A stretch of 64,000 nt of DNA. Source: Pseudomonas sp. S04. Its GTDB lineage: Bacteria; Pseudomonadota; Gammaproteobacteria; Pseudomonadales; Pseudomonadaceae. This document shows, in pieces, positions 1 through 64,000 of this stretch (position 1 is its first letter; every line of letters starts with the position of its first letter). The position numbers and the translations under genes were made by a program. Under the pieces are notes generated by a model that did not search any database, was not told the DNA's origin, and saw nothing but the letters and a program-made list of their open reading frames with translations. The DNA lies in contig NZ_CP019427.1 in assembly GCF_009834545.1 (NCBI RefSeq), positions 496,001 through 560,000 of the forward strand, given 5' to 3'.

Positions 1-522
1 CAGATTGGCTCCGGGTTTAAGACCAAGGGCGTTGACCGCAGTCTCAAGGCCCTGGCCGCGCTGCCGGCCGAATTGCGTAAACGCACGCGGCTGTTTGTAA
101 TTGGCCAGGATGACCCCAAAGTATTCCAGTTGCAGAGTGCCGCACTGGGCCTGGGCGATAATGTGCAGTTCCTCAAGGGCCGCAGTGATATCCCGCGGTT
201 CCTGCTCGGTGCCGACCTGTTGATCCACCCGGCGTACAACGAAAACACCGGGACGGTACTGCTCGAAGCGCTGGTGGCCGGGTTGCCGGTGCTCGTCAGC
301 GCGGTGTGCGGTTATGCCCATTACATCGCCGAGGCCGACTGCGGCCTGGTGCTGGACGAGCCCTTCGAGCAGGCGCAACTCACGCAGTACCTGACGACCA
401 TGTTGAGCGATGATGCCGCACGTGCGGCCTGGAGCCGTAATGGCCTGGCCTTCGCTGACACGGCCGACCTTTACAGCATGCCGCAGCACGCGGCGGATGT
501 GATTCTGGCGGAGCAACACTGA
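1..522 (+). CDS. waaG: LPS core glycosyltransferase WaaG, C-terminal part (5' end outside window)
   Basis: The reading frame is open from the first base, so about 173 C-terminal residues are present. They form the second Rossmann lobe of a GT-B (family 4) glycosyltransferase. The nucleotide-sugar signature ENTGTVLLEALVAGLPVL has the E-x7-E spacing. By family and by the following waaP gene this is WaaG, which adds the first outer-core hexose or hexosamine to heptose II at the inner face of the inner membrane. The stop codon overlaps the waaP start (ATGA), so translation is probably coupled. The first in-frame TTG at 73 is internal and is not a start. Confidence 0.9.
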   Translation, partial: QIGSGFKTKGVDRSLKALAALPAELRKRTRLFVIGQDDPKVFQLQSAALGLGDNVQFLKGRSDIPRFLLGADLLIHPAYNENTGTVLLEALVAGLPVLVSAVCGYAHYIAEADCGLVLDEPFEQAQLTQYLTTMLSDDAARAAWSRNGLAFADTADLYSMPQHAADVILAEQH

Positions 523-1328
523 TGAAGTTGATTCTGGCCGAACCGTTCAAGAGCCTGTGGGCCGGACGCGATGCGTTCAGCGCCGTCGAAGGCCTGGAGG
601 GCGAGGTTTACCGTGAACTCGAAGCGCGCCGCACCCTGCGCACCGAAGTCGCTGGCAACGGCTACTTCGTGAAGATTCACCGGGGTATCGGCTGGGGCGA
701 GATCTTCAAGAACCTGCTCACGGCCAAGCTGCCGGTGCTCGGCGCGGGCCAAGAATGGCGGGCGATCCAGCGCTTGCACGAGGCCAGGGTGCCGACCATG
801 ACCGCCGTGGCCTATGGCGAAAAAGGCAGCAACCCCGCTGACCAGCATTCATTCATCATCACCGAAGAGCTGGCGCCGACCGTCAGCCTCGAAGACTTCA
901 GCATCGACTGGGCCCGGCAAGCGCCGGAGCCCCGGCTCAAGCGCGCGCTGATTGCCGAAGTGGCGCGCATGACCGGCATGATGCACCGCGCCGGGGTCAA
1001 TCACCGCGACTGCTATATCTGCCATTTTCTGCTGCACACCGACAAGCCGGTCACGGCTGAGGACTTCAAGCTCTCGATCATCGACCTGCATCGGGCCCAG
1101 ACCCGCCCGGCGATCACCCGGCGCTGGCGCAACAAGGACCTGGCCGCGCTGTACTTCTCGGCACTGGACATCGGCCTGACTCGCCGCGATAAGCTGCGTT
1201 TCCTCAAGGGTTATTTCCTGCTGCCGTTGCGCCAGATCCTGCGTGAAGAAGCCTCGCTGCTGGCCTGGCTCGAGGGCAAGGCGAACAAACTGTACGAGCG
1301 CAAACAGCGCTATGGGGATGCGCTCTGA
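522..1328 (+). CDS. waaP: LPS core heptose(I) kinase WaaP
   Basis: A 268-residue kinase, the usual length for WaaP/RfaP. It phosphorylates heptose I of the inner core, a modification that is essential in P. aeruginosa and contributes to outer-membrane integrity. The kinase landmarks are intact: the catalytic loop HRDCYICHFL has Asp163, and the metal-binding aspartate lies in SIIDLHR. The start overlaps the waaG stop and the stop overlaps the next kinase gene (ATGA at both ends), so it belongs to the core operon. Confidence 0.96.
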   Translation: MKLILAEPFKSLWAGRDAFSAVEGLEGEVYRELEARRTLRTEVAGNGYFVKIHRGIGWGEIFKNLLTAKLPVLGAGQEWRAIQRLHEARVPTMTAVAYGEKGSNPADQHSFIITEELAPTVSLEDFSIDWARQAPEPRLKRALIAEVARMTGMMHRAGVNHRDCYICHFLLHTDKPVTAEDFKLSIIDLHRAQTRPAITRRWRNKDLAALYFSALDIGLTRRDKLRFLKGYFLLPLRQILREEASLLAWLEGKANKLYERKQRYGDAL

Positions 1329-2080
1329 TGACTGATTTTCTAGCCGCCGAGGACCGCGAGCGGTTCGAACGCCACGGGCTTGCCACGTTCGATGCGCTGT
1401 GGGCGCGGGAACTGGAAGCGGTGGACGAGCCCAACACCTCGGGTGGGGGCTGGAGCAGCGTGTTCCGCCTGGACCTGGACGGCCAGGGGTATTACCTCAA
1501 GCGCCAGAGCAACTACCTGACCCGGACCCTGCACCGACCCTTCGGCGAACCGAGCTTTGCCCGGGAATTTCGCAACATCAGTCGTTACCGGCAGTTGGGG
1601 GTTCCGGCGCTTGAGGCGGTGTTCTTTGGCGAGCGCAAAGTCGCCGGCGAAGTCCGCGCGATCCTGCTGACGCGGGCGCTGGATGGCTGGAGCGACCTGG
1701 ATGCGCTGCTGCAACAATGGCCGCAGCTCAGCGCCGGGCAACAGGCGGCGATCCTGCGCGCCTGCGGCTTGTTGGCGCGACGGCTGCACGGCGTGCGCCA
1801 GGTGCATGGCTGCTTTTATCCCAAGCACATCTTCTTGCAGGCCGATGGCGAAGGCTACCGGGCGCAACTGATCGACCTGGAGAAAACCCGCCCGCTGCTG
1901 TTTGGCCAGCGCGACCGGGTCAAGGATCTGGAGCCGTTGTTGCGCCGAGCGCCGGTCTGGAGCACCGAGAATGTGCGCAGCTTGCTGGCGGCGTACCTGG
2001 ATCAACCCGCCGACAGTGCGCTGGTGGATGCCTGGCTGCAGCGCTTGTCCGCTCGACGCAGTCATAAGGGGACGCGTTGA
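1328..2080 (+). CDS. InaA-family LPS kinase-like protein
   Basis: 250 residues of the Kdo/WaaP (InaA) kinase clan. The ATP-side lysine is visible at about residue 58 (YYLKRQ) and the metal-binding aspartate at 183 (LIDLEKTR). The catalytic-loop position reads VHGCFYPKHIFL (His160-Gly-Cys), so the usual HRD aspartate is absent. From memory this HGC-YPKH form is typical of InaA proteins. The neighbours imply a role in core phosphorylation (a WapP or WapQ counterpart). Whether it is catalytic or an accessory pseudokinase cannot be told from sequence. It overlaps waaP by 4 bases and touches the next start (TGATG). Confidence 0.85.
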   Translation: MTDFLAAEDRERFERHGLATFDALWARELEAVDEPNTSGGGWSSVFRLDLDGQGYYLKRQSNYLTRTLHRPFGEPSFAREFRNISRYRQLGVPALEAVFFGERKVAGEVRAILLTRALDGWSDLDALLQQWPQLSAGQQAAILRACGLLARRLHGVRQVHGCFYPKHIFLQADGEGYRAQLIDLEKTRPLLFGQRDRVKDLEPLLRRAPVWSTENVRSLLAAYLDQPADSALVDAWLQRLSARRSHKGTR

Positions 2081-3522
2081 TGCGTTTGTCTGAACTGAAA
2101 AACGCCGGACGCACCCCACAACTGCCGTTGAGCCTGGAGTTGGCCGATGCCGCGGGCCCGGCGCAGTTGCAACTGCTCAGTCTGCTGCGGGTGCTGCCCG
2201 GCCAGCGCTATGTCGGGGCCGGGGTCTGGCGCGGGCGTCCGGTGTTGGCCAAGTTGCTGGTGGGCCGCAAGGCGGCGCGGCATTTCCAGCGTGAGCTGGA
2301 CGGTGTGCGCCTGCTCGCGGCCCAAGGCCTGACCACCCCGTTGTTGCTGGCTGACGGCCTGAAAGAAGGCGAGGGCGGCTGGTTGCTGTTCGAACTGCTC
2401 GAGGGCGCGCACAGCCTGGGCGACGCCTGGCAACAGGTCGAAGCCCTGCCAGTGCTGGCGGATGAGCAAAGCGAAGTGCTGGCCGAGGCGCTGGCCGCCA
2501 TTGGCCAGATGCACAGCAAGGGCCTGTGGCAATCGGACCTGCACCTGGACAATCTGCTGCGCCACGGTGGTCGGCTGTATTTGATCGACGGTGCCGGGAT
2601 TCATGCCGAAACCGCGGGGCAGCCGTTGTCGCGGCAAAAGGTCCTGGAAAACCTCGGGGTGTTTTTTGCCCAGTTGCCCAAGACGCTGGAGCCGTTCACC
2701 GAAGAGTTGCTGGTGCATTACCTGCTGAGCAATGGCGAGCACGCGTTGCCGCTCGAAGCCTTGCAGAAGCAGGTACGCAAGATTCGTAGCTGGCGACTCA
2801 AGGATTACCTGATCAAGGTTGGCCGCGAGTGCTCGCTGTTCGCCGTGCAGCGCGGGGCCTTTGGGTTGCGTGCGATTCGCCGCGACGAAGAGGCCGCCAT
2901 GTTGCCGGTGCTGGAGCAGGCCGATGCCTTGCTCGACCAGGGGCATCTGTACAAGACCGGCGGCGCGGCGAGTGTGGGCAAGGTTGAGGTGGGTGGTCGT
3001 ACGCTGGTGGTCAAGCGCTACAACATCAAGGGGTTTGCCCACTGGCTCAAGCGTTTCTGGCGTCCGAGCCGCGCCTGGCATTCCTGGCGCGAGGGCAATC
3101 GCCTGGCGTTCCTCGGCATCGCCACGCCCAAGCCGCTGGCGTTGCTGGAAAAACGGTTTTTCTGGCTGCGCAGCCGGGCCTACCTGATCACCGAGTATCT
3201 GCCGGGGCCGGACATCATTGAGCGTTTTGCGCCCTATGTGGAAAGTGGCGAGGCGCCTGAGGCTGAGTTGGTGGCGCTGGATCAACTGTTTGCCGAGTTG
3301 ATCGCCGAGCGCATCAGTCATGGTGATTTCAAGGGGCATAACCTGTTCTGGGACCGGGATCGCTGGTCGTTGATTGACCTGGATTCGATGTGTCAGCACG
3401 CTTCACTCAGTAGTTTTGCGCCGGCTTATGCGCGGGATCGGGCGCGGTTCATGCGTAATTGGGGTGAGGGGTCGGCGTTGTATCGGGTGATTGATCAGCG
3501 GTTGCCCAAGCAGGTGGCTTGA
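2080..3522 (+). CDS. Tandem double-kinase LPS core protein
   Basis: 480 residues with two kinase-like units in one chain. Unit one (about 1-245) has catalytic loop QSDLHLDNLL (Asp153) and LIDGAG (Asp170). Unit two (about 285-480) has VVKRYN (Lys312), catalytic loop HGDFKGHNLF (Asp416) and LIDLDS (Asp433). Both units therefore keep plausible catalytic residues. ATG 2080 is chosen over TTG 2077 because an AAGGGG ribosome site lies just upstream and the ATG overlaps the previous stop. The neighbours place it among the core heptose kinases. The substrate of each half is unknown. It is the last gene before a 198-base gap with a new promoter candidate. Confidence 0.87.
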   Translation: MRLSELKNAGRTPQLPLSLELADAAGPAQLQLLSLLRVLPGQRYVGAGVWRGRPVLAKLLVGRKAARHFQRELDGVRLLAAQGLTTPLLLADGLKEGEGGWLLFELLEGAHSLGDAWQQVEALPVLADEQSEVLAEALAAIGQMHSKGLWQSDLHLDNLLRHGGRLYLIDGAGIHAETAGQPLSRQKVLENLGVFFAQLPKTLEPFTEELLVHYLLSNGEHALPLEALQKQVRKIRSWRLKDYLIKVGRECSLFAVQRGAFGLRAIRRDEEAAMLPVLEQADALLDQGHLYKTGGAASVGKVEVGGRTLVVKRYNIKGFAHWLKRFWRPSRAWHSWREGNRLAFLGIATPKPLALLEKRFFWLRSRAYLITEYLPGPDIIERFAPYVESGEAPEAELVALDQLFAELIAERISHGDFKGHNLFWDRDRWSLIDLDSMCQHASLSSFAPAYARDRARFMRNWGEGSALYRVIDQRLPKQVA

Positions 3523-3558
3523 CTCTTTTTTTTGGAGGGGTATACCCCAACCCCCCGT

Positions 3559-3604
3559 AGCAGCTGTCGAGCCCGCGAGGCTGTGTTCGAGGACGCAGTC
3601 CTCG
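3559..3604. repeat. Degenerate dispersed hairpin repeat after the kinase cluster
   Basis: GTAGCAGCTGTCGAGCCCGC followed by a perfect hairpin CGAGGAC-gca-GTCCTCG at 3588-3604. The leading part resembles a dispersed intergenic palindromic family of fluorescens-group genomes (recognised from memory). There is no T-run, so it is not a classical terminator, although it ends the upstream transcription unit. Confidence 0.5.
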
Positions 3605-3623
3605 CCGCCCGTCATCTTTACGC

Positions 3624-3629
3624 TATAAT
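3624..3629 (+). promoter_or_regulatory. Candidate sigma-70 -10 box before the carbamoyltransferase gene
   Basis: A perfect TATAAT lies 92 bases upstream of the GTG start at 3721, in the only sizeable gap of this part of the core locus. No good -35 hexamer is visible 17 bases upstream, so the call is tentative. It would give a 5' leader of about 85 bases. Confidence 0.4.
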
Positions 3630-3720
3630 CTCGCCCTTTAGCTGTTTCTCGCCTTGGTGCGGGGACACATTATTTCCAGGCGCACGTCGCCTGCATGCAG
3701 ACTAAAGAGGCTAGACCCCT

Positions 3721-5478
3721 GTGGCATTGACGATTCTTGGCCTGTCCGGCGCCCTTAGCCATGATCCTTCCGCAGCGCTGTACATCGACGGCAAGCTGGT
3801 CGCGGCTGCTGAAGAAGAGCGCTTCGTACGCGATAAACATGCAAAGAACCGCATGCCTTACGAATCGGCGAAGTTCTGCTTGGAACAGGCCGGTATCAAA
3901 CCTTCAGACGTTGACGTAGTCGCGATCCCGTTCGCCCCGATCAGCCTGTTCGGCAAGGCCCGCTGGCAGTACGCCAAGCGTTACTGGTACGCCCCGGATC
4001 GCGCACTTGACGCGATCCTGATGGGCAACCGTCGCTACAAGCGCTATCGCAACAAGATCGTCTGGTGCCTGGAGCAACTGGGCTTCGATCCGAAGAAAAT
4101 CAAGATCGAGCCGGTCGAGCACCACTTGGCCCACGCCTCCAGCGCTTATCACTGCTCCGGTTTCAAAGAGAAAACCGCGATCCTGGGTATCGACGGCAAG
4201 GGCGAGTACGCCACGACCTTCTTCGGTTACGGCGAAAACGGCAAGATTCACAAGATCAAGGAATTCTTCGATCCGGACTCCCTCGGCGGCCTGTATGGCG
4301 CGATCACCGAGTTTCTCGGCTTCGACATGCTCGACGGTGAGTTCAAGGTCATGGGCATGGCGCCGTACGGTGACGCCAGCAAATACGATTTCTCGCGCCT
4401 GGCTTCGTTCGAAAACGGCGAGTTGGTGATCAACACCGACTACGCCAACGTCATCGGCCTGCGTCGTTATAAAGAGAAGGGCAAGGGTTACTACTTCTCG
4501 CCGAAGCTGATCGAGTGGCTGGGTCCCAAGCGCGAAGGTGACATCGCCGACGAGCCTTACATCCACTACGCCGCCAGCATTCAAGCGCTGTTCGAAAAAA
4601 TTTCGCTGCAGATGATCGATCACTACCTGGGCGACGTGCTCAAGGAAACCGGCAAGCTGGCCTATGCCGGTGGCTGTGCGTTGAACGTCAAGCTGAACCA
4701 GAAAATCATTGCTCGCGACGACGTCAAAGAGCTGTTTGTGCAGCCTGCATCCGGCGATGCCGGTACCGCAGTTGGCGCTGCTGCCTACGTGTCCCACGCC
4801 CGTGGCGTACCGGTCGAGAAGATGGAACACGTCTACCTCGGCCCCTCGTACAGCAACGAAGACGTGATCGCCGCGTGTGCCCGTCACCCGAGCAAGCCTG
4901 CTTGGCGCAAGCTTGAGAACATGCCGGAAAACATCGCCAAGATCATGGTCGATGGCAACCCGGTAGCCTGGTTCCAGGGGCGCATGGAGTTCGGTCCGCG
5001 TGCCCTTGGTGGTCGTTCGATCATCGGTTGCCCGAGCGCCGTTGGCGTGGCTGACCGGATCAACCACCAGATCAAGTTCCGCGAGCGCTGGAGGCCTTTC
5101 TGCCCGTCGATGCTCGACACCGTGGCGCCGCAGATGATCAAGATCGATCACCCGGCCCCCTTCATGACCTTCACCTTCGAAGTGGCTGAAGAGTGGAAGA
5201 CCCGCGTGCCGGAAGTCGTCCATGAAGACGGCACCTCCCGAGCCCAGGTGCTCAAGCGTGAGTACAACCCACGCTACTACGACATGATGAAAGCCCTGGA
5301 AGTGCTGACCGGCAACGGTGTGTCGCTCAATACCTCGCTCAACCGTCGTGGCGAACCGATGATCTGCTCGCCGACCGACGCGCTGAACATGTTCTTCGGT
5401 TCCGATCTACAGTATTTGATCATGGAAGACATTCTCGTGGTCAAAGACGGCGCGGACGCTTATGACACGCTCGGCTGA
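3721..5478 (+). CDS. wapO: LPS core carbamoyltransferase (NodU/CmcH family)
   Basis: 585 residues, full length for the NodU/CmcH O-carbamoyltransferases. The N-terminal domain is of the Kae1/HSP70-actin type, with the family blocks HHLAHASSAYHCS (about 138-150) and MGMAPYGD. The C-terminal domain has WFQGRMEFGPRALGGRS. The enzyme makes carbamoyl-adenylate from carbamoyl phosphate and ATP and transfers the carbamoyl group to a sugar hydroxyl, in Pseudomonas a core heptose. The GTG start fits the conserved N-terminus MALTILGLSGALSHDPSAAL, and an AGAGG motif lies upstream. The end overlaps the next gene by 17 bases. The symbol is by synteny with PAO1 PA5005. Confidence 0.9.
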   Translation: MALTILGLSGALSHDPSAALYIDGKLVAAAEEERFVRDKHAKNRMPYESAKFCLEQAGIKPSDVDVVAIPFAPISLFGKARWQYAKRYWYAPDRALDAILMGNRRYKRYRNKIVWCLEQLGFDPKKIKIEPVEHHLAHASSAYHCSGFKEKTAILGIDGKGEYATTFFGYGENGKIHKIKEFFDPDSLGGLYGAITEFLGFDMLDGEFKVMGMAPYGDASKYDFSRLASFENGELVINTDYANVIGLRRYKEKGKGYYFSPKLIEWLGPKREGDIADEPYIHYAASIQALFEKISLQMIDHYLGDVLKETGKLAYAGGCALNVKLNQKIIARDDVKELFVQPASGDAGTAVGAAAYVSHARGVPVEKMEHVYLGPSYSNEDVIAACARHPSKPAWRKLENMPENIAKIMVDGNPVAWFQGRMEFGPRALGGRSIIGCPSAVGVADRINHQIKFRERWRPFCPSMLDTVAPQMIKIDHPAPFMTFTFEVAEEWKTRVPEVVHEDGTSRAQVLKREYNPRYYDMMKALEVLTGNGVSLNTSLNRRGEPMICSPTDALNMFFGSDLQYLIMEDILVVKDGADAYDTLG

Positions 5479-6592
5479 GCGCCATGTCCTGCAGTTCTGT
5501 CACGGCTATGACGGGCCGTTCCTGGACTGCGCCCGGCAGTACGCCAGCCTGTTTGCGGGCTCCGGTTATCGTGTGACCACGGTGTTCCTCACCGGGGTGG
5601 CCGATGCCGAAGTCGCAGCCGGCTGCGCGTCTGACGAAGTGCTGTTCATGGAATACAGCTCCAAGGCCATTCGTGGCCTGAAGCTGGGCGCGATTGCCGA
5701 TCTGCGCAAGATCGCCCAGTCGCGCCAGTTCAGTTTCTGTATCGCCCACCGGTTCAAGCCGATCTACATCGCCTTGCTCGCCACGGCGCTGCCGGTGATT
5801 GGCGTGCACCACGCCTTTGGTGACTACCAGCGGCGTACGCGCAAGCTGTTTGCGCAGATTTTCCGCAAGCGTCTGAGCCTGCTCGGGGTCTCTGACGCGG
5901 TGCGCGACGACATGCGCCGCTGCCTGCCGAAATGGCCGGCAGCACGCATTCAAACGCTCTACAACCGTATCGATGTCGACGCCTTGCAGGCCAGCCAGCT
6001 GTCCTTCGCCCAGGCGCGGGAAGAGTTGGGCCTGTCGCCGGATGCCTGGGTGGTCGGCAACGTTGGCCGCCTGCACCCGGACAAGGACCAGGCCACGCTG
6101 CTCCACGGCTTTGCCCAGGCTTTGCCAGGCTTGCCGGTCGATAGCCAACTGGCGATTCTCGGCACCGGCCGCCTGGAGCAGGACCTCAAGGAACTGGCCC
6201 GCGAACTGGGGATCGGCGATCGCGTGTTGTTCCTCGGCCAAGTGCCTGAAGCGCGTCGCTACTTCCGCGCTTTTGATGTGTTTGCCTTGAGCTCCGACCA
6301 TGAACCTTTTGGCATGGTGCTACTCGAAGCCATGGCGGCCGGCGTGCCGTTGTTGGCCACGGCGTGTGGCGGGGCCAAGGAAGTGGTCGAAGGCGTCGGT
6401 ATCCTGTTTCCTCTGGGCGACGCCGAGCACCTGGCGCAAGGGCTGCAACACCTGGCCCGGATGGACCAGCGGGAGCGCCAGTTGTGCGCCGAGCTGATGC
6501 TTGAGCGCCTGCGCCAGCAATTTTCCGATCGCGCGGTACGCGAGGCGTTCTGGCGTCTGCCGCCTGTCATTGATCTGACGACGAGGGCTTGA
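5462..6592 (+). CDS. wapH: LPS core glycosyltransferase, family 4 (WapH-like)
   Basis: 376 residues, GT-B fold. The N-terminal lobe begins LQFCHGYDGPFLDCARQY. The C-terminal lobe carries GNVGRLHPDKD and the nucleotide-sugar signature EPFGMVLLEAMAAGVPLLAT. It is expected to add an outer-core hexose at the cytoplasmic face of the inner membrane. It starts inside the carbamoyltransferase gene (17-base overlap) and its end overlaps the next start by 4 bases. The symbol rests on position (PA5004 in PAO1); the exact sugar is not readable from the sequence. Confidence 0.85.
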   Translation: MTRSAERHVLQFCHGYDGPFLDCARQYASLFAGSGYRVTTVFLTGVADAEVAAGCASDEVLFMEYSSKAIRGLKLGAIADLRKIAQSRQFSFCIAHRFKPIYIALLATALPVIGVHHAFGDYQRRTRKLFAQIFRKRLSLLGVSDAVRDDMRRCLPKWPAARIQTLYNRIDVDALQASQLSFAQAREELGLSPDAWVVGNVGRLHPDKDQATLLHGFAQALPGLPVDSQLAILGTGRLEQDLKELARELGIGDRVLFLGQVPEARRYFRAFDVFALSSDHEPFGMVLLEAMAAGVPLLATACGGAKEVVEGVGILFPLGDAEHLAQGLQHLARMDQRERQLCAELMLERLRQQFSDRAVREAFWRLPPVIDLTTRA

Positions 6593-7488
6593 TGCTCAAC
6601 CGATTCCAAGGCTGGCGCGAACGCGGCTGGTCCGTTGTCGACGCGTCGACCTATTGCGACGCCTGGCAACGTTGGGGGGGCAGCGTCGCGACTCACCCGC
6701 TGGTGGTCGAGCGCCTGGCTGACCTGGCCGGTATTCCCGTACGTTACCTGGCCTGGGAGCAGGGCGGCGAGCTGCAGGCGGCGATCCCGACCTGGGGCCG
6801 CGACCTGGCCTTGTCCAAGGATGTGCTCAAGCGTCATGGCAAGAAAGGTCTGTTTGACCTCGGCAATGCCGAGTTGATTCTGCCGGCCGCCCCCGATGCC
6901 CAGGCCGTGCTGCGCCATCGTGCCCGCTACTTGTCGGCGCTCAATGAAGGTCGTTTCACCGGCCTCAGGCTGCAAGCCGAGCAATTGGCGATGGCACGCA
7001 CACCCGAAGAACTGTCGAAGAAATTTCGCTACAACCAGCGCCGTGAACTGCGCTTGCTGGAAGAAGCGGGCGGCGTGGTGCGGCCGGTCAGCGAGTTTTC
7101 CAGCAGCGAACTGGCCGCTATCTACTGCGATCTGTTCCAGCGCCGCTGGGGTTTCCCAGCCACGGGTGCGGCGCGCATGAGCGAGGTGCTGGAGTTGCTG
7201 CGCGAGTTGTTGATCGGTTCGGTGATCTTCCTCAACGATGCGCCGATTGCGATCCAGCTGGTGTACCGGGTGCAAGCGCCGCAGTGGATCAGCGTCGAGT
7301 ACATCAATGGCGGGGTCGACCCCGAGACCCGTGAGTTCAGCCCCGGTAGCGTGCTGAGCTTTCTCAACACACAAAGTGCCTGGGAGCAGGCGCGGGCAGT
7401 CGACAAGCCGTTGCGCTTTTCGTTTGGTCGCGCAGATCGTGAATACAAGGACCGTTGGTGCAACCCCGTGCCCGTCTTCACTGTATGA
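6589..7488 (+). CDS. mig-14: Mig-14 family antimicrobial-peptide resistance protein
   Basis: 299 residues, full length for the Mig-14 family. The protein appears cytosolic or peripheral with no signal peptide, and it has a GNAT-like C-terminal half (about residues 130-290). In Salmonella and P. aeruginosa the family is tied to survival against cationic antimicrobial peptides, with an unknown biochemical role. Its place inside the LPS core operon (PA5003 position) suggests action on the envelope. It overlaps both neighbours by 4 bases. Confidence 0.88.
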   Translation: MMLNRFQGWRERGWSVVDASTYCDAWQRWGGSVATHPLVVERLADLAGIPVRYLAWEQGGELQAAIPTWGRDLALSKDVLKRHGKKGLFDLGNAELILPAAPDAQAVLRHRARYLSALNEGRFTGLRLQAEQLAMARTPEELSKKFRYNQRRELRLLEEAGGVVRPVSEFSSSELAAIYCDLFQRRWGFPATGAARMSEVLELLRELLIGSVIFLNDAPIAIQLVYRVQAPQWISVEYINGGVDPETREFSPGSVLSFLNTQSAWEQARAVDKPLRFSFGRADREYKDRWCNPVPVFTV

Positions 7489-8900
7489 GCCAGCCCATGA
7501 GTCGCAAGCAGCAACTGCTCAAGCGTCATCGACGCAACAAACGCATCGGCCTGTTGATCACTCTGGTGCTGTTGGTCGGCATCGGCGTGCTGCTGGCCTG
7601 GTGGGTGCCGCTGGTGCTGGCGGTGCTGGCCTGGGTCGCCCACGAGGCCTGGTTCGCCGACCATTTGTTCTATTCGCCCAAGGACGATTACGTCTACAGC
7701 TTCCCGCCGTACACCCCGCAGCCCAAGGTTCGCCTGGACGGGGACCGGCTGTTGCTGGATGAGGGCGTGATCCTGGCGGACGACACCACGCTGGTCCTGG
7801 CCGTGCAGGTCAAGAGCACCTGGCTGGGGCGCTTTTTCGACCCGGTGGTCGAGCTGGCTGGCGGTGATCAGCCGGATCGGCAAGTCTTCGAACGCGGGGT
7901 CAGTGGCCTGCGTTACCTCAACCTCAGTGGCCAGGCGCAGGTTCTGTCTGCCGGTCAGTTGCGCTTGCGTGGGCATTTCTGCCGGCTGGCCGGGGAGCCG
8001 CTGCTGTGGTCGATCGAACAACCGGACTACCGCCAGCAGCGGGTCATGGTGATTGCGCCCCATGCCGATGATGCCGAACTCGCCGCATTCGGCCTGTACA
8101 GCCAGGCTGCCGAGACCTGGATCGTTACCCTGACGGCCGGTGAAATCGAAGCCGAACATTATCAGGCGATGGGCCTGGACAAGGTCCAGGCATCGCGGCT
8201 CAAGGGCCGTCTGCGCGCCTGGGACAGTATTACGGTGCCCCGTTGGGCCGGTGTGCCCGAGGCGCACTGCGTGCAGTTGGGGTATTTCTGCCTGCAGTTG
8301 CCTGCCATGCAGGCGGCACCGCAACAGCCGGTGGCCTCCCGCGAGGCCGAACTGGGCGATATCCGCGCCTTCCGCCGGTTCAACCCGTTTACCTTGCCGG
8401 GCGACCTCGACGGCCGCCCGACCTGGAACAATCTGCTGGCCGATCTGCGCGAAGTCCTGCTCAAGGCGCGCCCTGAGGTGATCGTGCTGCCCCACAGCTC
8501 GCTCGATCCCCACCCTGACCACATCTGTGCCCAGCAAGCGGTGCTGGAGGCGTTGCAGGGGCTTGAGTGGCAGCCCTCGGTACTGCTCGGCTACGCTAAT
8601 CACCTGCACGACAACGATCGCTGGCCCATGGGCGACTCCGGTGCCGGGATTGCCTTGCCGCCGGTGTTCGACGGGTCGCAGGTGCTGCAGCCGTATTGCC
8701 TGAGCCTGTCGCTCGAACAGCAGCGGGACAAGGCCATGGCGCTGGGCATGATGCATGACCTGCAGCCCCGCGCACCGTTCAAGCGGCGCTTGCGCCGTGG
8801 CTTGCAGCGCTGGCTGGCAGGGCGTCGGGGTTCGCCCTATGGCGAAAACGAGTTTTTCCGCAAGGCAGTGCGTCGCCACGAGCTGTTCTGGCGTTTGTAA
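7485..8900 (+). CDS. dnpA: DnpA-like PIG-L family de-N-acetylase
   Basis: 471 residues from ATG 7485, preferred over the in-frame TTG at 7455 because it gives the usual ATGA overlap with mig-14. Residues about 14-50 form one or two hydrophobic segments (LLITLVLLVGIGVLLAWW), so it is membrane-anchored. The PIG-L metal-binding motifs are clear: APHADDAE near residue 190, and HSSLDPHPDH near 340. The family removes N-acetyl groups from amino sugars using Zn2+. In P. aeruginosa DnpA has been linked to fluoroquinolone tolerance. Here it probably trims an N-acetyl sugar of the core. Confidence 0.87.
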   Translation: MSQPMSRKQQLLKRHRRNKRIGLLITLVLLVGIGVLLAWWVPLVLAVLAWVAHEAWFADHLFYSPKDDYVYSFPPYTPQPKVRLDGDRLLLDEGVILADDTTLVLAVQVKSTWLGRFFDPVVELAGGDQPDRQVFERGVSGLRYLNLSGQAQVLSAGQLRLRGHFCRLAGEPLLWSIEQPDYRQQRVMVIAPHADDAELAAFGLYSQAAETWIVTLTAGEIEAEHYQAMGLDKVQASRLKGRLRAWDSITVPRWAGVPEAHCVQLGYFCLQLPAMQAAPQQPVASREAELGDIRAFRRFNPFTLPGDLDGRPTWNNLLADLREVLLKARPEVIVLPHSSLDPHPDHICAQQAVLEALQGLEWQPSVLLGYANHLHDNDRWPMGDSGAGIALPPVFDGSQVLQPYCLSLSLEQQRDKAMALGMMHDLQPRAPFKRRLRRGLQRWLAGRRGSPYGENEFFRKAVRRHELFWRL

Positions 8901-8985
8901 TTATGTATTGCGGGACATCTTTCTACTGAGATCGTGGGTTAATCTCTGCACTTTTTTTGGGCTGGCGGGCACTGCAAGGAAAACG

Positions 8986-9942
8986 ATGAAGGTTCTATTT
9001 CTGGTGCAGAAAGAACAGCGGGCGATTCTCGACCGCTTGTATGAAGGCGTGGCCGATCATTGCGAATGCGACCTGCGGTGGCTCAGCAGTGACGAGCAGC
9101 GCAACCTGCGCCGCTACTTCCGTCGTGAAGTGGATGTGACGCGTTATGAGCGCATCGTGTTTTTCCTGCGGTTCAAGCAGGAAATCCGCCAGGCGAGTTT
9201 TATCCGCACCATCCCCAACCTGGTGATCCTCGAGCACGACGCCTACCAGAACTACATTCCTTGCAAATACACCGGCAAGTTCAGTGCGCACTACCGCCGC
9301 CTGCCGTGGGCACGGGTCATCAGTTCCGGCTTCGTGGTCGCCGAGCGCTTGCGCCAGGAGGGCTTCGACGCGGTGTTCGTGCCCAAGGGCTATGACCAGA
9401 GCCTGTTGCAGGATCAGGGCCGGGAGCGCGATATCGAGCTGGCCTTCGTCGGCAGTACCAACAGCGTTGCCTACAGTGGGCGCAAGGCATTGCTCGACGA
9501 GTTGGCCAGTGTCGAACCGCTGGTGGTGACTCGCACCAAGTCCGGTGACGAGTATCGCGATACGCTCAACCGGATCCGCTTTTTCGTCAGTGCCGATGTC
9601 GGCATGGGCGAGTTCATGATCAAGAATTTCGAAGCCATGGCCTGCGGCTGCGTGCTCCTGGCCTTCGACCAGGGCGAGGCCGAGAGCCGTGCGCTGGGCC
9701 TGCAGGACATGCACAACATCGTGTTCTATCGTGACATTGCACAGTTGCAGGAAAAGCTTGCGCTGCTGCGTGCCGATACTGGGCTGGCAGCCAGCATTGC
9801 CCGCAATGGCCGGGACCTGGCCGTCAGCCAGTTCAGTTTTGCGCGGGTCGGCCAGCGGATCGTCGAAGAGCTCCAGCCCCCGCTAAGACCGCGCGCGGCC
9901 TTGAGCCTGGTCGAACGAATTCGCCTGAAGTTGGGTATTTGA
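8986..9942 (+). CDS. ssg: Surface-sugar glycosyltransferase Ssg
   Basis: 318 residues. ATG 8986 is chosen because AAGGA lies 6 bases upstream and an 85-base gap separates it from dnpA; the frame runs open further upstream inside dnpA. The C-terminal half looks like a glycan-modifying GT (about 200-290: ELAFVGSTNS, MIKNFEAMACGCVLLAFDQG). In P. fluorescens and P. putida relatives Ssg affects LPS/O antigen, surface spreading and exopolysaccharide. The acceptor is unknown. Confidence 0.83.
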   Translation: MKVLFLVQKEQRAILDRLYEGVADHCECDLRWLSSDEQRNLRRYFRREVDVTRYERIVFFLRFKQEIRQASFIRTIPNLVILEHDAYQNYIPCKYTGKFSAHYRRLPWARVISSGFVVAERLRQEGFDAVFVPKGYDQSLLQDQGRERDIELAFVGSTNSVAYSGRKALLDELASVEPLVVTRTKSGDEYRDTLNRIRFFVSADVGMGEFMIKNFEAMACGCVLLAFDQGEAESRALGLQDMHNIVFYRDIAQLQEKLALLRADTGLAASIARNGRDLAVSQFSFARVGQRIVEELQPPLRPRAALSLVERIRLKLGI

Positions 9943-9993
9943 CCGGGTATTCCAAGCGTTTGAGAGCATTTGAAACTATAACTGGCAATGACC

Positions 9994-10020
9994 AGGCACT
10001 GTTGGGGTCCAACAGTGCCT
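9994..10020. promoter_or_regulatory. Perfect 12-bp inverted repeat before the wapR-like gene
   Basis: AGGCACTGTTGG-ggt-CCAACAGTGCCT, a 12-base perfect stem with a 3-base loop, ends 31 bases before the chosen start at 10052. No T-run follows on either strand, so it is not a standard terminator. It could be an RNA structure in the leader, a processing site or an operator. Confidence 0.6.
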
Positions 10021-10051
10021 CAAGCCGATGTGGAAAAGGGTGCCCCGCTCG

Positions 10052-11155
10052 ATGAGTATCCTCAATGTCATGTGGTCCGGTGGCTCAGCCTTTGCCTCCA
10101 TCCACAAGGTTCATCGGCAGATTCTGAGCCAGGTGGATCCGACCATCACGGTCAATACCTGGCTGCTGTGCGGCGATAAGCAAGGCTGTGCCGCCGATAT
10201 CGGGCAAACCCGGGAGTGGCACTTGTCCTCCAGCCGGCTCAAGGGCAAACACGTCTGGAAACTGCTGCAGGGCAGGATGCGCGCGCACTTCCACCGCGCC
10301 CTCAAGGACACGGATACACAAGTGGTGTTGCTCGATGGCCTGGGCACTGCCCGCGCCTTGTTGCCGGTCCTGGAAAAACTGCCGTCGCTGCGTGCGGTGG
10401 TGCTGTTTCACGGGGAAACCCGGATCAGGGCCGCCGACCGTCAGTTGTTGGCGGGGTTCGATTCCTCCCGGTTGACCCTGGCGGCGGTTTCCCAAACTCT
10501 CGCTGAGTCATTGGCCAGCGCTCTGCATTTGCCGGTCGTCACGTTGCGCAGTGCGCTTGACCCCGTCGACTTTCGCTCCCGCCTGCTGTCTCGCGAACAG
10601 GCCCGAACCCGTCTGCACCTGCCCACCGATGACACTCCGGTGGTGGGCGCAGTGGGGCGTCTGGTGGGTAACAAGGGATTTGCCTGCTTGATTGAGGCGT
10701 TTGCCATGGCGCTGATCGAGCGTCCGCGCCTGCACCTGGTGATTGTCGGTGAAGGTCATGCACGCGCCGCCCTGCAGGAGCGGATCAACCAGCTCGGCCT
10801 GCAGGGGAGTGTCTCGCTGCCTGGGCACCTGGACGATGTGGCAAGGCTGTACCGAGCATTCGACTGGGTGGCGATCCCGTCGCTGGAAGAGGGCCTGGGC
10901 CTGATTCTGCAGGAGGCGGTACTGGCCGGTGTGCCGGTATTGAGCAGCGAGCTTGCGGTGTTCCGCGAGCAGTTGGCAGAGGCGGGGTGGTACGCCGCGA
11001 CAGAAGACACTCAAGCCTGGAGCGAGGCGCTGATCAAGACGTTCAGCGTCGCTCCCGAGCAGATTGCCCAGGCTCAATCGGCGGTACTGTGCCCGGACCG
11101 CGGGTGGCTGGAATTCAGCCAGGCAGCCCGGACCCTGTTGTCATGCCGGCAGTAG
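10052..11155 (+). CDS. wapR: LPS core glycosyltransferase, family 4 (WapR-like)
   Basis: 367 residues from ATG 10052. An upstream ATG at 10028 has no ribosome site, while AAGGG precedes 10052. GT-B fold: GAVGRLVGNKGF starts the C-terminal lobe and PSLEEGLGLILQEAVLAGVP is the nucleotide-sugar signature. By position (PA5000 in PAO1, before waaL) it corresponds to WapR, the rhamnosyltransferase that sets up the O-antigen-accepting core glycoform. Specificity here is inferred. The 3' end overlaps the convergent kinase gene by 15 bases. Confidence 0.82.
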   Translation: MSILNVMWSGGSAFASIHKVHRQILSQVDPTITVNTWLLCGDKQGCAADIGQTREWHLSSSRLKGKHVWKLLQGRMRAHFHRALKDTDTQVVLLDGLGTARALLPVLEKLPSLRAVVLFHGETRIRAADRQLLAGFDSSRLTLAAVSQTLAESLASALHLPVVTLRSALDPVDFRSRLLSREQARTRLHLPTDDTPVVGAVGRLVGNKGFACLIEAFAMALIERPRLHLVIVGEGHARAALQERINQLGLQGSVSLPGHLDDVARLYRAFDWVAIPSLEEGLGLILQEAVLAGVPVLSSELAVFREQLAEAGWYAATEDTQAWSEALIKTFSVAPEQIAQAQSAVLCPDRGWLEFSQAARTLLSCRQ

Positions 11156-11746
11156 GGATCGCTCGAGAGTGTGCATTGGAAAGCTCTCGTTCAGCTTCTC
11201 GCGCTCAATATAGCGCGCGAAGTGTTGCAGGTTGCGCTTGACTAGATGCGGTGGCAGCGGCCCGCGGGTGAAGCGCATGTCGGCGACATCAATCAGGCCA
11301 TACTGATTGTCGGGCGTCACCACGATGTTGCCCAGGTGCAGCGAGCGGAAGTAGACCCCGGCGCTGTGCAGCTGGCGAATGAACAGGGTCAATGCGGGCA
11401 AGGCCTGTTGCCAGTCGAAGCCTGCCTTGGCTGCAATCTGGCGCAAGGTTTCGCCAGGCAAGGGGCGGTAGAGGACTGCCGTCATGCCGGGCGTTTCCAG
11501 TTGATGGAATTTCAGCGTCTGCAGGGTCGGGATGCCGAGTTCTTCGAGCTGGGCGGCGTTCTCGATAAAGCGTTTCGAGTACGGGCGAAACAGGGCCGAC
11601 GAGAGCAGTCGCTTGCGCCGGAACAGCTTGAGAATGTTGCCGTCCGGCAAAAGGAATACTTTCGGGCCGAAGCTGTCGGCTTCTAGTACTCTGGCGCCTT
11701 CAACCATTTGAGTTAAAGCGGCGTGTGGAAGCCGGAAGCATTGCAT
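11141..11746 (-). CDS. Small LPS kinase-like protein (PA4998 type)
   Basis: 201 residues of the WaaP/Kdo-kinase clan, shorter than WaaP. The catalytic-loop equivalent reads GVYFRSLHLGNIVV, with Ser135 where the HRD aspartate would be. The Asn140 and metal-site Asp153 (LIDVAD) are kept. It is transcribed away from waaL, opposite to the rest of the core locus. Its N-terminal region has GNILKLFRRK as a candidate ATP-lysine segment. Function is unknown; a sugar-kinase-like or pseudokinase role in the core is inferred from neighbours only. Confidence 0.82.
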   Translation of the reverse strand: MQCFRLPHAALTQMVEGARVLEADSFGPKVFLLPDGNILKLFRRKRLLSSALFRPYSKRFIENAAQLEELGIPTLQTLKFHQLETPGMTAVLYRPLPGETLRQIAAKAGFDWQQALPALTLFIRQLHSAGVYFRSLHLGNIVVTPDNQYGLIDVADMRFTRGPLPPHLVKRNLQHFARYIEREKLNESFPMHTLERSLLPA

Positions 11747-11855
11747 GTAGGAAGCCTTGTAGAAAAATGGGGCGTATGTGCGATCAATGATGCCGAAAAG
11801 TTGTTGTTTTCACCATGCCGTGTTGGCACTTGGATTTTTCAGCGGGAGCGGGTAG

Positions 11856-13028
11856 ATGCAGGAAACGCGTTGGGCGCAGGTTTGGATGGCGACAGGTCTT
11901 CTATGGTTTTTGCTCGCTATCGCGTTCGCTCCAACCAACAAGATTTACCAGCAAGGGTTGGTCGCGTTTCTCTGGTTGCCGACCCTGTTTCTGGCCTGGT
12001 CGGCACGGGCTCGACTGGCTGAGTTGTGGCAAGCGCAGCGGGTGCTGTGCCTGGCGGTCCTGGCGCTGGGAGCCTGGGCGTTGCTGACCCTGCTCTGGAC
12101 CCAGGATCCCGAACCTTCGCGCGGGGCCAAGCGCGCGCTGTACGTCATCGTCTTCCTGCTGTTTTTCCCGGTACTTGCCAATACCCGCCCCGAGCGGGTG
12201 ATTCGCATCATGCAGTGGGGCGGCCTGGGGCTGGCCTTGACGGCGGTGCTGGCGGCCATCAAGTTCTACCTGGTCGACGATAACCTGTGGACCGCGCGCC
12301 TGGTTGGCCTGGGCCAGTTGGCTCATCCGATCCTGGGTGGTTATGTGCTGGGCCTGGCAGCTGTCTGGCTGGCGCACTGGATTCCGCAGGAGCGCTGGAA
12401 ACAGGCGGTCTGGGTGGTGGCGCTGGCATTCCTGTGCGGGTTTGTCGTGCTGTCCCAGAGCCGGGGAGCGGCACTGGCCCTGTTGCTGACGTTCGTCAGC
12501 ATGCCGATCTGGAGTCGCGACCGCCACAGCCGTCTGATCGCCGTCGGCGCACTGACGATGGCGATGTTCGCATTCTGGCTGCTGGAGCCTTTGGTGATGG
12601 CCAGGGGCGCCTCATTCCGCCCGCAAATCCTGATGGCCAGCCTGGACATGATTGCCCAGCACCCGTGGCGTGGCCTGGGCCTGGGTTCGGCCTACTCGGT
12701 GTTTACCGAAGGCCATGAGTTCGATCACGCCCACAACCTGTTTACCCACATCACCATCGAATTGGGGCTGCCCGGGCTGCTGCTCTGGTGCGTGGTCTGG
12801 TTTGCCGTGCTGCGCGAGGCGTGGCGGGCACGTGATACGGTGTACGGCCGTGGCATCATCGGGATCTGGATGTTCTCGTTCCTGGCCATGCAATTCGACG
12901 CGGCGAGCATCAGTGGCACCCCGCGTGCCGAGTGGTTCATCAGTTGGTTGCCGGTGGGCCTGGCCAGCGTTTTGGTATGGACACAGGCCAAGTTCCAAGC
13001 CTGTGATAAAATTCCGCGTTCTACCTAA
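11856..13028 (+). CDS. waaL: O-antigen ligase WaaL
   Basis: 390 residues with about ten hydrophobic segments, typical of the Wzy_C/O-antigen ligase family. The large periplasmic loop lies near residues 235-300 and contains GLGLGSAYSVF followed by DHAHNLFTHITIELG, which has the conserved histidine. It transfers undecaprenyl-linked O antigen to lipid A-core on the periplasmic side. A GGGAG ribosome site precedes ATG 11856. The 109-base gap to the divergent kinase gene must hold promoters for both. msbA follows 15 bases downstream. Confidence 0.92.
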   Translation: MQETRWAQVWMATGLLWFLLAIAFAPTNKIYQQGLVAFLWLPTLFLAWSARARLAELWQAQRVLCLAVLALGAWALLTLLWTQDPEPSRGAKRALYVIVFLLFFPVLANTRPERVIRIMQWGGLGLALTAVLAAIKFYLVDDNLWTARLVGLGQLAHPILGGYVLGLAAVWLAHWIPQERWKQAVWVVALAFLCGFVVLSQSRGAALALLLTFVSMPIWSRDRHSRLIAVGALTMAMFAFWLLEPLVMARGASFRPQILMASLDMIAQHPWRGLGLGSAYSVFTEGHEFDHAHNLFTHITIELGLPGLLLWCVVWFAVLREAWRARDTVYGRGIIGIWMFSFLAMQFDAASISGTPRAEWFISWLPVGLASVLVWTQAKFQACDKIPRST

Positions 13029-13043
13029 GAAGTGAGCTCTACG

Positions 13044-14852
13044 ATGAGTGCAGCACCGCCCAATGCGGAACAGGATTCAAGCCTGAAAATCTATTTTCGA
13101 CTGCTGGGGTATGTAAAACCCTACGTAGGCATTTTCCTGTTGAGTATCCTGGGCTTTGTGATATTTGCCTCCACTCAACCGATGCTGGCCGGGATTCTCA
13201 AGTACTTCGTCGATGGCTTGAGCAACCCCGAAGCCGTGCTCTTCCCCAATGTGCCGTTCCTCCAGGACCTGCAGTTGCTGGTGGCCGTGCCCCTGCTGAT
13301 CATTCTGATCGCGGCGTGGCAGGGACTGGGTTCGTTCCTGAGTAACTACTACCTGGCCAAGGTTTCCCTGGGCCTGGTGCATGACCTGCGGGTGGAGCTG
13401 TTCAACAAGCTGCTGGTATTGCCTAACCGCTATTTTGATACCCATAACTCCGGGCATCTGATTTCCCGCATTACCTTCAACGTGACCATGGTCACCGGGG
13501 CGGCGACCGACGCCATCAAGGTGGTGATTCGTGAAGGCCTGACAGTGATTTTCCTGTTTGCCTACCTGTTGTGGATGAACTGGAAACTGACCCTGGTGAT
13601 GCTGGCGATCCTGCCGATCATTTCCTTCATGGTCGGCAACACCAGCAAGAAATTCCGCAAGCAGAGCAAAAAAATCCAGGTGGCCATGGGGGACGTGACC
13701 CATGTCGCTTCCGAAACCATTCAAGGCTATCGCGTGGTCCGCAGCTTCGGTGGCGAAAGCTACGAAGAGCAGCGTTTTGCCCGGGCCAGCCAAAGCAATA
13801 CCGACAAGCAGCTGCGCATGACCCGCACCAGCGCCATCTACACCCCGGCGCTGCAGTTGGTGATCTATACCGCCATGGCCTCGCTGATGTTCCTGGTGCT
13901 GTTCCTGCGCGGTGATGCCACCGCCGGTGATCTGGTGGCCTACATCACCGCTGCCGGTTTGTTGCCCAAGCCAATCCGCCAGCTGTCTGAAGTCAGCTCG
14001 ACCATCCAGAAGGGTGTCGCCGGTGCTGAAAGCATCTTCGAGCAACTGGACGTCGAGCCGGAAGTCGACAGCGGCACAGTCGAGCGCGAGCGCATCAGCG
14101 GTCGCCTGGATGTGCACAACCTGAGCTTCACCTACCCGGGTACCGATCGGGAAGTATTGAAAAACATCAGCTTCAGCGCAGCCCCCGGGCAGATGATCGC
14201 GCTGGTGGGGCGTTCGGGCAGCGGCAAATCGACACTGGCTAGCCTGATTCCACGTTTCTACCATCACGAAAGCGGCAAGATCCTGCTCGATGAGGTCGAG
14301 ATCGAAGACTATCGCCTGCGTAACCTGCGCAAGCACGTGTCCCAGGTCACTCAGCATGTGACCTTGTTCAACGATACGGTCGCCAACAACATTGCCTATG
14401 GCGACCTGGCCGGCGCGCCTCGCGAGGACATCGAGAAGGCCGCTGAAGACGCCTATGCCATGGACTTCATTTCCCAGTTGCCGCAGGGCCTGGACACTGA
14501 GGTCGGGGAAAACGGCGTGCTGCTGTCAGGTGGTCAGCGCCAGCGCCTGGCCATTGCCCGCGCCCTGTTGAAGAACGCGCCATTGCTGATCCTCGATGAG
14601 GCGACTTCCGCCCTCGATACCGAGTCCGAGCGCCATATTCAGGCAGCCCTGGATAAAGTCATGAAGGGCCGCACCACCCTAGTGATTGCCCACCGGTTGT
14701 CGACCATCGAGAAAGCCGACCTGATCCTCGTCATGGATCACGGCGAAATCGTTGAACGCGGTACCCACACCCAGTTGCTGGCCCAGGGCGGGTACTATTC
14801 GCGCCTGCACGCCATGGGCCTAGATGAGCCGACTCCGGCCGGTATTGCCTGA
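13044..14852 (+). CDS. msbA: Lipid A-core ABC flippase MsbA
   Basis: 602 residues, a half-transporter with an N-terminal six-helix domain (about 20-320) and a C-terminal ATPase. Walker A is GRSGSGKST (near 390), the signature is LSGGQRQR, and Walker B is LLILDEATSALD. It flips lipid A-core across the inner membrane. ATG 13044 is preferred; an in-frame GTG at 13032 is possible. A strong terminator follows at once. Confidence 0.96.
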   Translation: MSAAPPNAEQDSSLKIYFRLLGYVKPYVGIFLLSILGFVIFASTQPMLAGILKYFVDGLSNPEAVLFPNVPFLQDLQLLVAVPLLIILIAAWQGLGSFLSNYYLAKVSLGLVHDLRVELFNKLLVLPNRYFDTHNSGHLISRITFNVTMVTGAATDAIKVVIREGLTVIFLFAYLLWMNWKLTLVMLAILPIISFMVGNTSKKFRKQSKKIQVAMGDVTHVASETIQGYRVVRSFGGESYEEQRFARASQSNTDKQLRMTRTSAIYTPALQLVIYTAMASLMFLVLFLRGDATAGDLVAYITAAGLLPKPIRQLSEVSSTIQKGVAGAESIFEQLDVEPEVDSGTVERERISGRLDVHNLSFTYPGTDREVLKNISFSAAPGQMIALVGRSGSGKSTLASLIPRFYHHESGKILLDEVEIEDYRLRNLRKHVSQVTQHVTLFNDTVANNIAYGDLAGAPREDIEKAAEDAYAMDFISQLPQGLDTEVGENGVLLSGGQRQRLAIARALLKNAPLLILDEATSALDTESERHIQAALDKVMKGRTTLVIAHRLSTIEKADLILVMDHGEIVERGTHTQLLAQGGYYSRLHAMGLDEPTPAGIA

Positions 14853-14859
14853 TAACGAC

Positions 14860-14890
14860 AGAGGGGTGAGCCTGGCTCACCCCTCTATTT
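14860..14890 (+). terminator. Intrinsic terminator after msbA
   Basis: Perfect inverted repeat AGAGGGGTGAGCC / GGCTCACCCCTCT immediately after the msbA stop, followed by ATTTG. It ends the waaL-msbA unit. The next gene, hldE, has its own upstream gap with AT-rich sequence (14900-14920). Confidence 0.8.
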
Positions 14891-15015
14891 GTCTGAATTG
14901 TTTAAAAAATAAACAATTTCACAGTCTGCATCACAGCCGATGAAGCTCTCGAACTAGCCAGCGTTCACCCTGTGCTAATATCGCGCCCCTGTTCATTTTG
15001 TATGTGGGTTGCACC

Positions 15016-16440
15016 ATGAAGTTGTCCATGCCGCGATTCGATCAAGCCCCTGTCTTGGTGGTCGGCGATGTCATGCTCGACCGTTATTGGCATGGTGGTA
15101 CCTCACGGATTTCTCCTGAGGCACCGGTGCCGGTGGTCAAGGTCGAGCAAATCGAAGACCGCCCGGGCGGTGCCGCTAACGTTGCGTTGAACATTGCTGC
15201 GCTCGGCGCGCCAGCGTCCCTGGTCGGCGTGACCGGTGACGACGAAGCTGCCGACAGCCTGACCAACAGCCTCAAGGGCGCTGGCGTGCGGGCGTTGTTC
15301 CAGCGCATCGCCCACCAGCCGACCATCGTCAAGCTGCGGGTCATGAGTCGTCACCAGCAACTGCTGCGTATCGATTTCGAGGAACCCTTCGCCACCGACG
15401 CCCTGGCGCTCGGCACCGAGGTCGATAATCTGCTCGAAGGCATCAAGGTGCTGGTGCTGTCCGACTACGGCAAGGGCGCCTTGAAGAACCACCAGGTGCT
15501 GATCCAGGCGGCTCGTGCCCGTGGCATTCCGGTGCTGGCCGACCCCAAGGGCAAGGACTTCTCGATCTATCGCGGCGCCAGCCTGATCACCCCTAACCTC
15601 AGCGAGTTCGAAACCATTGTCGGCGGTTGCGTCGATGAGCACGACCTGGTGAGCAAGGGTGCCAAGCTGATGCACGACCTGGATCTCGGCGCGTTGCTGG
15701 TGACCCGTGGCGAGCACGGCATGACCTTGTTGCGTCCCGATCATCCGGCGCTGCACCTACCGGCGCGTGCCCGCGAAGTGTTCGACGTGACCGGTGCCGG
15801 CGATACGGTGATTTCGACCCTGGCGGCGGCGATCGCGGCTGGCGAAGAACTACCCCACGCAGTGGCACTGGCCAATCTGGCGGCGGGCATTGTGGTCGGC
15901 AAGCTGGGTACGGCGGCCATCAGTGCTCCGGAATTGCGTCGGGCGATTCAGCGTGAAGAAGGCTCGGAGCGCGGCGTACTGGGGCTCGAGCAACTGTTGC
16001 TGGCCGTCGACGATGCGCGTGCGCACAACGAGTCGATCGTCTTTACCAACGGTTGCTTCGATATTCTCCATGCGGGTCACGTGACCTACCTGGAGCAGGC
16101 GCGGGCCCAGGGCGATCGCTTGATCGTCGCGGTCAACGACGACGCTTCGGTGAGCCGCTTGAAAGGCCCTGGCCGACCGATCAACAGCGTTGATCGGCGG
16201 ATGGCCGTACTGGCGGGCCTGGGCGCGGTGGACTGGGTGATCAGCTTCCCTGAAGGCACCCCGGAAAACCTGCTGACCCAAGTCAAGCCGGACGTGCTGG
16301 TCAAGGGTGGCGACTACGGGATCGACCAGGTCGTCGGCGCCGATATTGTCAGCGCCTATGGCGGCACGGTGAAGGTGTTGGGGCTGGTGGAAAACAGCTC
16401 GACTACCGCGATCGTCGAGAAGATCCGCAAGACCGAGTAA
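15016..16440 (+). CDS. hldE: Bifunctional heptose 7-phosphate kinase/heptose 1-phosphate adenylyltransferase HldE
   Basis: 474 residues from ATG 15016 (an upstream ATG at 15001 would add six residues; 15016 gives the family N-terminus). The N-terminal ribokinase-type domain (about 1-320) ends with the anion-hole motif VTGAGDT near 259. The C-terminal nucleotidyltransferase domain (about 345-474) has NGCFDILHAGHVTYL with the HxGH motif near 353. It makes ADP-heptose precursors for the inner core together with GmhA, GmhB and HldD. It is monocistronic here, set off by the msbA terminator and a hairpin at 16453. Confidence 0.97.
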   Translation: MKLSMPRFDQAPVLVVGDVMLDRYWHGGTSRISPEAPVPVVKVEQIEDRPGGAANVALNIAALGAPASLVGVTGDDEAADSLTNSLKGAGVRALFQRIAHQPTIVKLRVMSRHQQLLRIDFEEPFATDALALGTEVDNLLEGIKVLVLSDYGKGALKNHQVLIQAARARGIPVLADPKGKDFSIYRGASLITPNLSEFETIVGGCVDEHDLVSKGAKLMHDLDLGALLVTRGEHGMTLLRPDHPALHLPARAREVFDVTGAGDTVISTLAAAIAAGEELPHAVALANLAAGIVVGKLGTAAISAPELRRAIQREEGSERGVLGLEQLLLAVDDARAHNESIVFTNGCFDILHAGHVTYLEQARAQGDRLIVAVNDDASVSRLKGPGRPINSVDRRMAVLAGLGAVDWVISFPEGTPENLLTQVKPDVLVKGGDYGIDQVVGADIVSAYGGTVKVLGLVENSSTTAIVEKIRKTE

Positions 16441-16452
16441 GGCTGAGCCGGT

Positions 16453-16472
16453 GCGAGGGCTTGCTCCCTCGC
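16453..16472. terminator. Hairpin between convergent hldE and the next gene
   Basis: GCGAGGG-cttgct-CCCTCGC in the 44-base gap between the hldE stop and the stop of the convergent minus-strand gene. There is no clear T-run. It resembles a half REP element and may serve both directions. Confidence 0.5.
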
Positions 16473-16484
16473 CACCGCCCGCGT

Positions 16485-17450
16485 TTAGCGGGTCGCCTTG
16501 CGCGGCACGATTTTCTTCAGCAGTTGCCTGGCCTTGCCGGTCAGGCGGCTCAAGCCTGACGGCTTGCCTGGCTGGCTCAAGCCTTGTTGCTTGAGCCAGT
16601 CCTTCCATTTGATTCGTTCATCGCGTACCAGCCAGCCTTCCTGCCGGGCAAAACTCTCGGCCAGGTACAGACCGCGCGTGCTCGCCGGGTACAACTGATC
16701 CTTTTTCAGGGTGTAGAGCTCGGGCAGCGGCTGACCATCCTTGAGGGGCATCAGGTACAGGTCCGGGCGCTTGCGGTCCAGGCGGGCGACCAGTTGATCG
16801 CCTTCCAGGCGCTCGTCGACATGGAACAGGCTCAGGGACTTGGCTTCCTTGGGCACATCCAGGCGCAAATCGTAAATCAGTTGCAGCGACGCCGTGGGCA
16901 GGTGCACGTAGGCCCGTGGGCGCTCGATCAATTGCAGGTTGGCGCAGCGCACCGGGCGTGCCGCGCCCGACTCCGGGGTCAGGCGAAACGGCATGGCTTC
17001 GCGGTAATGCAGGGCGGTGGCATAGGGCGCTGGCAGCCAGGTGTCGTTGAACCGACCGCCGAGCCAGCCTTCCGGGGTTTCCAGCAGGCATTCTTCGGCG
17101 ATCTCCTGAATCGCCGTGTGCAGCGGCAGATTCAGCTCGTGGGCCGGAACGTAACCGGAAATCAGCTTGAGCACCACATCGCCACGGTCCTGGCGGCGTT
17201 GGCGCACCAACACCCAATAGTCGCGATTCTGCCAATGCAGGGTCAGGCGCACTGACACGCCGAGGTTGGCCAGCTCCAGGGCAAAGTGTTCGGCATTGGC
17301 CACCGTGACCGGGCGTCGACGTTGCAGGGTCTGGGAGAAGTTGAGCGGCATCCCGACGCTCTGGTAGCTCAGGCCTTCGGGAGTCGCTTCGACGTATAAC
17401 GGCAGGGTCTTGAAGTTGCTGGGGTTCTTTCTTATGAGCGTGCGCGGCAT
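16485..17450 (-). CDS. Conserved protein of unknown function (PA4993 position)
   Basis: 321 residues, no signal peptide, no membrane segment, basic C-terminal tail rich in Lys/Arg (about 300-321). From memory some Pseudomonas genomes label this family 'metal ABC transporter ATPase', but no Walker A, signature or Walker B motif is visible, so that name is not supported. The stretch EIAEECLLETPEGWLGG near 117 only loosely recalls a Nudix box. It lies 43 bases upstream in transcription from nothing obvious and 43 bases after the aldo/keto reductase gene's stop, so cotranscription with that group is possible. Function unknown. Confidence 0.75.
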   Translation of the reverse strand: MPRTLIRKNPSNFKTLPLYVEATPEGLSYQSVGMPLNFSQTLQRRRPVTVANAEHFALELANLGVSVRLTLHWQNRDYWVLVRQRRQDRGDVVLKLISGYVPAHELNLPLHTAIQEIAEECLLETPEGWLGGRFNDTWLPAPYATALHYREAMPFRLTPESGAARPVRCANLQLIERPRAYVHLPTASLQLIYDLRLDVPKEAKSLSLFHVDERLEGDQLVARLDRKRPDLYLMPLKDGQPLPELYTLKKDQLYPASTRGLYLAESFARQEGWLVRDERIKWKDWLKQQGLSQPGKPSGLSRLTGKARQLLKKIVPRKATR

Positions 17451-17493
17451 GTCGGCTCCTTCTTGCGTCGGGGTCGGCCGCCTCGGCGGCGGT

Positions 17494-18306
17494 TCAACGA
17501 CTGGCTAGGACTTGAGCAACGGTCGCCACATTGTGGGCGAGGTGCAGCGGATTGATGGTCCCGACAATAGCACTGGCAACCCCGGGTTGGGCAAACAACA
17601 ACTCGAAGCTGGCACGTACCGGGTCCACCCCCGGACTCAGGCACACGTGACCGCTGGCCAGGGCTTTTTTGACCAGGATCGCTTTGCCGTGTGCAGCAGC
17701 GTAGTCGATCACCGGCCGCTCGGCCTGTTCGTTGAGATTGTACGTGACCATGGCGCAATCGCCCTGTTCCAGAGCCTTCAGGCCGCCTTCGACGGTTTTT
17801 CCGGAGAAGCCGAAACCGCGAATCTTGCCCTCGGCCTTGAGCGCGGCGAGGGTCTGGTAGACCTCACTGTCGTTGAGGATCGCCAGGTCGTTGCCGTCCG
17901 AGTGCACCAGCACCAGGTCAATAAAATCCGTTTCCAGACGTTGCAGGCTGCGCTCGATCGAGAAACGGGTATGGGCGGCACTGAAATCGTGGCGCGACTG
18001 GCCGTCGGCGAACTCTTCACCGACCTTGCTGACAATCACCCAGTCTTCGCGCTGGCCACGCAGCAGCGGGCCGAGGCGTTCTTCGCTGCGGCCATAGGCG
18101 GGGGCGGTGTCGATCAGGTTGATGCCCAGGTCGCGGGTCAGCTTGAGCAGCATGCGCGCTTCGTCGTCGTCGGGGATCTGGAAACCGTTGGGGTACTTCA
18201 CCCCTTGATCGCGACCCAGCTTGACGGTGCCCAGGCCCAGTGGCGAAACCCGCAGGCCGGTGCTGCCCAGCGGGCGGTGCAAGTCGTGCAGAGTGGCCTG
18301 GCTCAT
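17494..18306 (-). CDS. Aldo/keto reductase
   Basis: 270 residues with the (beta/alpha)8 aldo/keto reductase pattern. The catalytic Asp and Tyr lie in NLIDTAPAYGRSEE, the Lys in VIVSKVG and the His in LVLVHSDG. It is NAD(P)H-dependent with unknown substrate. Its start overlaps the stop of the FAD oxidoreductase gene by 4 bases (ATGA), so the two are coupled and may act on one pathway. Confidence 0.9.
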   Translation of the reverse strand: MSQATLHDLHRPLGSTGLRVSPLGLGTVKLGRDQGVKYPNGFQIPDDDEARMLLKLTRDLGINLIDTAPAYGRSEERLGPLLRGQREDWVIVSKVGEEFADGQSRHDFSAAHTRFSIERSLQRLETDFIDLVLVHSDGNDLAILNDSEVYQTLAALKAEGKIRGFGFSGKTVEGGLKALEQGDCAMVTYNLNEQAERPVIDYAAAHGKAILVKKALASGHVCLSPGVDPVRASFELLFAQPGVASAIVGTINPLHLAHNVATVAQVLASR

Positions 18307-19478
18307 GGCAGCAGTTGCTCCCAGGCCGGTACCGCCATGGGTGGTTTCGGCAGGTCGGGCAAGGGCGCCGGGTGGCTCGGCTGGATGCCGTCGCGCTGCA
18401 GGGCAGCGAGCACCCGGTCAGCAAAGTCCGGGGCCAGTGCCAGCTTGGTTGGCCAGCCCACCAGCAGGCGGTCCTGCTCGGCGAGGAAGGCGTTGTCGGG
18501 ACGGCTCAGGCCCGACTGCTGCGGCTCGGCGCGATCGACGCGCAAGGTTGCCCACTGCGCCTGGCTGAGGTCGATCCAGGGCAGCAGTTGCCCGAGTTCT
18601 TTTTGCGCGGCGGCGATTTGCGCAGCGGGTTCGCGTGCTACACCTTCGGCTTCCGCAATATCACCGCCCAGGTACCAGACCCATTGGCCATCGGCCGCCG
18701 GATGGGTGGTGACGGTGATGCGCGGTTTTGGCCCACCGCCCAGGCAATGGGCGTACAGCGGCTTGAGGCTCGGGCCCTTGACCAGGATCATGTGCAGCGG
18801 CCGGCATTGCATGGCCGGCTGGCTGAGGCCCAGGGCGGCGAGCAGGTCGGCATTGCCGGCGCCGGCGCTGAGGACGATGCGTTGCGCGCGGATCTCCCGC
18901 TCGTCGACCCGCAGGCCGACCAACTGACCGTCTTCCAGCAACGGTTCGATCTGCTGTGCAGCCAGCAGGCCATCACCGGCCAGTTGCGCCAGGCGGCTGA
19001 TCAGGCTGGGGACATCGACAACCAACTCGGCCAGGCGATAGACCTTGCCCTTGAAGCGTTTGTCTTGCAGGGCTGGCGGCAATTGCTCGCCCTTGACCTG
19101 GTCGACCCGTCCACGCACGGCCTTGCTGGCGAAGAAACTCGTGAGGTTGCCGGCCAGGGTGCCGGGGGACCACAGGTAATGGGCTTCGGAGAGCAGGCGC
19201 ACGCCGGACAGGTCCAGCTCGCCGTCACCGGCCAGGGCCTCGCGCCAGCGCCGCGGCATGTCGGCGATGGCTTCCGAGGCGCCTGTCAGGGCGCCATGCA
19301 GCGCGTACTTGGCGCCGCCATGGATGATTCCCTGGGATTTGACGCTCTGCCCACCGCCGAGGCTGGCGCTTTCCACCAGCACGGTGGCAAACCCCTGGCG
19401 GCGCAGGCGTGCATTCAGCCAGAGCCCGGCAACCCCAGCGCCGACAATCAGTACGTCGGTGGAAATAACGGATGGCAT
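18303..19478 (-). CDS. FAD-dependent oxidoreductase (DAO family)
   Basis: 391 residues. The N-terminal dinucleotide-binding motif is DVLIVGAGVAGLWLNARL, followed at the end of beta-2 by VLVESASLGGGQS. The layout is that of D-amino-acid-oxidase-type flavoenzymes (glycerol-3-phosphate dehydrogenase/glycine oxidase clan). The C-terminal region DNAFLAEQDRLLVGWPTKLA takes the usual FAD-contact place. The substrate is unknown. It is the first gene of a two-gene unit with the aldo/keto reductase and occupies the PA4991 position. Confidence 0.87.
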   Translation of the reverse strand: MPSVISTDVLIVGAGVAGLWLNARLRRQGFATVLVESASLGGGQSVKSQGIIHGGAKYALHGALTGASEAIADMPRRWREALAGDGELDLSGVRLLSEAHYLWSPGTLAGNLTSFFASKAVRGRVDQVKGEQLPPALQDKRFKGKVYRLAELVVDVPSLISRLAQLAGDGLLAAQQIEPLLEDGQLVGLRVDEREIRAQRIVLSAGAGNADLLAALGLSQPAMQCRPLHMILVKGPSLKPLYAHCLGGGPKPRITVTTHPAADGQWVWYLGGDIAEAEGVAREPAAQIAAAQKELGQLLPWIDLSQAQWATLRVDRAEPQQSGLSRPDNAFLAEQDRLLVGWPTKLALAPDFADRVLAALQRDGIQPSHPAPLPDLPKPPMAVPAWEQLLP

Positions 19479-19554
19479 GCGGCGACCTCAGTGTTCAAGA
19501 CTAGGGGCGCAGTATACAGATTCATGCCGAGCGCTATGTAGCGGCTGCCGTGGG

Positions 19555-19887
19555 TCAGTGCCCGGCGGTTTTCGAGAACAGCTGGATCACCACCACCCCG
19601 AGCACGATCAGCGCCATGCCCAGCATGGCCGGAACATCGAGCTTCTGCCCGTAGATGAACAGCGCGGCGACGCTGACCATCACGATGCCCATGCCGGCCC
19701 ACACTGCATACGCCACGCCGACGGGAACGCTGCGCACCACCAGGGTCAACATCCAGAAGGCGATGCCATAGCCGACGATCACCAGCACCAGTGGCAGGGG
19801 CGTGCTGAAACCTTTGACCGCTTTCATCGAAACAGTGGCAATCACTTCGGCACAGATGGCGATGGCCAGGTAGTAGTAAGCGGTCAT
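19555..19887 (-). CDS. Small multidrug resistance (SMR) efflux protein, EmrE-like
   Basis: 110 residues with four transmembrane helices, the standard SMR size. The key membrane glutamate is present in helix 1 (ICAEVIATVSMK, Glu14). Helix 3 has the YAVWAGMGIV motif. It works as an antiparallel dimer exchanging protons for cationic drugs. It is divergent from the LysR-type gene, with a 103-base intergenic region, so LysR control is plausible but unproven. Confidence 0.92.
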   Translation of the reverse strand: MTAYYYLAIAICAEVIATVSMKAVKGFSTPLPLVLVIVGYGIAFWMLTLVVRSVPVGVAYAVWAGMGIVMVSVAALFIYGQKLDVPAMLGMALIVLGVVVIQLFSKTAGH

Positions 19888-19990
19888 GGGTCAATCCTCG
19901 TATGAAGTGTTGCTTTCTGAGGTCGGCATTCTAGTGATTCCTTAGATGCGGTAAAGTCATTACCTATCTGATTTGAAGATGGGTTACAGC

Positions 19991-20881
19991 ATGAGTATTC
20001 AGTGGAACCTGGAGCAGATGCAGTTGTTCGTCAGCGTCGCCGAGCAGCGCTCGTTTTCTGCCGTGGCCCGCGACCAGCGCAAGGCGCAGTCGGCTGTCAG
20101 CAGTTCGATAGCACTGCTGGAGGCGGACCTGGGTGTCAGCCTGTTCGAGCGTAGCAGCGGCCGCCAGCCGCGGCTGACCGAGGCCGGCAGCGCCTTGCTG
20201 GAAGAGGCGCGGGAAGTGTTGCGCCAGTGCGAGCGCCTCAATGGCCGGGCGCAGGCCTTGATGCGTGGCCAGGAGGCGCGCCTGCGCCTGGCCCAGGACG
20301 AGGCGATGCCCTATCAGCCGGTGCTCGACAGCCTGGAGGCGCTGGCTGAGCAATTCCCCAGCCTGGAGGTGCAACTGGCCAGTGCCGCCCAGGGCGATGT
20401 CGCGCGCAAGCTGGTCCAGCGTCAGGCCGACTTGGGCCTGCTGTTTTATCACGAGCAGATCCCTGAAGCGCTGGAGCGGCGGGTGTTGGGTAGTGTCGAG
20501 ATGGTCACCGTGTGTGGCGTGGGGCATCCGCTGGCGGCGGGCGGCCAGGTCAATTGCCAGCAAATGGCCCAGCATCGGCAACTGTTGATGGCCACCCATT
20601 CGAGTGTCTACCCCGGCAGTGAACAGGCCAGTCCTCAGGTCTGGCGCGCCGACAGCTTCTACGTGCTGGCGGAATGGCTGATGCGTGGCCTGGGCTGGGG
20701 CTGGTTGCCCCGGCACGTGGTGCAGTACCCCGCCTATCAGGGGCAGATGGTCGAACTGCTCAGCGAGTGGACGCCGCCGGCGCTGGTGGTGGAGCTGGTC
20801 TGGCGCCGCGATGAGACGCTGGGGCCGGCGGCGCGGTGGCTGGCCGAACGTTTTGCCGTGCAGTTGCAGGCGATTGGCTGA
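19991..20881 (+). CDS. LysR-type transcriptional regulator
   Basis: 296 residues. The winged helix-turn-helix is at about 1-60 (MQLFVSVAEQRSFSAVAR, then SSSIALLEADLGVSLFER). The effector domain is at about 90-290. ATG 19991 is preferred over an in-frame TTG at 19973 because it gives a typical LysR N-terminus. It is divergent from the SMR pump gene. The next gene, waaA, starts 24 bases downstream. Confidence 0.9.
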   Translation: MSIQWNLEQMQLFVSVAEQRSFSAVARDQRKAQSAVSSSIALLEADLGVSLFERSSGRQPRLTEAGSALLEEAREVLRQCERLNGRAQALMRGQEARLRLAQDEAMPYQPVLDSLEALAEQFPSLEVQLASAAQGDVARKLVQRQADLGLLFYHEQIPEALERRVLGSVEMVTVCGVGHPLAAGGQVNCQQMAQHRQLLMATHSSVYPGSEQASPQVWRADSFYVLAEWLMRGLGWGWLPRHVVQYPAYQGQMVELLSEWTPPALVVELVWRRDETLGPAARWLAERFAVQLQAIG

Positions 20882-20904
20882 AAAAGTCGATAAACTCCGG
20901 CCCC

Positions 20905-22182
20905 ATGAACAGAACCCTCTATACCGCATTGTTTTACCTGGGGCTGCCATTGGTGGCGATTCGACTGTGGCTGCGCTCGCGCAAGGCGCCGGCCTACGCC
21001 AAGCGTATCGGCGAGCGATTTTCCATCGGCCTGCCACCGATGGCGCCCGGCGGAATCTGGGTGCACGCGGTGTCGGTGGGCGAGAGCATCGCCGCGGCGC
21101 CGATGATTCGTGCGCTGCTGGAACGTTATCCACAGCTGCCGATTACCGTCACCTGCATGACGCCGACCGGCTCGGAGCGAATCCAGGCGTTGTTCGCCAA
21201 TCAACCGCGGATCCAGCACTGCTACCTGCCGTACGACTTGCCTTGTGCCGCCGCGCGTTTTCTCGACCGGGTCCAGCCCAAGCTGGCGGTGATCATGGAA
21301 ACCGAGTTGTGGCCCAACCATATTCACCAATGCGCCAAGCGCGCGATTCCCGTGGCGCTGGCCAACGCCCGGCTCTCCGAACGCTCGGCCAAGGGCTACG
21401 GGCGTTTTCGCCAACTGACGCAGCCGATGCTCGCCGAAATGAGCCTGTTCGCTGTGCAGACCAATGCCGAAGCCGAGCGCTTCCGGGCGCTAGGGGCGCG
21501 GGCGGAAACGGTCGAGGTAACGGGTTCGATCAAGTTCGACCTGAGCATCGACCCGACCTTGCTGCAACGCGCCAGCGATCTGCGTGAGCAATGGCAGGCG
21601 AGCCAGCGACCGGTGTGGATCGCCGCGAGCACCCATGAGGGTGAGGACGAGGTAGTGCTGGCGGCTCATCGGCAGTTGCTCGCCAGCCACCCGGACGCGT
21701 TGCTGATTCTGGTGCCGCGTCACCCGGAACGCTTCAACTCGGTGTTCGAGCTGTGCCAGCAGCAGGGTTTCAACACGGTCCGGCGCTCCAGCGGCGCGCC
21801 GGTCAGCGCCGATACCGCGGTGCTGCTCGGCGACACCATGGGCGAACTGTTGTTTCTCTATGCCCTGGCGGACAGTGCGTTTGTCGGCGGCAGCCTGGTG
21901 CCGAACGGCGGGCATAACCTGCTGGAGCCGGCGGCATTGGCCAAGCCGGTACTCAGTGGCCCGCACCTGTTCAACTTCCTCGAGATCGCGGCGTTGATGC
22001 GCAATGCCAAGGCCCTGCAAGAGGTGGAGGACGCCCACGGGCTGGCGGTGGCGGTGCAGCGCCTGTTCGAACTGCCACGCGATGCGCAGCAAATGGCCGA
22101 GGCGGGATTGACCGTGATGCGCGCCAACCAGGGCGCGTTGCAGCGCTTGCTGGATGGGTTGGGGCGGTTGCTCAAGGGTTGA
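20905..22182 (+). CDS. waaA: Kdo transferase WaaA
   Basis: 425 residues, full length for WaaA/KdtA. It has an N-terminal membrane anchor (about 1-22) and a GT-B fold. GGIWVHAVSVGESIAA holds the catalytic glutamate near residue 60. GGSLVPNGGHNLLEPAALAK lies in the CMP-Kdo side. It transfers Kdo from CMP-Kdo to lipid IVA at the inner membrane. ATG 20905 is chosen because an upstream in-frame ATG lies inside the LysR gene. A REP pair follows the stop. Confidence 0.95.
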   Translation: MNRTLYTALFYLGLPLVAIRLWLRSRKAPAYAKRIGERFSIGLPPMAPGGIWVHAVSVGESIAAAPMIRALLERYPQLPITVTCMTPTGSERIQALFANQPRIQHCYLPYDLPCAAARFLDRVQPKLAVIMETELWPNHIHQCAKRAIPVALANARLSERSAKGYGRFRQLTQPMLAEMSLFAVQTNAEAERFRALGARAETVEVTGSIKFDLSIDPTLLQRASDLREQWQASQRPVWIAASTHEGEDEVVLAAHRQLLASHPDALLILVPRHPERFNSVFELCQQQGFNTVRRSSGAPVSADTAVLLGDTMGELLFLYALADSAFVGGSLVPNGGHNLLEPAALAKPVLSGPHLFNFLEIAALMRNAKALQEVEDAHGLAVAVQRLFELPRDAQQMAEAGLTVMRANQGALQRLLDGLGRLLKG

Positions 22183-22197
22183 TCAATTCACACAACC

Positions 22198-22290
22198 TGT
22201 GGGAGCGAGCCTGCTCGCGATGGCAGCTGCACATTGAAGACCAGTGTTGACTGATCTACCGCTATCGCGAGCAAGCTCGCTCCTACAAGG
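22198..22290. repeat. REP pair (REPIN) after waaA
   Basis: TGTGGGAGCGAGCCTGCTCG and its inverted partner CGAGCAAGCTCGCTCCTACA flank about 45 unrelated bases, forming a long hairpin-able unit. This is the common mobile palindrome of fluorescens-group intergenic regions. It lies between waaA and the orphan tolC fragment. Confidence 0.9.
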
Positions 22291-22304
22291 GTTTGAGTGT
22301 CAGC

Positions 22305-22556
22305 TCAAGGTCGGGCTTTCAACTGCTCGGCCGCAGCCTTGGCCAGGTCCGGTGGCAGGAAGTCCTTGTCCGGGTTGTAGTCGGCCTTGAGGTAGCGTTT
22401 GAGGTCTTGCAGGTCGCCCGGGCTCAGGGTGCCGGCCGCCTGTTTCAGGCGCAGGTTGTCGAGGATGTAGTCGTAGCGGCTGTTGTTGTAGTTGCGCACC
22501 GAGGTGTACAGCTGGCGCTGGGCATCCGATACGTCGACGATGTTTCGCGTGCCCAC
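22305..22556 (-). pseudogene. tolC': Orphan 3' fragment of tolC
   Basis: About 83 codons matching the C-terminus of the intact TolC encoded at 32035-33474, from VGTRNIVDV to AAAEQLKA, with the final residues differing (RP-stop here, NPTQ-stop there). At DNA level 22315-22557 aligns without gaps to 32051-32293. I count 11 mismatches, only 2 of them in the first ~208 bases. There is no ribosome site or plausible start, and upstream sequence is unrelated, so it is a leftover and not a gene. It marks the left border of the vgrG island. Confidence 0.92.
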
Positions 22557-22748
22557 CCGCTCCAGATCACTGCCCCTCTCGTTCGCTGACGCAACTTTCT
22601 GAAAGGCGGAAAGGTCTGACTGTATTCGAAGACCCTTCCGACATTAATCCGTTTCCCTCGTTGATAACGTGCCCGCCAATTTCGCGTGCACAGACCATGG
22701 ACGGTTTGGACACCGCGCTTCATTTCCTCTCTGCTTAAGGAAAAGCGT

Positions 22749-24818
22749 ATGTTCCGGTCGGCCAATACGGCGCACTTCGCGCTGCACATCCCCGCTGTTC
22801 GTAACGATTTCAAAGTGCTCGCCTTTGATGGTGTTGAGGCTATCAGCGCTTCGTACGCGATCCAGGTTGAACTGGTCAGCGAACACCCGGATTTCGATCT
22901 GGAGAGTCTGCTCAGCCAACCTGCCTTTCTCCAGTTCGGTCTTAACGGCGAAGGCCTTCATGGCCGTATCGAAGACGTCTTTGTGGGGCAGGCCGGCAAG
23001 CGCCTGACCCGTTATCACCTGACTCTGGTACCGGCGCTGCACTACTTGCAGTTCAGCCACAATCAGCGGATTTTCCAGAATCTGACGGTGCCGAAAATCA
23101 TCGCTCAGGTGTTCAAGGGCCACGGCATTCAGGCCGATGCCTTTGCCTTCCATGTCAGCACCAGCCCCGAGCGCGAGTACTGCACGCAATACGGGGAAAA
23201 TGACTTCGAGTTCGTCCAGCGCCTGTGCGCCGAGGACGGCATCGCCTGGCATCACCAGCATTCGCCAGACGGTCATCTGCTGGTGTTCACCGACGACCAG
23301 ACCTGGTTCCCCAAACTGGGCGCAACCCCTTATCTACAAGACTCCGGCATGGTGGCCGAGTACCCGGTAGTCAGTCAGTTTTCCATGCGCTTACGCACCC
23401 GCACCAGCACGGTCACGCGCCGGGACTACGACTTTCAACGTCCGAGTCTGCTGCTGGAGAGCCGTTTCACCGCCGAGTTCAGCCCAGAGCTGGAAGACTA
23501 TCGTTATCCGCTGTTGATCGAGAACGAAAAACGCGGCAAACAACTCGCTCGCCAGGCTCTGGAGCGCCATCGTACCGATTACCAGTTGGCCGAGGGCAGC
23601 AGCGATCAACCGTGCCTGCGCAGTGGTCACTTGTTTGAACTGACCGAACACCCACGCAAAACCTGCAACGATTTGTGGCTGTTACTCAGCGTGACGCATT
23701 CTGGAAAACAGCCGCAGTCACTGGAAGAGGCCATCACCAGCGACATCAAACCCGAAGATGGCTTTAGCCAAGGCTATCGCAACTGCTTCCGCGCCATTCC
23801 GTGGGATGTGCACTACCGACCAGCGCTGCCCCCGCGACGATCGGCGCTGGTCAGCCAGACCGCCCGCGTGACCGGACCGGCCGGCGAAGAGATTTATTGC
23901 GACAAGTTTGGTCGTGTCCGTGTCGAGCTGCCTTGGGATCGGGCCGAGTTCAACAGTGAAAGAAGCAGTTGCTGGCTAAGGGTTTCATCCAGTTGGGCCG
24001 GGGAAAATTTTGGTTCGGTGACCATCCCGCGCATCGGCATGGAAGTTGTCGTCACCTACCTGGAAGGCGACCCCGACCAACCGTTGATCACCGGGTGTGT
24101 GGCCAACACCGTCACCTCCGTACCGTATTCGTTGCCGGAGCACAAAACCAAAACCGTCTTGCGCAGCCACAGTTCCCCGCACACCGGCGGTTACAACGAA
24201 CTGTCGCTGGAAGACCGCGCCGGGCAGGAAAAAATCTACCTGCGTGCCCAGCGCGACTTTGAACAGCTGATCCTCAACGACAGCGACACCAAGATCGGTA
24301 ATGACCGCCGCGAACAGATCACCCACGACAGCCACAGCCTGATCAGCAACGACCGTTTCGAACAGGTGGACAACCACAGCGCCAGCCTGATCAAGGGCGA
24401 CGAGTTGCACACCACCCAAGGCGTGCGCAACACGGTGATCGGCGGCAACGAACTGATCACCATCACCGGTAACAGCAGCACGACAGCAGGCGGCACGTTG
24501 GTGATTCAGGCCGGTTCGCAAGCCCACGTCAGCGCTGCCAACGTGGTGATCGATGCGGGGATGAGCCTGACGCTCACGGCTGGAGGTCACCACATCGTGA
24601 TCAACGCCGGCGGGATTTTCAGCAGCGTGGCCATCGTCGAGGGTGGGGCTCCGGTGACGGGTGTGCCTGTTCAACCTGCGCTTTCATTGGTTCCGGTGGC
24701 TGCGCAGGCACTGATTGCGCCATCCCTGGCTGCGCAAAAACTGGCATTGACTCAGGCGGCGCAGCAGGCCTCAGCGATCTGTGCCGTGTGTCAAAAACTG
24801 GCGGAGATGATGGCATGA
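22749..24818 (+). CDS. vgrG: Type VI secretion spike protein VgrG
   Basis: 689 residues from ATG 22749 (AAGGA 8 bases upstream; the frame is open further upstream without a ribosome site). The gp27-like base spans about 1-360. The OB-fold segment near 370-400 has GEEIYCDKFGRVRVELPWDR. A gp5-like beta-helix repeat region is at about 505-620. The Ala-rich tail has no added effector domain. It trimerises as the tip of the T6SS tube and carries the effector encoded downstream. The start codon of the DUF4123 gene overlaps its stop. No T6SS sheath, baseplate or Hcp genes are in the window, so this is an orphan vgrG cluster. Confidence 0.95.
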   Translation: MFRSANTAHFALHIPAVRNDFKVLAFDGVEAISASYAIQVELVSEHPDFDLESLLSQPAFLQFGLNGEGLHGRIEDVFVGQAGKRLTRYHLTLVPALHYLQFSHNQRIFQNLTVPKIIAQVFKGHGIQADAFAFHVSTSPEREYCTQYGENDFEFVQRLCAEDGIAWHHQHSPDGHLLVFTDDQTWFPKLGATPYLQDSGMVAEYPVVSQFSMRLRTRTSTVTRRDYDFQRPSLLLESRFTAEFSPELEDYRYPLLIENEKRGKQLARQALERHRTDYQLAEGSSDQPCLRSGHLFELTEHPRKTCNDLWLLLSVTHSGKQPQSLEEAITSDIKPEDGFSQGYRNCFRAIPWDVHYRPALPPRRSALVSQTARVTGPAGEEIYCDKFGRVRVELPWDRAEFNSERSSCWLRVSSSWAGENFGSVTIPRIGMEVVVTYLEGDPDQPLITGCVANTVTSVPYSLPEHKTKTVLRSHSSPHTGGYNELSLEDRAGQEKIYLRAQRDFEQLILNDSDTKIGNDRREQITHDSHSLISNDRFEQVDNHSASLIKGDELHTTQGVRNTVIGGNELITITGNSSTTAGGTLVIQAGSQAHVSAANVVIDAGMSLTLTAGGHHIVINAGGIFSSVAIVEGGAPVTGVPVQPALSLVPVAAQALIAPSLAAQKLALTQAAQQASAICAVCQKLAEMMA

Positions 24819-25648
24819 ATCAGGCTTACCTGCTGCTGGATCGCGCCCAGATTGAACATCTGCCTGAGCGTCTGTTGGAGCTGGGGAGTACAACGTTTCA
24901 ATCGCTTTACCAGAACACCGCTTATGGCCCATTGGAGGAAGTCGGGCCGGTACTGGTGCCTGTTTCCCCTAATAGCCCGCTGGCCCATACCTTTTTTCGG
25001 GACTGGAGTGCGACGGGTGGCCTCTGGCTGGAGTCAGAGGCGCAAGAAGCGGTTGTACTCGAACATTTACGCAGCCTGATTCACGTCCGGGTCGAGGGGG
25101 ATGTCACGGTTTTGTTCCGTTACCACGACCCGCGCATCGCGGCATTGTGGCTAGCGCGGTTACCCGCCTGCGAGCGTGATCGCTTGATGGGACCTGTGCG
25201 ACTGATCCGGCTCCCGGAGTTGGATATCCATCAAGAAAACCCGGATCAACCCGCTGCACCGTATGCGCATGAGCCTTGGTTGTTCCTGTCTGCGGAGCAA
25301 CTGGAGCACTTGGGCACCGCCCAACGGCAGCGCTTCGCTCAACAGTTGATCGAACACTGCCAGCAATACTTTTCCGAATACCTGCAAGGGCTGGACGACT
25401 TTGCATTGCAACAGTGGGCGTCTCATTGCCAGCACCGTGCCGGGCGTCACGGTTACAGCGCCATCGATGAAGTCTTGCTCTGGGCGCGCTTCCACGCTGC
25501 GCTGGGTACTGACTTTCCCGATGCTTCGGATCACGACGCTTACCGAAGCATATTGGCCGAGCCCGGTGTATCGCCCGAGCAACGGCTGGAAAACTTGAAT
25601 GCCGAACTGACGCGTCAGCAGCTCACCGACAAGGCGTTCGGTCTATGA
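24815..25648 (+). CDS. DUF4123 effector-loading adaptor (Tap/Tec type)
   Basis: 277 residues from ATG 24815. The DUF4123 core is visible at about 10-130: a variable start, then FRYHDPRIAALWLARLPACE and GPVRLIRLPE. Proteins of this family are T6SS chaperones that load a specific effector onto the cognate VgrG and are not themselves secreted. Position between vgrG and the effector gene, with 4-base overlaps on both sides, fits this role. Confidence 0.9.
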   Translation: MNQAYLLLDRAQIEHLPERLLELGSTTFQSLYQNTAYGPLEEVGPVLVPVSPNSPLAHTFFRDWSATGGLWLESEAQEAVVLEHLRSLIHVRVEGDVTVLFRYHDPRIAALWLARLPACERDRLMGPVRLIRLPELDIHQENPDQPAAPYAHEPWLFLSAEQLEHLGTAQRQRFAQQLIEHCQQYFSEYLQGLDDFALQQWASHCQHRAGRHGYSAIDEVLLWARFHAALGTDFPDASDHDAYRSILAEPGVSPEQRLENLNAELTRQQLTDKAFGL

Positions 25649-28600
25649 GCGCAGAAAAACTGGCAATGGTCGACCGAGCCGCTCAGGCCGAACGCGCCGC
25701 CAAGGCTCAGCCTCACGTCGACATCAACAGCCCGATGGCGCCGTGCCCAGCCAGCCAATCCGAGCTGTTCGTCGTCCCCGTGCGTTATGCGCTGGCTGAA
25801 GAAAAGGCCGACAGTCCTTGCTGCATTCCCGGCGTGACCACGCAAAGTCGTCCCATGGCGGCGCGTCGCTTGCGGGCCGGATTTGTTTATCTGTGGCAGG
25901 ACAAAGGCCCCCTCAAACGGTATGCCGTCTCGCCGAATGGTCTGCTCAAAGAGCAAGTGCTCGACGCCGATGCGAGCCCGGTGCTCGACGGCACATTGAC
26001 GGGCCTGACCCTGGAAAAAACCCACGACGCGTGGATGCTCTACAGCGAGTTCCCATTGAACCCCGAGCACTGTCAATCGCTGAGCGACAGCAGCACCAAA
26101 CGTCGTGCGCACATGCGCCATGTGGCCTTGCGCACCGTGGCCAATGAACTGCAAGCCGAGCATTGCCCGCCGCTGGAAAAAGCCGTTGAGGTCATGGCCG
26201 AACTCATCCCCGGCACCTTCGCCCGGTCCATGAAAGCGGATCAGCAACGGGGCGCCGAGGATACCGACACGCTGGGCGCGGCCGTGATGAAAGACCCGAT
26301 CCCGGCCAACATCAAGGCGTACACCGACGCCATGCATCGCGCGCGTGAGCGCGAAAATGTCATCGCCCAACACCCCGAGGTCAACGATCAGCCGCCGGGC
26401 GAATGGAGCGCCGAACCGTGGGACGGTCAGGGCACTCAGGATTGGCTGGACAGCGCCAAGGCACAAACCGAGGGTCTGTTCGCCGTCTTCGCTTGCCTGG
26501 ACGACGATCTGGGCGTGCTGCGTGACATCAACCACGAGCAGGAATGGGTCGAGGCGGGACATGAAAAATGGCTGGGGGATAACAACCTACGCCTGAGCAT
26601 CGGTGGATTCGTGCGTAGTCTGATCACTGAAGATGGCGCCGAACTGGCCGGGTCCATCAGCTACCGCTACAAGGGGCGTGACATCACCCTCACGCCCGAA
26701 CAGGGCCAGGTCATGCTCGACACCCAGCATCGGCTGGATGAGGAACTCAAGGCTGAAACCCAGGCCCGTCAATACGGTGGTCAGCCCACCCAGGCCGAAG
26801 CCGCCGCCCGCGATTCACGTATCGCAGCCATCGTCGCCCCGGTACGGGCCTTTATTCCGGCGGACTTGTACAACGAAGTGGAATTCGTCGTCCGCGAATA
26901 CCGCGCCGAAAAGCACGCCAACCTCAACAACCATCTCTTCAGTGCCAAGGTCGGCGAATACATCGACCTCGAGGCGATGAACACCTGGTTCGCGCAGACC
27001 GCAGCGGCGCACTACCAACAGATCGAACAGCGTCACACCGCGTTGTTTGCCGACCGGGGCATGTACCTCAACCGCTCCCTCAGCGGCACCTGGTTTGTCG
27101 ATTACTCCGACCTGGACACTCGCCACTGGCTGACCGAATTGGCCACCGGCTGCCTGACCGCCCAATGCATCCGCGCCCAGGGCGCAGAGCAATACGCCGA
27201 CTACGTGCGAGCCGCGGATGATGGTGCCCTGAAACAACTGTTCAACGCCTGGACGCCCTCGATCGATGCGGCCGTTAACAACACCTCTCGACTAGGTGAG
27301 CTGATGGCCGCACTGGCTTCCGACAACATCAGCGCCACCCATCAGGCATTGGCGCCGTTGAGCGCAGCGGTTCTGGAAGACATCGCGGCCATGGCCCGAG
27401 ACGCGAGCAGCCAATGGAGTGTGTTGGTCAACCGGCTGGCGGCTTCGTTGTTGTTGCTCAAGGGGGGCAACACCTTCAGCGGCTCATGGATGGGCGTCTT
27501 TGTCGCTGCGCGCCTGGGCAGCGACACGCGTTTGCAGTTCGTCACCGAGGCCGGCCGGCAGGTGTGGAAGTTGTTGGGGCAACAGGCCGAAGCACTGGGC
27601 GACTGGGCGAAGGTGACCGGGAAGGCTATTGGCGCGGGGCGGGTGGAGCGGATTGTTAATTCGCCTGTTGTGGCCAACAGCGGCGGGGTAGTGCCGTTGG
27701 CTGCGTTGTTGTTGAACGTGCTGAATGCGCATAACTATTTGAGCAAGGCCGGGGTGTTGGAGGGGATGGACAGTCGGCGGGTTAATGACACGGTTTCGGC
27801 GACGCTGTATGCGGCGGCGGCTTTGGTTGCGGTGGTTGATAATCAGGTGCGGATGGGCTTGGGGGTCAAAGAAATTGGGAAGGGACGAACAATGGCCCCG
27901 ACTCTGACCCTGTTTGGTGGGGTGATTGGAGCACTTTCCACTGGTGCAGCAATAAACGAATTCCAATCCTTGGAAAAACAATTGGAAAACACCCAAAACC
28001 GAGTCGACCCGTGGCTGCAGATGCGCCAGATCGTGGTTGGTGGTCAAGTAGCGGCCTTCGGCGCCCAAGCGCTGTTAGGGTTTGGCTACACCGCCCGCGC
28101 CTTGGCAGGCTCAATAACCGCCGAAGCCGCCATCTTGCGTTACACGCTGTACATGGGGCCGTTGAACTGGCTCATTCTCATGCTGGGTGTTCTGCACCTG
28201 ATCACCACGTTCTTGCAGCAAACCCCACTGCAAAACTTCTTGAACTTCTGCTGCTGGTCAAAAGAGCGGGCGATCGATCTGGAACCTATCGCTCCCAAAG
28301 CCCAGCAGGACGAACTCGACCGGCTGTACTTCATCCTTTATGCACCTCGGGTCAGTATGCAAAGCAGCTCGGTACTGGGTAGTGGCAATGGCCCATCCGG
28401 ACTGACTTCCGTCAGTTCCATTAATGCTTTGACCATCGATTTGCCAGGGGCGGAGCCGGGTAGTGCCTACCTGGAACTGAGCATGGTCGGTGACCCGTTG
28501 GATACCCAGGCCTCCCGCGATCTGATCAAAAACAGCCCGTTCAACCACTACAAAGCACCGCGTCCCTGGCGAGACATGACACCTCATTGGTTGTCCAGCA

Positions 28601-28917
28601 GCATCTGTCAGTGGATACCGTTCAAGGAAGGTCAGGGCTTACGCTTGAGTGGCCCCTTCAAGGAGCTGAAGAACGTATTGGGCACGACACCCAGTACTGT
28701 TTCGCTCCGATTGCGTTATCGCACGCCATTGACCGCCATGCTCGGTGCTCGCATCTTTATCGGCGGTGAGCGAGGGCTTGCCTTTACCCTGAATGACACC
28801 ACCGACGTGATAGCGCTGTGGGCCGACCCGACACCTGAACTGGATCGTGTACCGAGTTACCCGCTCGGCGAGGACCACCCCGGTGCCATTTACCTGCAAC
28901 CCAAGGACAAACGATGA
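25645..28917 (+). CDS. VasX-like type VI secretion membrane-targeting effector
   Basis: 1090 residues, close to V. cholerae VasX in length. The N-terminal ~150 residues match the VasX N-terminal region type (Cys-rich CCIPGV, then RRLRAGFVYLWQDKG). The middle (about 150-600) is soluble and acidic. The last third has several hydrophobic segments, near 677-695, 716-735, 750-770, 797-822 and 832-857, as in colicin-like pore formers. It is probably loaded by the DUF4123 adaptor onto VgrG and inserts into the inner membrane of rival cells. Codon use changes near 27640-27890 (TTG leucines, GTT/GCG-rich) and again after it, suggesting a mosaic C-terminal toxin part. Toxicity is inferred from the family. 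Confidence 0.85.
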   Translation: MSAEKLAMVDRAAQAERAAKAQPHVDINSPMAPCPASQSELFVVPVRYALAEEKADSPCCIPGVTTQSRPMAARRLRAGFVYLWQDKGPLKRYAVSPNGLLKEQVLDADASPVLDGTLTGLTLEKTHDAWMLYSEFPLNPEHCQSLSDSSTKRRAHMRHVALRTVANELQAEHCPPLEKAVEVMAELIPGTFARSMKADQQRGAEDTDTLGAAVMKDPIPANIKAYTDAMHRARERENVIAQHPEVNDQPPGEWSAEPWDGQGTQDWLDSAKAQTEGLFAVFACLDDDLGVLRDINHEQEWVEAGHEKWLGDNNLRLSIGGFVRSLITEDGAELAGSISYRYKGRDITLTPEQGQVMLDTQHRLDEELKAETQARQYGGQPTQAEAAARDSRIAAIVAPVRAFIPADLYNEVEFVVREYRAEKHANLNNHLFSAKVGEYIDLEAMNTWFAQTAAAHYQQIEQRHTALFADRGMYLNRSLSGTWFVDYSDLDTRHWLTELATGCLTAQCIRAQGAEQYADYVRAADDGALKQLFNAWTPSIDAAVNNTSRLGELMAALASDNISATHQALAPLSAAVLEDIAAMARDASSQWSVLVNRLAASLLLLKGGNTFSGSWMGVFVAARLGSDTRLQFVTEAGRQVWKLLGQQAEALGDWAKVTGKAIGAGRVERIVNSPVVANSGGVVPLAALLLNVLNAHNYLSKAGVLEGMDSRRVNDTVSATLYAAAALVAVVDNQVRMGLGVKEIGKGRTMAPTLTLFGGVIGALSTGAAINEFQSLEKQLENTQNRVDPWLQMRQIVVGGQVAAFGAQALLGFGYTARALAGSITAEAAILRYTLYMGPLNWLILMLGVLHLITTFLQQTPLQNFLNFCCWSKERAIDLEPIAPKAQQDELDRLYFILYAPRVSMQSSSVLGSGNGPSGLTSVSSINALTIDLPGAEPGSAYLELSMVGDPLDTQASRDLIKNSPFNHYKAPRPWRDMTPHWLSSSICQWIPFKEGQGLRLSGPFKELKNVLGTTPSTVSLRLRYRTPLTAMLGARIFIGGERGLAFTLNDTTDVIALWADPTPELDRVPSYPLGEDHPGAIYLQPKDKR

Positions 28918-29828
28918 GCACGCCACCGGCAGGCACCACGAAAAAACGGACGTTTTCGCGCAATGACTACCTGGCGCCGCTCCCCATCCCTACCGGAGAG
29001 AAACCGCAGGACGTGCTCAACACCATTTGGCGCAAGAACGAGGTGTTTTTGGATATTGGCAACTACAGCATCGGCTCGGCGGTGATGGTGATGTGGCCGA
29101 CGCTGATGGTGTTTGTGCTTATGGGTTACATCACTCCTGAGCCTGGAATGATCTGGATTGGGGCATTAATTATCATTGGTATCCCTTCAATGATTTTGAT
29201 CCAAGGTCTATTTCGGGAAGTGCCCCTACCCGTGCGTTTCAACCGCCAACGCCGAGAAGTCTGCGTACCACGCGACGATGGCGAGTACTGGATCGTCCCT
29301 TGGGAAACCGTGACGGCTGCCGCCACACAGCACTCGTCGGTCAGCCAAGCCGGTAAAGCCACGATGGGCTTATTAATCATCGGTTTCGAAAACCCGGATC
29401 CGCTGGCTAAGGAAGACAACAAGCATTTCTCCCTAGGCTTCAACTGTGGCGGCGACACCACGGCAATGGCGTTGTGGGAGTGCATGCGCAGTTATATGGA
29501 AGTTAGTCCGGAGGCTGTCCCTGAAAGTCGAGTTGGCGTTGCCCCCTACGAAGAAACGCAAATTGGTTCGATCATCACCGACTTGCGCAAGGGCAATTTG
29601 TTAGGCGTTTTATGGGGAATATTTTGCATTACGATTTTGGGGACGTACTTGGCAGAGAAGCTTCAGGATTTGAAACTTTCTTATCCGCCAGACCTGCCCT
29701 ATCCCGACATCATCGAATGGTCAAAACCCTTGCCTCCCGAGCAGTGGGCCAAACGCTCCCCGGAACTAGAAGCCGCCATCGCCAAACGCGAGGCTGAACT
29801 AGCCACGCAAGCCAGGGACGCGGCATGA
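28914..29828 (+). CDS. Putative T6SS immunity membrane protein, paralogue 1
   Basis: 304 residues. The N-terminus is shared with the next two genes (MSTPPAGTTKKRTFSRNDYL). Two hydrophobic segments lie at about 45-95, then a conserved soluble core (VRFNRQRREVCVPRDDG, FSLGFNCGGDTTAMALWECM, about 105-195). A third hydrophobic segment is near 225-245, before a conserved tail (YPDIIEWSKPLPPEQW). It directly follows the pore-forming-type effector with a 4-base overlap, the usual place for an immunity gene, and is a membrane protein as expected for protection against a membrane toxin. I believe the family is listed as DUF6708, from memory. Immunity is inferred. Confidence 0.7.
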   Translation: MSTPPAGTTKKRTFSRNDYLAPLPIPTGEKPQDVLNTIWRKNEVFLDIGNYSIGSAVMVMWPTLMVFVLMGYITPEPGMIWIGALIIIGIPSMILIQGLFREVPLPVRFNRQRREVCVPRDDGEYWIVPWETVTAAATQHSSVSQAGKATMGLLIIGFENPDPLAKEDNKHFSLGFNCGGDTTAMALWECMRSYMEVSPEAVPESRVGVAPYEETQIGSIITDLRKGNLLGVLWGIFCITILGTYLAEKLQDLKLSYPPDLPYPDIIEWSKPLPPEQWAKRSPELEAAIAKREAELATQARDAA

Positions 29829-30763
29829 GCACGCCACCGGCAGGTACCACGAAAAAGCGGATATTTTCGCGCAATGACTACCTGGCGCCGTTGCCTATCC
29901 CTACCGGCGAAAAACCGCAGGACGTGCTCAACATCATTTGGCGCAAGAACGACGTGTTTCTCGACATTGGTAACTACAGCATCGGCTCTGCGGTGATGGT
30001 GATGTGGCCGGGAGTGATGGTGGTTTTAGCCATGTCTTTCTTCACTCGAAATTTCGACCCTGATTTCAGCCGCGAAGTGTTGATCCTGGGCGCAGTTATT
30101 ATGAGCATCCCCGTGCTGTTTTTAATCCAAGGGCTATTCCGCGATGTGCCCCCACCCGTGCGCTTCAACCGCCAGCGCCGAGAGGTCTGCGTACCACGCG
30201 ACGACGGCCAGTACTGGATCGTGCCCTGGGAAAGCGTGACGGCCGCCGCCACACAGCACTCGTCGGTGAGCCAGGCTGGTAAAACCACGATGGGTTTACT
30301 GATCGTAGGTTTCGAAAACCCCGACCCGCAGGCCAAGGAAGACAACAAGCATTTTTCGTTGGGCTTCAATTGTGGCGGCGGCACCACGGCGATGGCGTTA
30401 TGGGAGTGCATGCGCAGTTACATGGAAATTGGGCCGGAAGCCGCACCGGAGGCCGCAGCACTTAACTCAGGCGCGAACCTGCGTTACTACATCGATTACA
30501 TGAAAGATAAAGCCAGAGAGCGTGGGTGGTTTTTGACACTGCTGTGGGAAGGGGTATTCGGCGTATTTATTTTTAATGCTCCTCTCGCTACCTATCTGCA
30601 AAGAAAGAAACTGTATCCGCCACCAGACCTTACCTATCCCGACATCATCGAATGGTCAAAACCTTTACCTCCCGAGCAGTGGGCCAAACGTTCCCCGGAA
30701 CTGGAATCCGCCATCACCAAACGCGAGGCTGAACTAGCCACGCAAGCCAGGGACGCGGCATGA
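29825..30763 (+). CDS. Putative T6SS immunity membrane protein, paralogue 2
   Basis: 312 residues, the same architecture as paralogue 1. The first ~60 residues, the core at about 115-210 and the last ~45 residues are almost identical. Differences concentrate in the two-helix hairpin (about 60-105, with a charged NFDPDFSREV loop) and in the segment before and including the third helix (about 210-265, RYYIDYMKDKARERGWFLTL). That pattern suggests that the membrane-embedded surfaces are under diversifying change. It overlaps both neighbours by 4 bases. Confidence 0.7.
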   Translation: MSTPPAGTTKKRIFSRNDYLAPLPIPTGEKPQDVLNIIWRKNDVFLDIGNYSIGSAVMVMWPGVMVVLAMSFFTRNFDPDFSREVLILGAVIMSIPVLFLIQGLFRDVPPPVRFNRQRREVCVPRDDGQYWIVPWESVTAAATQHSSVSQAGKTTMGLLIVGFENPDPQAKEDNKHFSLGFNCGGGTTAMALWECMRSYMEIGPEAAPEAAALNSGANLRYYIDYMKDKARERGWFLTLLWEGVFGVFIFNAPLATYLQRKKLYPPPDLTYPDIIEWSKPLPPEQWAKRSPELESAITKREAELATQARDAA

Positions 30764-31725
30764 GCACGCCACCGGCAGGTACCACGAAAAAGCGGATTTT
30801 TTCGCGTAATGATTACCTGGCGCCGTTGCCCATCCCTACGGGTAGAAAGCCCTCTGATGTGCTCAATATCATCTGGCGCAAGAACGAGGTATTTATCGAT
30901 ATTGGCAGCTATAGCATCGGTTCGGCGGTGATGGTGATGTGGCCAATGGTGATGCTGTTTTTAGCCATGGCTTATTTCACACGCAATATCGCCTCTGGGG
31001 ACTTTAGCCAAGACATATTGATAGCAGGCTCAATCATCACAGGTGTTCCAGCGCTAATGTTGATCCAGGGACTGTTCCGAAATGTGCCACTTCCCGTGCG
31101 CTTCAATCGCCAACGCCGCGAAGTCTGCGTACCCCGCGACGACGGCAAGTACTGGATCGTCCCTTGGGAAACGGTCACCGCCACCGCCACCGAGCAATCG
31201 TCGGTCAGTCAGGCCGGTAAAGCCACGATGGGGCTGCTGGTCATCGGTTTCGAAAACCCTGACCCGTTGGCCAAGAAAGACAACAAGCATTTCTCCCTAG
31301 GCTTCAACTGTGGTGGCGGCACCACGGCCATGGCGTTGTGGGAGTGCATGCGCAGTTACATGGAGATTGGACCGGAGGCTGTTGAGGATCAAACAGCACG
31401 TTTCGACAGGTCTAAAGGGATATGGGCGACCTATCTGGACGATCTTGTAAAAGCCGCAAAATTGAGAGGCTGGCCTTTAACCATCTTGTGGGAAGGTTTC
31501 TGCGGGACCTTCATCTTCAACACGCTACTGATCGACGTCCTTGAGCGATGGAAACTGAATCCGCCGCCAGACCTGCCCTATCCCGACATCATCGAATGGT
31601 CAAAACCCTTGCCTCCCGAGCAGTGGGCTAACCGCTCCTCGGAACTGGTAGCCGCCATCACCAAACGCAACGCTGAACTGGCCGCGCACGCTATCACCCA
31701 TTCGTTTCGCTGCGAACGGCAGTAG
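30760..31725 (+). CDS. Putative T6SS immunity membrane protein, paralogue 3
   Basis: 321 residues, third copy of the array. The N-terminal block and central core are conserved, and the two variable segments again differ (NIASGDFSQD loop; TYLDDLVKAAKLRGWPLT before helix 3). Its C-terminal tail departs from the shared ending after ELAAHA and runs into ITHSFRCERQ. This suggests that the original end was replaced by recombination with the decayed sequence that follows. Last intact gene of the island operon. Confidence 0.68.
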   Translation: MSTPPAGTTKKRIFSRNDYLAPLPIPTGRKPSDVLNIIWRKNEVFIDIGSYSIGSAVMVMWPMVMLFLAMAYFTRNIASGDFSQDILIAGSIITGVPALMLIQGLFRNVPLPVRFNRQRREVCVPRDDGKYWIVPWETVTATATEQSSVSQAGKATMGLLVIGFENPDPLAKKDNKHFSLGFNCGGGTTAMALWECMRSYMEIGPEAVEDQTARFDRSKGIWATYLDDLVKAAKLRGWPLTILWEGFCGTFIFNTLLIDVLERWKLNPPPDLPYPDIIEWSKPLPPEQWANRSSELVAAITKRNAELAAHAITHSFRCERQ

Positions 31726-31739
31726 CTCTTCTTTTATGC

Positions 31740-31981
31740 ACAGGAAGATTTACCTATGAAATACGCGAACTCCACAACTGCGTCAGCGAACACCTCAACG
31801 CCGTCCTCAAATACCTCAACCTGATGGCCTGCACCAGCCTTCCCCACTACGCCGAGAACGACATCAACACCGTCACCAACATCGCCCGGATCTGGTCCAG
31901 GATGTGAGTGATGTGTTTCGCGTGATTGAGCAGCGCGGGTTTGATACGCCAAAAGAACAGCGATTGATTTTTACGCAATAA
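31740..31981 (+). pseudogene. Decayed, frameshifted gene remnant at the island's right end
   Basis: Protein-like reading in two frames. Frame one from about 31740 reads YEIRELHNCVSEHLNAVLKY near 31755 and on to a stop at 31905-31907. Frame two continues from about 31892 with QDVSDVFRVIEQRGFDTPKE to a stop at 31979-31981. A one-frame shift near 31885-31900 breaks the gene, and no start codon with a ribosome site is present. This is probably the 3' end of a former island gene of unknown function. It fills most of the 309-base stretch between the third paralogue and tolC. Confidence 0.55.
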
Positions 31982-32009
31982 AAACCCGCATTTTTCCTGC
32001 GGGTTTTTT
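31981..32009. terminator. Bidirectional terminator between the island operon and tolC
   Basis: AAAACCCGCA-tttttcc-TGCGGGTTTTTT: an 8-10 bp GC-rich stem with a T-run on the plus strand and TTTTATT on the minus strand. It can end both the island operon and the convergent tolC transcript. Confidence 0.88.
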
Positions 32010-32034
32010 AACGCCGTTACAGTACCGTTGTTTT

Positions 32035-33474
32035 TTACTGCGTCGGATTTGCTTTCAACTGCTCGGCCGCAGCCTTGGCCAGGTCCGGTGGTAGGAAGTC
32101 CTTGTCCGGGTTGTAGTCGGCCTTGAGGTAGCGCTTGAGGTCTTGCAGGTCGCCCGGGCTCAGGGTGCCGGCCGCCTGTTTCAGGCGCAGGTTGTCGAGG
32201 ATGTAGTCGTAGCGGCTGTTGTTGTAGTTGCGCACCGAGGTGTACAGCTGGCGCTGGGCGTCGAGCACGTCGACGATATTGCGGGTCCCCACCTGATAAC
32301 CGATTTCAGTGGCTTCCACCGCGCTCTGGTTGGAGATGATCGACTGGCGGCGCGCTTGCACCTGCTCGACATCGCTGTTCACCGCGCGGTGCAGGTTGCG
32401 GGTGTTCTCCACCACCTGGCGGCGCAGCGATTCACGTTGTTGCTCGCTCTGGTCCAGGCGTGCATACGACTCGCGGACCTGGGAGTTGATCAGGCCGCCG
32501 CTGTAGATCGGAATGTTCAGCTGCAAGCCGACGGTGGTCTGGGTCACGTCACCACTGTAGGGCTGGCCAAAGGCACTAGGGTTGCTGAAGCCGAAGGCGT
32601 CGTTGTCACCCTTCTTGTACTGCGCCACGGCATCGACGGTCGGGGCGTGCCCGGCCTTGCGTTGCTTGAGGGTCTCTTCGGCCGCGCTGACCGCGTAGTT
32701 GCTGGCCAGCAGGTTGAGGTTCTGCTGGGCTGCGGTGTCGACCCAGGCCTTGGCGTCATTGGGCGCCGGCGGCAGGATCGGCAAGGTGTGGACGATGCCC
32801 TGGATCGAGTTGTACTGCCGGTTGGTCAGGGTGATCAGGGCCTCGAACGCGTCATCCACCTGTTGCTGGGCGAGGATCCGGTTGGCGCGGGCAGTGTCAT
32901 AGCTGGCTTGCGACTGCAGCACGTCGGTCTTGTCCGAGAGGCCGACGTCGAAGCGCTCGTTGGACTGGTCCAACTGGCGCTTGAAGGCGGCTTCTTCGGC
33001 TTTGGTCGAGGCCAGGTTGTCCTGGGTGCGCAGCACGTTGAAGTAGGTCTGGGCGGTCTGCAGGATCAGGTCCTGCTCGGTGGCCGAGAGCTGCAACGCG
33101 GCTTGTTCGTTGACATCCTTGGCGGCCTGGAACTGGAACCAGCGGTCGGCGCGGAACAGCGGCTGGGCCAGGGTTGCCTGGTAGAAATGCGTGTTGCGGT
33201 TGGCAATGGCCGCCGGGGAGTCGATGTCGGTACGCACATTGGCGATCTCCGCACCACCGGAGAGGTTCGGCAGCAGGCCGGCGCGCGACTGGGGCACGAC
33301 TTCCTTTTGCGCGCCGTATTGGGCACGGGCCGCCGCGAGGTCGGCGTTGTTGTCGACTGCCTCCTGGTAGACGCTGACCAGGTCGGTCTTGGTCGACAGG
33401 GGCGTGTCTGCTGCCCAGGCCATTCCATTGGACGCACAAGACACGGCGAGAGCCAGTGAGAGTTTGCGCAGCAT
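32035..33474 (-). CDS. tolC: TolC family outer-membrane channel
   Basis: 479 residues with a cleavable signal peptide (about 1-21, ending MAWA). Two TolC repeats have the usual coiled-coil helices (QAALQLSATEQDLILQTAQT; LRRQVVENTRNLHRAVNSDV). It is the outer-membrane exit duct for RND efflux and type I secretion systems (OpmH type, PA4974 position). There is no lipobox. Its last ~82 codons are duplicated as an orphan fragment at 22305, so the current 3' end may have come with the vgrG island. It is divergent from thiC. Confidence 0.95.
   Translation of the reverse strand: MLRKLSLALAVSCASNGMAWAADTPLSTKTDLVSVYQEAVDNNADLAAARAQYGAQKEVVPQSRAGLLPNLSGGAEIANVRTDIDSPAAIANRNTHFYQATLAQPLFRADRWFQFQAAKDVNEQAALQLSATEQDLILQTAQTYFNVLRTQDNLASTKAEEAAFKRQLDQSNERFDVGLSDKTDVLQSQASYDTARANRILAQQQVDDAFEALITLTNRQYNSIQGIVHTLPILPPAPNDAKAWVDTAAQQNLNLLASNYAVSAAEETLKQRKAGHAPTVDAVAQYKKGDNDAFGFSNPSAFGQPYSGDVTQTTVGLQLNIPIYSGGLINSQVRESYARLDQSEQQRESLRRQVVENTRNLHRAVNSDVEQVQARRQSIISNQSAVEATEIGYQVGTRNIVDVLDAQRQLYTSVRNYNNSRYDYILDNLRLKQAAGTLSPGDLQDLKRYLKADYNPDKDFLPPDLAKAAAEQLKANPTQ
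32051..32293. repeat. Right copy of the 243-bp tolC 3'-end direct repeat
   Basis: Gap-free match to 22315-22557 in the same orientation. Mismatches cluster in the last 35 bases, and only 2 lie in the first ~208. The two copies bracket the 9.5-kb island. Confidence 0.92.
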
Positions 33475-33672
33475 GAGGCGATCCCTAGAATTGAAAATGC
33501 GACAAGAAATAGAGCGCCAAGCTACGGCGCGGGCCCGTCAGCGTCAAGGCGTGGCATGGCGTAGCGAGTGTAGTTGTGGTGACCTGGGGCAACAATCCTG
33601 CAATTACGCCATTCATCATGCTGTTTAATCCGGGGTTGGCGTTCTTGGGTGGTTATGTCTAGACTGGCCGGG
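33475..33672. promoter_or_regulatory. Divergent tolC/thiC promoter region
   Basis: 198 bases with no coding potential between the tolC start and the riboswitch. A weak thiC promoter candidate is TTGGCG (33636) with 17 bases to CTAGAC (33659), just before the aptamer. No convincing tolC promoter was identified by eye. Confidence 0.35.
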
Positions 33673-35813
<2,141 letters not shown>

Positions 35814-35829
35814 TCTGACCCGAAGGGTC

Positions 35830-35914
35830 GGGGCCTGAGAGGGCCCCATCGCGGGCAAGCCCGCTCCCACAGGATTTATGCAGTCCATGTGGGAGCGGGC
35901 TTGCCCGCGATAGC
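35830..35914. repeat. thiC end hairpin plus inverted REP pair
   Basis: GGGGCC-tgagag-GGCCCC at 35830-35847 is followed by ATCGCGGGCAAGCCCGCTCC (35848) and its inverse TGTGGGAGCGGGCTTGCCCG (35888). The REP pair spacer is 14 bases. It separates thiC from the permease gene and may end the thiC transcript; there is no T-run. Confidence 0.85.
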
Positions 35915-35953
35915 GGTCAACACAACAAAAAATGTCCCTCTGAGATAACACCC

Positions 35954-37246
35954 TTGAGCATTCAACCCAGCACTTACTCCCCCGATATCGCGGTGCCGAC
36001 TGACCAGCGCGTCTTCGGCGGCCGTGATCTGTTCTCCCTGTGGTTTTCCCTCGGCATCGGCCTGATGGTCCTGCAGACCGGCGCCTTGCTTGCGCCGGGC
36101 CTGGGCCTGTCGGGTTCGTTGCTGGCGATTTTCCTCGGCACCCTGGTCGGCGTGCTGCTGCTGGCGGCCGTCGGCGTGATCGGCAGCGATACTGGCCTGT
36201 CGTCAATGGCCGCGCTCAAGTTGACTCTGGGCAGCAAGGGCGCAAGCCTGCCGGCGCTGCTCAACCTGCTGCAGTTGATCGGTTGGGGCTCGTTCGAGAT
36301 CATCGTCATGCGCGATGCCGCCAGCCTGCTGGGCGCCCGCGGATTCAGCGAGGGCAGCCTGATGGCCAGCCCGCTGATGTGGACCCTGTTCTTCGGCGCC
36401 CTGGCGACCCTGCTGGCGGTGAGCGGCCCCCTGACGTTCGTGCGGCAGATCCTGCGCAAGTGGGGCATCTGGCTGTTGCTGGCAGCGTGCATCTGGCTGA
36501 CCTGGAACCTGTTTGCCAAGGCTGACCTGGCTGCGTTGTGGGCCCAGGCCGGTGACGGTTCGATGCCGTTCGCCGTGGGCTTCGACATTGCGATCGCCAT
36601 GCCCCTGTCCTGGCTGCCGCTGATTGCGGACTACTCGCGGTTCGGCAAGCGCGCGAAAAATGTCTTCGGCGGCACGGCGCTGGGCTTTTTCATCGGTAAC
36701 TTCTGGCTGATGAGCCTGGGCGTGGCCTACACCCTGGCGTTTGCCCCCAGCGGTGACGTGAATGCCTTGCTGTTGGCGCTGGCCGGTGCCGGCCTGGGGA
36801 TTCCGCTGCTGTTGATCCTGCTCGACGAGTCGGAAAACGCCTTTGCCGATATTCACTCGGCGGCAGTGTCCAGCGCGACCCTGTCACGGCTCAAGGTCGA
36901 GCACCTGGCCCTGGCCATCGGTGTGATCTGCACCCTGATCGCGCTGCTGGCGCCACTGGCCCAGTACCAGAACTTCCTGCTGCTGATCGGCTCGGTGTTC
37001 GCGCCGTTGTTCGGCGTGGTGCTGGTGGATCACTTCATCCTGCGCAAGCGCGGTGCCCAGGCGACCTGCGCGGCGTTGCGCGGGTCGGCCCTGTGCGCCT
37101 GGTTGGGCGGGGTGGTTACCTATCACTTGCTGGCCAATTTTTATCCCGAGCTGGGCGCAACCCTGCCGGCGTTGATCCTGGCAGGGCTGTTGCAGCTGGT
37201 GCTGGGCCGCATCGTTACTTTCGGGCGGGAAACAGCTCGGGCTTGA
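35954..37246 (+). CDS. cytX: NCS1-family permease, CytX-like (putative hydroxymethylpyrimidine transporter)
   Basis: 430 residues, about 12 transmembrane helices, with the NCS1 (cytosine/purine/thiamine) layout. The first helix region is DLFSLWFSLGIGLMVLQTG and helix 6 has PLSWLPLIADYSRF. CytX proteins near thiC are proposed to import the thiamine pyrimidine moiety, which fits here as salvage beside synthesis. The start is TTG 35954 with a weak upstream GAGATAA; no ATG gives a better N-terminus. The last 32 bases overlap the convergent lipoprotein gene. Confidence 0.85.
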   Translation: MSIQPSTYSPDIAVPTDQRVFGGRDLFSLWFSLGIGLMVLQTGALLAPGLGLSGSLLAIFLGTLVGVLLLAAVGVIGSDTGLSSMAALKLTLGSKGASLPALLNLLQLIGWGSFEIIVMRDAASLLGARGFSEGSLMASPLMWTLFFGALATLLAVSGPLTFVRQILRKWGIWLLLAACIWLTWNLFAKADLAALWAQAGDGSMPFAVGFDIAIAMPLSWLPLIADYSRFGKRAKNVFGGTALGFFIGNFWLMSLGVAYTLAFAPSGDVNALLLALAGAGLGIPLLLILLDESENAFADIHSAAVSSATLSRLKVEHLALAIGVICTLIALLAPLAQYQNFLLLIGSVFAPLFGVVLVDHFILRKRGAQATCAALRGSALCAWLGGVVTYHLLANFYPELGATLPALILAGLLQLVLGRIVTFGRETARA

Positions 37247-37961
37247 GGATGCCACCCAGGCGCGAATAAGGAATCTTCAACTCGACGTGGCCCAGGGCGT
37301 AAGGCGCAATGGTGTTCACGTCGTACTTGAGCATCACCCCGGCGGTGGTCAGGGCAACGTTGGGGGTTTGCTTGAACGGCCAGGCCTTGAGGAATTGCGC
37401 TTCCTGATCCAGGCGGGTGCTGATCAGCCAGCTGTTGTGCGCCACCTGGGCGGCTTTCCAGAATGCCTGTTCCTCGCCCGGCTTGAGCATATCGGCCAGG
37501 GTCAGCACCTTGTGCTCCTGGCGCGAGTAGTTGATGAAGCCGCGTCCCGGCTTGCCAGTGGCAGTGCCGTTGTCCAGATAGCTGGACAGCTCGATGATCA
37601 CCAGTCCGTCATGCTGCTCGCGTACCTTGGCCTGCAAGTAGCTGCTGTTGCGCGGGGCGGCATCGCGCAGGAACTGCTCGCGATAGGCCGCCAGCGAAAC
37701 CGGCAGTGGTGCATCGGCGGCGGTGGGGGTCATTTGCAGCAGGCGTCGTTCGATGATGCCATCCAGTTGCGGTTCGCCGGGGAAGCGCACGAGATCGATG
37801 TTGACCAGCGGGCATTCGGCACCGGTGCAGCCGGGCTTGATAGTCTCTGCGGTGTCGCGCAGGGTTTCCAGCGGCGCCTTGTAGCTAGGCTCGAACAGGC
37901 TTTGGCAGGCGCCCAGGGTCAGGGCGATACAGGCCACGGAGGCGATTTTCAAAAGTGACAT
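37215..37961 (-). CDS. DUF3298/RsiV-type lipoprotein
   Basis: 248 residues with a lipoprotein signal (lipobox TLGAC, Cys19). The C-terminal half (about 140-245) resembles the DUF3298/RsiV domain, including the ending ALGHVELKIPYSRLGGILKP. RsiV itself is a lysozyme-binding anti-sigma factor in Bacillus, but no transmembrane anti-sigma part is present here, so the role is unknown and probably periplasmic. It is convergent with cytX (32-base coding overlap). Confidence 0.8.
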   Translation of the reverse strand: MSLLKIASVACIALTLGACQSLFEPSYKAPLETLRDTAETIKPGCTGAECPLVNIDLVRFPGEPQLDGIIERRLLQMTPTAADAPLPVSLAAYREQFLRDAAPRNSSYLQAKVREQHDGLVIIELSSYLDNGTATGKPGRGFINYSRQEHKVLTLADMLKPGEEQAFWKAAQVAHNSWLISTRLDQEAQFLKAWPFKQTPNVALTTAGVMLKYDVNTIAPYALGHVELKIPYSRLGGILKPELFPARK

Positions 37962-38187
37962 GGGCGTCCTTCATGGATCAAGGGTAGGCAAAAAGTTACC
38001 GGCTTCGACTGCCAGCGGGGCGGTCAGTTCGCCACTAAGCTCAATAGTGTCAATTAGAGTAGGTTTGCCCCCCTGCCGTCTATCCCGGCAACTGCAAAGG
38101 GGCTGCATCAAAGGTGGCGAGCGCGTTAGGATGGCGCGAAGTCGAGGTTGGAGCCTCGTAGCGGATCTGCAGTAGACGAGGATTGTG

Positions 38188-38805
38188 ATGACTGACTTTA
38201 CCAATGCCACCCCGACTGTCGTCGACGTCGTGCGCACCGAGAACTGCCACAAGGGCTTCTACCAGCTCGACCGGGTACACCTGCGCCATGAGCTGTTTGC
38301 CGGTGGCATGAGCCGGGAAATCAATCGCGAACTGTTCGTGCGTCACGATGCAGTCTGCGTCCTGCCCTACGATCCGCAGCACGACCGGGTGGTGTTGATC
38401 GAACAATTTCGCGTGGGGGCCCTGGGCAAGACCGACAACCCGTGGTTGATCGAGCTGGTCGCCGGTCTGATCGACAAGGACGAACAACCGGAAGAAGTTG
38501 CTCACCGTGAAGCGCAGGAGGAAGCTGGGCTTGAGTTCACGGCGTTGTGGCCGATGCTCAACTATTTTCCGTCGCCTGGCGGTAGCACTGAATACGTGCA
38601 CCTGTATCTGGGGCGGTGTGACAGTACGGGGGCTGGCGGCCTGCATGGGTTGCTGGAGGAGGCAGAAGATATTCGCGTCACGGTCTGGGACTTTGAAGAT
38701 GCCCTGCAGGCCGTGCGTGATGGGCGGATTTCCAACGCGGCGAGCATTATTGCCTTGCAATGGCTGGCTTTGAACCGCGTTGAAGTGAGGGGGCTATGGT
38801 CGTAA
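38188..38805 (+). CDS. nudF: ADP-ribose diphosphatase NudF (Nudix)
   Basis: 205 residues. The Nudix box spans about 93-115 (GLIDKDEQPEEVAHREAQEE plus AGLE), matching GX5EX7REUXEEXGU. It hydrolyses ADP-ribose and related ADP-sugars. ATG 38188 has GAGG 6 bases upstream. It heads a run of genes (DUF1249, cpdA, yqiA, parE) conserved in gamma-proteobacteria. The end overlaps the next gene by 10 bases. Confidence 0.95.
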   Translation: MTDFTNATPTVVDVVRTENCHKGFYQLDRVHLRHELFAGGMSREINRELFVRHDAVCVLPYDPQHDRVVLIEQFRVGALGKTDNPWLIELVAGLIDKDEQPEEVAHREAQEEAGLEFTALWPMLNYFPSPGGSTEYVHLYLGRCDSTGAGGLHGLLEEAEDIRVTVWDFEDALQAVRDGRISNAASIIALQWLALNRVEVRGLWS

Positions 38806-39248
38806 ACAAACAGCGCGACCGCTATCGGGTCGACCTGGTGGGGCTGCAAAGCGCCTGCGAGGCCAACTATGCCCGCTTGCTGCGGCTGCTGCCGGACATG
38901 CGCAATACGCCGGCGGCGCGGCGCATCGCCATGACCCAGGGCGACCAGATGCTCGGGGTGCTGACCCTCGAGGTCCTGCTGACCTGTCCCTACACCACCA
39001 CCCTGCGTGTGCGCCAGGAACACAGCCTGCCCTGGCTGCCGGTGCCGCAGCTGGAGGTGCAGGTCTATCACGATGCGCGCATGGCCGAAGTGGTCAGCGC
39101 CGAACATGCGCGGCGCTTTCGCGGCATCTATCCTTACCCCAATGCCTTCATGCACCAGCCTGACGAAAAGTCCCAGCTCAACGTCTTCCTCGGCGAATGG
39201 CTGAGCCATTGCCTGGCGTGCGGGCACGAATACGAAGTGGTGCGTTAA
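38796..39248 (+). CDS. yqiB: DUF1249 family protein (YqiB-like)
   Basis: 150 residues, full length for DUF1249. The family hallmark region is LEVQVYHDARMAEVVSAEH, and the C-terminal part is FLGEWLSHCLACGHEYEV. Function is unknown. It is always found between nudF and cpdA in E. coli and Pseudomonas, as here. Confidence 0.9.
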   Translation: MVVNKQRDRYRVDLVGLQSACEANYARLLRLLPDMRNTPAARRIAMTQGDQMLGVLTLEVLLTCPYTTTLRVRQEHSLPWLPVPQLEVQVYHDARMAEVVSAEHARRFRGIYPYPNAFMHQPDEKSQLNVFLGEWLSHCLACGHEYEVVR

Positions 39249-39354
39249 GCGGCAGATGTGAACTGTGTCCGGTTCACGGCTTTCCTCTTTTACCCATGCC
39301 CCAGCATAATTGCGCCACTTATCCACCTGCGTGATCGCGCCTTGGGAGAACACC

Positions 39355-40170
39355 TTGCCGAGCGTATCGACTCTGACCGCCAACGACCCGGTCCTGCTGG
39401 TGCAGCTTTCCGACAGCCATCTGTTCGCCGAGGCTGACCGCACGCTGCTGGGCATGAACACTCGCGACAGCCTGTCGACGGTGATCGAACTGGTGCGGGT
39501 GCAACAGCCCCGGGTGGACCTGGTGATTGCCACGGGCGACCTGTCCCAGGACGGCACCTTGGCCTCCTATCAGCTGTTTCGCCGCTTGAGCGAGCAGATT
39601 GACGCGCCTGCCCGCTGGATTCCGGGCAACCACGACGAACCGCAGGTCATGGCCCAGGCGGCCGTGCAGAGTTCGCTGCTGGAACCGTTGCTGGACATCG
39701 GCAACTGGCGGATCACCTTGCTCGACTCCGCCGTGCCGGGTTCGGTGCCGGGCTACTTGCAGGACGATCAACTGCAATTGCTCGCCCGCGCCCTGAGCGA
39801 AGCGCCCGAACGTCATCATCTGGTGTGTTTCCATCATCACCCGGTGCCCATTGGCTGTCCGTGGATGGAGCCGATCGGCTTGCGTAACCCTGAAGCGCTG
39901 TTTGCCGTGCTCGACCGCTTTCCCCAGGTGCGCGCCGTGTTATGGGGACATGTGCATCAGGAAATCGACCAACTGCGCAACGGCGTGCGGTTGTTGGCAT
40001 CGCCTTCGACCTGTATCCAGTTCGAACCCGGCAGCGAAGATTTCCGGGTCGATACCCTGGCGCCAGGCTACCGCTGGCTGCGCCTGTTGCCCGATGGGCG
40101 GCTGGAAACCGGAGTGGAGCGGGTCATCGGATTCGATTTCACGGTCGATTACGGTTCTGACGGTTACTGA
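39355..40170 (+). CDS. cpdA: 3',5'-cyclic-AMP phosphodiesterase CpdA
   Basis: 271 residues from TTG 39355, which has GGGAGA just upstream and gives the family N-terminus; a longer TTG start at 39310 lacks a ribosome site. The binuclear-metal phosphoesterase motifs are complete: DSH (Asp20, His22), ATGDLSQDG, PGNHDEP, FHHHPVP and WGHVHQE. It lowers cAMP and thereby tunes Vfr-type signalling in Pseudomonas. Confidence 0.95.
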   Translation: MPSVSTLTANDPVLLVQLSDSHLFAEADRTLLGMNTRDSLSTVIELVRVQQPRVDLVIATGDLSQDGTLASYQLFRRLSEQIDAPARWIPGNHDEPQVMAQAAVQSSLLEPLLDIGNWRITLLDSAVPGSVPGYLQDDQLQLLARALSEAPERHHLVCFHHHPVPIGCPWMEPIGLRNPEALFAVLDRFPQVRAVLWGHVHQEIDQLRNGVRLLASPSTCIQFEPGSEDFRVDTLAPGYRWLRLLPDGRLETGVERVIGFDFTVDYGSDGY

Positions 40171-40228
40171 GCAGAAACACCGCTTCACGGCGATCGCGAG
40201 CAGGGATTACACCGACCCAGGAAACAAA

Positions 40229-40253
40229 TGTGGCAGCGAGCCTGCTCGCGATA
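40229..40253. repeat. Single degenerate REP element after cpdA
   Basis: TGTGGCAGCGAGCCTGCTCG plus CGATA, a one-sided REP with one substitution in the GGGAG block. A partial opposite half (CGATCGCGAGCAGG) lies at 40191. Confidence 0.7.
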
Positions 40254-40306
40254 TGCCCGACTCCCTGTAAACTGCGCTTTCTTTTGCCGACCGCCAGGGA
40301 GCTCAA

Positions 40307-40915
40307 ATGTCCGGTTCGATCCTCTACATCCACGGCTTCAACAGCGCGCCTGCGTCGAAAAAGGCCAGCCAGTTGATCGGAGTGATGGAGCGTCTGGGGC
40401 TGGCTGACCAATTGCGCGTTCCGGCCCTGCATCATCACCCGCGTGAGGCCATCGGTCAGTTACAGCAGGCGATTGCCGAGCTGGGACGGCCACTGCTGGT
40501 CGGCAGCTCACTCGGCGGCTACTATGCCACTCACTTGGCCGAGCTCCATGGCCTCAAGGCCCTGCTGGTCAACCCTGCCGTCAGTCCGCACCGGATGTTC
40601 GACGGCTACCTGGGGACGCAGCAAAACCTGTATACCGAACAGACCTGGGAATTGACCCACGACCACATCACGGCCCTGGCCGAGCTGGAAGTGCCGGCGC
40701 CCCAGGACCCACGGCGCTACCAGGTGTGGCTGCAGACCGGCGACGAAACGCTGGACTATCGCCTCGCCCAACAGTATTACCGAGCCTGTGCGTTGCGCAT
40801 CCAGGCCGGCGGCGACCATAGTTTCCAGGGATTTGCCGGGCAGATGCCGGCCCTGTTGAGTTTTGCCGGCATTGGCGCAGATGTGTACCAGGCGATCGAT
40901 TTCACAGCACTGTGA
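40307..40915 (+). CDS. yqiA: YqiA-type esterase (alpha/beta hydrolase)
   Basis: 202 residues. The oxyanion segment is LYIHGFNSAP, the nucleophile elbow GSSLGGYYAT has Ser68, and the catalytic histidine is in GGDHSFQGF near the end. E. coli YqiA hydrolyses short-chain acyl esters; the natural substrate is unknown. AGGGAG precedes the ATG. It lies directly upstream of parE as in E. coli. Confidence 0.93.
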   Translation: MSGSILYIHGFNSAPASKKASQLIGVMERLGLADQLRVPALHHHPREAIGQLQQAIAELGRPLLVGSSLGGYYATHLAELHGLKALLVNPAVSPHRMFDGYLGTQQNLYTEQTWELTHDHITALAELEVPAPQDPRRYQVWLQTGDETLDYRLAQQYYRACALRIQAGGDHSFQGFAGQMPALLSFAGIGADVYQAIDFTAL

Positions 40916-40957
40916 ACCCTTGCCCCTATTTTCATGAACGACTGACGACGAGACCCC

Positions 40958-42862
40958 ATGGCCACTCCCAGCGCTAGCTCTTATAACGCAGACGCCATCG
41001 AAGTCCTCTCGGGCCTCGACCCGGTGCGTAAACGCCCCGGCATGTACACCGACACCAGTCGGCCGAACCACCTTGCCCAGGAAGTCATCGACAACAGTGT
41101 CGACGAAGCCTTGGCCGGGCACGCCAAATCGGTCCAGGTCATCCTCCACGCCGACCACTCGCTGGAAGTCAGCGATGATGGTCGCGGCATGCCGGTGGAT
41201 ATCCACCCGGAAGAGGGCGTCTCGGGCGTCGAGCTGATCCTCACCAAACTGCACGCCGGCGGTAAGTTCTCCAACAAGAACTACCAGTTCTCCGGTGGTT
41301 TGCACGGGGTCGGCATTTCGGTGGTCAACGCCCTGTCGACCGAGGTCCGGGTGCGGGTCAAGCGTGACGGCAACGAATACCAGATGACTTTCGCCGACGG
41401 TTACAAAAAAACCGAGCTGGAAGTGGTCGGCAGTGTCGGCAAGCGCAACACCGGTACCAGCGTGTTCTTTGCCCCGGATCCGAAGTATTTCGATTCGCCG
41501 AAATTCTCCATCAGCCGCCTCAAGCACGTGCTCAAGGCCAAGGCCGTGTTGTGCCCGGGGCTGTTGGTCAGTTTTGAAGACAAGGCCACCGGCGAAAAAG
41601 TCGAGTGGCACTACGAAGACGGCCTGCGTTCCTACCTGGTGGACGCGGTCAGTGAGTTCGAGCGCCTGCCGGACGAGCCGTTCTGCGGCAGCCTGGCTGG
41701 TAATAAGGAAGCGGTCGACTGGGCGCTGCTGTGGTTGCCCGAAGGCGGCGACAGCGTGCAGGAAAGCTACGTCAACCTGATCCCCACGGCGCAGGGCGGT
41801 ACCCACGTCAACGGTCTGCGTCAGGGCCTGCTCGATGCGATGCGCGAGTTCTGCGAGTTCCGCAGCCTGTTGCCGCGTGGAGTGAAGCTGGCGCCGGAAG
41901 ACGTCTGGGAGCGCATCGCGTTCGTCCTGTCGATGAAAATGCAGGAACCGCAGTTCTCCGGCCAGACCAAGGAACGCCTGTCGTCCCGCGAGGCGGCGGC
42001 GTTTGTGTCCGGGGTGGTCAAGGACGCGTTCAGCCTGTGGCTCAACGCCAACCCGGAAACCGGCATGCTCCTGGCGGAGCTGGCGATCAACAACGCCGGC
42101 CGTCGCCTCAAGGCCAGCAAGAAAGTCGAGCGTAAACGCATTACCTCGGGGCCGGCCCTGCCGGGCAAGCTCGCCGACTGCGCCGGGCAGGACCCGATGC
42201 GCTCCGAGCTGTTCCTGGTGGAAGGTGATTCCGCCGGCGGCTCGGCCAAGCAGGCGCGGGACAAAGAGTTCCAGGCGATCCTGCCGCTGCGCGGCAAGAT
42301 CCTCAATACCTGGGAAGTGGACGGCAGCGAAGTGCTGGCCAGCCAGGAAGTGCACAACATCGCCGTCGCCATTGGTGTCGATCCGGGCGCGGCGGACATG
42401 AGCCAACTGCGCTACGGCAAGATCTGCATCCTCGCCGACGCCGACTCCGACGGTCTGCACATCGCCACCTTGCTCTGCGCCTTGTTCGTCCAGCATTTCC
42501 GCCCGCTGGTGGATGCCGGTCACGTCTACGTGGCGATGCCGCCGTTGTACCGGATCGACCTGGGCAAGGAAATCTACTACGCCCTCGACGAAGCCGAGCG
42601 CGATGGCATCCTCGACCGCCTGGTGGCCGAGAAGAAACGCGGCAAGCCCCAGGTCACCCGATTTAAAGGCCTGGGTGAAATGAACCCGCCGCAACTGCGC
42701 GAAACCACCATGGACCCGAACACCCGGCGCCTGGTGCAATTGACCCTGGATGATTTTGCCGCCACCTCGGAAATGATGGACATGCTGCTGGCGAAAAAAC
42801 GTGCAGGTGATCGCAAGTCCTGGCTGGAGTCCAAGGGCAACCTGGCCGAGGTTCTGGCCTGA
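40958..42862 (+). CDS. parE: DNA topoisomerase IV subunit B ParE
   Basis: 634 residues, full length. The GHKL ATPase motifs are RKRPGMYTD, DNSVDEALAG and GGLHGVGISVVNALS, and the TOPRIM start is LFLVEGDSAGGSAKQARD. It pairs with ParC encoded 1.5 kb downstream to decatenate chromosomes. The stop overlaps the next gene's ATG by one base (TGATG), which couples an unrelated exported protein to parE. Confidence 0.98.
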   Translation: MATPSASSYNADAIEVLSGLDPVRKRPGMYTDTSRPNHLAQEVIDNSVDEALAGHAKSVQVILHADHSLEVSDDGRGMPVDIHPEEGVSGVELILTKLHAGGKFSNKNYQFSGGLHGVGISVVNALSTEVRVRVKRDGNEYQMTFADGYKKTELEVVGSVGKRNTGTSVFFAPDPKYFDSPKFSISRLKHVLKAKAVLCPGLLVSFEDKATGEKVEWHYEDGLRSYLVDAVSEFERLPDEPFCGSLAGNKEAVDWALLWLPEGGDSVQESYVNLIPTAQGGTHVNGLRQGLLDAMREFCEFRSLLPRGVKLAPEDVWERIAFVLSMKMQEPQFSGQTKERLSSREAAAFVSGVVKDAFSLWLNANPETGMLLAELAINNAGRRLKASKKVERKRITSGPALPGKLADCAGQDPMRSELFLVEGDSAGGSAKQARDKEFQAILPLRGKILNTWEVDGSEVLASQEVHNIAVAIGVDPGAADMSQLRYGKICILADADSDGLHIATLLCALFVQHFRPLVDAGHVYVAMPPLYRIDLGKEIYYALDEAERDGILDRLVAEKKRGKPQVTRFKGLGEMNPPQLRETTMDPNTRRLVQLTLDDFAATSEMMDMLLAKKRAGDRKSWLESKGNLAEVLA

Positions 42863-43845
42863 TGCGGAGCGGTTTTGCCCTCCCGTGGTTGTTGCTGGCA
42901 GGGGCTGCGTTCGCGCAGCCGGCGCCTGAGCTGACGATGCTGTCCGAGCATGCCGTGCAAGGCATGCTCGGCGGCAATCTGTCGGGCCTGGCGCAATGCG
43001 GCAATGAACTGTGGACGGTTTCCGATCGCGACGATGGGCAGATCTACCGTCTCGCCACCGGCGAGGGTGTCTGGCAGGCCGAAGCGGTGCCCGTCGACGT
43101 GCCGCCGGTGCCTGACAGCGGCTTGCCCTGGGGGCTGAAGTCGCGCACCTGGGCGTCGTCGATCGTGCGCGGTGGTAACTTCGATTTCGAGGGCATCAGC
43201 TGCGACAAGGCCGGCAATCGCTACATCGTCAGCGAGGCCCATGCAGCGGTGTTGCAGGTGCCGCCGACGGGCGCCGCGCAATGGCTGAAGATTTCCCCGA
43301 TGCTGGTGCGCGAAGCGCGGGCCAGCGGCATGTTGCTGCACTTCAATGCGCTGTTTGAAGGCCTGGCTGTCGACCCTGAGGGCAACCAGCTGTGGCTGGC
43401 GGCCGAGCGTGAGCGACGTGGGCTGTTGCGGCTCAAGCGGCAACAAACCGTGTGGGATTGCGACGGTGCCTGCGTGCTGCTCAGCGAAGCCGGCACACAG
43501 ATGCAACCGGCGCAGTTTCCCCATGCCCGGCCGGTGTCCCGGGACTTCGCCGACCTGGCGTGGTTCGACGGCAAGCTCTTTACCCTGGAGCGCAACGCCT
43601 ATGAAATCTGCCGCCGTGACGCGGTGACGGCCCAGGTCGAGCGTTGCTGGTCGTATGCCGCCGATGCCTTGCAGGCGCCGCGGCGTTATCCACAAGCCTA
43701 CGGCCTGGCCGAGGCGCTGGTGATCGACGCCTCAGGTGCCTGGATCGGCATCGACAACAACAACGGCGCCCGGGCTGACGGCGAAGTCCGCCCGATCGTC
43801 TGGCGCTTCGCTGCGCCGCAGGGTGGCTGGAGCGCCAAGTCATGA
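42862..43845 (+). CDS. Exported esterase-like phytase-family protein
   Basis: 327 residues with an N-terminal signal peptide (about 1-18, LPWLLLAGAAFAQP). The rest has the beta-propeller-like layout of the 'esterase-like activity of phytase' family (NLSGLAQCGNELWTVSDRDD; FDFEGISCD; NALFEGLAVDPEGNQLWLA). It is probably periplasmic. Enzyme activity and substrate are unknown. It sits between parE and parC in a tight run with 1- and 4-base overlaps. Confidence 0.85.
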   Translation: MRSGFALPWLLLAGAAFAQPAPELTMLSEHAVQGMLGGNLSGLAQCGNELWTVSDRDDGQIYRLATGEGVWQAEAVPVDVPPVPDSGLPWGLKSRTWASSIVRGGNFDFEGISCDKAGNRYIVSEAHAAVLQVPPTGAAQWLKISPMLVREARASGMLLHFNALFEGLAVDPEGNQLWLAAERERRGLLRLKRQQTVWDCDGACVLLSEAGTQMQPAQFPHARPVSRDFADLAWFDGKLFTLERNAYEICRRDAVTAQVERCWSYAADALQAPRRYPQAYGLAEALVIDASGAWIGIDNNNGARADGEVRPIVWRFAAPQGGWSAKS

Positions 43846-44363
43846 GTCAGCAGGCGCCGGGAAAACGCGCCGGCCGGGTGCTGCTGGTGCTCGCCTGGTG
43901 TGCCGGGCTGTTCCTGGCAACGCGGTTTTTCGGCGACTGGGAACAGCGCCAGGAAAATCCCAACACCCAGGTCAGTTCGCAGCAGGGTGAAGGGTTTATC
44001 GAGGTGAAGCTGGTGGGTAATGGCCAGGGACACTTCGTTGCCGATGGCCAAATCAACGGTCAGCCGGTGAACTTCATGCTCGATACTGGGGCCACCGATG
44101 TGTCGATCCCGGCCGGCCTGTCCCAACGGCTGAACCTGGAAAAAGGTGCCGCGGTCACCCTGAGCACGGCCAATGGCCGTAGCCAGGGCTACCGGACCCG
44201 ACTGCAACAATTGAAACTGGGCGACATTGTCTTGCATGACGTGCGCGCCCTGGTGGCGCCAGGCTTGAGCGGCGATCAAGTGCTGCTGGGCATGAGCGCC
44301 CTGAAACAACTCGAATTTACCCAGCGCGGCGGCACCTTGCTGCTGCGCCAGACCACGAAATGA
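43842..44363 (+). CDS. Membrane-anchored retropepsin-like aspartic protease
   Basis: 173 residues. One N-terminal membrane helix (about 11-28) is followed by a periplasmic domain with the clan AA motif [13 protein letters not shown] and a family-typical [11 protein letters not shown] region. The single DTG motif means it would act as a dimer (TIGR02281 type). The target is unknown. It starts 4 bases inside the preceding gene, and parC follows after 10 bases. Confidence 0.9.
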
Positions 44364-44373
44364 TGAGGCCCGC

Positions 44374-46638
44374 ATGAGCGACTCCCTGGATCTCAGCCTG
44401 GACGGCGTAGAACGCCGCTCACTGGCCGACTTCACCGAAAATGCCTACCTCAACTACTCCATGTACGTGATCATGGACCGGGCCCTGCCGCATATCGGCG
44501 ACGGCCTGAAGCCGGTGCAGCGACGTATTGTCTACGCCATGAGCGAGTTGGGGCTGGACGCTGACTCCAAGCACAAGAAATCCGCGCGTACCGTCGGTGA
44601 TGTGCTCGGCAAGTTCCACCCGCACGGCGACTCTGCCTGCTACGAGGCCATGGTGCTGATGGCCCAGCCGTTCAGCTACCGCTACACGCTGGTGGACGGC
44701 CAGGGTAACTGGGGTGCGCCGGATGATCCGAAATCCTTCGCCGCCATGCGTTACACGGAAGCGCGGCTGTCGCGTTACTCCGAAGTGTTGCTCAGCGAGC
44801 TGGGGCAGGGCACCGCCGACTGGGGGCCGAACTTCGACGGCACCCTCGATGAACCGCTGGTGTTGCCGGCACGCTTGCCGAATATCCTGCTCAACGGCAC
44901 CACCGGCATCGCCGTGGGCATGGCCACCGACGTTCCGCCGCACAATCTGCGCGAAGTCGCCACGGCGTGCGTGCGCTTGCTCGATGAGCCCAAGGCTACG
45001 GTCGAGCAACTGTGCGAGCACATCCAGGGCCCGGACTACCCGACCGAGGCGGAAATCATCACGCCGCGCGCCGACCTGCTGAAAATGTACGAGACCGGCA
45101 AGGGCTCGGTGCGCATGCGCGCCGTGTACCACGTCGAAGACGGCGACATCATCGTCACCGCGCTGCCGCACCAGGTTTCCGGGGCCAAGGTGCTGGAGCA
45201 GATTGCCGCGATGATGCAGGCCAAGCCGTCCAAGGCCCCGCAGATCGCCGACCTGCGTGATGAGTCCGACCATGAGAACCCGTGCCGGATCGTGATCATT
45301 CCTGTCAACAGCCGGGTCGATCATGAAGCCCTGATGCAGCACCTGTTCGCCAGCACGGAGCTGGAGTCCACCTACCGCGTCAACATCAACATCATTGGCC
45401 TGGACGGCAAGCCGCAGCTGAAGAACCTTCGCGCGTTGCTGGTCGAGTGGCTGGAGTTCCGGGTGCGCACGGTGCGTCGCCGCCTGCAGTTCCGCCTGGA
45501 CAAGGTCGAGCGTCGCCTGCACCTGTTGGACGGCTTGTTGATTGCCTACCTCAACCTGGATGAAGTGATCCACATCATCCGCACCGAGGAGCATCCCAAG
45601 GCCAAGCTGATCGAACGTTTTGCCCTGAGCGAAATCCAGGCCGACTACATCCTTGACACGCGCCTGCGTCAGTTGGCGCGCCTGGAAGAGATGAAGCTGC
45701 GCGACGAGCAGGACGAACTGCTCAAGGAACAGGCCAAGCTGCAAGCCCTGCTGGGCAGCGAAGCCAAGCTCAAGAAGCTGGTACGCACCGAGCTGCTCAA
45801 GGATGCCGAGACGTATGGCGACGACCGTCGCTCGCCGATTGTCGAGCGCACCGAAGCCAAGGCGCTGACCGAGCATGATCTGCTGCCGAACGAGAAAGTT
45901 ACGGTGGTGCTGTCGGAAAAAGGCTGGGTACGCTCGGCCAAGGGCCACGATATCGATGCAACCGGCCTTTCCTACAAGGCCGGGGACGGTTTCAAGACTG
46001 CTGCTGCCGGTCGTTCCAACCAGTTTGCGGTGTTCATCGACTCCACCGGACGCAGTTACTCGGTGCCGGCCCACACCCTGCCGTCGGCCCGTGGCCAGGG
46101 CGAGCCGTTGACCGGCCGTCTGACTCCGCCACCGGGTGCGACCTTCGAGTGTGTCCTGATGCCAGAGGATGATGGCCTGTACGTGATCGCCTCCGACGCG
46201 GGTTACGGCTTCGTGGTCAAGGGCGAGGACCTGCAAGCCAAGAACAAGGCGGGCAAGGCGCTGTTGAGCCTGCCGAACAACGCCAAGGTGATCCTGCCGC
46301 GTCCGGTCGCAGACCGTGACGAGAACTGGCTGGCTTCGGTGACGACCGAAGGTCGCCTGCTGATCTTCAAAATCAGCGACCTGCCGCAGCTGGGCAAGGG
46401 TAAAGGCAACAAAATCATCGGTATCCCCGGCGAACGTGTAGCTAACCGCGAGGAATATGTCACGGATATCGCGGTGCTGCCGGAAGGCGCGACGCTGGTA
46501 TTGCAGGCCGGTAAGCGCACACTGTCACTCAAGGCCGATGACCTGGAGCACTACAAGGGTGAGCGTGGACGCCGGGGCAATAAACTGCCGCGGGGCTTCC
46601 AGCGGGTCGATGCACTATTGGTAGAAACTCTCAATTAA
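44374..46638 (+). CDS. parC: DNA topoisomerase IV subunit A ParC
   Basis: 754 residues. The catalytic tyrosine is Tyr127 ([11 protein letters not shown]). The quinolone-resistance region reads [12 protein letters not shown], with Ser87 and Glu91 in the susceptible (wild-type) state. A C-terminal beta-pinwheel domain spans about 500-745. It forms the A2B2 topoisomerase IV with ParE. An inverted repeat lies 15 bases after the stop. Confidence 0.98.
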
Positions 46639-46652
46639 GCGGTCTAGAGCGC

Positions 46653-46680
46653 TCGATCTACGATTTAACGCGTAGATCGA
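46653..46680. terminator. Inverted repeat after parC
   Basis: TCGATCTACG-atttaacg-CGTAGATCGA, a perfect 10-bp stem with an 8-base loop. It is low in GC and lacks a T-run, so it may be a weak terminator or a mRNA 3'-end stem. The 173-base gap to the next gene holds no other recognisable feature. Confidence 0.5.
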
Positions 46681-46811
46681 TGCTTTCGCGCTGGAGTCGC
46701 AAGGCATATTCACGGATGATATGGCCTTTCAAGCGCCGGCGTGGTCGAGCGTTCTTCATATTTTTTGAGTATTTTCACAGTGGCTGGCCTTGTGGCCGTC
46801 ACCTGGATGGG

Positions 46812-47528
46812 ATGATGACTGTTCTGCGCTTTCCTCTAATTTTGTTGCTCGCTGGCGTTCTTGGCCTGGCGGGTTGCAGCGTTCACCAGCCGGTGTCGCT
46901 GTATCAGCTGGACAGCGGCACCCCGGCACAGCCTGCGCAAAGCTCAGGCATGGCGGTGTTGCTGGGTCCGGTGTTGATTGCCGATTACCTGCAGCGTGAA
47001 ACCCTGTTGCAGCGTCAACCGGACGGCAGCCTGCAAGCGTCGACCGACGGTCGTTGGGCGGGCAGCCTGTCTTCGGACATCAATCAGTTGCTGCTGCGTC
47101 AGGTCGCGGGTCAGCTGGACAGCCAACGCGTGGTCCTGGCACCGGCGACCCTGGGGTTCACCCCGGACGTGCAGGTATTGCTGTCGATTACCCGCCTGGA
47201 CTCCGGCGAATCGCAACCGGCGGTGCTCGACGCCCAGTGGCGCTTGATCGACCGTCGCGGCCAGGTCCGCGATAACCGCATCATTCACCTGCAGGAGCAA
47301 CATGCCGGCGGCACCGCTGCACAGGTCCAAGCCCAGGGCGTGCTGTTGCAGCGCCTGGCCGAGCAGTTGTCGGTGGCCCTGAAGCCGCTGGCCAACCAGC
47401 CACCTGTTGCCGAGGCTCCACGCAAGCCTGCTGCGGCAAAACCCACGGCGCCCGCCGAGCGTGAGAAACAGCCGAAGATTCCGATGGCCGCGCCTATTCG
47501 CACGGACATGGAAGTGTTCCGCTTCTAA
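46812..47528 (+). CDS. PqiC/YmbA-type ABC-transport auxiliary lipoprotein
   Basis: 238 residues from ATG 46812 (a second ATG at 46815 is equally possible; the frame is open to 46680 but that region lacks a signal peptide). The lipobox LGLAGCS places the lipid-modified Cys near residue 20. The body (about 25-185) matches the ABC_trans_aux/DUF330 pattern (VLLGPVLIADYLQRETLLQR; LSITRLDSGE). The C-terminal ~40 residues are a Pro/Ala/Lys-rich tail. PqiC works with PqiAB in envelope lipid transport, but no pqiA or pqiB is adjacent here. Confidence 0.82.
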   Translation: MMTVLRFPLILLLAGVLGLAGCSVHQPVSLYQLDSGTPAQPAQSSGMAVLLGPVLIADYLQRETLLQRQPDGSLQASTDGRWAGSLSSDINQLLLRQVAGQLDSQRVVLAPATLGFTPDVQVLLSITRLDSGESQPAVLDAQWRLIDRRGQVRDNRIIHLQEQHAGGTAAQVQAQGVLLQRLAEQLSVALKPLANQPPVAEAPRKPAAAKPTAPAEREKQPKIPMAAPIRTDMEVFRF

Positions 47529-47545
47529 GCTGCACGTCGCCCCCA

Positions 47546-47573
47546 CAAAACCCGCCCCGTGCGGGTTTTGTTG
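47546..47573 (+). terminator. Intrinsic terminator after the PqiC-type gene
   Basis: CAAAACCCGC-cccgt-GCGGGTTTTG followed by TTGTTT: a 10-bp perfect stem with a T-rich tail 17 bases after the stop. Confidence 0.9.
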
Positions 47574-47598
47574 TTTCTGCCGACCCCGAAACTGCTGC

Positions 47599-47699
47599 TT
47601 GTAGGAGCGAGCTTGCTCGCGATGGACGTTAACGATGACGTGCATTGTCTGAATCAGCGCGTTGTTCTTGGGTTCTTCGCGAGCAAGCTCGCTCCTACC
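47599..47699. repeat. REP pair (REPIN) between the PqiC-type gene and ahpA
   Basis: TTGTAGGAGCGAGCTTGCTC and its inverse GCGAGCAAGCTCGCTCCTAC flank about 50 bases. It is the same subfamily as the pair after waaA. Confidence 0.9.
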
Positions 47700-47743
47700 T
47701 GGTCCAATGGAGCTGCCCCCCCTTGGCAACTGCGGGACGCAAT

Positions 47744-47778
47744 AAAAAGCCCGCAGGCGATTACTCGGCTGCGGGCTT
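47744..47778 (-). terminator. Intrinsic terminator of ahpA
   Basis: On the minus strand AAGCCCGCAG-N12-CTGCGGGCTT is followed by TTTATT, placed 20 bases after the ahpA stop. Confidence 0.9.
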
Positions 47779-47797
47779 GGGTGTGGCGCGGTCGGGC

Positions 47798-49333
47798 TTA
47801 GGCGCGGGTCTCGTGCATGCGCGCCAGTTGCCGCTCCAGCATCGAAGGGTAGGGCTCCATCAGGCGCTCGACGCAGCAGGCGCCTTCAGGGCTGGCGATC
47901 GGGCGGATGCGGGCGCGCTGGCGGATCAAGGCGTCGTCGCTGATCTTGCGCTCCACCAGCAGCAGGTTACGGCTGTGCTGGGAGAGGGCGAGAGCGTCCT
48001 GGGCGGTTTCGGTCAACAGCAGGTCGATCTGGCTCAGGCCGAAGAGTTCTTCGCCCAGGGTCAGGCCCAGTTGCAATTGCAGGGTGATGCCGCTGTCGGC
48101 GACTTCGATCTGCAACTGATGGCCGAGGGCACGCAACAGCTCACCGCAGCAGATGGCGTTGGTCAGGTAGTCTTCGCCGCTGTCCTGGGTGTGGAACAGC
48201 ATCAGGGTGCTGCCGTCGTTGAGCGTGTGCAGTTCGCTCTCGTACAGCGACGCAGCCTGGTCCAGGCAGTCGCGGTAGCGGTCCAGCAACTCGGTCAGGC
48301 GTGCCCGCGGCAGGCGCCGCAGCTGCTCCTGGGCGCCCAGTTGCACGGCGAGCACGGCGCTGAACTGCGGCTGGCTGGAGGCGACGACCTTGGGCTGTGG
48401 CTTGACGACTACCGCGCTGGTGGCGCTGTCGCGAACATCGGCGAACGGGTCTTCATCGTCGTCCGTTTCGTCTTCTTCGGCGCTGATCACATGCCGGGGT
48501 GCCGCTTTCAGGCTGGCCACCGGGGCGCTTTCATCGAAGCTCGGGTCCCGCAGGTTGCGCACTTCGAAGGCTGGCTCGTCGTCCTCGGCATCGTCGAGTT
48601 CATCGATTTCCGGCTCGTCAACCACCACCGGCGCTACCGGCTCAGGGGCAAAGCTGGCGTGCAGCTGGCGTGCCAGGTCGCCGATCTCGTCCTGGCGCTG
48701 GGTGGCCGGGGTGTGTTCGTCGATGTCACGCAGCCACACCCGCAATTGCAGGAGTGGCGTGGAGATGTTGCGCCCCAGGCGCAGGCTCAGGGCCAACGCC
48801 AGGGCCAGCAGGATGGCGCTGAGAATGCCCATGCTTTGCAGGCTGATGGTCATCGGCTGTTCGAACTGCTGCATGTCCAGGCTGATGCGCAGTTGCCCGG
48901 CCGACACGTCCTGGAAGGTGATCTTGCTCTCGTACATGCCCTGGGTTTCGCCCAGCAGGCCCTGCTTGGGACGTTGCCCCGCCTCGGCCAGGATCCGGTT
49001 GTCCACGCTATAAATAGCGGCGTGGGCCACCAAGGGGTTCTTGGTCAGGTTGTTCAGCAGCACGTTGAGGCTGAGGATGTCGTTGGACACCAGCAGCTCG
49101 GTGGCCGAGGTTGCCGTCTGGGTGGTCAGGCTCTGACCCAGGGCATCGGCCTGTTCGTGCATTGCCTGTTTGAACTGCAGACCCATCACGCAGGCGTAGA
49201 TCACCAGGGCCAATGCGACCAGGATCACGTTATGGCTGGCAATGCGCAATGCAATCGGTACACGGCGGTGGCGCAGTGCACGGAAGATCAGCAGGAAGAA
49301 GTTATCGGGTTTGACTGGCGTGGGCCGGTTCAC
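47798..49333 (-). CDS. ahpA: AhpA/YtjB (Smp) family membrane protein
   Basis: 511 residues from GTG 49333 (the frame is open to 49396, but that part is the promoter-like gap before serB). It has an N-terminal membrane helix (about 30-50), a periplasmic segment and a second helix (about 175-195). Next come a HAMP-like stretch, a strongly acidic low-complexity linker (about 240-320, rich in D/E) and a cytosolic C-terminal domain. The family is annotated as a virulence-factor regulator in Pseudomonas, with unclear mechanism. As in E. coli (ytjB/smp and serB) it is divergent from serB. Confidence 0.85.
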   Translation of the reverse strand: MNRPTPVKPDNFFLLIFRALRHRRVPIALRIASHNVILVALALVIYACVMGLQFKQAMHEQADALGQSLTTQTATSATELLVSNDILSLNVLLNNLTKNPLVAHAAIYSVDNRILAEAGQRPKQGLLGETQGMYESKITFQDVSAGQLRISLDMQQFEQPMTISLQSMGILSAILLALALALSLRLGRNISTPLLQLRVWLRDIDEHTPATQRQDEIGDLARQLHASFAPEPVAPVVVDEPEIDELDDAEDDEPAFEVRNLRDPSFDESAPVASLKAAPRHVISAEEDETDDDEDPFADVRDSATSAVVVKPQPKVVASSQPQFSAVLAVQLGAQEQLRRLPRARLTELLDRYRDCLDQAASLYESELHTLNDGSTLMLFHTQDSGEDYLTNAICCGELLRALGHQLQIEVADSGITLQLQLGLTLGEELFGLSQIDLLLTETAQDALALSQHSRNLLLVERKISDDALIRQRARIRPIASPEGACCVERLMEPYPSMLERQLARMHETRA

Positions 49334-49467
49334 TGAGCTCGGCTCTTTTGTCCGTGGAGTTGACGCGCAGTATAGCGATAGCCCCCAGACCGGCAAAGCG
49401 CTCGCTGCGCCCGATGGTCACTGAATGTGGGTAGAATGCGGTTTTTTTCCACTTGCGGGGGTGCGCC

Positions 49468-50682
49468 TTGCGCGAAATCGTCCTGATAAACATCACGGGA
49501 GTCGACCGTCCGGGTCTGACTGCGGCCATTACCGGTGTTCTGGCCCAGGGTGGTGTGAACATTCTCGACATCGGCCAGGCGGTGATCCACGACACCCTGT
49601 CGTTCGGCATCCTGGTTGAAATTCCCGACACCGAGCAAGGCAAGTCGGTGCTCAAGGACATCCTGTTCACGGCTTACAAGCTTGATCAGCAGGTGCGGTT
49701 CACCCCGGTTTCCGAAGAGGACTACCAGCAATGGGTCGGCAACCAGGGTAAAAAACGCCACATCGTGACCCTGCTGACGCGCAAAGTGACAGCCGAGCAA
49801 TTGCAGAGCGTGAGCTCGATCACCGCCAAGTACGGCCTGAACATCGACCATATCGACCGCCTGTCCGGGCGCATGCCGCTGGACACTCCGGCCGACAAGG
49901 GCAAGGGCTGCATCGAGTTTTCGGTGCGCGGCGAGGCGGCTGATCCGCAAGCGCTGCGGGCCGAGTTCCTCAGCGTGGCCCAGGAGTTGAACGTCGATAT
50001 CGCGTTCCAGGAAGACTCGCTGTTTCGCCGCAACCGTCGCCTGGCGGTGTTCGACATGGACTCGACGCTGATCGAGGCCGAAGTCATCGACGAACTGGCC
50101 AAGGCGGCCGGCGTCGGTGAGCAGGTGTCTGAAATCACCGAGCGGGCCATGGCTGGCGAGCTGGATTTCCGTGCCAGCTTCAAGGAACGCCTGGCCTTGC
50201 TCAAGGGCCTGGACGTCGGTGTGCTGGATTCCATCGGCGCCTCGCTGCGCTTGACCGAAGGTGCCGAAACCCTGTTCGCCGAGCTCAAGCGCCTGGGTTA
50301 CAAGACGGCGATCCTGTCGGGTGGCTTCACCTACTTTGCCAAGCAGCTGCAAGCCAAGCTGGGCATCGACTACGTGTTTGCCAACGAATTGGAAGTGGTC
50401 GACGGCAAAGTCACCGGGGTGGCGGTCGAGCCGATTGTCGACGCCCAGCGCAAGGCGGATCTGCTGCGCGAACTGGCGCACAAGGAAGGATTGCGTCTGG
50501 AACAGACCATTGCAGTCGGTGACGGGGCCAACGATCTACCGATGCTGGCGATTGCCGGGTTGGGTGTGGCGTTCCGCGCCAAGCCGCTGGTCAAGCAGTC
50601 GGCTAAACAGGCGATTTCCACCCTCGGGCTGGATGGAGTCCTGTATCTGCTAGGGTTCCGCGACCGCGACGGTCAACTCTGA
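49468..50682 (+). CDS. serB: Phosphoserine phosphatase SerB
   Basis: 404 residues from TTG 49468, chosen because GGGGG lies upstream and the protein then begins MREIVLINITG as in related SerB proteins. Two ACT-type domains occupy about 1-180. The HAD phosphatase domain has nucleophile motif FDMDSTLIE (Asp196), ILSGGFTYFA, and VGDGANDLPML near 350. It catalyses the last step of serine synthesis. A REP pair follows the stop. Confidence 0.97.
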   Translation: MREIVLINITGVDRPGLTAAITGVLAQGGVNILDIGQAVIHDTLSFGILVEIPDTEQGKSVLKDILFTAYKLDQQVRFTPVSEEDYQQWVGNQGKKRHIVTLLTRKVTAEQLQSVSSITAKYGLNIDHIDRLSGRMPLDTPADKGKGCIEFSVRGEAADPQALRAEFLSVAQELNVDIAFQEDSLFRRNRRLAVFDMDSTLIEAEVIDELAKAAGVGEQVSEITERAMAGELDFRASFKERLALLKGLDVGVLDSIGASLRLTEGAETLFAELKRLGYKTAILSGGFTYFAKQLQAKLGIDYVFANELEVVDGKVTGVAVEPIVDAQRKADLLRELAHKEGLRLEQTIAVGDGANDLPMLAIAGLGVAFRAKPLVKQSAKQAISTLGLDGVLYLLGFRDRDGQL

Positions 50683-50697
50683 TACACCACCTATAAA

Positions 50698-50790
50698 TGT
50701 GGGAGCGGGCTTGCCCGCGAAGAGGCCGGTACATTCAACATCTATGTTGATTGTGCCGACGCTTTCGCGGGCAAGCCCGCTCCCACAAGG
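50698..50790. repeat. REP pair (REPIN) between serB and psd
   Basis: TGTGGGAGCGGGCTTGCCCG and inverse CGGGCAAGCCCGCTCCCACA flank about 45 bases in the gap between convergent serB and psd. It is the same subfamily as the pair after thiC. Confidence 0.92.
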
Positions 50791-50803
50791 TACAGCGTGG
50801 ACT

Positions 50804-51664
50804 TTAGGCTTTTGGTGAGCCCAGACCCTGGCCCATCACCACTGGCGAACCCGCGGCCAGTTCTTCAGCCCACTGCACTTGATCCGGGCCAAACAGCACC
50901 ACCGCCGTCGAACCCAGCTTGAAGCGACCCAGCTCCGCACCTTTTTCCAGGTGGATCGGTGCGCGGGCGGCTTCGTCGTAGCGGAAGGTCTTCAGTTCGC
51001 GCTTGGGTGGCGTGACCAGCCCGGCCCAGACGGTCTCGATCGAGGCAACGATCATCGCACCCACCAGGACCACGGCCATCGGGCCACGCTCGGTGTCGAA
51101 AATGCAGGCCACACGTTCGTTGCGGGCAAACAGTTCCGGTACGTTTTCGGCGGTGGTCTGGTTGACCGAGAAGATCCGCCCCGGGATGTAGACCATTTCG
51201 CGCAGGGTGCCGGCCAGCGGCATGTGCACGCGGTGGTAATCCTTGGGCGACAGGTAGATGGTGGCGAAGTCGCCGCCCATGAACGGCGCGGCATTCGCGG
51301 TGTCGCCACCCAGCAGTTCCAGCACGCTGAAGCTGTGGCCCTTGGCCTGGAACACACGGCCGTGCTCGATCGGGCCGAGTTGGCTGACCGCACCGTCGGC
51401 CGGGCTGAGGATCGCGCCCGGGGTCTGGTCCAGTGGCCGAGCACCGTCTTTCAAGGCGCGGGTGAAGAACGCGTTGAAGTGCTCGTAGGCGGTCAGGTCT
51501 TCGACCAGCGCCTGGGACATGTCTACCTGGTAGCGCTTGGCGAACCAGGCGGTGAAGGCATTCTTGAACCAGCGCACGCGGCATTCGGCAATGCAGCCGG
51601 CCAGACGCGAGAGCAGGTGGTGGGGCAGCAGGTACTGGCTGAGGATAAACAAACGCTTTTTCAT
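50804..51664 (-). CDS. psd: Phosphatidylserine decarboxylase Psd
   Basis: 286 residues. The self-cleavage motif KLGSTAVVLF has Ser252, which becomes the pyruvoyl group of the small alpha chain. The catalytic Asp90 (SPADGAV) and His147 (HRVHMPL) are in place. It makes phosphatidylethanolamine at the inner membrane. It lies 18 bases after rhdA on the same strand, so the two are probably cotranscribed. Confidence 0.97.
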   Translation of the reverse strand: MKKRLFILSQYLLPHHLLSRLAGCIAECRVRWFKNAFTAWFAKRYQVDMSQALVEDLTAYEHFNAFFTRALKDGARPLDQTPGAILSPADGAVSQLGPIEHGRVFQAKGHSFSVLELLGGDTANAAPFMGGDFATIYLSPKDYHRVHMPLAGTLREMVYIPGRIFSVNQTTAENVPELFARNERVACIFDTERGPMAVVLVGAMIVASIETVWAGLVTPPKRELKTFRYDEAARAPIHLEKGAELGRFKLGSTAVVLFGPDQVQWAEELAAGSPVVMGQGLGSPKA

Positions 51665-51682
51665 TAACTGTCCTTAAAAACC

Positions 51683-52498
51683 TTAAATCTCAACGGGCGT
51701 ATCGGGATGGTTGCCCCATTCGCCCCATGAACCGGCGTAGCCTTTGACCCGCGGATAACCGAGTGCCTTGGCCACCAGATAGGTGAAGCCAGAGCGGTGG
51801 TGGGTCTGGCAGTGGGTAATCACTTCTTTGTCAGGGGTAATGCCAAGCTGCTCGAGGATCTGCGGCATGTCGCTGCGGATGCGCAACTGACGCGCCTGAT
51901 CCATGCCCGCGGTCCACTCGAAGTTGATCGCCCCGGGAATATGCCCGCCCTTGGCCGCCAGGACTTTCTCCCCGGAATACTCCAGCGGGCCGCGTGCATC
52001 CCAGATCGCCAGGTCGGCGGCGCCGAGGCGGCTTTGCAGGTACTCGCGGGTGGCCGTGGGGCCCTCGTGCAAGGTCAGCCCGACTGGGCCGCCGACCGCC
52101 GCCGGAACCTCGCCAGACAGCGGCAAGTCTTCGGCCTGCCAGGCCAGCAACCCACCGTCGAGGTAGTGATAGCGGTGGTGACCGATGACATCCAGCAGCC
52201 AGATGAAGCGCCCGGCCCAACCGCCGCCTTCGTCGTCGTACACCACGTAGACCGCATCGGGGTTATGCCCCAGCTCGCCGAACAGGGCTTCGAGTGCCGC
52301 CTGTGACGGCATCAGGCCCGGTGCTGGCGGCTGGCCCAGTTGGGTGCGCTTGGGGTCGACGAAGCGTGCGCCGGGGATATGCCCTTGCGCATAGCGGGCG
52401 CTGCTGGTCAGGTCCACCAGGATCAGTTCGCGGGCGTCGAGGCGGGCGCGCAGGTCGCCCGGCTCGATCACCAACGGCAAGCCAGAGAAGTCAGGCAT
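51683..52498 (-). CDS. rhdA: Thiosulfate sulfurtransferase RhdA
   Basis: 271 residues from ATG 52498 (a longer in-frame ATG at 52564 would add 22 residues without a ribosome site). Two rhodanese domains are present. The active-site loop HCQTHHRSG with Cys230 is the same as in Azotobacter/Pseudomonas RhdA, both in sequence and in number. It moves sulfane sulfur to thiophilic acceptors. It marks the end of the conserved backbone before the exopolysaccharide cluster. Confidence 0.95.
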   Translation of the reverse strand: MPDFSGLPLVIEPGDLRARLDARELILVDLTSSARYAQGHIPGARFVDPKRTQLGQPPAPGLMPSQAALEALFGELGHNPDAVYVVYDDEGGGWAGRFIWLLDVIGHHRYHYLDGGLLAWQAEDLPLSGEVPAAVGGPVGLTLHEGPTATREYLQSRLGAADLAIWDARGPLEYSGEKVLAAKGGHIPGAINFEWTAGMDQARQLRIRSDMPQILEQLGITPDKEVITHCQTHHRSGFTYLVAKALGYPRVKGYAGSWGEWGNHPDTPVEI

Positions 52499-52571
52499 GT
52501 GAGGTCTCCAGAGCACAAAGGGAGACGATTGTAGCGCAAGCACTAACAGAGGGCTTGTGATCAATGAGGGA

Positions 52572-52595
52572 GGGGGGCGAGCAGGCTCGCCCCCC
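52572..52595 (-). terminator. Strong hairpin at the end of the exopolysaccharide operon
   Basis: GGGGGGCGAGC and GCTCGCCCCCC are separated by 2 bases, 6 bases after the Wzz gene stop in its transcription direction. It is very GC-rich with no T-run. It probably protects or ends the long minus-strand operon before rhdA. Confidence 0.6.
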
Positions 52596-52600
52596 AGGGG

Positions 52601-54124
52601 TCATCCCAGGTTCGGCACCTTGGCGATCACCGGCAGGCCCAGGTAGCGGCGCACGTCCGAGTCGGACTTGAGGCTGTCGTCGAAGAACTCGATCACGAAG
52701 GCCAGGCCGATCCCGCCCAGCAAGCCACCGACCAGCACGCCAATCAACACCATCCACAGTTTCGGGCTGACCGGCTTGGTATTAACGGTTGCCCAGCTCA
52801 CTACCGAGACGTTGCCGATCTGCGAGCTGGCCTGTTCGTTGAGGAAGCGGGTCTCCTCGAGTTTCTCCAGGTACAGCTTGCGGCTGTCGCGCAGTACCCC
52901 GAGTTTCTGCTCCAGTTCCTTGAACTGGGCTTCGACGTTGTTGATTTCGTTGAGCCGGGTGACATCCGCCGCCTCCTGCTCCTTGAGGGTGGCCAGGCCC
53001 TGGCGATAACCGGCCATGGCCGCCTCGCTTTTCATCAGGTCATCGCGCACGCGGGCGTTGAGCGGGTTGATCCCGCGCCGCGAGTTGGTGTCGCGCTGGC
53101 CGCGTTGTTCGGCGATCCCGCGTTCGACCACGGTGATTTGTTCACGCAGTGAGCTGACCTTCGGATCGCTCGGCGACAGCCGTGCGATGGTGTCGGCCTC
53201 CTGGCGCTTGAGGTCAGTCAGTTGCTTGTTCATCTCGCTCAGGGCGTAGCTGTTGGAGCCTTGCTGGCCGTCGAGTTCGGTCACCTGGGGCAAGCCGCTC
53301 AACTGACTGCGCAGCACACCGATCTGCTTGTCGGTCTGCTCGACCATCAATGAGGTGGTATCGATGTTCTTGCGCGCGTCCTTGAGCTTTTCGATCTGCA
53401 TGCTGCGTTGCAGGTCGACATCCATGATCTGCCGGTCATTGCGAAAGTGTTCCAGGGTGCCTTCGATGCCCTTGATCTGGCCGTCGAGCTCTTCCAGTTG
53501 GGTAGAGATAAAGCCGGTCTGCTCGCGCTGGTAAACCCTGACCCGTTCGGTGAGGTAGTGCTTGACCAGCTCGTTGACCCCCAATGCGGCGGCCTGCGGC
53601 GATTTGCTCTTGAGCGTGACCTCGATGATGTTGGAGCTCTTGACCGGTTCTGCACTCAGGTCATTCTGCAAGCGCGAGATGGCTTTGCTGCGCAGGTCGC
53701 GGTTGCCTGATTGCGGAAAGAAGAAGCTCTCGAGACCGGCGTAGGCCTGGGTAGCCATCTGCAGCCAGCCCTTGGGGGAATACCAGGGATGGTTGATGTC
53801 GATGCCGGGAAACAGCACTTGCGGCGTCAGCTTGTCCACCACTTGTTCGGACAGGCCTTCGCTGGTGATGATCTCGGCTTCGGAGTGCAGTTGTTCTTCG
53901 CGCACCACCGACATCATCGGCGTGCGGAACTGGCTGCTGCTCAGCACCGGCATGTAGATGTCTTCCTGGCCCAGGCGCACCAGGAGGCGGGCGGTGGCGT
54001 CGTAGGTTGCCGGGTACACCTTGAGCCCGACAAAACCACCGATCAACACCGCCAGGAAGAAGCAGATCGCGACATAACGCCGCTTGAAGAGAATATTAAG
54101 AACGTCGCGGATACTCATGTTCAT
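52601..54124 (-). CDS. Wzz/GumC-type polysaccharide co-polymerase
   Basis: 507 residues. The N-terminal membrane helix spans about 15-37 (YVAICFFLAVLIGGFVGLKV), a long periplasmic part with coiled coil about 190-420 and the C-terminal helix about 448-472. Only about 25 cytosolic residues follow, so there is no attached BY-kinase domain. It controls chain length and bridges the Wzy polymerase to the Wza exporter (PslE analogue). It is the last gene of the operon. Confidence 0.9.
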   Translation of the reverse strand: MNMSIRDVLNILFKRRYVAICFFLAVLIGGFVGLKVYPATYDATARLLVRLGQEDIYMPVLSSSQFRTPMMSVVREEQLHSEAEIITSEGLSEQVVDKLTPQVLFPGIDINHPWYSPKGWLQMATQAYAGLESFFFPQSGNRDLRSKAISRLQNDLSAEPVKSSNIIEVTLKSKSPQAAALGVNELVKHYLTERVRVYQREQTGFISTQLEELDGQIKGIEGTLEHFRNDRQIMDVDLQRSMQIEKLKDARKNIDTTSLMVEQTDKQIGVLRSQLSGLPQVTELDGQQGSNSYALSEMNKQLTDLKRQEADTIARLSPSDPKVSSLREQITVVERGIAEQRGQRDTNSRRGINPLNARVRDDLMKSEAAMAGYRQGLATLKEQEAADVTRLNEINNVEAQFKELEQKLGVLRDSRKLYLEKLEETRFLNEQASSQIGNVSVVSWATVNTKPVSPKLWMVLIGVLVGGLLGGIGLAFVIEFFDDSLKSDSDVRRYLGLPVIAKVPNLG

Positions 54125-54130
54125 CCCCTC

Positions 54131-55273
54131 TTATTGGGCGTATTGGCGATACACGGCGGCGGCGGGCCGCTCGGTACCGTCCGCACGAATCAGGCCGAAA
54201 TTCCCCAGGCCATCGGGGGACTCGTAGTCCTCCAGTGAAAACCAGTAGACCCGCTCGACATCGGCCGGCAGGTCGCCACGCAAGCCCTTGCCGAAGCTTT
54301 TGCCGCTCAGATGCTGGTTGATGTAGTCCAGGGTGGCCTTGGTCTTGGCGCTCTGCTGGGCTTCGGTCACGCCCAGGGGCGGCGCGGCGACCACATAGCC
54401 CAGCTCAGTGATCCAGATCGGCTTGCTCGACTGGCGCAGGTGCATGAACAGTTGCAGGTTGAAGAGTTTGCCCAGGTAGGTGTTGTCTTCCTTGCTGCCG
54501 ACAAACCCCATCTTGGCCAGGCTGCTTTCGTCGGCGTCCATGTCCTGGGGGGCGTTGATGCCGCTGGCGTCCTTGTTGAACAGGTACGGGTGCACCGCCA
54601 GGATGTCGAAGTACTCGCCGTAGGAGGGGTCGATATCCCAGAGCATCCACAGGTAGGTGATGTCATTGCGCGAGATACCGGCGTGTACCAGTTTGATGCT
54701 CGGCCGTTGTTCCGCCACCGCGTGACTCACGGCTTTCATCATCTTGACGAAGTCCTTGGGCTTGGGCGACGGCCCCCAGAATTGCGGGGTGTTGGGTTCG
54801 TTCCAGATCTGCCAGTAGGTGATGCCGGCCTTGGTGGTGGGGCCGTAGCGTTCGATACAGGCTTTGATGAAGGCGGCAAAGTTGTCGTAGTAGTCGCTCG
54901 AAGGCGCCAGCTCGTAGGTGCCGCTGGATTTGAAGGCGAGCATTGGCAGGGCCCAGTTCGGCGCGTAGTGGACGATCGGCAACAGCTCGATATCCTGCTC
55001 GGCGGCGGCCTTGACCAGGTTGTCCATCGGGGTCCAGTCGTAGACGCCTTTCTGGCCTTCCACCAGGCGCCACTCCCAGTCGATACGCACCTGCTTGACG
55101 CCCAGCGAACGGGCCAGGGCAAAGCGTGCGACCAGCTCTTCGTAGCCGCCACCGCCCCACTTGGCGTTGATCCCGTATTTCATCTCGGCCTGCGCCACGG
55201 GCACCAGCAAACAGGCGAGCAACCCCAGCAGCAGGCTGCTCCAGAGCCTCACGCGTGGATTAGAAGGTGCCAT
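54131..55273 (-). CDS. Secreted clan GH-A glycoside hydrolase, PslG/GH39-like
   Basis: 380 residues with a signal peptide (about 1-29, VAQA cleavage). TIM-barrel hydrolase: the acid/base glutamate is in WQIWNEPNTPQFWG (Glu159) and the nucleophile in PIWITELGY (Glu290), the two-glutamate pattern of clan GH-A. It most resembles PslG, the periplasmic glycosidase of the psl locus. It probably trims or releases the nascent polymer in the periplasm. It overlaps the Wza gene end by 14 bases. Confidence 0.88.
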   Translation of the reverse strand: MAPSNPRVRLWSSLLLGLLACLLVPVAQAEMKYGINAKWGGGGYEELVARFALARSLGVKQVRIDWEWRLVEGQKGVYDWTPMDNLVKAAAEQDIELLPIVHYAPNWALPMLAFKSSGTYELAPSSDYYDNFAAFIKACIERYGPTTKAGITYWQIWNEPNTPQFWGPSPKPKDFVKMMKAVSHAVAEQRPSIKLVHAGISRNDITYLWMLWDIDPSYGEYFDILAVHPYLFNKDASGINAPQDMDADESSLAKMGFVGSKEDNTYLGKLFNLQLFMHLRQSSKPIWITELGYVVAAPPLGVTEAQQSAKTKATLDYINQHLSGKSFGKGLRGDLPADVERVYWFSLEDYESPDGLGNFGLIRADGTERPAAAVYRQYAQ

Positions 55274-56036
55274 CCGAACTGTCCCCGCTGTTGTAGTTGC
55301 GGTTGACCGAGAAGCCGAAGTTGATGCCTTTGAACAGCAGCAGGTCGGTGATGTATTGCGTCACCCACAGGTTGGCGTTGGCAATTGGCGAGCGCGGGAC
55401 ATAGATCACGTCGTAGGGTTGCAAAGCCACGGCCATGTCGTTCTTGCCCAGCTCGATGGCCTGGTCGCTCAGGTCCAGGTGGTAGCTCTTGGGCTCGCCA
55501 CTTTCCTGCTTGCGGATCAGCACCACGGATTCCGGGTGCGCGGTGTAACGCAGGCCGCCGGCACGGTAGATCGCCTGCATCACCGTGATGCCACCTTCCA
55601 TGGGGATGACCTGGGGCTTGGCCACTTCGCCGCCGATGTACGCGCGAAAGCCCTTGAAGGACTTGACCATCACCGACACGCTCGAATCACTGAGCTTGCC
55701 CGTGTAGGCCTTGCTGATGGCCGCGCTCAGTTCGTCGGGCGTCAACCCGGCGGCCTTGATGTCCGAGACCCGCTGCATACTGATGAAGCCATCGGGCCGC
55801 ACCGGGATCGCCTCGTCGTAGTCCTTGGCGGTGTAGAACTTGATGTCCAGGTCATCGCCGGGACGGATCAGGTATTTTCCGCCGGGCACCACCCCATCCT
55901 TGCCTAGCAGCGGCAAAGTCTGCGACCCAGCCATCTGTTCGGTCTTGATCGTTGTACAACCACTCAGCAGGCCCCCCATCAGTACAGCGGTTAGCAGAAA
56001 CTTCGCGCTCGCCCCACACCAGTCCATGATCGCCAT
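55260..56036 (-). CDS. Wza-type polysaccharide export lipoprotein
   Basis: 258 residues from ATG 56036 (the frame is open further, but only this start gives a lipoprotein signal). The lipobox LLSGC sits near residue 26. The Poly_export domain (GGKYLIRPGDDLDIKFYTAK) is at about 50-130 and a SLBB-like part (GFRAYIGGEVAKPQVIPMEG) follows. It forms the outer-membrane export ring (PslD analogue) together with the Wzz protein. Confidence 0.9.
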   Translation of the reverse strand: MAIMDWCGASAKFLLTAVLMGGLLSGCTTIKTEQMAGSQTLPLLGKDGVVPGGKYLIRPGDDLDIKFYTAKDYDEAIPVRPDGFISMQRVSDIKAAGLTPDELSAAISKAYTGKLSDSSVSVMVKSFKGFRAYIGGEVAKPQVIPMEGGITVMQAIYRAGGLRYTAHPESVVLIRKQESGEPKSYHLDLSDQAIELGKNDMAVALQPYDVIYVPRSPIANANLWVTQYITDLLLFKGINFGFSVNRNYNSGDSSDGTF

Positions 56037-56082
56037 GTCCGTTCTTATCCCCAGGTGAAATTCATGTTTTTCTTGGCCACGG

Positions 56083-56703
56083 TTACAACCAGCGATACAA
56101 CCACTCCGGAATAAAGTTGAGGGTACGATTGAGCACCACGCCCAGCACGTTGCCGCCGCTGTCCTCGAGGCGGTCGCATACGTACTTGGCGGCATGGCGT
56201 CGGCTCTTGTTGGCCTGTGCGACCAGCACAATCGAATTCATGTGGCGAGCGGCAACGATCGACACGGGGGCGAAGGTCGGCGACGGCATGTCCCAGAGCA
56301 CCAGGTCAAAATGCTCGCGCAGGCGCTCGGCCAGTTTCGCCGGCGATTCACCGCCGTGGCCCAGCAGCTTCAGGCAACTGTTGACCGACAGGCTGATGCG
56401 TACCACCGAATGGTTCGGCACCCGCAGGCGCTTGAGGTCGCCGGCGAGCATTTCGGTGTCGTCGACATTGGCGCTGACTTCGATCACCAGCACGCTGCCG
56501 AAGGCGGCCGCCAGGTGGCTGGCGGCCTGCTGCGCGACAAAGGTGGTGCCGACCTTGCGCGCCACACCGATGAACATCAGTTGCGTGAGTGCCTCGTCAG
56601 TGGCGTCGCGCAGGACCCTGGCCATGATTTCCTGCATCGGAAACCTCAGTCTTGCCTCGTCTACACCCGCAGAGGGCACGATGGGATGACTGATTGCATT
56701 CAT
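56083..56703 (-). CDS. CpsD/CapB-like ATPase with degenerate P-loop
   Basis: 206 residues with the fold pattern of the BY-kinase/MinD-like ATPases of polysaccharide co-polymerases. The Walker A position reads GVARKVGTTF (46-55) in place of the usual G-x4-GK[ST], Walker A' reads VLVIEVSANV with Glu75 for Asp, and Walker B keeps DLVLWDMPS (Asp138). There is no tyrosine-rich tail. It is encoded next to the wza gene and probably pairs with the short Wzz tail. It may be a reduced or non-phosphorylating regulator. The function is inferred from context. Confidence 0.8.
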   Translation of the reverse strand: MNAISHPIVPSAGVDEARLRFPMQEIMARVLRDATDEALTQLMFIGVARKVGTTFVAQQAASHLAAAFGSVLVIEVSANVDDTEMLAGDLKRLRVPNHSVVRISLSVNSCLKLLGHGGESPAKLAERLREHFDLVLWDMPSPTFAPVSIVAARHMNSIVLVAQANKSRRHAAKYVCDRLEDSGGNVLGVVLNRTLNFIPEWLYRWL

Positions 56704-56724
56704 GATTGATTCTTCCTTAGTTGC

Positions 56725-57846
56725 TTATGCAATGGCTCGGGTGATTCGTTTGCCAATCTCGATGACCGGCTTTTCCAGCAACACATGCACGGCATACCCC
56801 ACCCCAATCGTAGTCAGGCCCGCCAGGATCACCACCCCGACCGCGCCGAAGGGGGTCACGCTGACCACCTTGAACAACCGGCCAAAACTGGCGAGCACGA
56901 ACGGGTGTGTCAGGTAGATCGCGTAGGAGGCATCGCCGATCTGCACCATCCAGTCCCGGCGCGTGGGCACGTGGCCTTTGGTGCGGCTTTGCCATTCCAG
57001 GGTCAGCCCGGCCAACATGAAGGCGCCATAGGACAGGCCAAAGCTCAGGACTCGGATTGGTTGTTCACGGTTGAGTTGCCCCGAGTCGGCGAAGATCGAC
57101 GCCAGCAATAGCAGGACGCAGCCCGCCACGAAGGGCGGCCAGAAGCCCCAGGCCCGGGCCCGCTGATAGATCTTGAAGACCCCGACCCCGATGGTGAATT
57201 GGATGATGAACAGCGAAAACAGGTGGTAGTCCCAGAAGTCGATCCCGCCGTGGACCCGCAGTGCCCATTTGGCCAGGGCCAGCACTGAGAGGGTCAGCAT
57301 CACCCACGGCAAGGCGTTGATCGTGCTGAAGCGCATGACCAGGAAGACGATGGTGTAGAACACGATTTCATGTTCCAGCGTCCAGCCCACGAACAGGATC
57401 GGCAGGCCGGCTTGCGGCAGCATCAGCATCGACTTCAGCGCGCTGACCCAGTCGTGGCTGCCCGAGCCCATGGTCATGCTCGGGCTGTACAGCCACATCA
57501 GCACCACCAGCCCGGTAAACAGCACGTACAGCGGCACGATGCGAAAGACCCGGCTCAGGACCCAGCGCTTGGGCTGGAACGCACTGCCTGCCGAGACGTA
57601 GGTCATGATGAAACCGCTGATCACGAAGAACAGGTCGGGGGCCGAATACCCCACGCGCATGGCGTAGGTGCTGTGAAAGTCGGCCATCACCGGCAGCTTG
57701 CGGCCGATGTCTTCGACGTGCACCACCAACACCATCAGCACCGCCAGCCCACGCAGGCGCTGGACGCTGAGCAGCTCACCCTTGGCCACGGCCCAGGGTG
57801 CAATCGCCTTGCTGTAGAACCCGGCAAACTGGCGCAATACGGTCAT
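56725..57846 (-). CDS. Acyltransferase family 3 membrane protein
   Basis: 373 residues with about ten transmembrane helices (OafA/NodX/PslL type). The catalytic arginine-histidine region is QRLRGLAVLMVLVVHVED near the N-terminus (about 30-45) and SGFIMTYVSAG follows. It probably O-acetylates or otherwise acylates the exopolysaccharide. ATG 57846 overlaps the stop of the preceding glycosyltransferase gene by 4 bases. Confidence 0.9.
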   Translation of the reverse strand: MTVLRQFAGFYSKAIAPWAVAKGELLSVQRLRGLAVLMVLVVHVEDIGRKLPVMADFHSTYAMRVGYSAPDLFFVISGFIMTYVSAGSAFQPKRWVLSRVFRIVPLYVLFTGLVVLMWLYSPSMTMGSGSHDWVSALKSMLMLPQAGLPILFVGWTLEHEIVFYTIVFLVMRFSTINALPWVMLTLSVLALAKWALRVHGGIDFWDYHLFSLFIIQFTIGVGVFKIYQRARAWGFWPPFVAGCVLLLLASIFADSGQLNREQPIRVLSFGLSYGAFMLAGLTLEWQSRTKGHVPTRRDWMVQIGDASYAIYLTHPFVLASFGRLFKVVSVTPFGAVGVVILAGLTTIGVGYAVHVLLEKPVIEIGKRITRAIA

Positions 57847-59078
57847 ACCCGCGCACTCCCGTAGATCAGTCCCAGGGGTGGATGGGCCGGTAAGTTGTGG
57901 GTGCACTGCTCATACAACGCGCGCAAGGCGCGGATGTGGCCGTCGCGGCTGTGGTTGGCCTTGACCCACTCACGAGCGGCCCGCCCGAGCACCGCCAGGC
58001 GTTCGGGTTCATCCAGGGCGCGCTGCAGGCCGGCGGCCAGGCCCTTGACGCTGACATCGGTGACCAGCAGGCCGGTGTGGCCATCGCGCACGTAGTCGGC
58101 AATGCCGCCGACCGCGAACGCCAGTACCGGCGTCTCGAAGGCCATCGCTTCAATCCCCACCAAGGGACCGGGGTCGTCCCACACCGAAGGCAATACGAAC
58201 AAGTCGGCGCCCTGGTAGTGCCCGGCCAGTTCTTCGGAGGCCAGCCAGTCGATGAAGGTAATGCGCGAGCTCAGTTGCAGTTTTTCCGCCAGACCACGGG
58301 CCGAAGCCAGGCGCGGGCCGCTGCTGATGGCGACCAGGCGCCAGTCACCCTGGATCTCGGCCAGGGCCTTGACCAGCACCTCCAGGCCCTTGCCCTTGAC
58401 GGCCTGGCCGGCAAACAGCAACTGCAGGGGACGTCCTTGCAGGGCAGGTTTGCCAACGGCCTGCGGCTGCTGGGCCTGTTGGTCGAACCGGCTGAAGTAA
58501 GGCACCACATGGATCCGCTGCTCGCTGAAGCCATTGATCCGCAGTACCCGACCCATATGCTGGCTGCCAACCACGGCCCCGCGAAAGCGCTGGTACATCC
58601 CGCGTTCGTTGAGTTTGCCCGCCAGGTCCATCAGTCGTGGCATACGGCCACCGGCTTTCGGTGGACCGATCAGGCAACCGTTCAGGGCGCAGGACCAGTC
58701 CAGAGGGCGCTGGCAACGATCTCCCGGAAAACGTCGACGGCCGCGGCGCAGGCACATCGACGTGTAGTCATGGAACGAGCGCATGAGCGCCAGGCCGCTG
58801 TCGGTCAATGCCGCCAGCAGGTCGCTGTCGCTGCACAGGTGCACGTGCACCAGGTCCGGCTCCCAGGCCTGGATGCGCTCCAGGGCCTGGCCGGGCGAAT
58901 CGGCATCCCCCAGGCCGAGCAATTGCACCCCGGTGCAATCCAGGTGCGCCGGGACCTGTTGCCCCTGGTGCGCCACCAGGGTCCGGTCGCCCTGGGCGTT
59001 CAGCGCCCGGGCCAGGTCCAGCACGTAGTTGGGCAGGCCACCGATGCCCAGTTCCTCGACCAGCAGCATGATCTTCAT
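57843..59078 (-). CDS. Glycosyltransferase family 4 (exopolysaccharide)
   Basis: 411 residues, GT-B fold. N-terminal MLLVEELGIGGLPNYVLDLA is the acceptor-side start typical of family 4, and SVWDDPGPLVGIEAMAFETP is the nucleotide-sugar signature with E-x7-type spacing. It adds a sugar to the lipid-linked repeat unit at the cytoplasmic face. The sugar is unknown. ATGA overlaps at both ends. Confidence 0.9.
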   Translation of the reverse strand: MKIMLLVEELGIGGLPNYVLDLARALNAQGDRTLVAHQGQQVPAHLDCTGVQLLGLGDADSPGQALERIQAWEPDLVHVHLCSDSDLLAALTDSGLALMRSFHDYTSMCLRRGRRRFPGDRCQRPLDWSCALNGCLIGPPKAGGRMPRLMDLAGKLNERGMYQRFRGAVVGSQHMGRVLRINGFSEQRIHVVPYFSRFDQQAQQPQAVGKPALQGRPLQLLFAGQAVKGKGLEVLVKALAEIQGDWRLVAISSGPRLASARGLAEKLQLSSRITFIDWLASEELAGHYQGADLFVLPSVWDDPGPLVGIEAMAFETPVLAFAVGGIADYVRDGHTGLLVTDVSVKGLAAGLQRALDEPERLAVLGRAAREWVKANHSRDGHIRALRALYEQCTHNLPAHPPLGLIYGSARV

Positions 59079-60550
59079 CCAGCAACCTCTTGAGTCTTGA
59101 CGCCGGTCAGCCCCAGGGCGCGGGCGGTACTGTCGGTCAGCCCCAGGCTCAGCAGCAGCACCAGGGTGAAGTGCATGTTTTGCAGCAGCAGCATGTCGAC
59201 CATGGCAAACACGCAGTACGCGGTCAGGGTGCCCACCGCGGCCAGGGTGAAGGTGTCGCCGGGGTCGCCAACGCTGCGCTTCCAGCGCCGGATCAATTGC
59301 CTAAAGACCATGACAATGAAGGCCAGGTAGCTGAGCAGCCCCAGGGCGCCGGTGTCGGCGAGCAGCTCCAGGTAGGTGTTGTGGGCATGCGTCGACTGGT
59401 AGCCGAGTTCGACGTTGAGGGTCACGCCGCGGGCGTAGAATTCATCGCGGAAATTGCCCAGCCCGACCCCGATCAACGGGTTGTCGAACCACACGTCACG
59501 CACCACGCCCCAGATGGTCAGGCGGTCAATCACCGCATCCGGGCGGCCCGGCACCAGGCCGCTGAGGGTGCCGTCCCAACTGGGCCACAGACCCAGGCCG
59601 ATGGGGGCGATCACGGCCACCGCGATCAACCCCAGCACCAGGAATTTCCACAGCTGCGGGCGCAGCATCAGGCAGATCGCCAACAGGCACGCCAGGCCCC
59701 CAAGCAGCCCGCCTCGGGATTGGGCGGCCATCATCCCGGCGATGCTGATGACGATCCCCAGGCCCGCCAGGACCCTCAGGCCACCGCTGCGCGAGTTCAG
59801 CAGATGCGCCAGGGAGATGCTGAGCAGCATCACCAGGTACATGGCCAGGCCCTGCGCCCCACCAAAGGAACTGCCCGCCCGGCCGGAGATATCGAAGGTG
59901 TGGTGGATCGCCGGTTCGTCACCGCTGGGGCCAGGCACCGGGATGCCCAGCATGCCGGTGAGCGTGTGGCCGTGGGTGGCATACTCCACCAGGCCATCGA
60001 TGGCAAAGAAGACTGGAGTGCAGATCAGGGTGATCGCGGCGAAACGCCAGAAGTCCTGATCCGGGCGAAATACCATCAACAGCACCGGCAACAGTACGAA
60101 CCATTCGACGACCCGCAATGACTGCTTGATGCTGGCGCCGGGGGCGATGGAGCCCAGTTGTGCGAGGAACACCGCGATCAGGAAGGGCGTGATGGCGAGG
60201 ATCAGGAACGGTACGCGCATCCGCCCCAGGTGCGGCGCTTGCGGGCGTTGCAGCATGAACAGCCAGAGCAGCGCCCAGAGCACGACAAGCGCATCGGCGG
60301 CGTTCAGTGGAATGCCACCGACGGTCTTCTGGATCGGGATGGCCAGGCTGATCACAAAACCCAGGAATAACCATTGCGGCCGGCGGGCCAGCAGCAGGAC
60401 GCCGCCGAAGGCCAACGACAAGGCCATGCCCGCCAGGGGCATGTAGACCGTGGTGAACGCCACCACCAACCCCAGAACCCCGGCCAGCACCACGCCCCGG
60501 CGCTGAGTCCGGTCATCGAGGGGCTCGTAGGGTGAGGGCTCAAACGCCAT
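59075..60550 (-). CDS. Wzy-type polysaccharide polymerase (O-antigen ligase/polymerase family)
   Basis: 491 residues from ATG 60550 (TTG 60556 is an alternative). About 12 transmembrane helices with a large periplasmic loop. The Wzy_C hallmark is NPLIGVGLGNFRDEF and QSTHAHNTYLELLADTGALG with the conserved His. It polymerises the repeat units in the periplasm (PslJ analogue). This is distinct from waaL at the other end of the window. Confidence 0.88.
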   Translation of the reverse strand: MAFEPSPYEPLDDRTQRRGVVLAGVLGLVVAFTTVYMPLAGMALSLAFGGVLLLARRPQWLFLGFVISLAIPIQKTVGGIPLNAADALVVLWALLWLFMLQRPQAPHLGRMRVPFLILAITPFLIAVFLAQLGSIAPGASIKQSLRVVEWFVLLPVLLMVFRPDQDFWRFAAITLICTPVFFAIDGLVEYATHGHTLTGMLGIPVPGPSGDEPAIHHTFDISGRAGSSFGGAQGLAMYLVMLLSISLAHLLNSRSGGLRVLAGLGIVISIAGMMAAQSRGGLLGGLACLLAICLMLRPQLWKFLVLGLIAVAVIAPIGLGLWPSWDGTLSGLVPGRPDAVIDRLTIWGVVRDVWFDNPLIGVGLGNFRDEFYARGVTLNVELGYQSTHAHNTYLELLADTGALGLLSYLAFIVMVFRQLIRRWKRSVGDPGDTFTLAAVGTLTAYCVFAMVDMLLLQNMHFTLVLLLSLGLTDSTARALGLTGVKTQEVAG

Positions 60551-61499
60551 GGTCAACCACCTCGATGCGCAGGGGGTTGATCGACATCACCCGGGCATTG
60601 GCCCGCAGCAATGCCCGTGCTTCCTCGCGCCGCGCCGGCTGCAGGACGGCGGCCAGCAGGGTCTTGGCACTGGCGGCCAGCATCACCAGGTCGGTCAGCA
60701 GTTTGAGCAGCAGCACTTCGGCCAGGCTGCGGTGCTTGCGGTACAGCCGATAGCGGCTGCGGCGCAGCTCATAGCGCATGCGCAGTGCGGTTTCACTCGG
60801 CGCCTGGCGACGCTGGCCAGCGGGCGCGCGTCCGGAGGAACTACCGCCGTGGTGCAGAATCCGCGCGTCGGGCACCAGCAGCAACTCCCAGCCGGCGTTG
60901 CGGGCCCGTACGCACCAGTCGACGTCTTCGTCGTACATGAAAAAACCTTCGTCAAACAGCCCGACGCTGTGCAGCAACTCGCCGCGGATCAGCATGCAGG
61001 CGCCATGCAGGCGCTCAAGGCTGATGGGGGCCGACTGGCCGTTGGCCGGGAACTGCGGGCCGGTCAGCATGCGCTTGACCATCTGCGTCAGGCTGGGGAA
61101 ACGGCAGGGGAAATCCTGATCGGCGCCATCGCTGGCATTGACGACTCGGCCACTGACCGCGCCCACCTGCGGTTGCAGTTCGAGGACTTCGATCAGCCGG
61201 TCGAGGGTGCCGGCCTCGACCTGGGCATCACTGTTGAGCAGCAGCACGTAGTCGCTGCGCAAGCCGCGCAGGATCAGGTTATTGCCGCCGCCAAAACCCA
61301 GGTTGTTTGGCGAGGCGATCAGTTGAATGTCCGGGCACTGCTGGGCGATGACCGACACGCTGTCATCGCCCGAAGCGTTATCGACCACGGCAATGGCCAG
61401 CGTTGCCCGACTGGGCGGGAAACGCTTGAGCGATGCCACGCACTCGACCACCAGTTGCGGTGTGCGGTAATTGACGATGGAAACCGTGAGCGTCTTCAT
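60540..61499 (-). CDS. Glycosyltransferase family 2 (rhamnosyltransferase-like)
   Basis: 319 residues from ATG 61499, whose first base is shared with the upstream epimerase stop (TGATG). GT-A fold: TVSIVNYRTPQLVVECVAS, VVDNASGDDS, and a DxD-like LLLNSDAQVEAG. FFMYDEDVDWCVRARNAGWE is the usual family 2 catalytic region. Membrane association is likely through C-terminal hydrophobic residues (about 255-285). Confidence 0.9.
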   Translation of the reverse strand: MKTLTVSIVNYRTPQLVVECVASLKRFPPSRATLAIAVVDNASGDDSVSVIAQQCPDIQLIASPNNLGFGGGNNLILRGLRSDYVLLLNSDAQVEAGTLDRLIEVLELQPQVGAVSGRVVNASDGADQDFPCRFPSLTQMVKRMLTGPQFPANGQSAPISLERLHGACMLIRGELLHSVGLFDEGFFMYDEDVDWCVRARNAGWELLLVPDARILHHGGSSSGRAPAGQRRQAPSETALRMRYELRRSRYRLYRKHRSLAEVLLLKLLTDLVMLAASAKTLLAAVLQPARREEARALLRANARVMSINPLRIEVVDHGV

Positions 61500-62335
61500 C
61501 ACGCATACCCCTGGAGCAATCGACTCTCATCATGCAGACGGGCGCCGAGGGCTTGGCAATGCTGCCTGAGCGCCGTGGCAGTCAGGCCCGGGATGCCATA
61601 GGTGGCCCGGGCGGCGGCGATATCCAGGCGGAACCCGTCGAATTCGCGCAGGTTGGTCACCAGCAACTCACCGCTGCCAAAACCTTCGATTAACCACTGG
61701 GCAATACGCCCGGTGGGTGTGCCGATGCCTGAGCCAAGATTGAAGATGCCTGGCTGCGGGTCTTGGGCGATTCGTGCCAGCCAACTGGCGAGGACTTCCA
61801 CGGGGAGGAAATCGCGTTCGACGAAGGGGCTCATGTCCAGCACGATGCGCTGCTGGCCAAGCAGGCTGCGCAAGGCGATGGCGAAGAAGTTGCGCCGGCT
61901 TTCCTCAAGTTCGTAGCCGAAGATATTGCTCATGCGCACGATGGTCAGGCGCTCGCCGAGCATCTGGGTGATCGCCCGTTCGGTGATCAGTTTGCCGATC
62001 CCGTAGGTCGCCACGGGCTGGGGTTCCTGGGATTCGTGCAAGGCCTGGTCATTGATCGCGGGGCCGTACACCAGGCGTGAACTGGCCATGATGTAGCGCA
62101 CCTGCGGCAGCGGTTCGATGCGCCGGGCCAGGGCCAGTTCGAAGTCCAGGGCGTGTTCGTAGCCGTTGCGCAGGGCCGGGTTGTACGCCAGGTTCAGCAC
62201 CTGGCTGACACCGTCGAGCCAGGTGTCGCTCGCGAGGGCTTCGCGGTGGCCGATAAACCCCCAGCCAGCCGTCTGCTCGCACTGGCGCAAGGCCTGGGCG
62301 ATCAGGCTGGTATCCCCGACGACGACAATGCTCAT
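61499..62335 (-). CDS. NAD-dependent epimerase/dehydratase
   Basis: 278 residues, extended short-chain dehydrogenase fold. The N-terminal nucleotide loop reads IVVVGDTSLIAQALRQC, an unusual form lacking the GxxGxxG glycines. The catalytic Tyr and Lys are in ATYGIGKLITER, preceded by MASSRLVYGP (Ser). It is probably a nucleotide-sugar epimerase or reductase for a polymer building block. The atypical glycine loop leaves cofactor use open. Confidence 0.83.
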   Translation of the reverse strand: MSIVVVGDTSLIAQALRQCEQTAGWGFIGHREALASDTWLDGVSQVLNLAYNPALRNGYEHALDFELALARRIEPLPQVRYIMASSRLVYGPAINDQALHESQEPQPVATYGIGKLITERAITQMLGERLTIVRMSNIFGYELEESRRNFFAIALRSLLGQQRIVLDMSPFVERDFLPVEVLASWLARIAQDPQPGIFNLGSGIGTPTGRIAQWLIEGFGSGELLVTNLREFDGFRLDIAAARATYGIPGLTATALRQHCQALGARLHDESRLLQGYA

Positions 62336-63303
62336 GGCTGGTTCCAGAACATTGAATGCATGCTCATCCGCCGGCGCCATACCAGCGGTACCCGTTGGTA
62401 ACGCTCACCGAGCCAGTAGCCCAGGTACTTGCCCGCCGTGCGCAGCAGGATGGAAAAAACTGCCAGGGGCTGGCCGCGCTTGAGTGCAGCCTGGATCTCG
62501 ACCTTGACGAACCGCAAGCCTTCGCCGGACGTCGACAGGCGCGCCTTGCTCAGTTCGCTGTCCATGGCAATCAGGGTGCCGATGTCGAAGTAGCGCTTGA
62601 ATTCCTGGCTGATGCTGTAGTCGTGGCTGTGCACGGCCTGGGCCGCGGGTTCGTAGACCCGGGCATAACCCTTGCCGAGCAGGCGGATGGCTGCGGCCAT
62701 GTCTTCGCCCAGGGGCAACTGTGTGGGGAATCCGCCGACGGCCTCCAGTGCGTCGCGACGATAGGCGGCAAAGGAGTTGGAGCAGAACACCGCCTTGATT
62801 CCGATACGCGCGATGTCTGCCTGGGTCGTGCGTTCATGACGATCGGGGTAATTGAACTCGCGAGCAAAACGTTCGGTGTCGGTGGCCTCCCGGCGCGGTA
62901 GCTGCTGGCCGTAGACCAGGGCCACCTGTGGGTCGGCAAAGGGCTTGAGCAAGCGTTGCAGCCAATCATCGCCCTGGGGGCAGGCATCTTGAGTGAGGTA
63001 CACCAGGAACTCGCTGCGGGCGCACAACTGCAGCGCCAGGTTGCGGGTCTTGCCGTGGCCGAACTCACTGCGCTGGATGGTCACCAGGCGATGCCCGGCG
63101 GTCTCGATCATCTGCGGCGTCAGGTCGGTGGACGAGGAGTCGATGAACACCACCTCCCGAGGCGCCTGTTTCAGGGCGGTGAGGGCCGGCAGCAGGGCCT
63201 TGAGGTGCTCCTGGGCATTGAGGGTCAGCACGATGATGCTGCTGCGCATTCCCAGATTGGCTTCCTCGTTCGGGCTGGCGACGGGCATCGATTCAAAATG
63301 CAT
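62332..63303 (-). CDS. Glycosyltransferase family 2 (rhamnosyltransferase-like)
   Basis: 323 residues from ATG 63303, with GGGAGG 6 bases upstream. GT-A fold: SIIVLTLNAQEHL, FIDSSSTDLTP, LTQDACPQGDDW (DxD position) and LPLGEDMAAAIRLL. The layout is like the rhamnosyltransferases of O-antigen and exopolysaccharide loci. It overlaps the sugar phosphotransferase gene by 11 bases and the epimerase by 4. Confidence 0.9.
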   Translation of the reverse strand: MHFESMPVASPNEEANLGMRSSIIVLTLNAQEHLKALLPALTALKQAPREVVFIDSSSTDLTPQMIETAGHRLVTIQRSEFGHGKTRNLALQLCARSEFLVYLTQDACPQGDDWLQRLLKPFADPQVALVYGQQLPRREATDTERFAREFNYPDRHERTTQADIARIGIKAVFCSNSFAAYRRDALEAVGGFPTQLPLGEDMAAAIRLLGKGYARVYEPAAQAVHSHDYSISQEFKRYFDIGTLIAMDSELSKARLSTSGEGLRFVKVEIQAALKRGQPLAVFSILLRTAGKYLGYWLGERYQRVPLVWRRRMSMHSMFWNQP

Positions 63304-64000
63304 TCTTGCCTCCCAACCCACCAAAGATGGTCTTGATCACGATCCACAAGTCCAGCTCTGGCGACCAGTTCTGGATGTACTGCACGTCAAAGATGAAGCG
63401 CTCGGTCAGTGACTCTTCAGTGAAGGTATTGCCCCGTGAGCCATTGACCTGGGCCCAGCCGGTAATGCCTGGGCGCACCTTGTAGCGCTCGACGAAATCC
63501 ACCACCACGTTCTCGTAGGTGCGGTCGCCGGCCTTGACGCCCGGCGGGTGAGGGCGTGGGCCGATCACCGACATATCCCCCAGCAGTACATTGATGAACT
63601 GCGGGAACTCATCGAGGCTGGTGCGCCGGATGAAGTTGCCGATCCGGGTCACGCGGGCATCCTGGCGCTGGTTGAGGCAGATTTCGCCGGGCGTGGGGTC
63701 GAACCGCATGCTGCGAAACTTGTAGATCTGGAATAGACGGTTGCGCAGGCCGTAGCGGCCTTGGGTGAACAGCGCCGGCCCAGGCGACTCCAGGCGGATC
63801 AGGGCGCCCAGCACCAGGCCAATGGGCAGGAACAGCAACAGCACGACCGCCGAGAAGCTGATGTCGAACACCCGCTTGATCAGCCGTCCTTCGATAGGCA
63901 AGGGGTTCATGCCCAGCAGCAACATGTTGCCGGGTCCGCTGTGCGGGCGGCTGAGGAAGGGATGGCCGAGCACCGGCTCCTCGGGGGCGAGGTAGACATT
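63293..64000 (-). CDS. Undecaprenyl-phosphate sugar phosphotransferase, C-terminal part (PslA/WcaJ type; 5' end outside window)
   Basis: The frame is open to the window edge, giving about 235 C-terminal residues. A membrane helix (about 20-45 of the visible part) is followed by the Bac_transf catalytic domain: [39 protein letters not shown] and [16 protein letters not shown]. It starts the repeat unit by moving sugar-1-phosphate onto undecaprenyl phosphate. It is the first visible gene of the exopolysaccharide operon. Confidence 0.93.

What the first reader, a model, noticed from the sequence alone, without database searches (positions are those of the whole stretch)
22305..32293. vgrG effector island inserted at the 3' end of tolC, with a duplicated tolC end
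Seen directly: 22315-22557 and 32051-32293 are gap-free direct repeats of 243 bp, the last part of tolC. The right copy belongs to full-length tolC, the left is an orphan beside waaA. Everything between them is a T6SS vgrG-adaptor-effector-immunity operon. Inference: the island arrived carrying its own tolC 3' end. That end took over the gene and displaced the native end to the waaA side, in the way genomic islands reuse tRNA 3' ends. No integrase or IS is present, so homologous recombination on tolC is the likely route. A protein-gene 3' end as landing site for vgrG islands would be noteworthy.
Basis: partly seen in the sequence, partly recalled or inferred. Interest (0 to 1): 0.8.

Follow-up and report, generated by a model that had tools for sequence, protein, structure and literature searches.

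The report
T6SS toxin island beside duplicated tolC end
A cluster of genes for a bacterial toxin-injection tip, its toxin and putative immunity proteins sits between two housekeeping genes, waaA and tolC, and a copied, patchwork end of tolC beside it looks like the scar of its arrival by homologous recombination.

Summary
In detail: 22315-22557 and 32051-32293 are gap-free direct repeats (11 of 243 differ), the last part of tolC. Between them lies a vgrG, DUF4123, VasX-type effector and three DUF6708-like gene operon. The closest relative sampled (G251) has an empty waaA-tolC interval, and its tolC end matches the left orphan, so the left copy is the native end; the right copy ends in a tail that G251 lacks. 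Foreign tolC at both inner ends fits a single-crossover-like insertion of DNA carrying a tolC 3' end better than plain end replacement. The general landing place is the waaA-tolC interval: five other genomes hold this kind of operon there (two inferred across contig breaks), none with a tolC duplication; in 141 of 148 relatives compared the genes are adjacent. P. fluorescens FW300-N2E3 carries the operon 2 Mb from tolC with a 59-nt piece of its own tolC beside the vgrG leader. vgrG islands moving by homologous recombination are known; this scar is a new variant.

The parts
20905..22182 (+). waaA, left flanking core gene
   Evidence: ORF; within 634 nt of tolC in 141 of 148 relatives compared
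22183..22314 (.). native waaA-tolC spacer with the end of the orphan; 22278-22314 align with G251 at 92%, the rest does not
22315..22523 (-). orphan tolC 3' end, recipient-type part (2 of 209 differ from G251)
22524..22557 (-). orphan tolC 3' end, foreign allele (9 of 34 differ from G251, 2 of 34 from ANT_H12B and from G232)
22558..22739 (+). joint and vgrG leader; leader matched in 23 of 397 other genomes; the joint itself in none
22740..24818 (+). vgrG (TssI)
   Evidence: TIGR03361 610 bits, PF05954
24815..25648 (+). DUF4123 adaptor/chaperone
   Evidence: PF13503 2.8e-25
25645..28917 (+). VasX-type effector, 1090 aa
   Evidence: PF20249 VasX_N 79.9 bits; NF041559 82.6 bits, under its 150-bit cut-off
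28914..29828 (+). DUF6708-like gene 1, putative immunity
   Evidence: PF20455 21.7 bits, under cut-off 27
29825..30763 (+). DUF6708-like gene 2, putative immunity
   Evidence: PF20455 29.3 bits, over cut-off
30760..31725 (+). DUF6708-like gene 3; its last codons run into the degenerate right end
   Evidence: PF20455 21.9 bits, under cut-off
31726..32010 (+). broken small ORF (internal deletion and frameshift) with its terminator
32011..32056 (-). tolC-downstream spacer and last codons of tolC of another lineage's type (KANPTQ*)
32035..33474 (-). intact tolC, recipient-type apart from its extreme 3' end (96.5% to G251 upstream of the repeat)
32051..32293 (-). right copy of the 243-nt repeat

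Best explanation
A T6SS auxiliary module (vgrG, adaptor, VasX-type effector, DUF6708-like genes) entered an empty waaA-tolC interval by RecA-type homologous recombination anchored in the last ~250 bp of tolC. The incoming DNA already carried tolC sequence of another lineage on both sides of the module, most simply because it was a circle (or end-to-end molecule) in which one foreign tolC 3' end bridged the module's ends. Integration by one crossover, with about 190 nt converted to the recipient's sequence, duplicated the tolC end: the native end stayed beside waaA as an orphan, and tolC is now native sequence with foreign last codons and downstream spacer. Shown: the empty relative, the native-type left end, a right tail unlike the relative's, the foreign inner left 34 nt, the module at this interval in other genomes. 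Inferred: the circular or end-joined form, the order of steps, RecA, and that both foreign pieces came from one donor.
For: Left copy vs G251: 2 of 209 outer but 9 of 34 inner mismatches (Fisher p=3.4e-7). Inner 34 nt closest to ANT_H12B (2 mismatches, best of 35 alleles aligned; G251 ranks 32 of 35) and G232 (2 mismatches); the best hits outside G000 in a 398-genome search are G087 (= ANT_H12B) and G232 at 93%. Right tail and stop differ from G251 and from the left copy and match G005. Recipient-type sequence on both sides of the insert. G251 empty and without the effector. Module in the same interval in G207, G346 and H1h, and by contig ends in G058 and G375. N2E3: 59-nt tolC piece within a few nt of the leader, 58 of 59 identical to its own tolC, 2.03 Mb away. 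No integrase match in the six island ORFs.
Against: No genome among 397 others showed the same joint and no circle was seen. The inner left piece is most like ANT_H12B/G232, the right tail most like G005 over only 21 nt, so one donor is not shown; ANT_H12B, G232, G005 and N2E3 have empty intervals. 34 nt is short, and 2 of the 9 inner differences match neither donor-like allele. Both outer copies are closer to G251 (2 of 209 differ) than tolC upstream is (41 of 1181), so this stretch may have had a further exchange.
Confidence: 0.5

Rival explanations
1. Homology-facilitated illegitimate recombination: linear incoming DNA paired by homology at its tolC end on the right, and its left end (vgrG leader) was joined without homology into the recipient's tolC, duplicating the native end.
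For: Proposed or reported for T6SS effector genes (passages of PMC5361080 and PMC11751169); left joint not seen elsewhere; native-type left end.
Against: The 34 nt next to the joint are another lineage's tolC allele, not the recipient's, so the leader was not joined directly to recipient tolC unless a second event followed.
Confidence: 0.25
2. Ready-made import: the fragment-island-tolC structure formed in another species and was passed on by ordinary homologous recombination in the flanks, then partly converted to local sequence.
For: Foreign tolC on both inner ends.
Against: Orphan fragment seen only in G000 among 398 genomes at E<=1e-12; 5 other occupied genomes lack it; a plain double crossover would not leave recipient sequence on both sides.
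Confidence: 0.12
3. Internal rearrangement: the island was already at the interval, and a tandem duplication of island plus tolC end followed by loss of one island copy left the orphan.
For: The module occurs in the interval without duplication in other genomes.
Against: The left end carries the empty-site sequence of G251 rather than the tail found on the right.
Confidence: 0.08
4. Site-specific or transposition-like insertion into tolC with a target duplication.
For: Direct repeats flank the island.
Against: No recombinase match in the island ORFs, a very long repeat, copies that differ in a patchwork way, and no such joint elsewhere.
Confidence: 0.03

Closest known systems
vgrG/effector islands of Pseudomonas aeruginosa gained and lost at fixed loci (Nat Commun 2025, PMC11751169; passages seen)
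   Same: vgrG block between non-T6SS core genes, recurrent at one locus, for several islands no transposase, homologous recombination in the flanks proposed; homology-facilitated illegitimate recombination reported for effector swaps
   Different: For those islands no conserved breakpoints were detected; here allele switches mark them, inside the duplicated 3' end of a housekeeping gene
Sequential displacement of T6SS effector-immunity modules in Vibrio cholerae (Sci Rep 2017, PMC5361080; passages seen)
   Same: Recombination adds a module and pushes older genes aside; homologous and illegitimate joining proposed, no integrase known
   Different: There immunity genes inside T6SS clusters are kept behind; here the displaced end belongs to an unrelated housekeeping gene
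Aux3 T6SS cluster of V. cholerae (Nat Commun 2020, PMC7721734; abstract and outline seen)
   Same: A T6SS module that can be mobile between flanking sites
   Different: Aux3 moves by site-specific recombination at phage-like att sites; no such gene was found here
Integrase islands at 3' ends of protein genes, e.g. SGI1 at trmE, phage 21 at icd (recalled, from no call)
   Same: Incoming DNA supplies a new gene end
   Different: They use an integrase and a short att site; here long homology and no integrase match

Membership tests
T6SS auxiliary (orphan) vgrG module | vgrG with adaptor, effector and putative immunity genes in one run | tested here: met
T6SS auxiliary (orphan) vgrG module | Away from the structural cluster, with a T6SS elsewhere in the genome | tested here: met
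   Single VipB match at C1:1504994, about 0.98 Mb away
VasX / BTH_I2691 T6SS effectors | VasX N-terminal region over Pfam cut-off | tested here: met
   79.9 vs 27 bits
VasX / BTH_I2691 T6SS effectors | NCBIfam NF041559 cut-off | tested here: not met
   82.6 vs 150 bits
DUF6708 family (putative immunity) | PF20455 gathering score | tested here: inconclusive
   1 of 3 genes over 27 bits, the others 21.7 and 21.9
DUF6708 family (putative immunity) | Protects against the neighbouring effector | not testable with these tools
   needs experiment
Integrase-driven genomic island at a gene 3' end | Integrase or recombinase gene in the island | tested here: not met
   six island ORFs scanned
Integrase-driven genomic island at a gene 3' end | Repeated gene end in other carriers at the same point | tested here: not met
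   5 of 5 other occupied genomes show no tolC duplication; two of these are read across contig breaks
Insertion by homologous recombination in flanking core genes | Allele switches between recipient and donor type at the insert's edges | tested here: met
Insertion by homologous recombination in flanking core genes | Dependence on RecA | not testable with these tools
   needs experiment

The most novel reading that the evidence does not exclude
The 3' end of tolC works as a portable homology address for this module family: modules leave the waaA-tolC interval as circles or fragments with a piece of tolC joined to the vgrG leader, and re-enter other cells at tolC through host RecA, an integrase-free counterpart of an att site. 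Two different tolC-leader joints (window, about 253 nt from the end of the orphan's stop codon; N2E3, about 150 nt from the tolC stop) would be two such events.
Probability: 0.25. Interest if true: 0.7.

Novelty: new variant of a known kind. Interest (0 to 1): 0.45.

Why it matters
How vgrG toxin modules without integrases move between chromosomes is mostly inferred from presence and absence. Here allele switches inside a housekeeping gene mark where recipient and foreign DNA meet, so competing mechanisms make different, checkable predictions. The duplication also predicts reversible loss of the island with an intact tolC left behind.

Tried and rejected
Rejected: a TolC paralogue as source of the orphan. 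Second matches in the 50 other genomes re-searched are full-length-frame relatives at 55-83% protein identity, apart from odd second copies in G170 (86%) and a split tolC in G183; the orphan's protein is 98% identical to G251's tolC end. Rejected: a shared joint elsewhere; (398 genomes, row list cut, two candidates scored per genome) no row outside G000 goes more than 6 nt past 22557. Rejected: ANT_H12B's left flank as a tolC-spacer remnant (no significant match). A perfect 13-nt inverted repeat (22581-22593 and about 31779-31791) was considered as island ends and dropped: the leader side is not conserved. Plasmid search of 21000-33500: no match. Rfam on 21000-34500: only a TPP riboswitch.

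Site history is not settled: on the VasX tree (25 rows, 6 labelled as in the interval, 2 of these by contig inference) the label needs 5 changes, at least 4 forced by well-supported branches, but 156 of 500 shuffles do as well; on the VgrG tree (16 rows, 4 labelled) it needs 2, with 13 of 500 shuffles as low. Several arrivals or departures are likely, their number is open. Left out: from the allele count 2 of 37 loci (L046, L063: region not 243 nt); from the VasX tree L047 and from the VgrG tree 10 of 26 rows, by length; L087 was not given to the script. I could not judge the interval in the roughly 250 genus genomes whose tolC place was not listed.
Full report
Observation. The 243-nt direct repeat is real, gap-free and 95% identical. 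In the single-contig 6.1-Mb genome the two copies are the only strong matches to the tolC end; two others have E of about 0.6. The right copy ends an intact 479-aa tolC; the left is an 83-codon orphan beside waaA. Between them are vgrG, DUF4123, a VasX-type effector of 1090 aa and three DUF6708-like genes (two of the three DUF6708 scores are under the cut-off), then a broken copy of a small ORF with its terminator.

What the interval looks like elsewhere. One search covered 398 genomes of the genus (395 with a match); its list of places was cut. For the 148 genomes other than G000 whose main tolC place was listed, I compared tolC and waaA places (computed): 141 of 148 have the two genes 5-634 nt apart (median 126), 2 are 7.5 and 9.6 kb apart, 5 are on different contigs. 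The 2 distant ones (G346, G207) hold the same kind of operon. Of the 5 split ones, G058 and G375 have the vgrG leader just past waaA at one contig end and DUF6708-like genes before tolC on another contig (G375 with the effector too; G058's effector lies on a third contig). G040 has what looks like an insertion sequence (label recalled) after tolC at a contig end; G095 and G294 end in repeat-like sequence, so their intervals are unread. A separate search by effector protein in genome contigs (22 loci) added Pseudomonas sp. H1h at the interval. So 5 other genomes are occupied, with the same kind of operon and no tolC duplication; for H1h the cargo was the search key, so only the other 4 speak on cargo. 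The orphan fragment was seen only in G000 among 398 at E<=1e-12; shorter pieces would be missed at that limit.

Allele patchwork. G251, the closest relative by tolC end and waaA end, is empty. Its tolC end (KARP*) and the 37 nt that adjoin the repeat match the left copy; the rest of the spacer does not align. Against G251 the left copy has 2 mismatches in the outer 209 nt and 9 in the inner 34 (Fisher p=3.4e-7). Those 34 nt best match ANT_H12B (2 mismatches, best of 35 alleles aligned) and G232 (2; G135 has 3). In the 398-genome search the best hits outside G000 are G087 and G232 at 93%, and no listed row outside G000 goes more than 6 nt past the joint at 22557. The left copy shares 7 of its 9 inner differences with both of those alleles. 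The right copy is recipient-type (3 of 243 differ from G251), but its last codons, stop and spacer are of the kind seen in G005 (KANPTQ*; 20 of 21 nt). The two copies differ at 2 of 209 outer sites, against 41 of 1181 between tolC upstream of the repeat and G251, so the duplication is probably younger than that split; but both copies are also unusually close to G251 there, which may mean a further exchange.

N2E3. In P. fluorescens FW300-N2E3 the same kind of operon lies 2.03 Mb from tolC. A 59-nt tolC piece, 58 of 59 identical to that strain's own tolC and about 88% or less to the other tolC loci held, lies within a few nt of the vgrG leader match, in the same orientation as the window's orphan. 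That strain's tolC-waaA interval is empty. A chance origin of such a piece from tolC is unlikely, so the module family probably has a recurring connection with tolC ends; how is inferred. Of 20 loci checked upstream of the leader or vgrG start, only N2E3 showed a clear tolC piece.

Mechanism. Tolc sequence of another lineage at the inner ends of both copies, with recipient sequence outside on both sides, is what one-crossover integration of a circle with one tolC 3' end would leave, if the paired region was largely converted to recipient sequence. One-sided homologous plus illegitimate joining explains the duplication but not the foreign 34 nt. The two foreign pieces resemble different sampled genomes, so a single donor is not shown.

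Relation to the literature. Homologous recombination through non-T6SS flanking genes and homology-facilitated illegitimate recombination are already described for T6SS effector genes (PMC11751169 and PMC5361080, passages). In the listings that I saw (titles and openings of abstracts, some lists cut at 12-15 rows) none described vgrG islands at waaA-tolC or a duplicated tolC end; full texts were not read for this. I therefore call it a new variant of a known kind.

Noticed in passing
window 31726-32010; L034-L036, L042, L045, L050, L051, L068: Small ORF family (about 95 aa, contains FATDYPVLLIDSDAPLRELHNCVSERL) with no Pfam or NCBIfam match. A 361-nt query over it and its terminator matched 139 of 398 genomes at E<=0.001, 1-3 matches each, some weak. 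It lies at the right end of the operon in L042, L045 and L068 and is broken in the window.
   Followed up: partly
L068 14238-15481, L048 6510-6932, L072, L079, L082: Leftover VasX 3' ends each next to a further DUF6708-like gene, as in sequential displacement of effectors.
   Followed up: no
window 28914-31725: Three tandem DUF6708-like genes, 81-88% alike at DNA level in long stretches.
   Followed up: no
L046 (G183) 3103-3350: The tolC 3' end is split over two frames (apparent frameshift) in this genome.
   Followed up: no
L022 (G170) 5304-6235: Second, N-terminally truncated tolC copy (residues 164-477) with no waaA nearby, about 90% identical to the main one.
   Followed up: partly
L058 (G040) contig end: Sequence that looks like an insertion sequence (label recalled) after tolC at the same interval.
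   Followed up: no
L068 16426-17127: In N2E3 the island's right end lies against a convergent gene that reads as superoxide dismutase (name recalled, no family scan).
   Followed up: no
window 33670-33775: TPP riboswitch upstream of thiC.
   Followed up: no
L084 7086-9171: vgrG of the ANT_H12B island reads in two overlapping frames.
   Followed up: no
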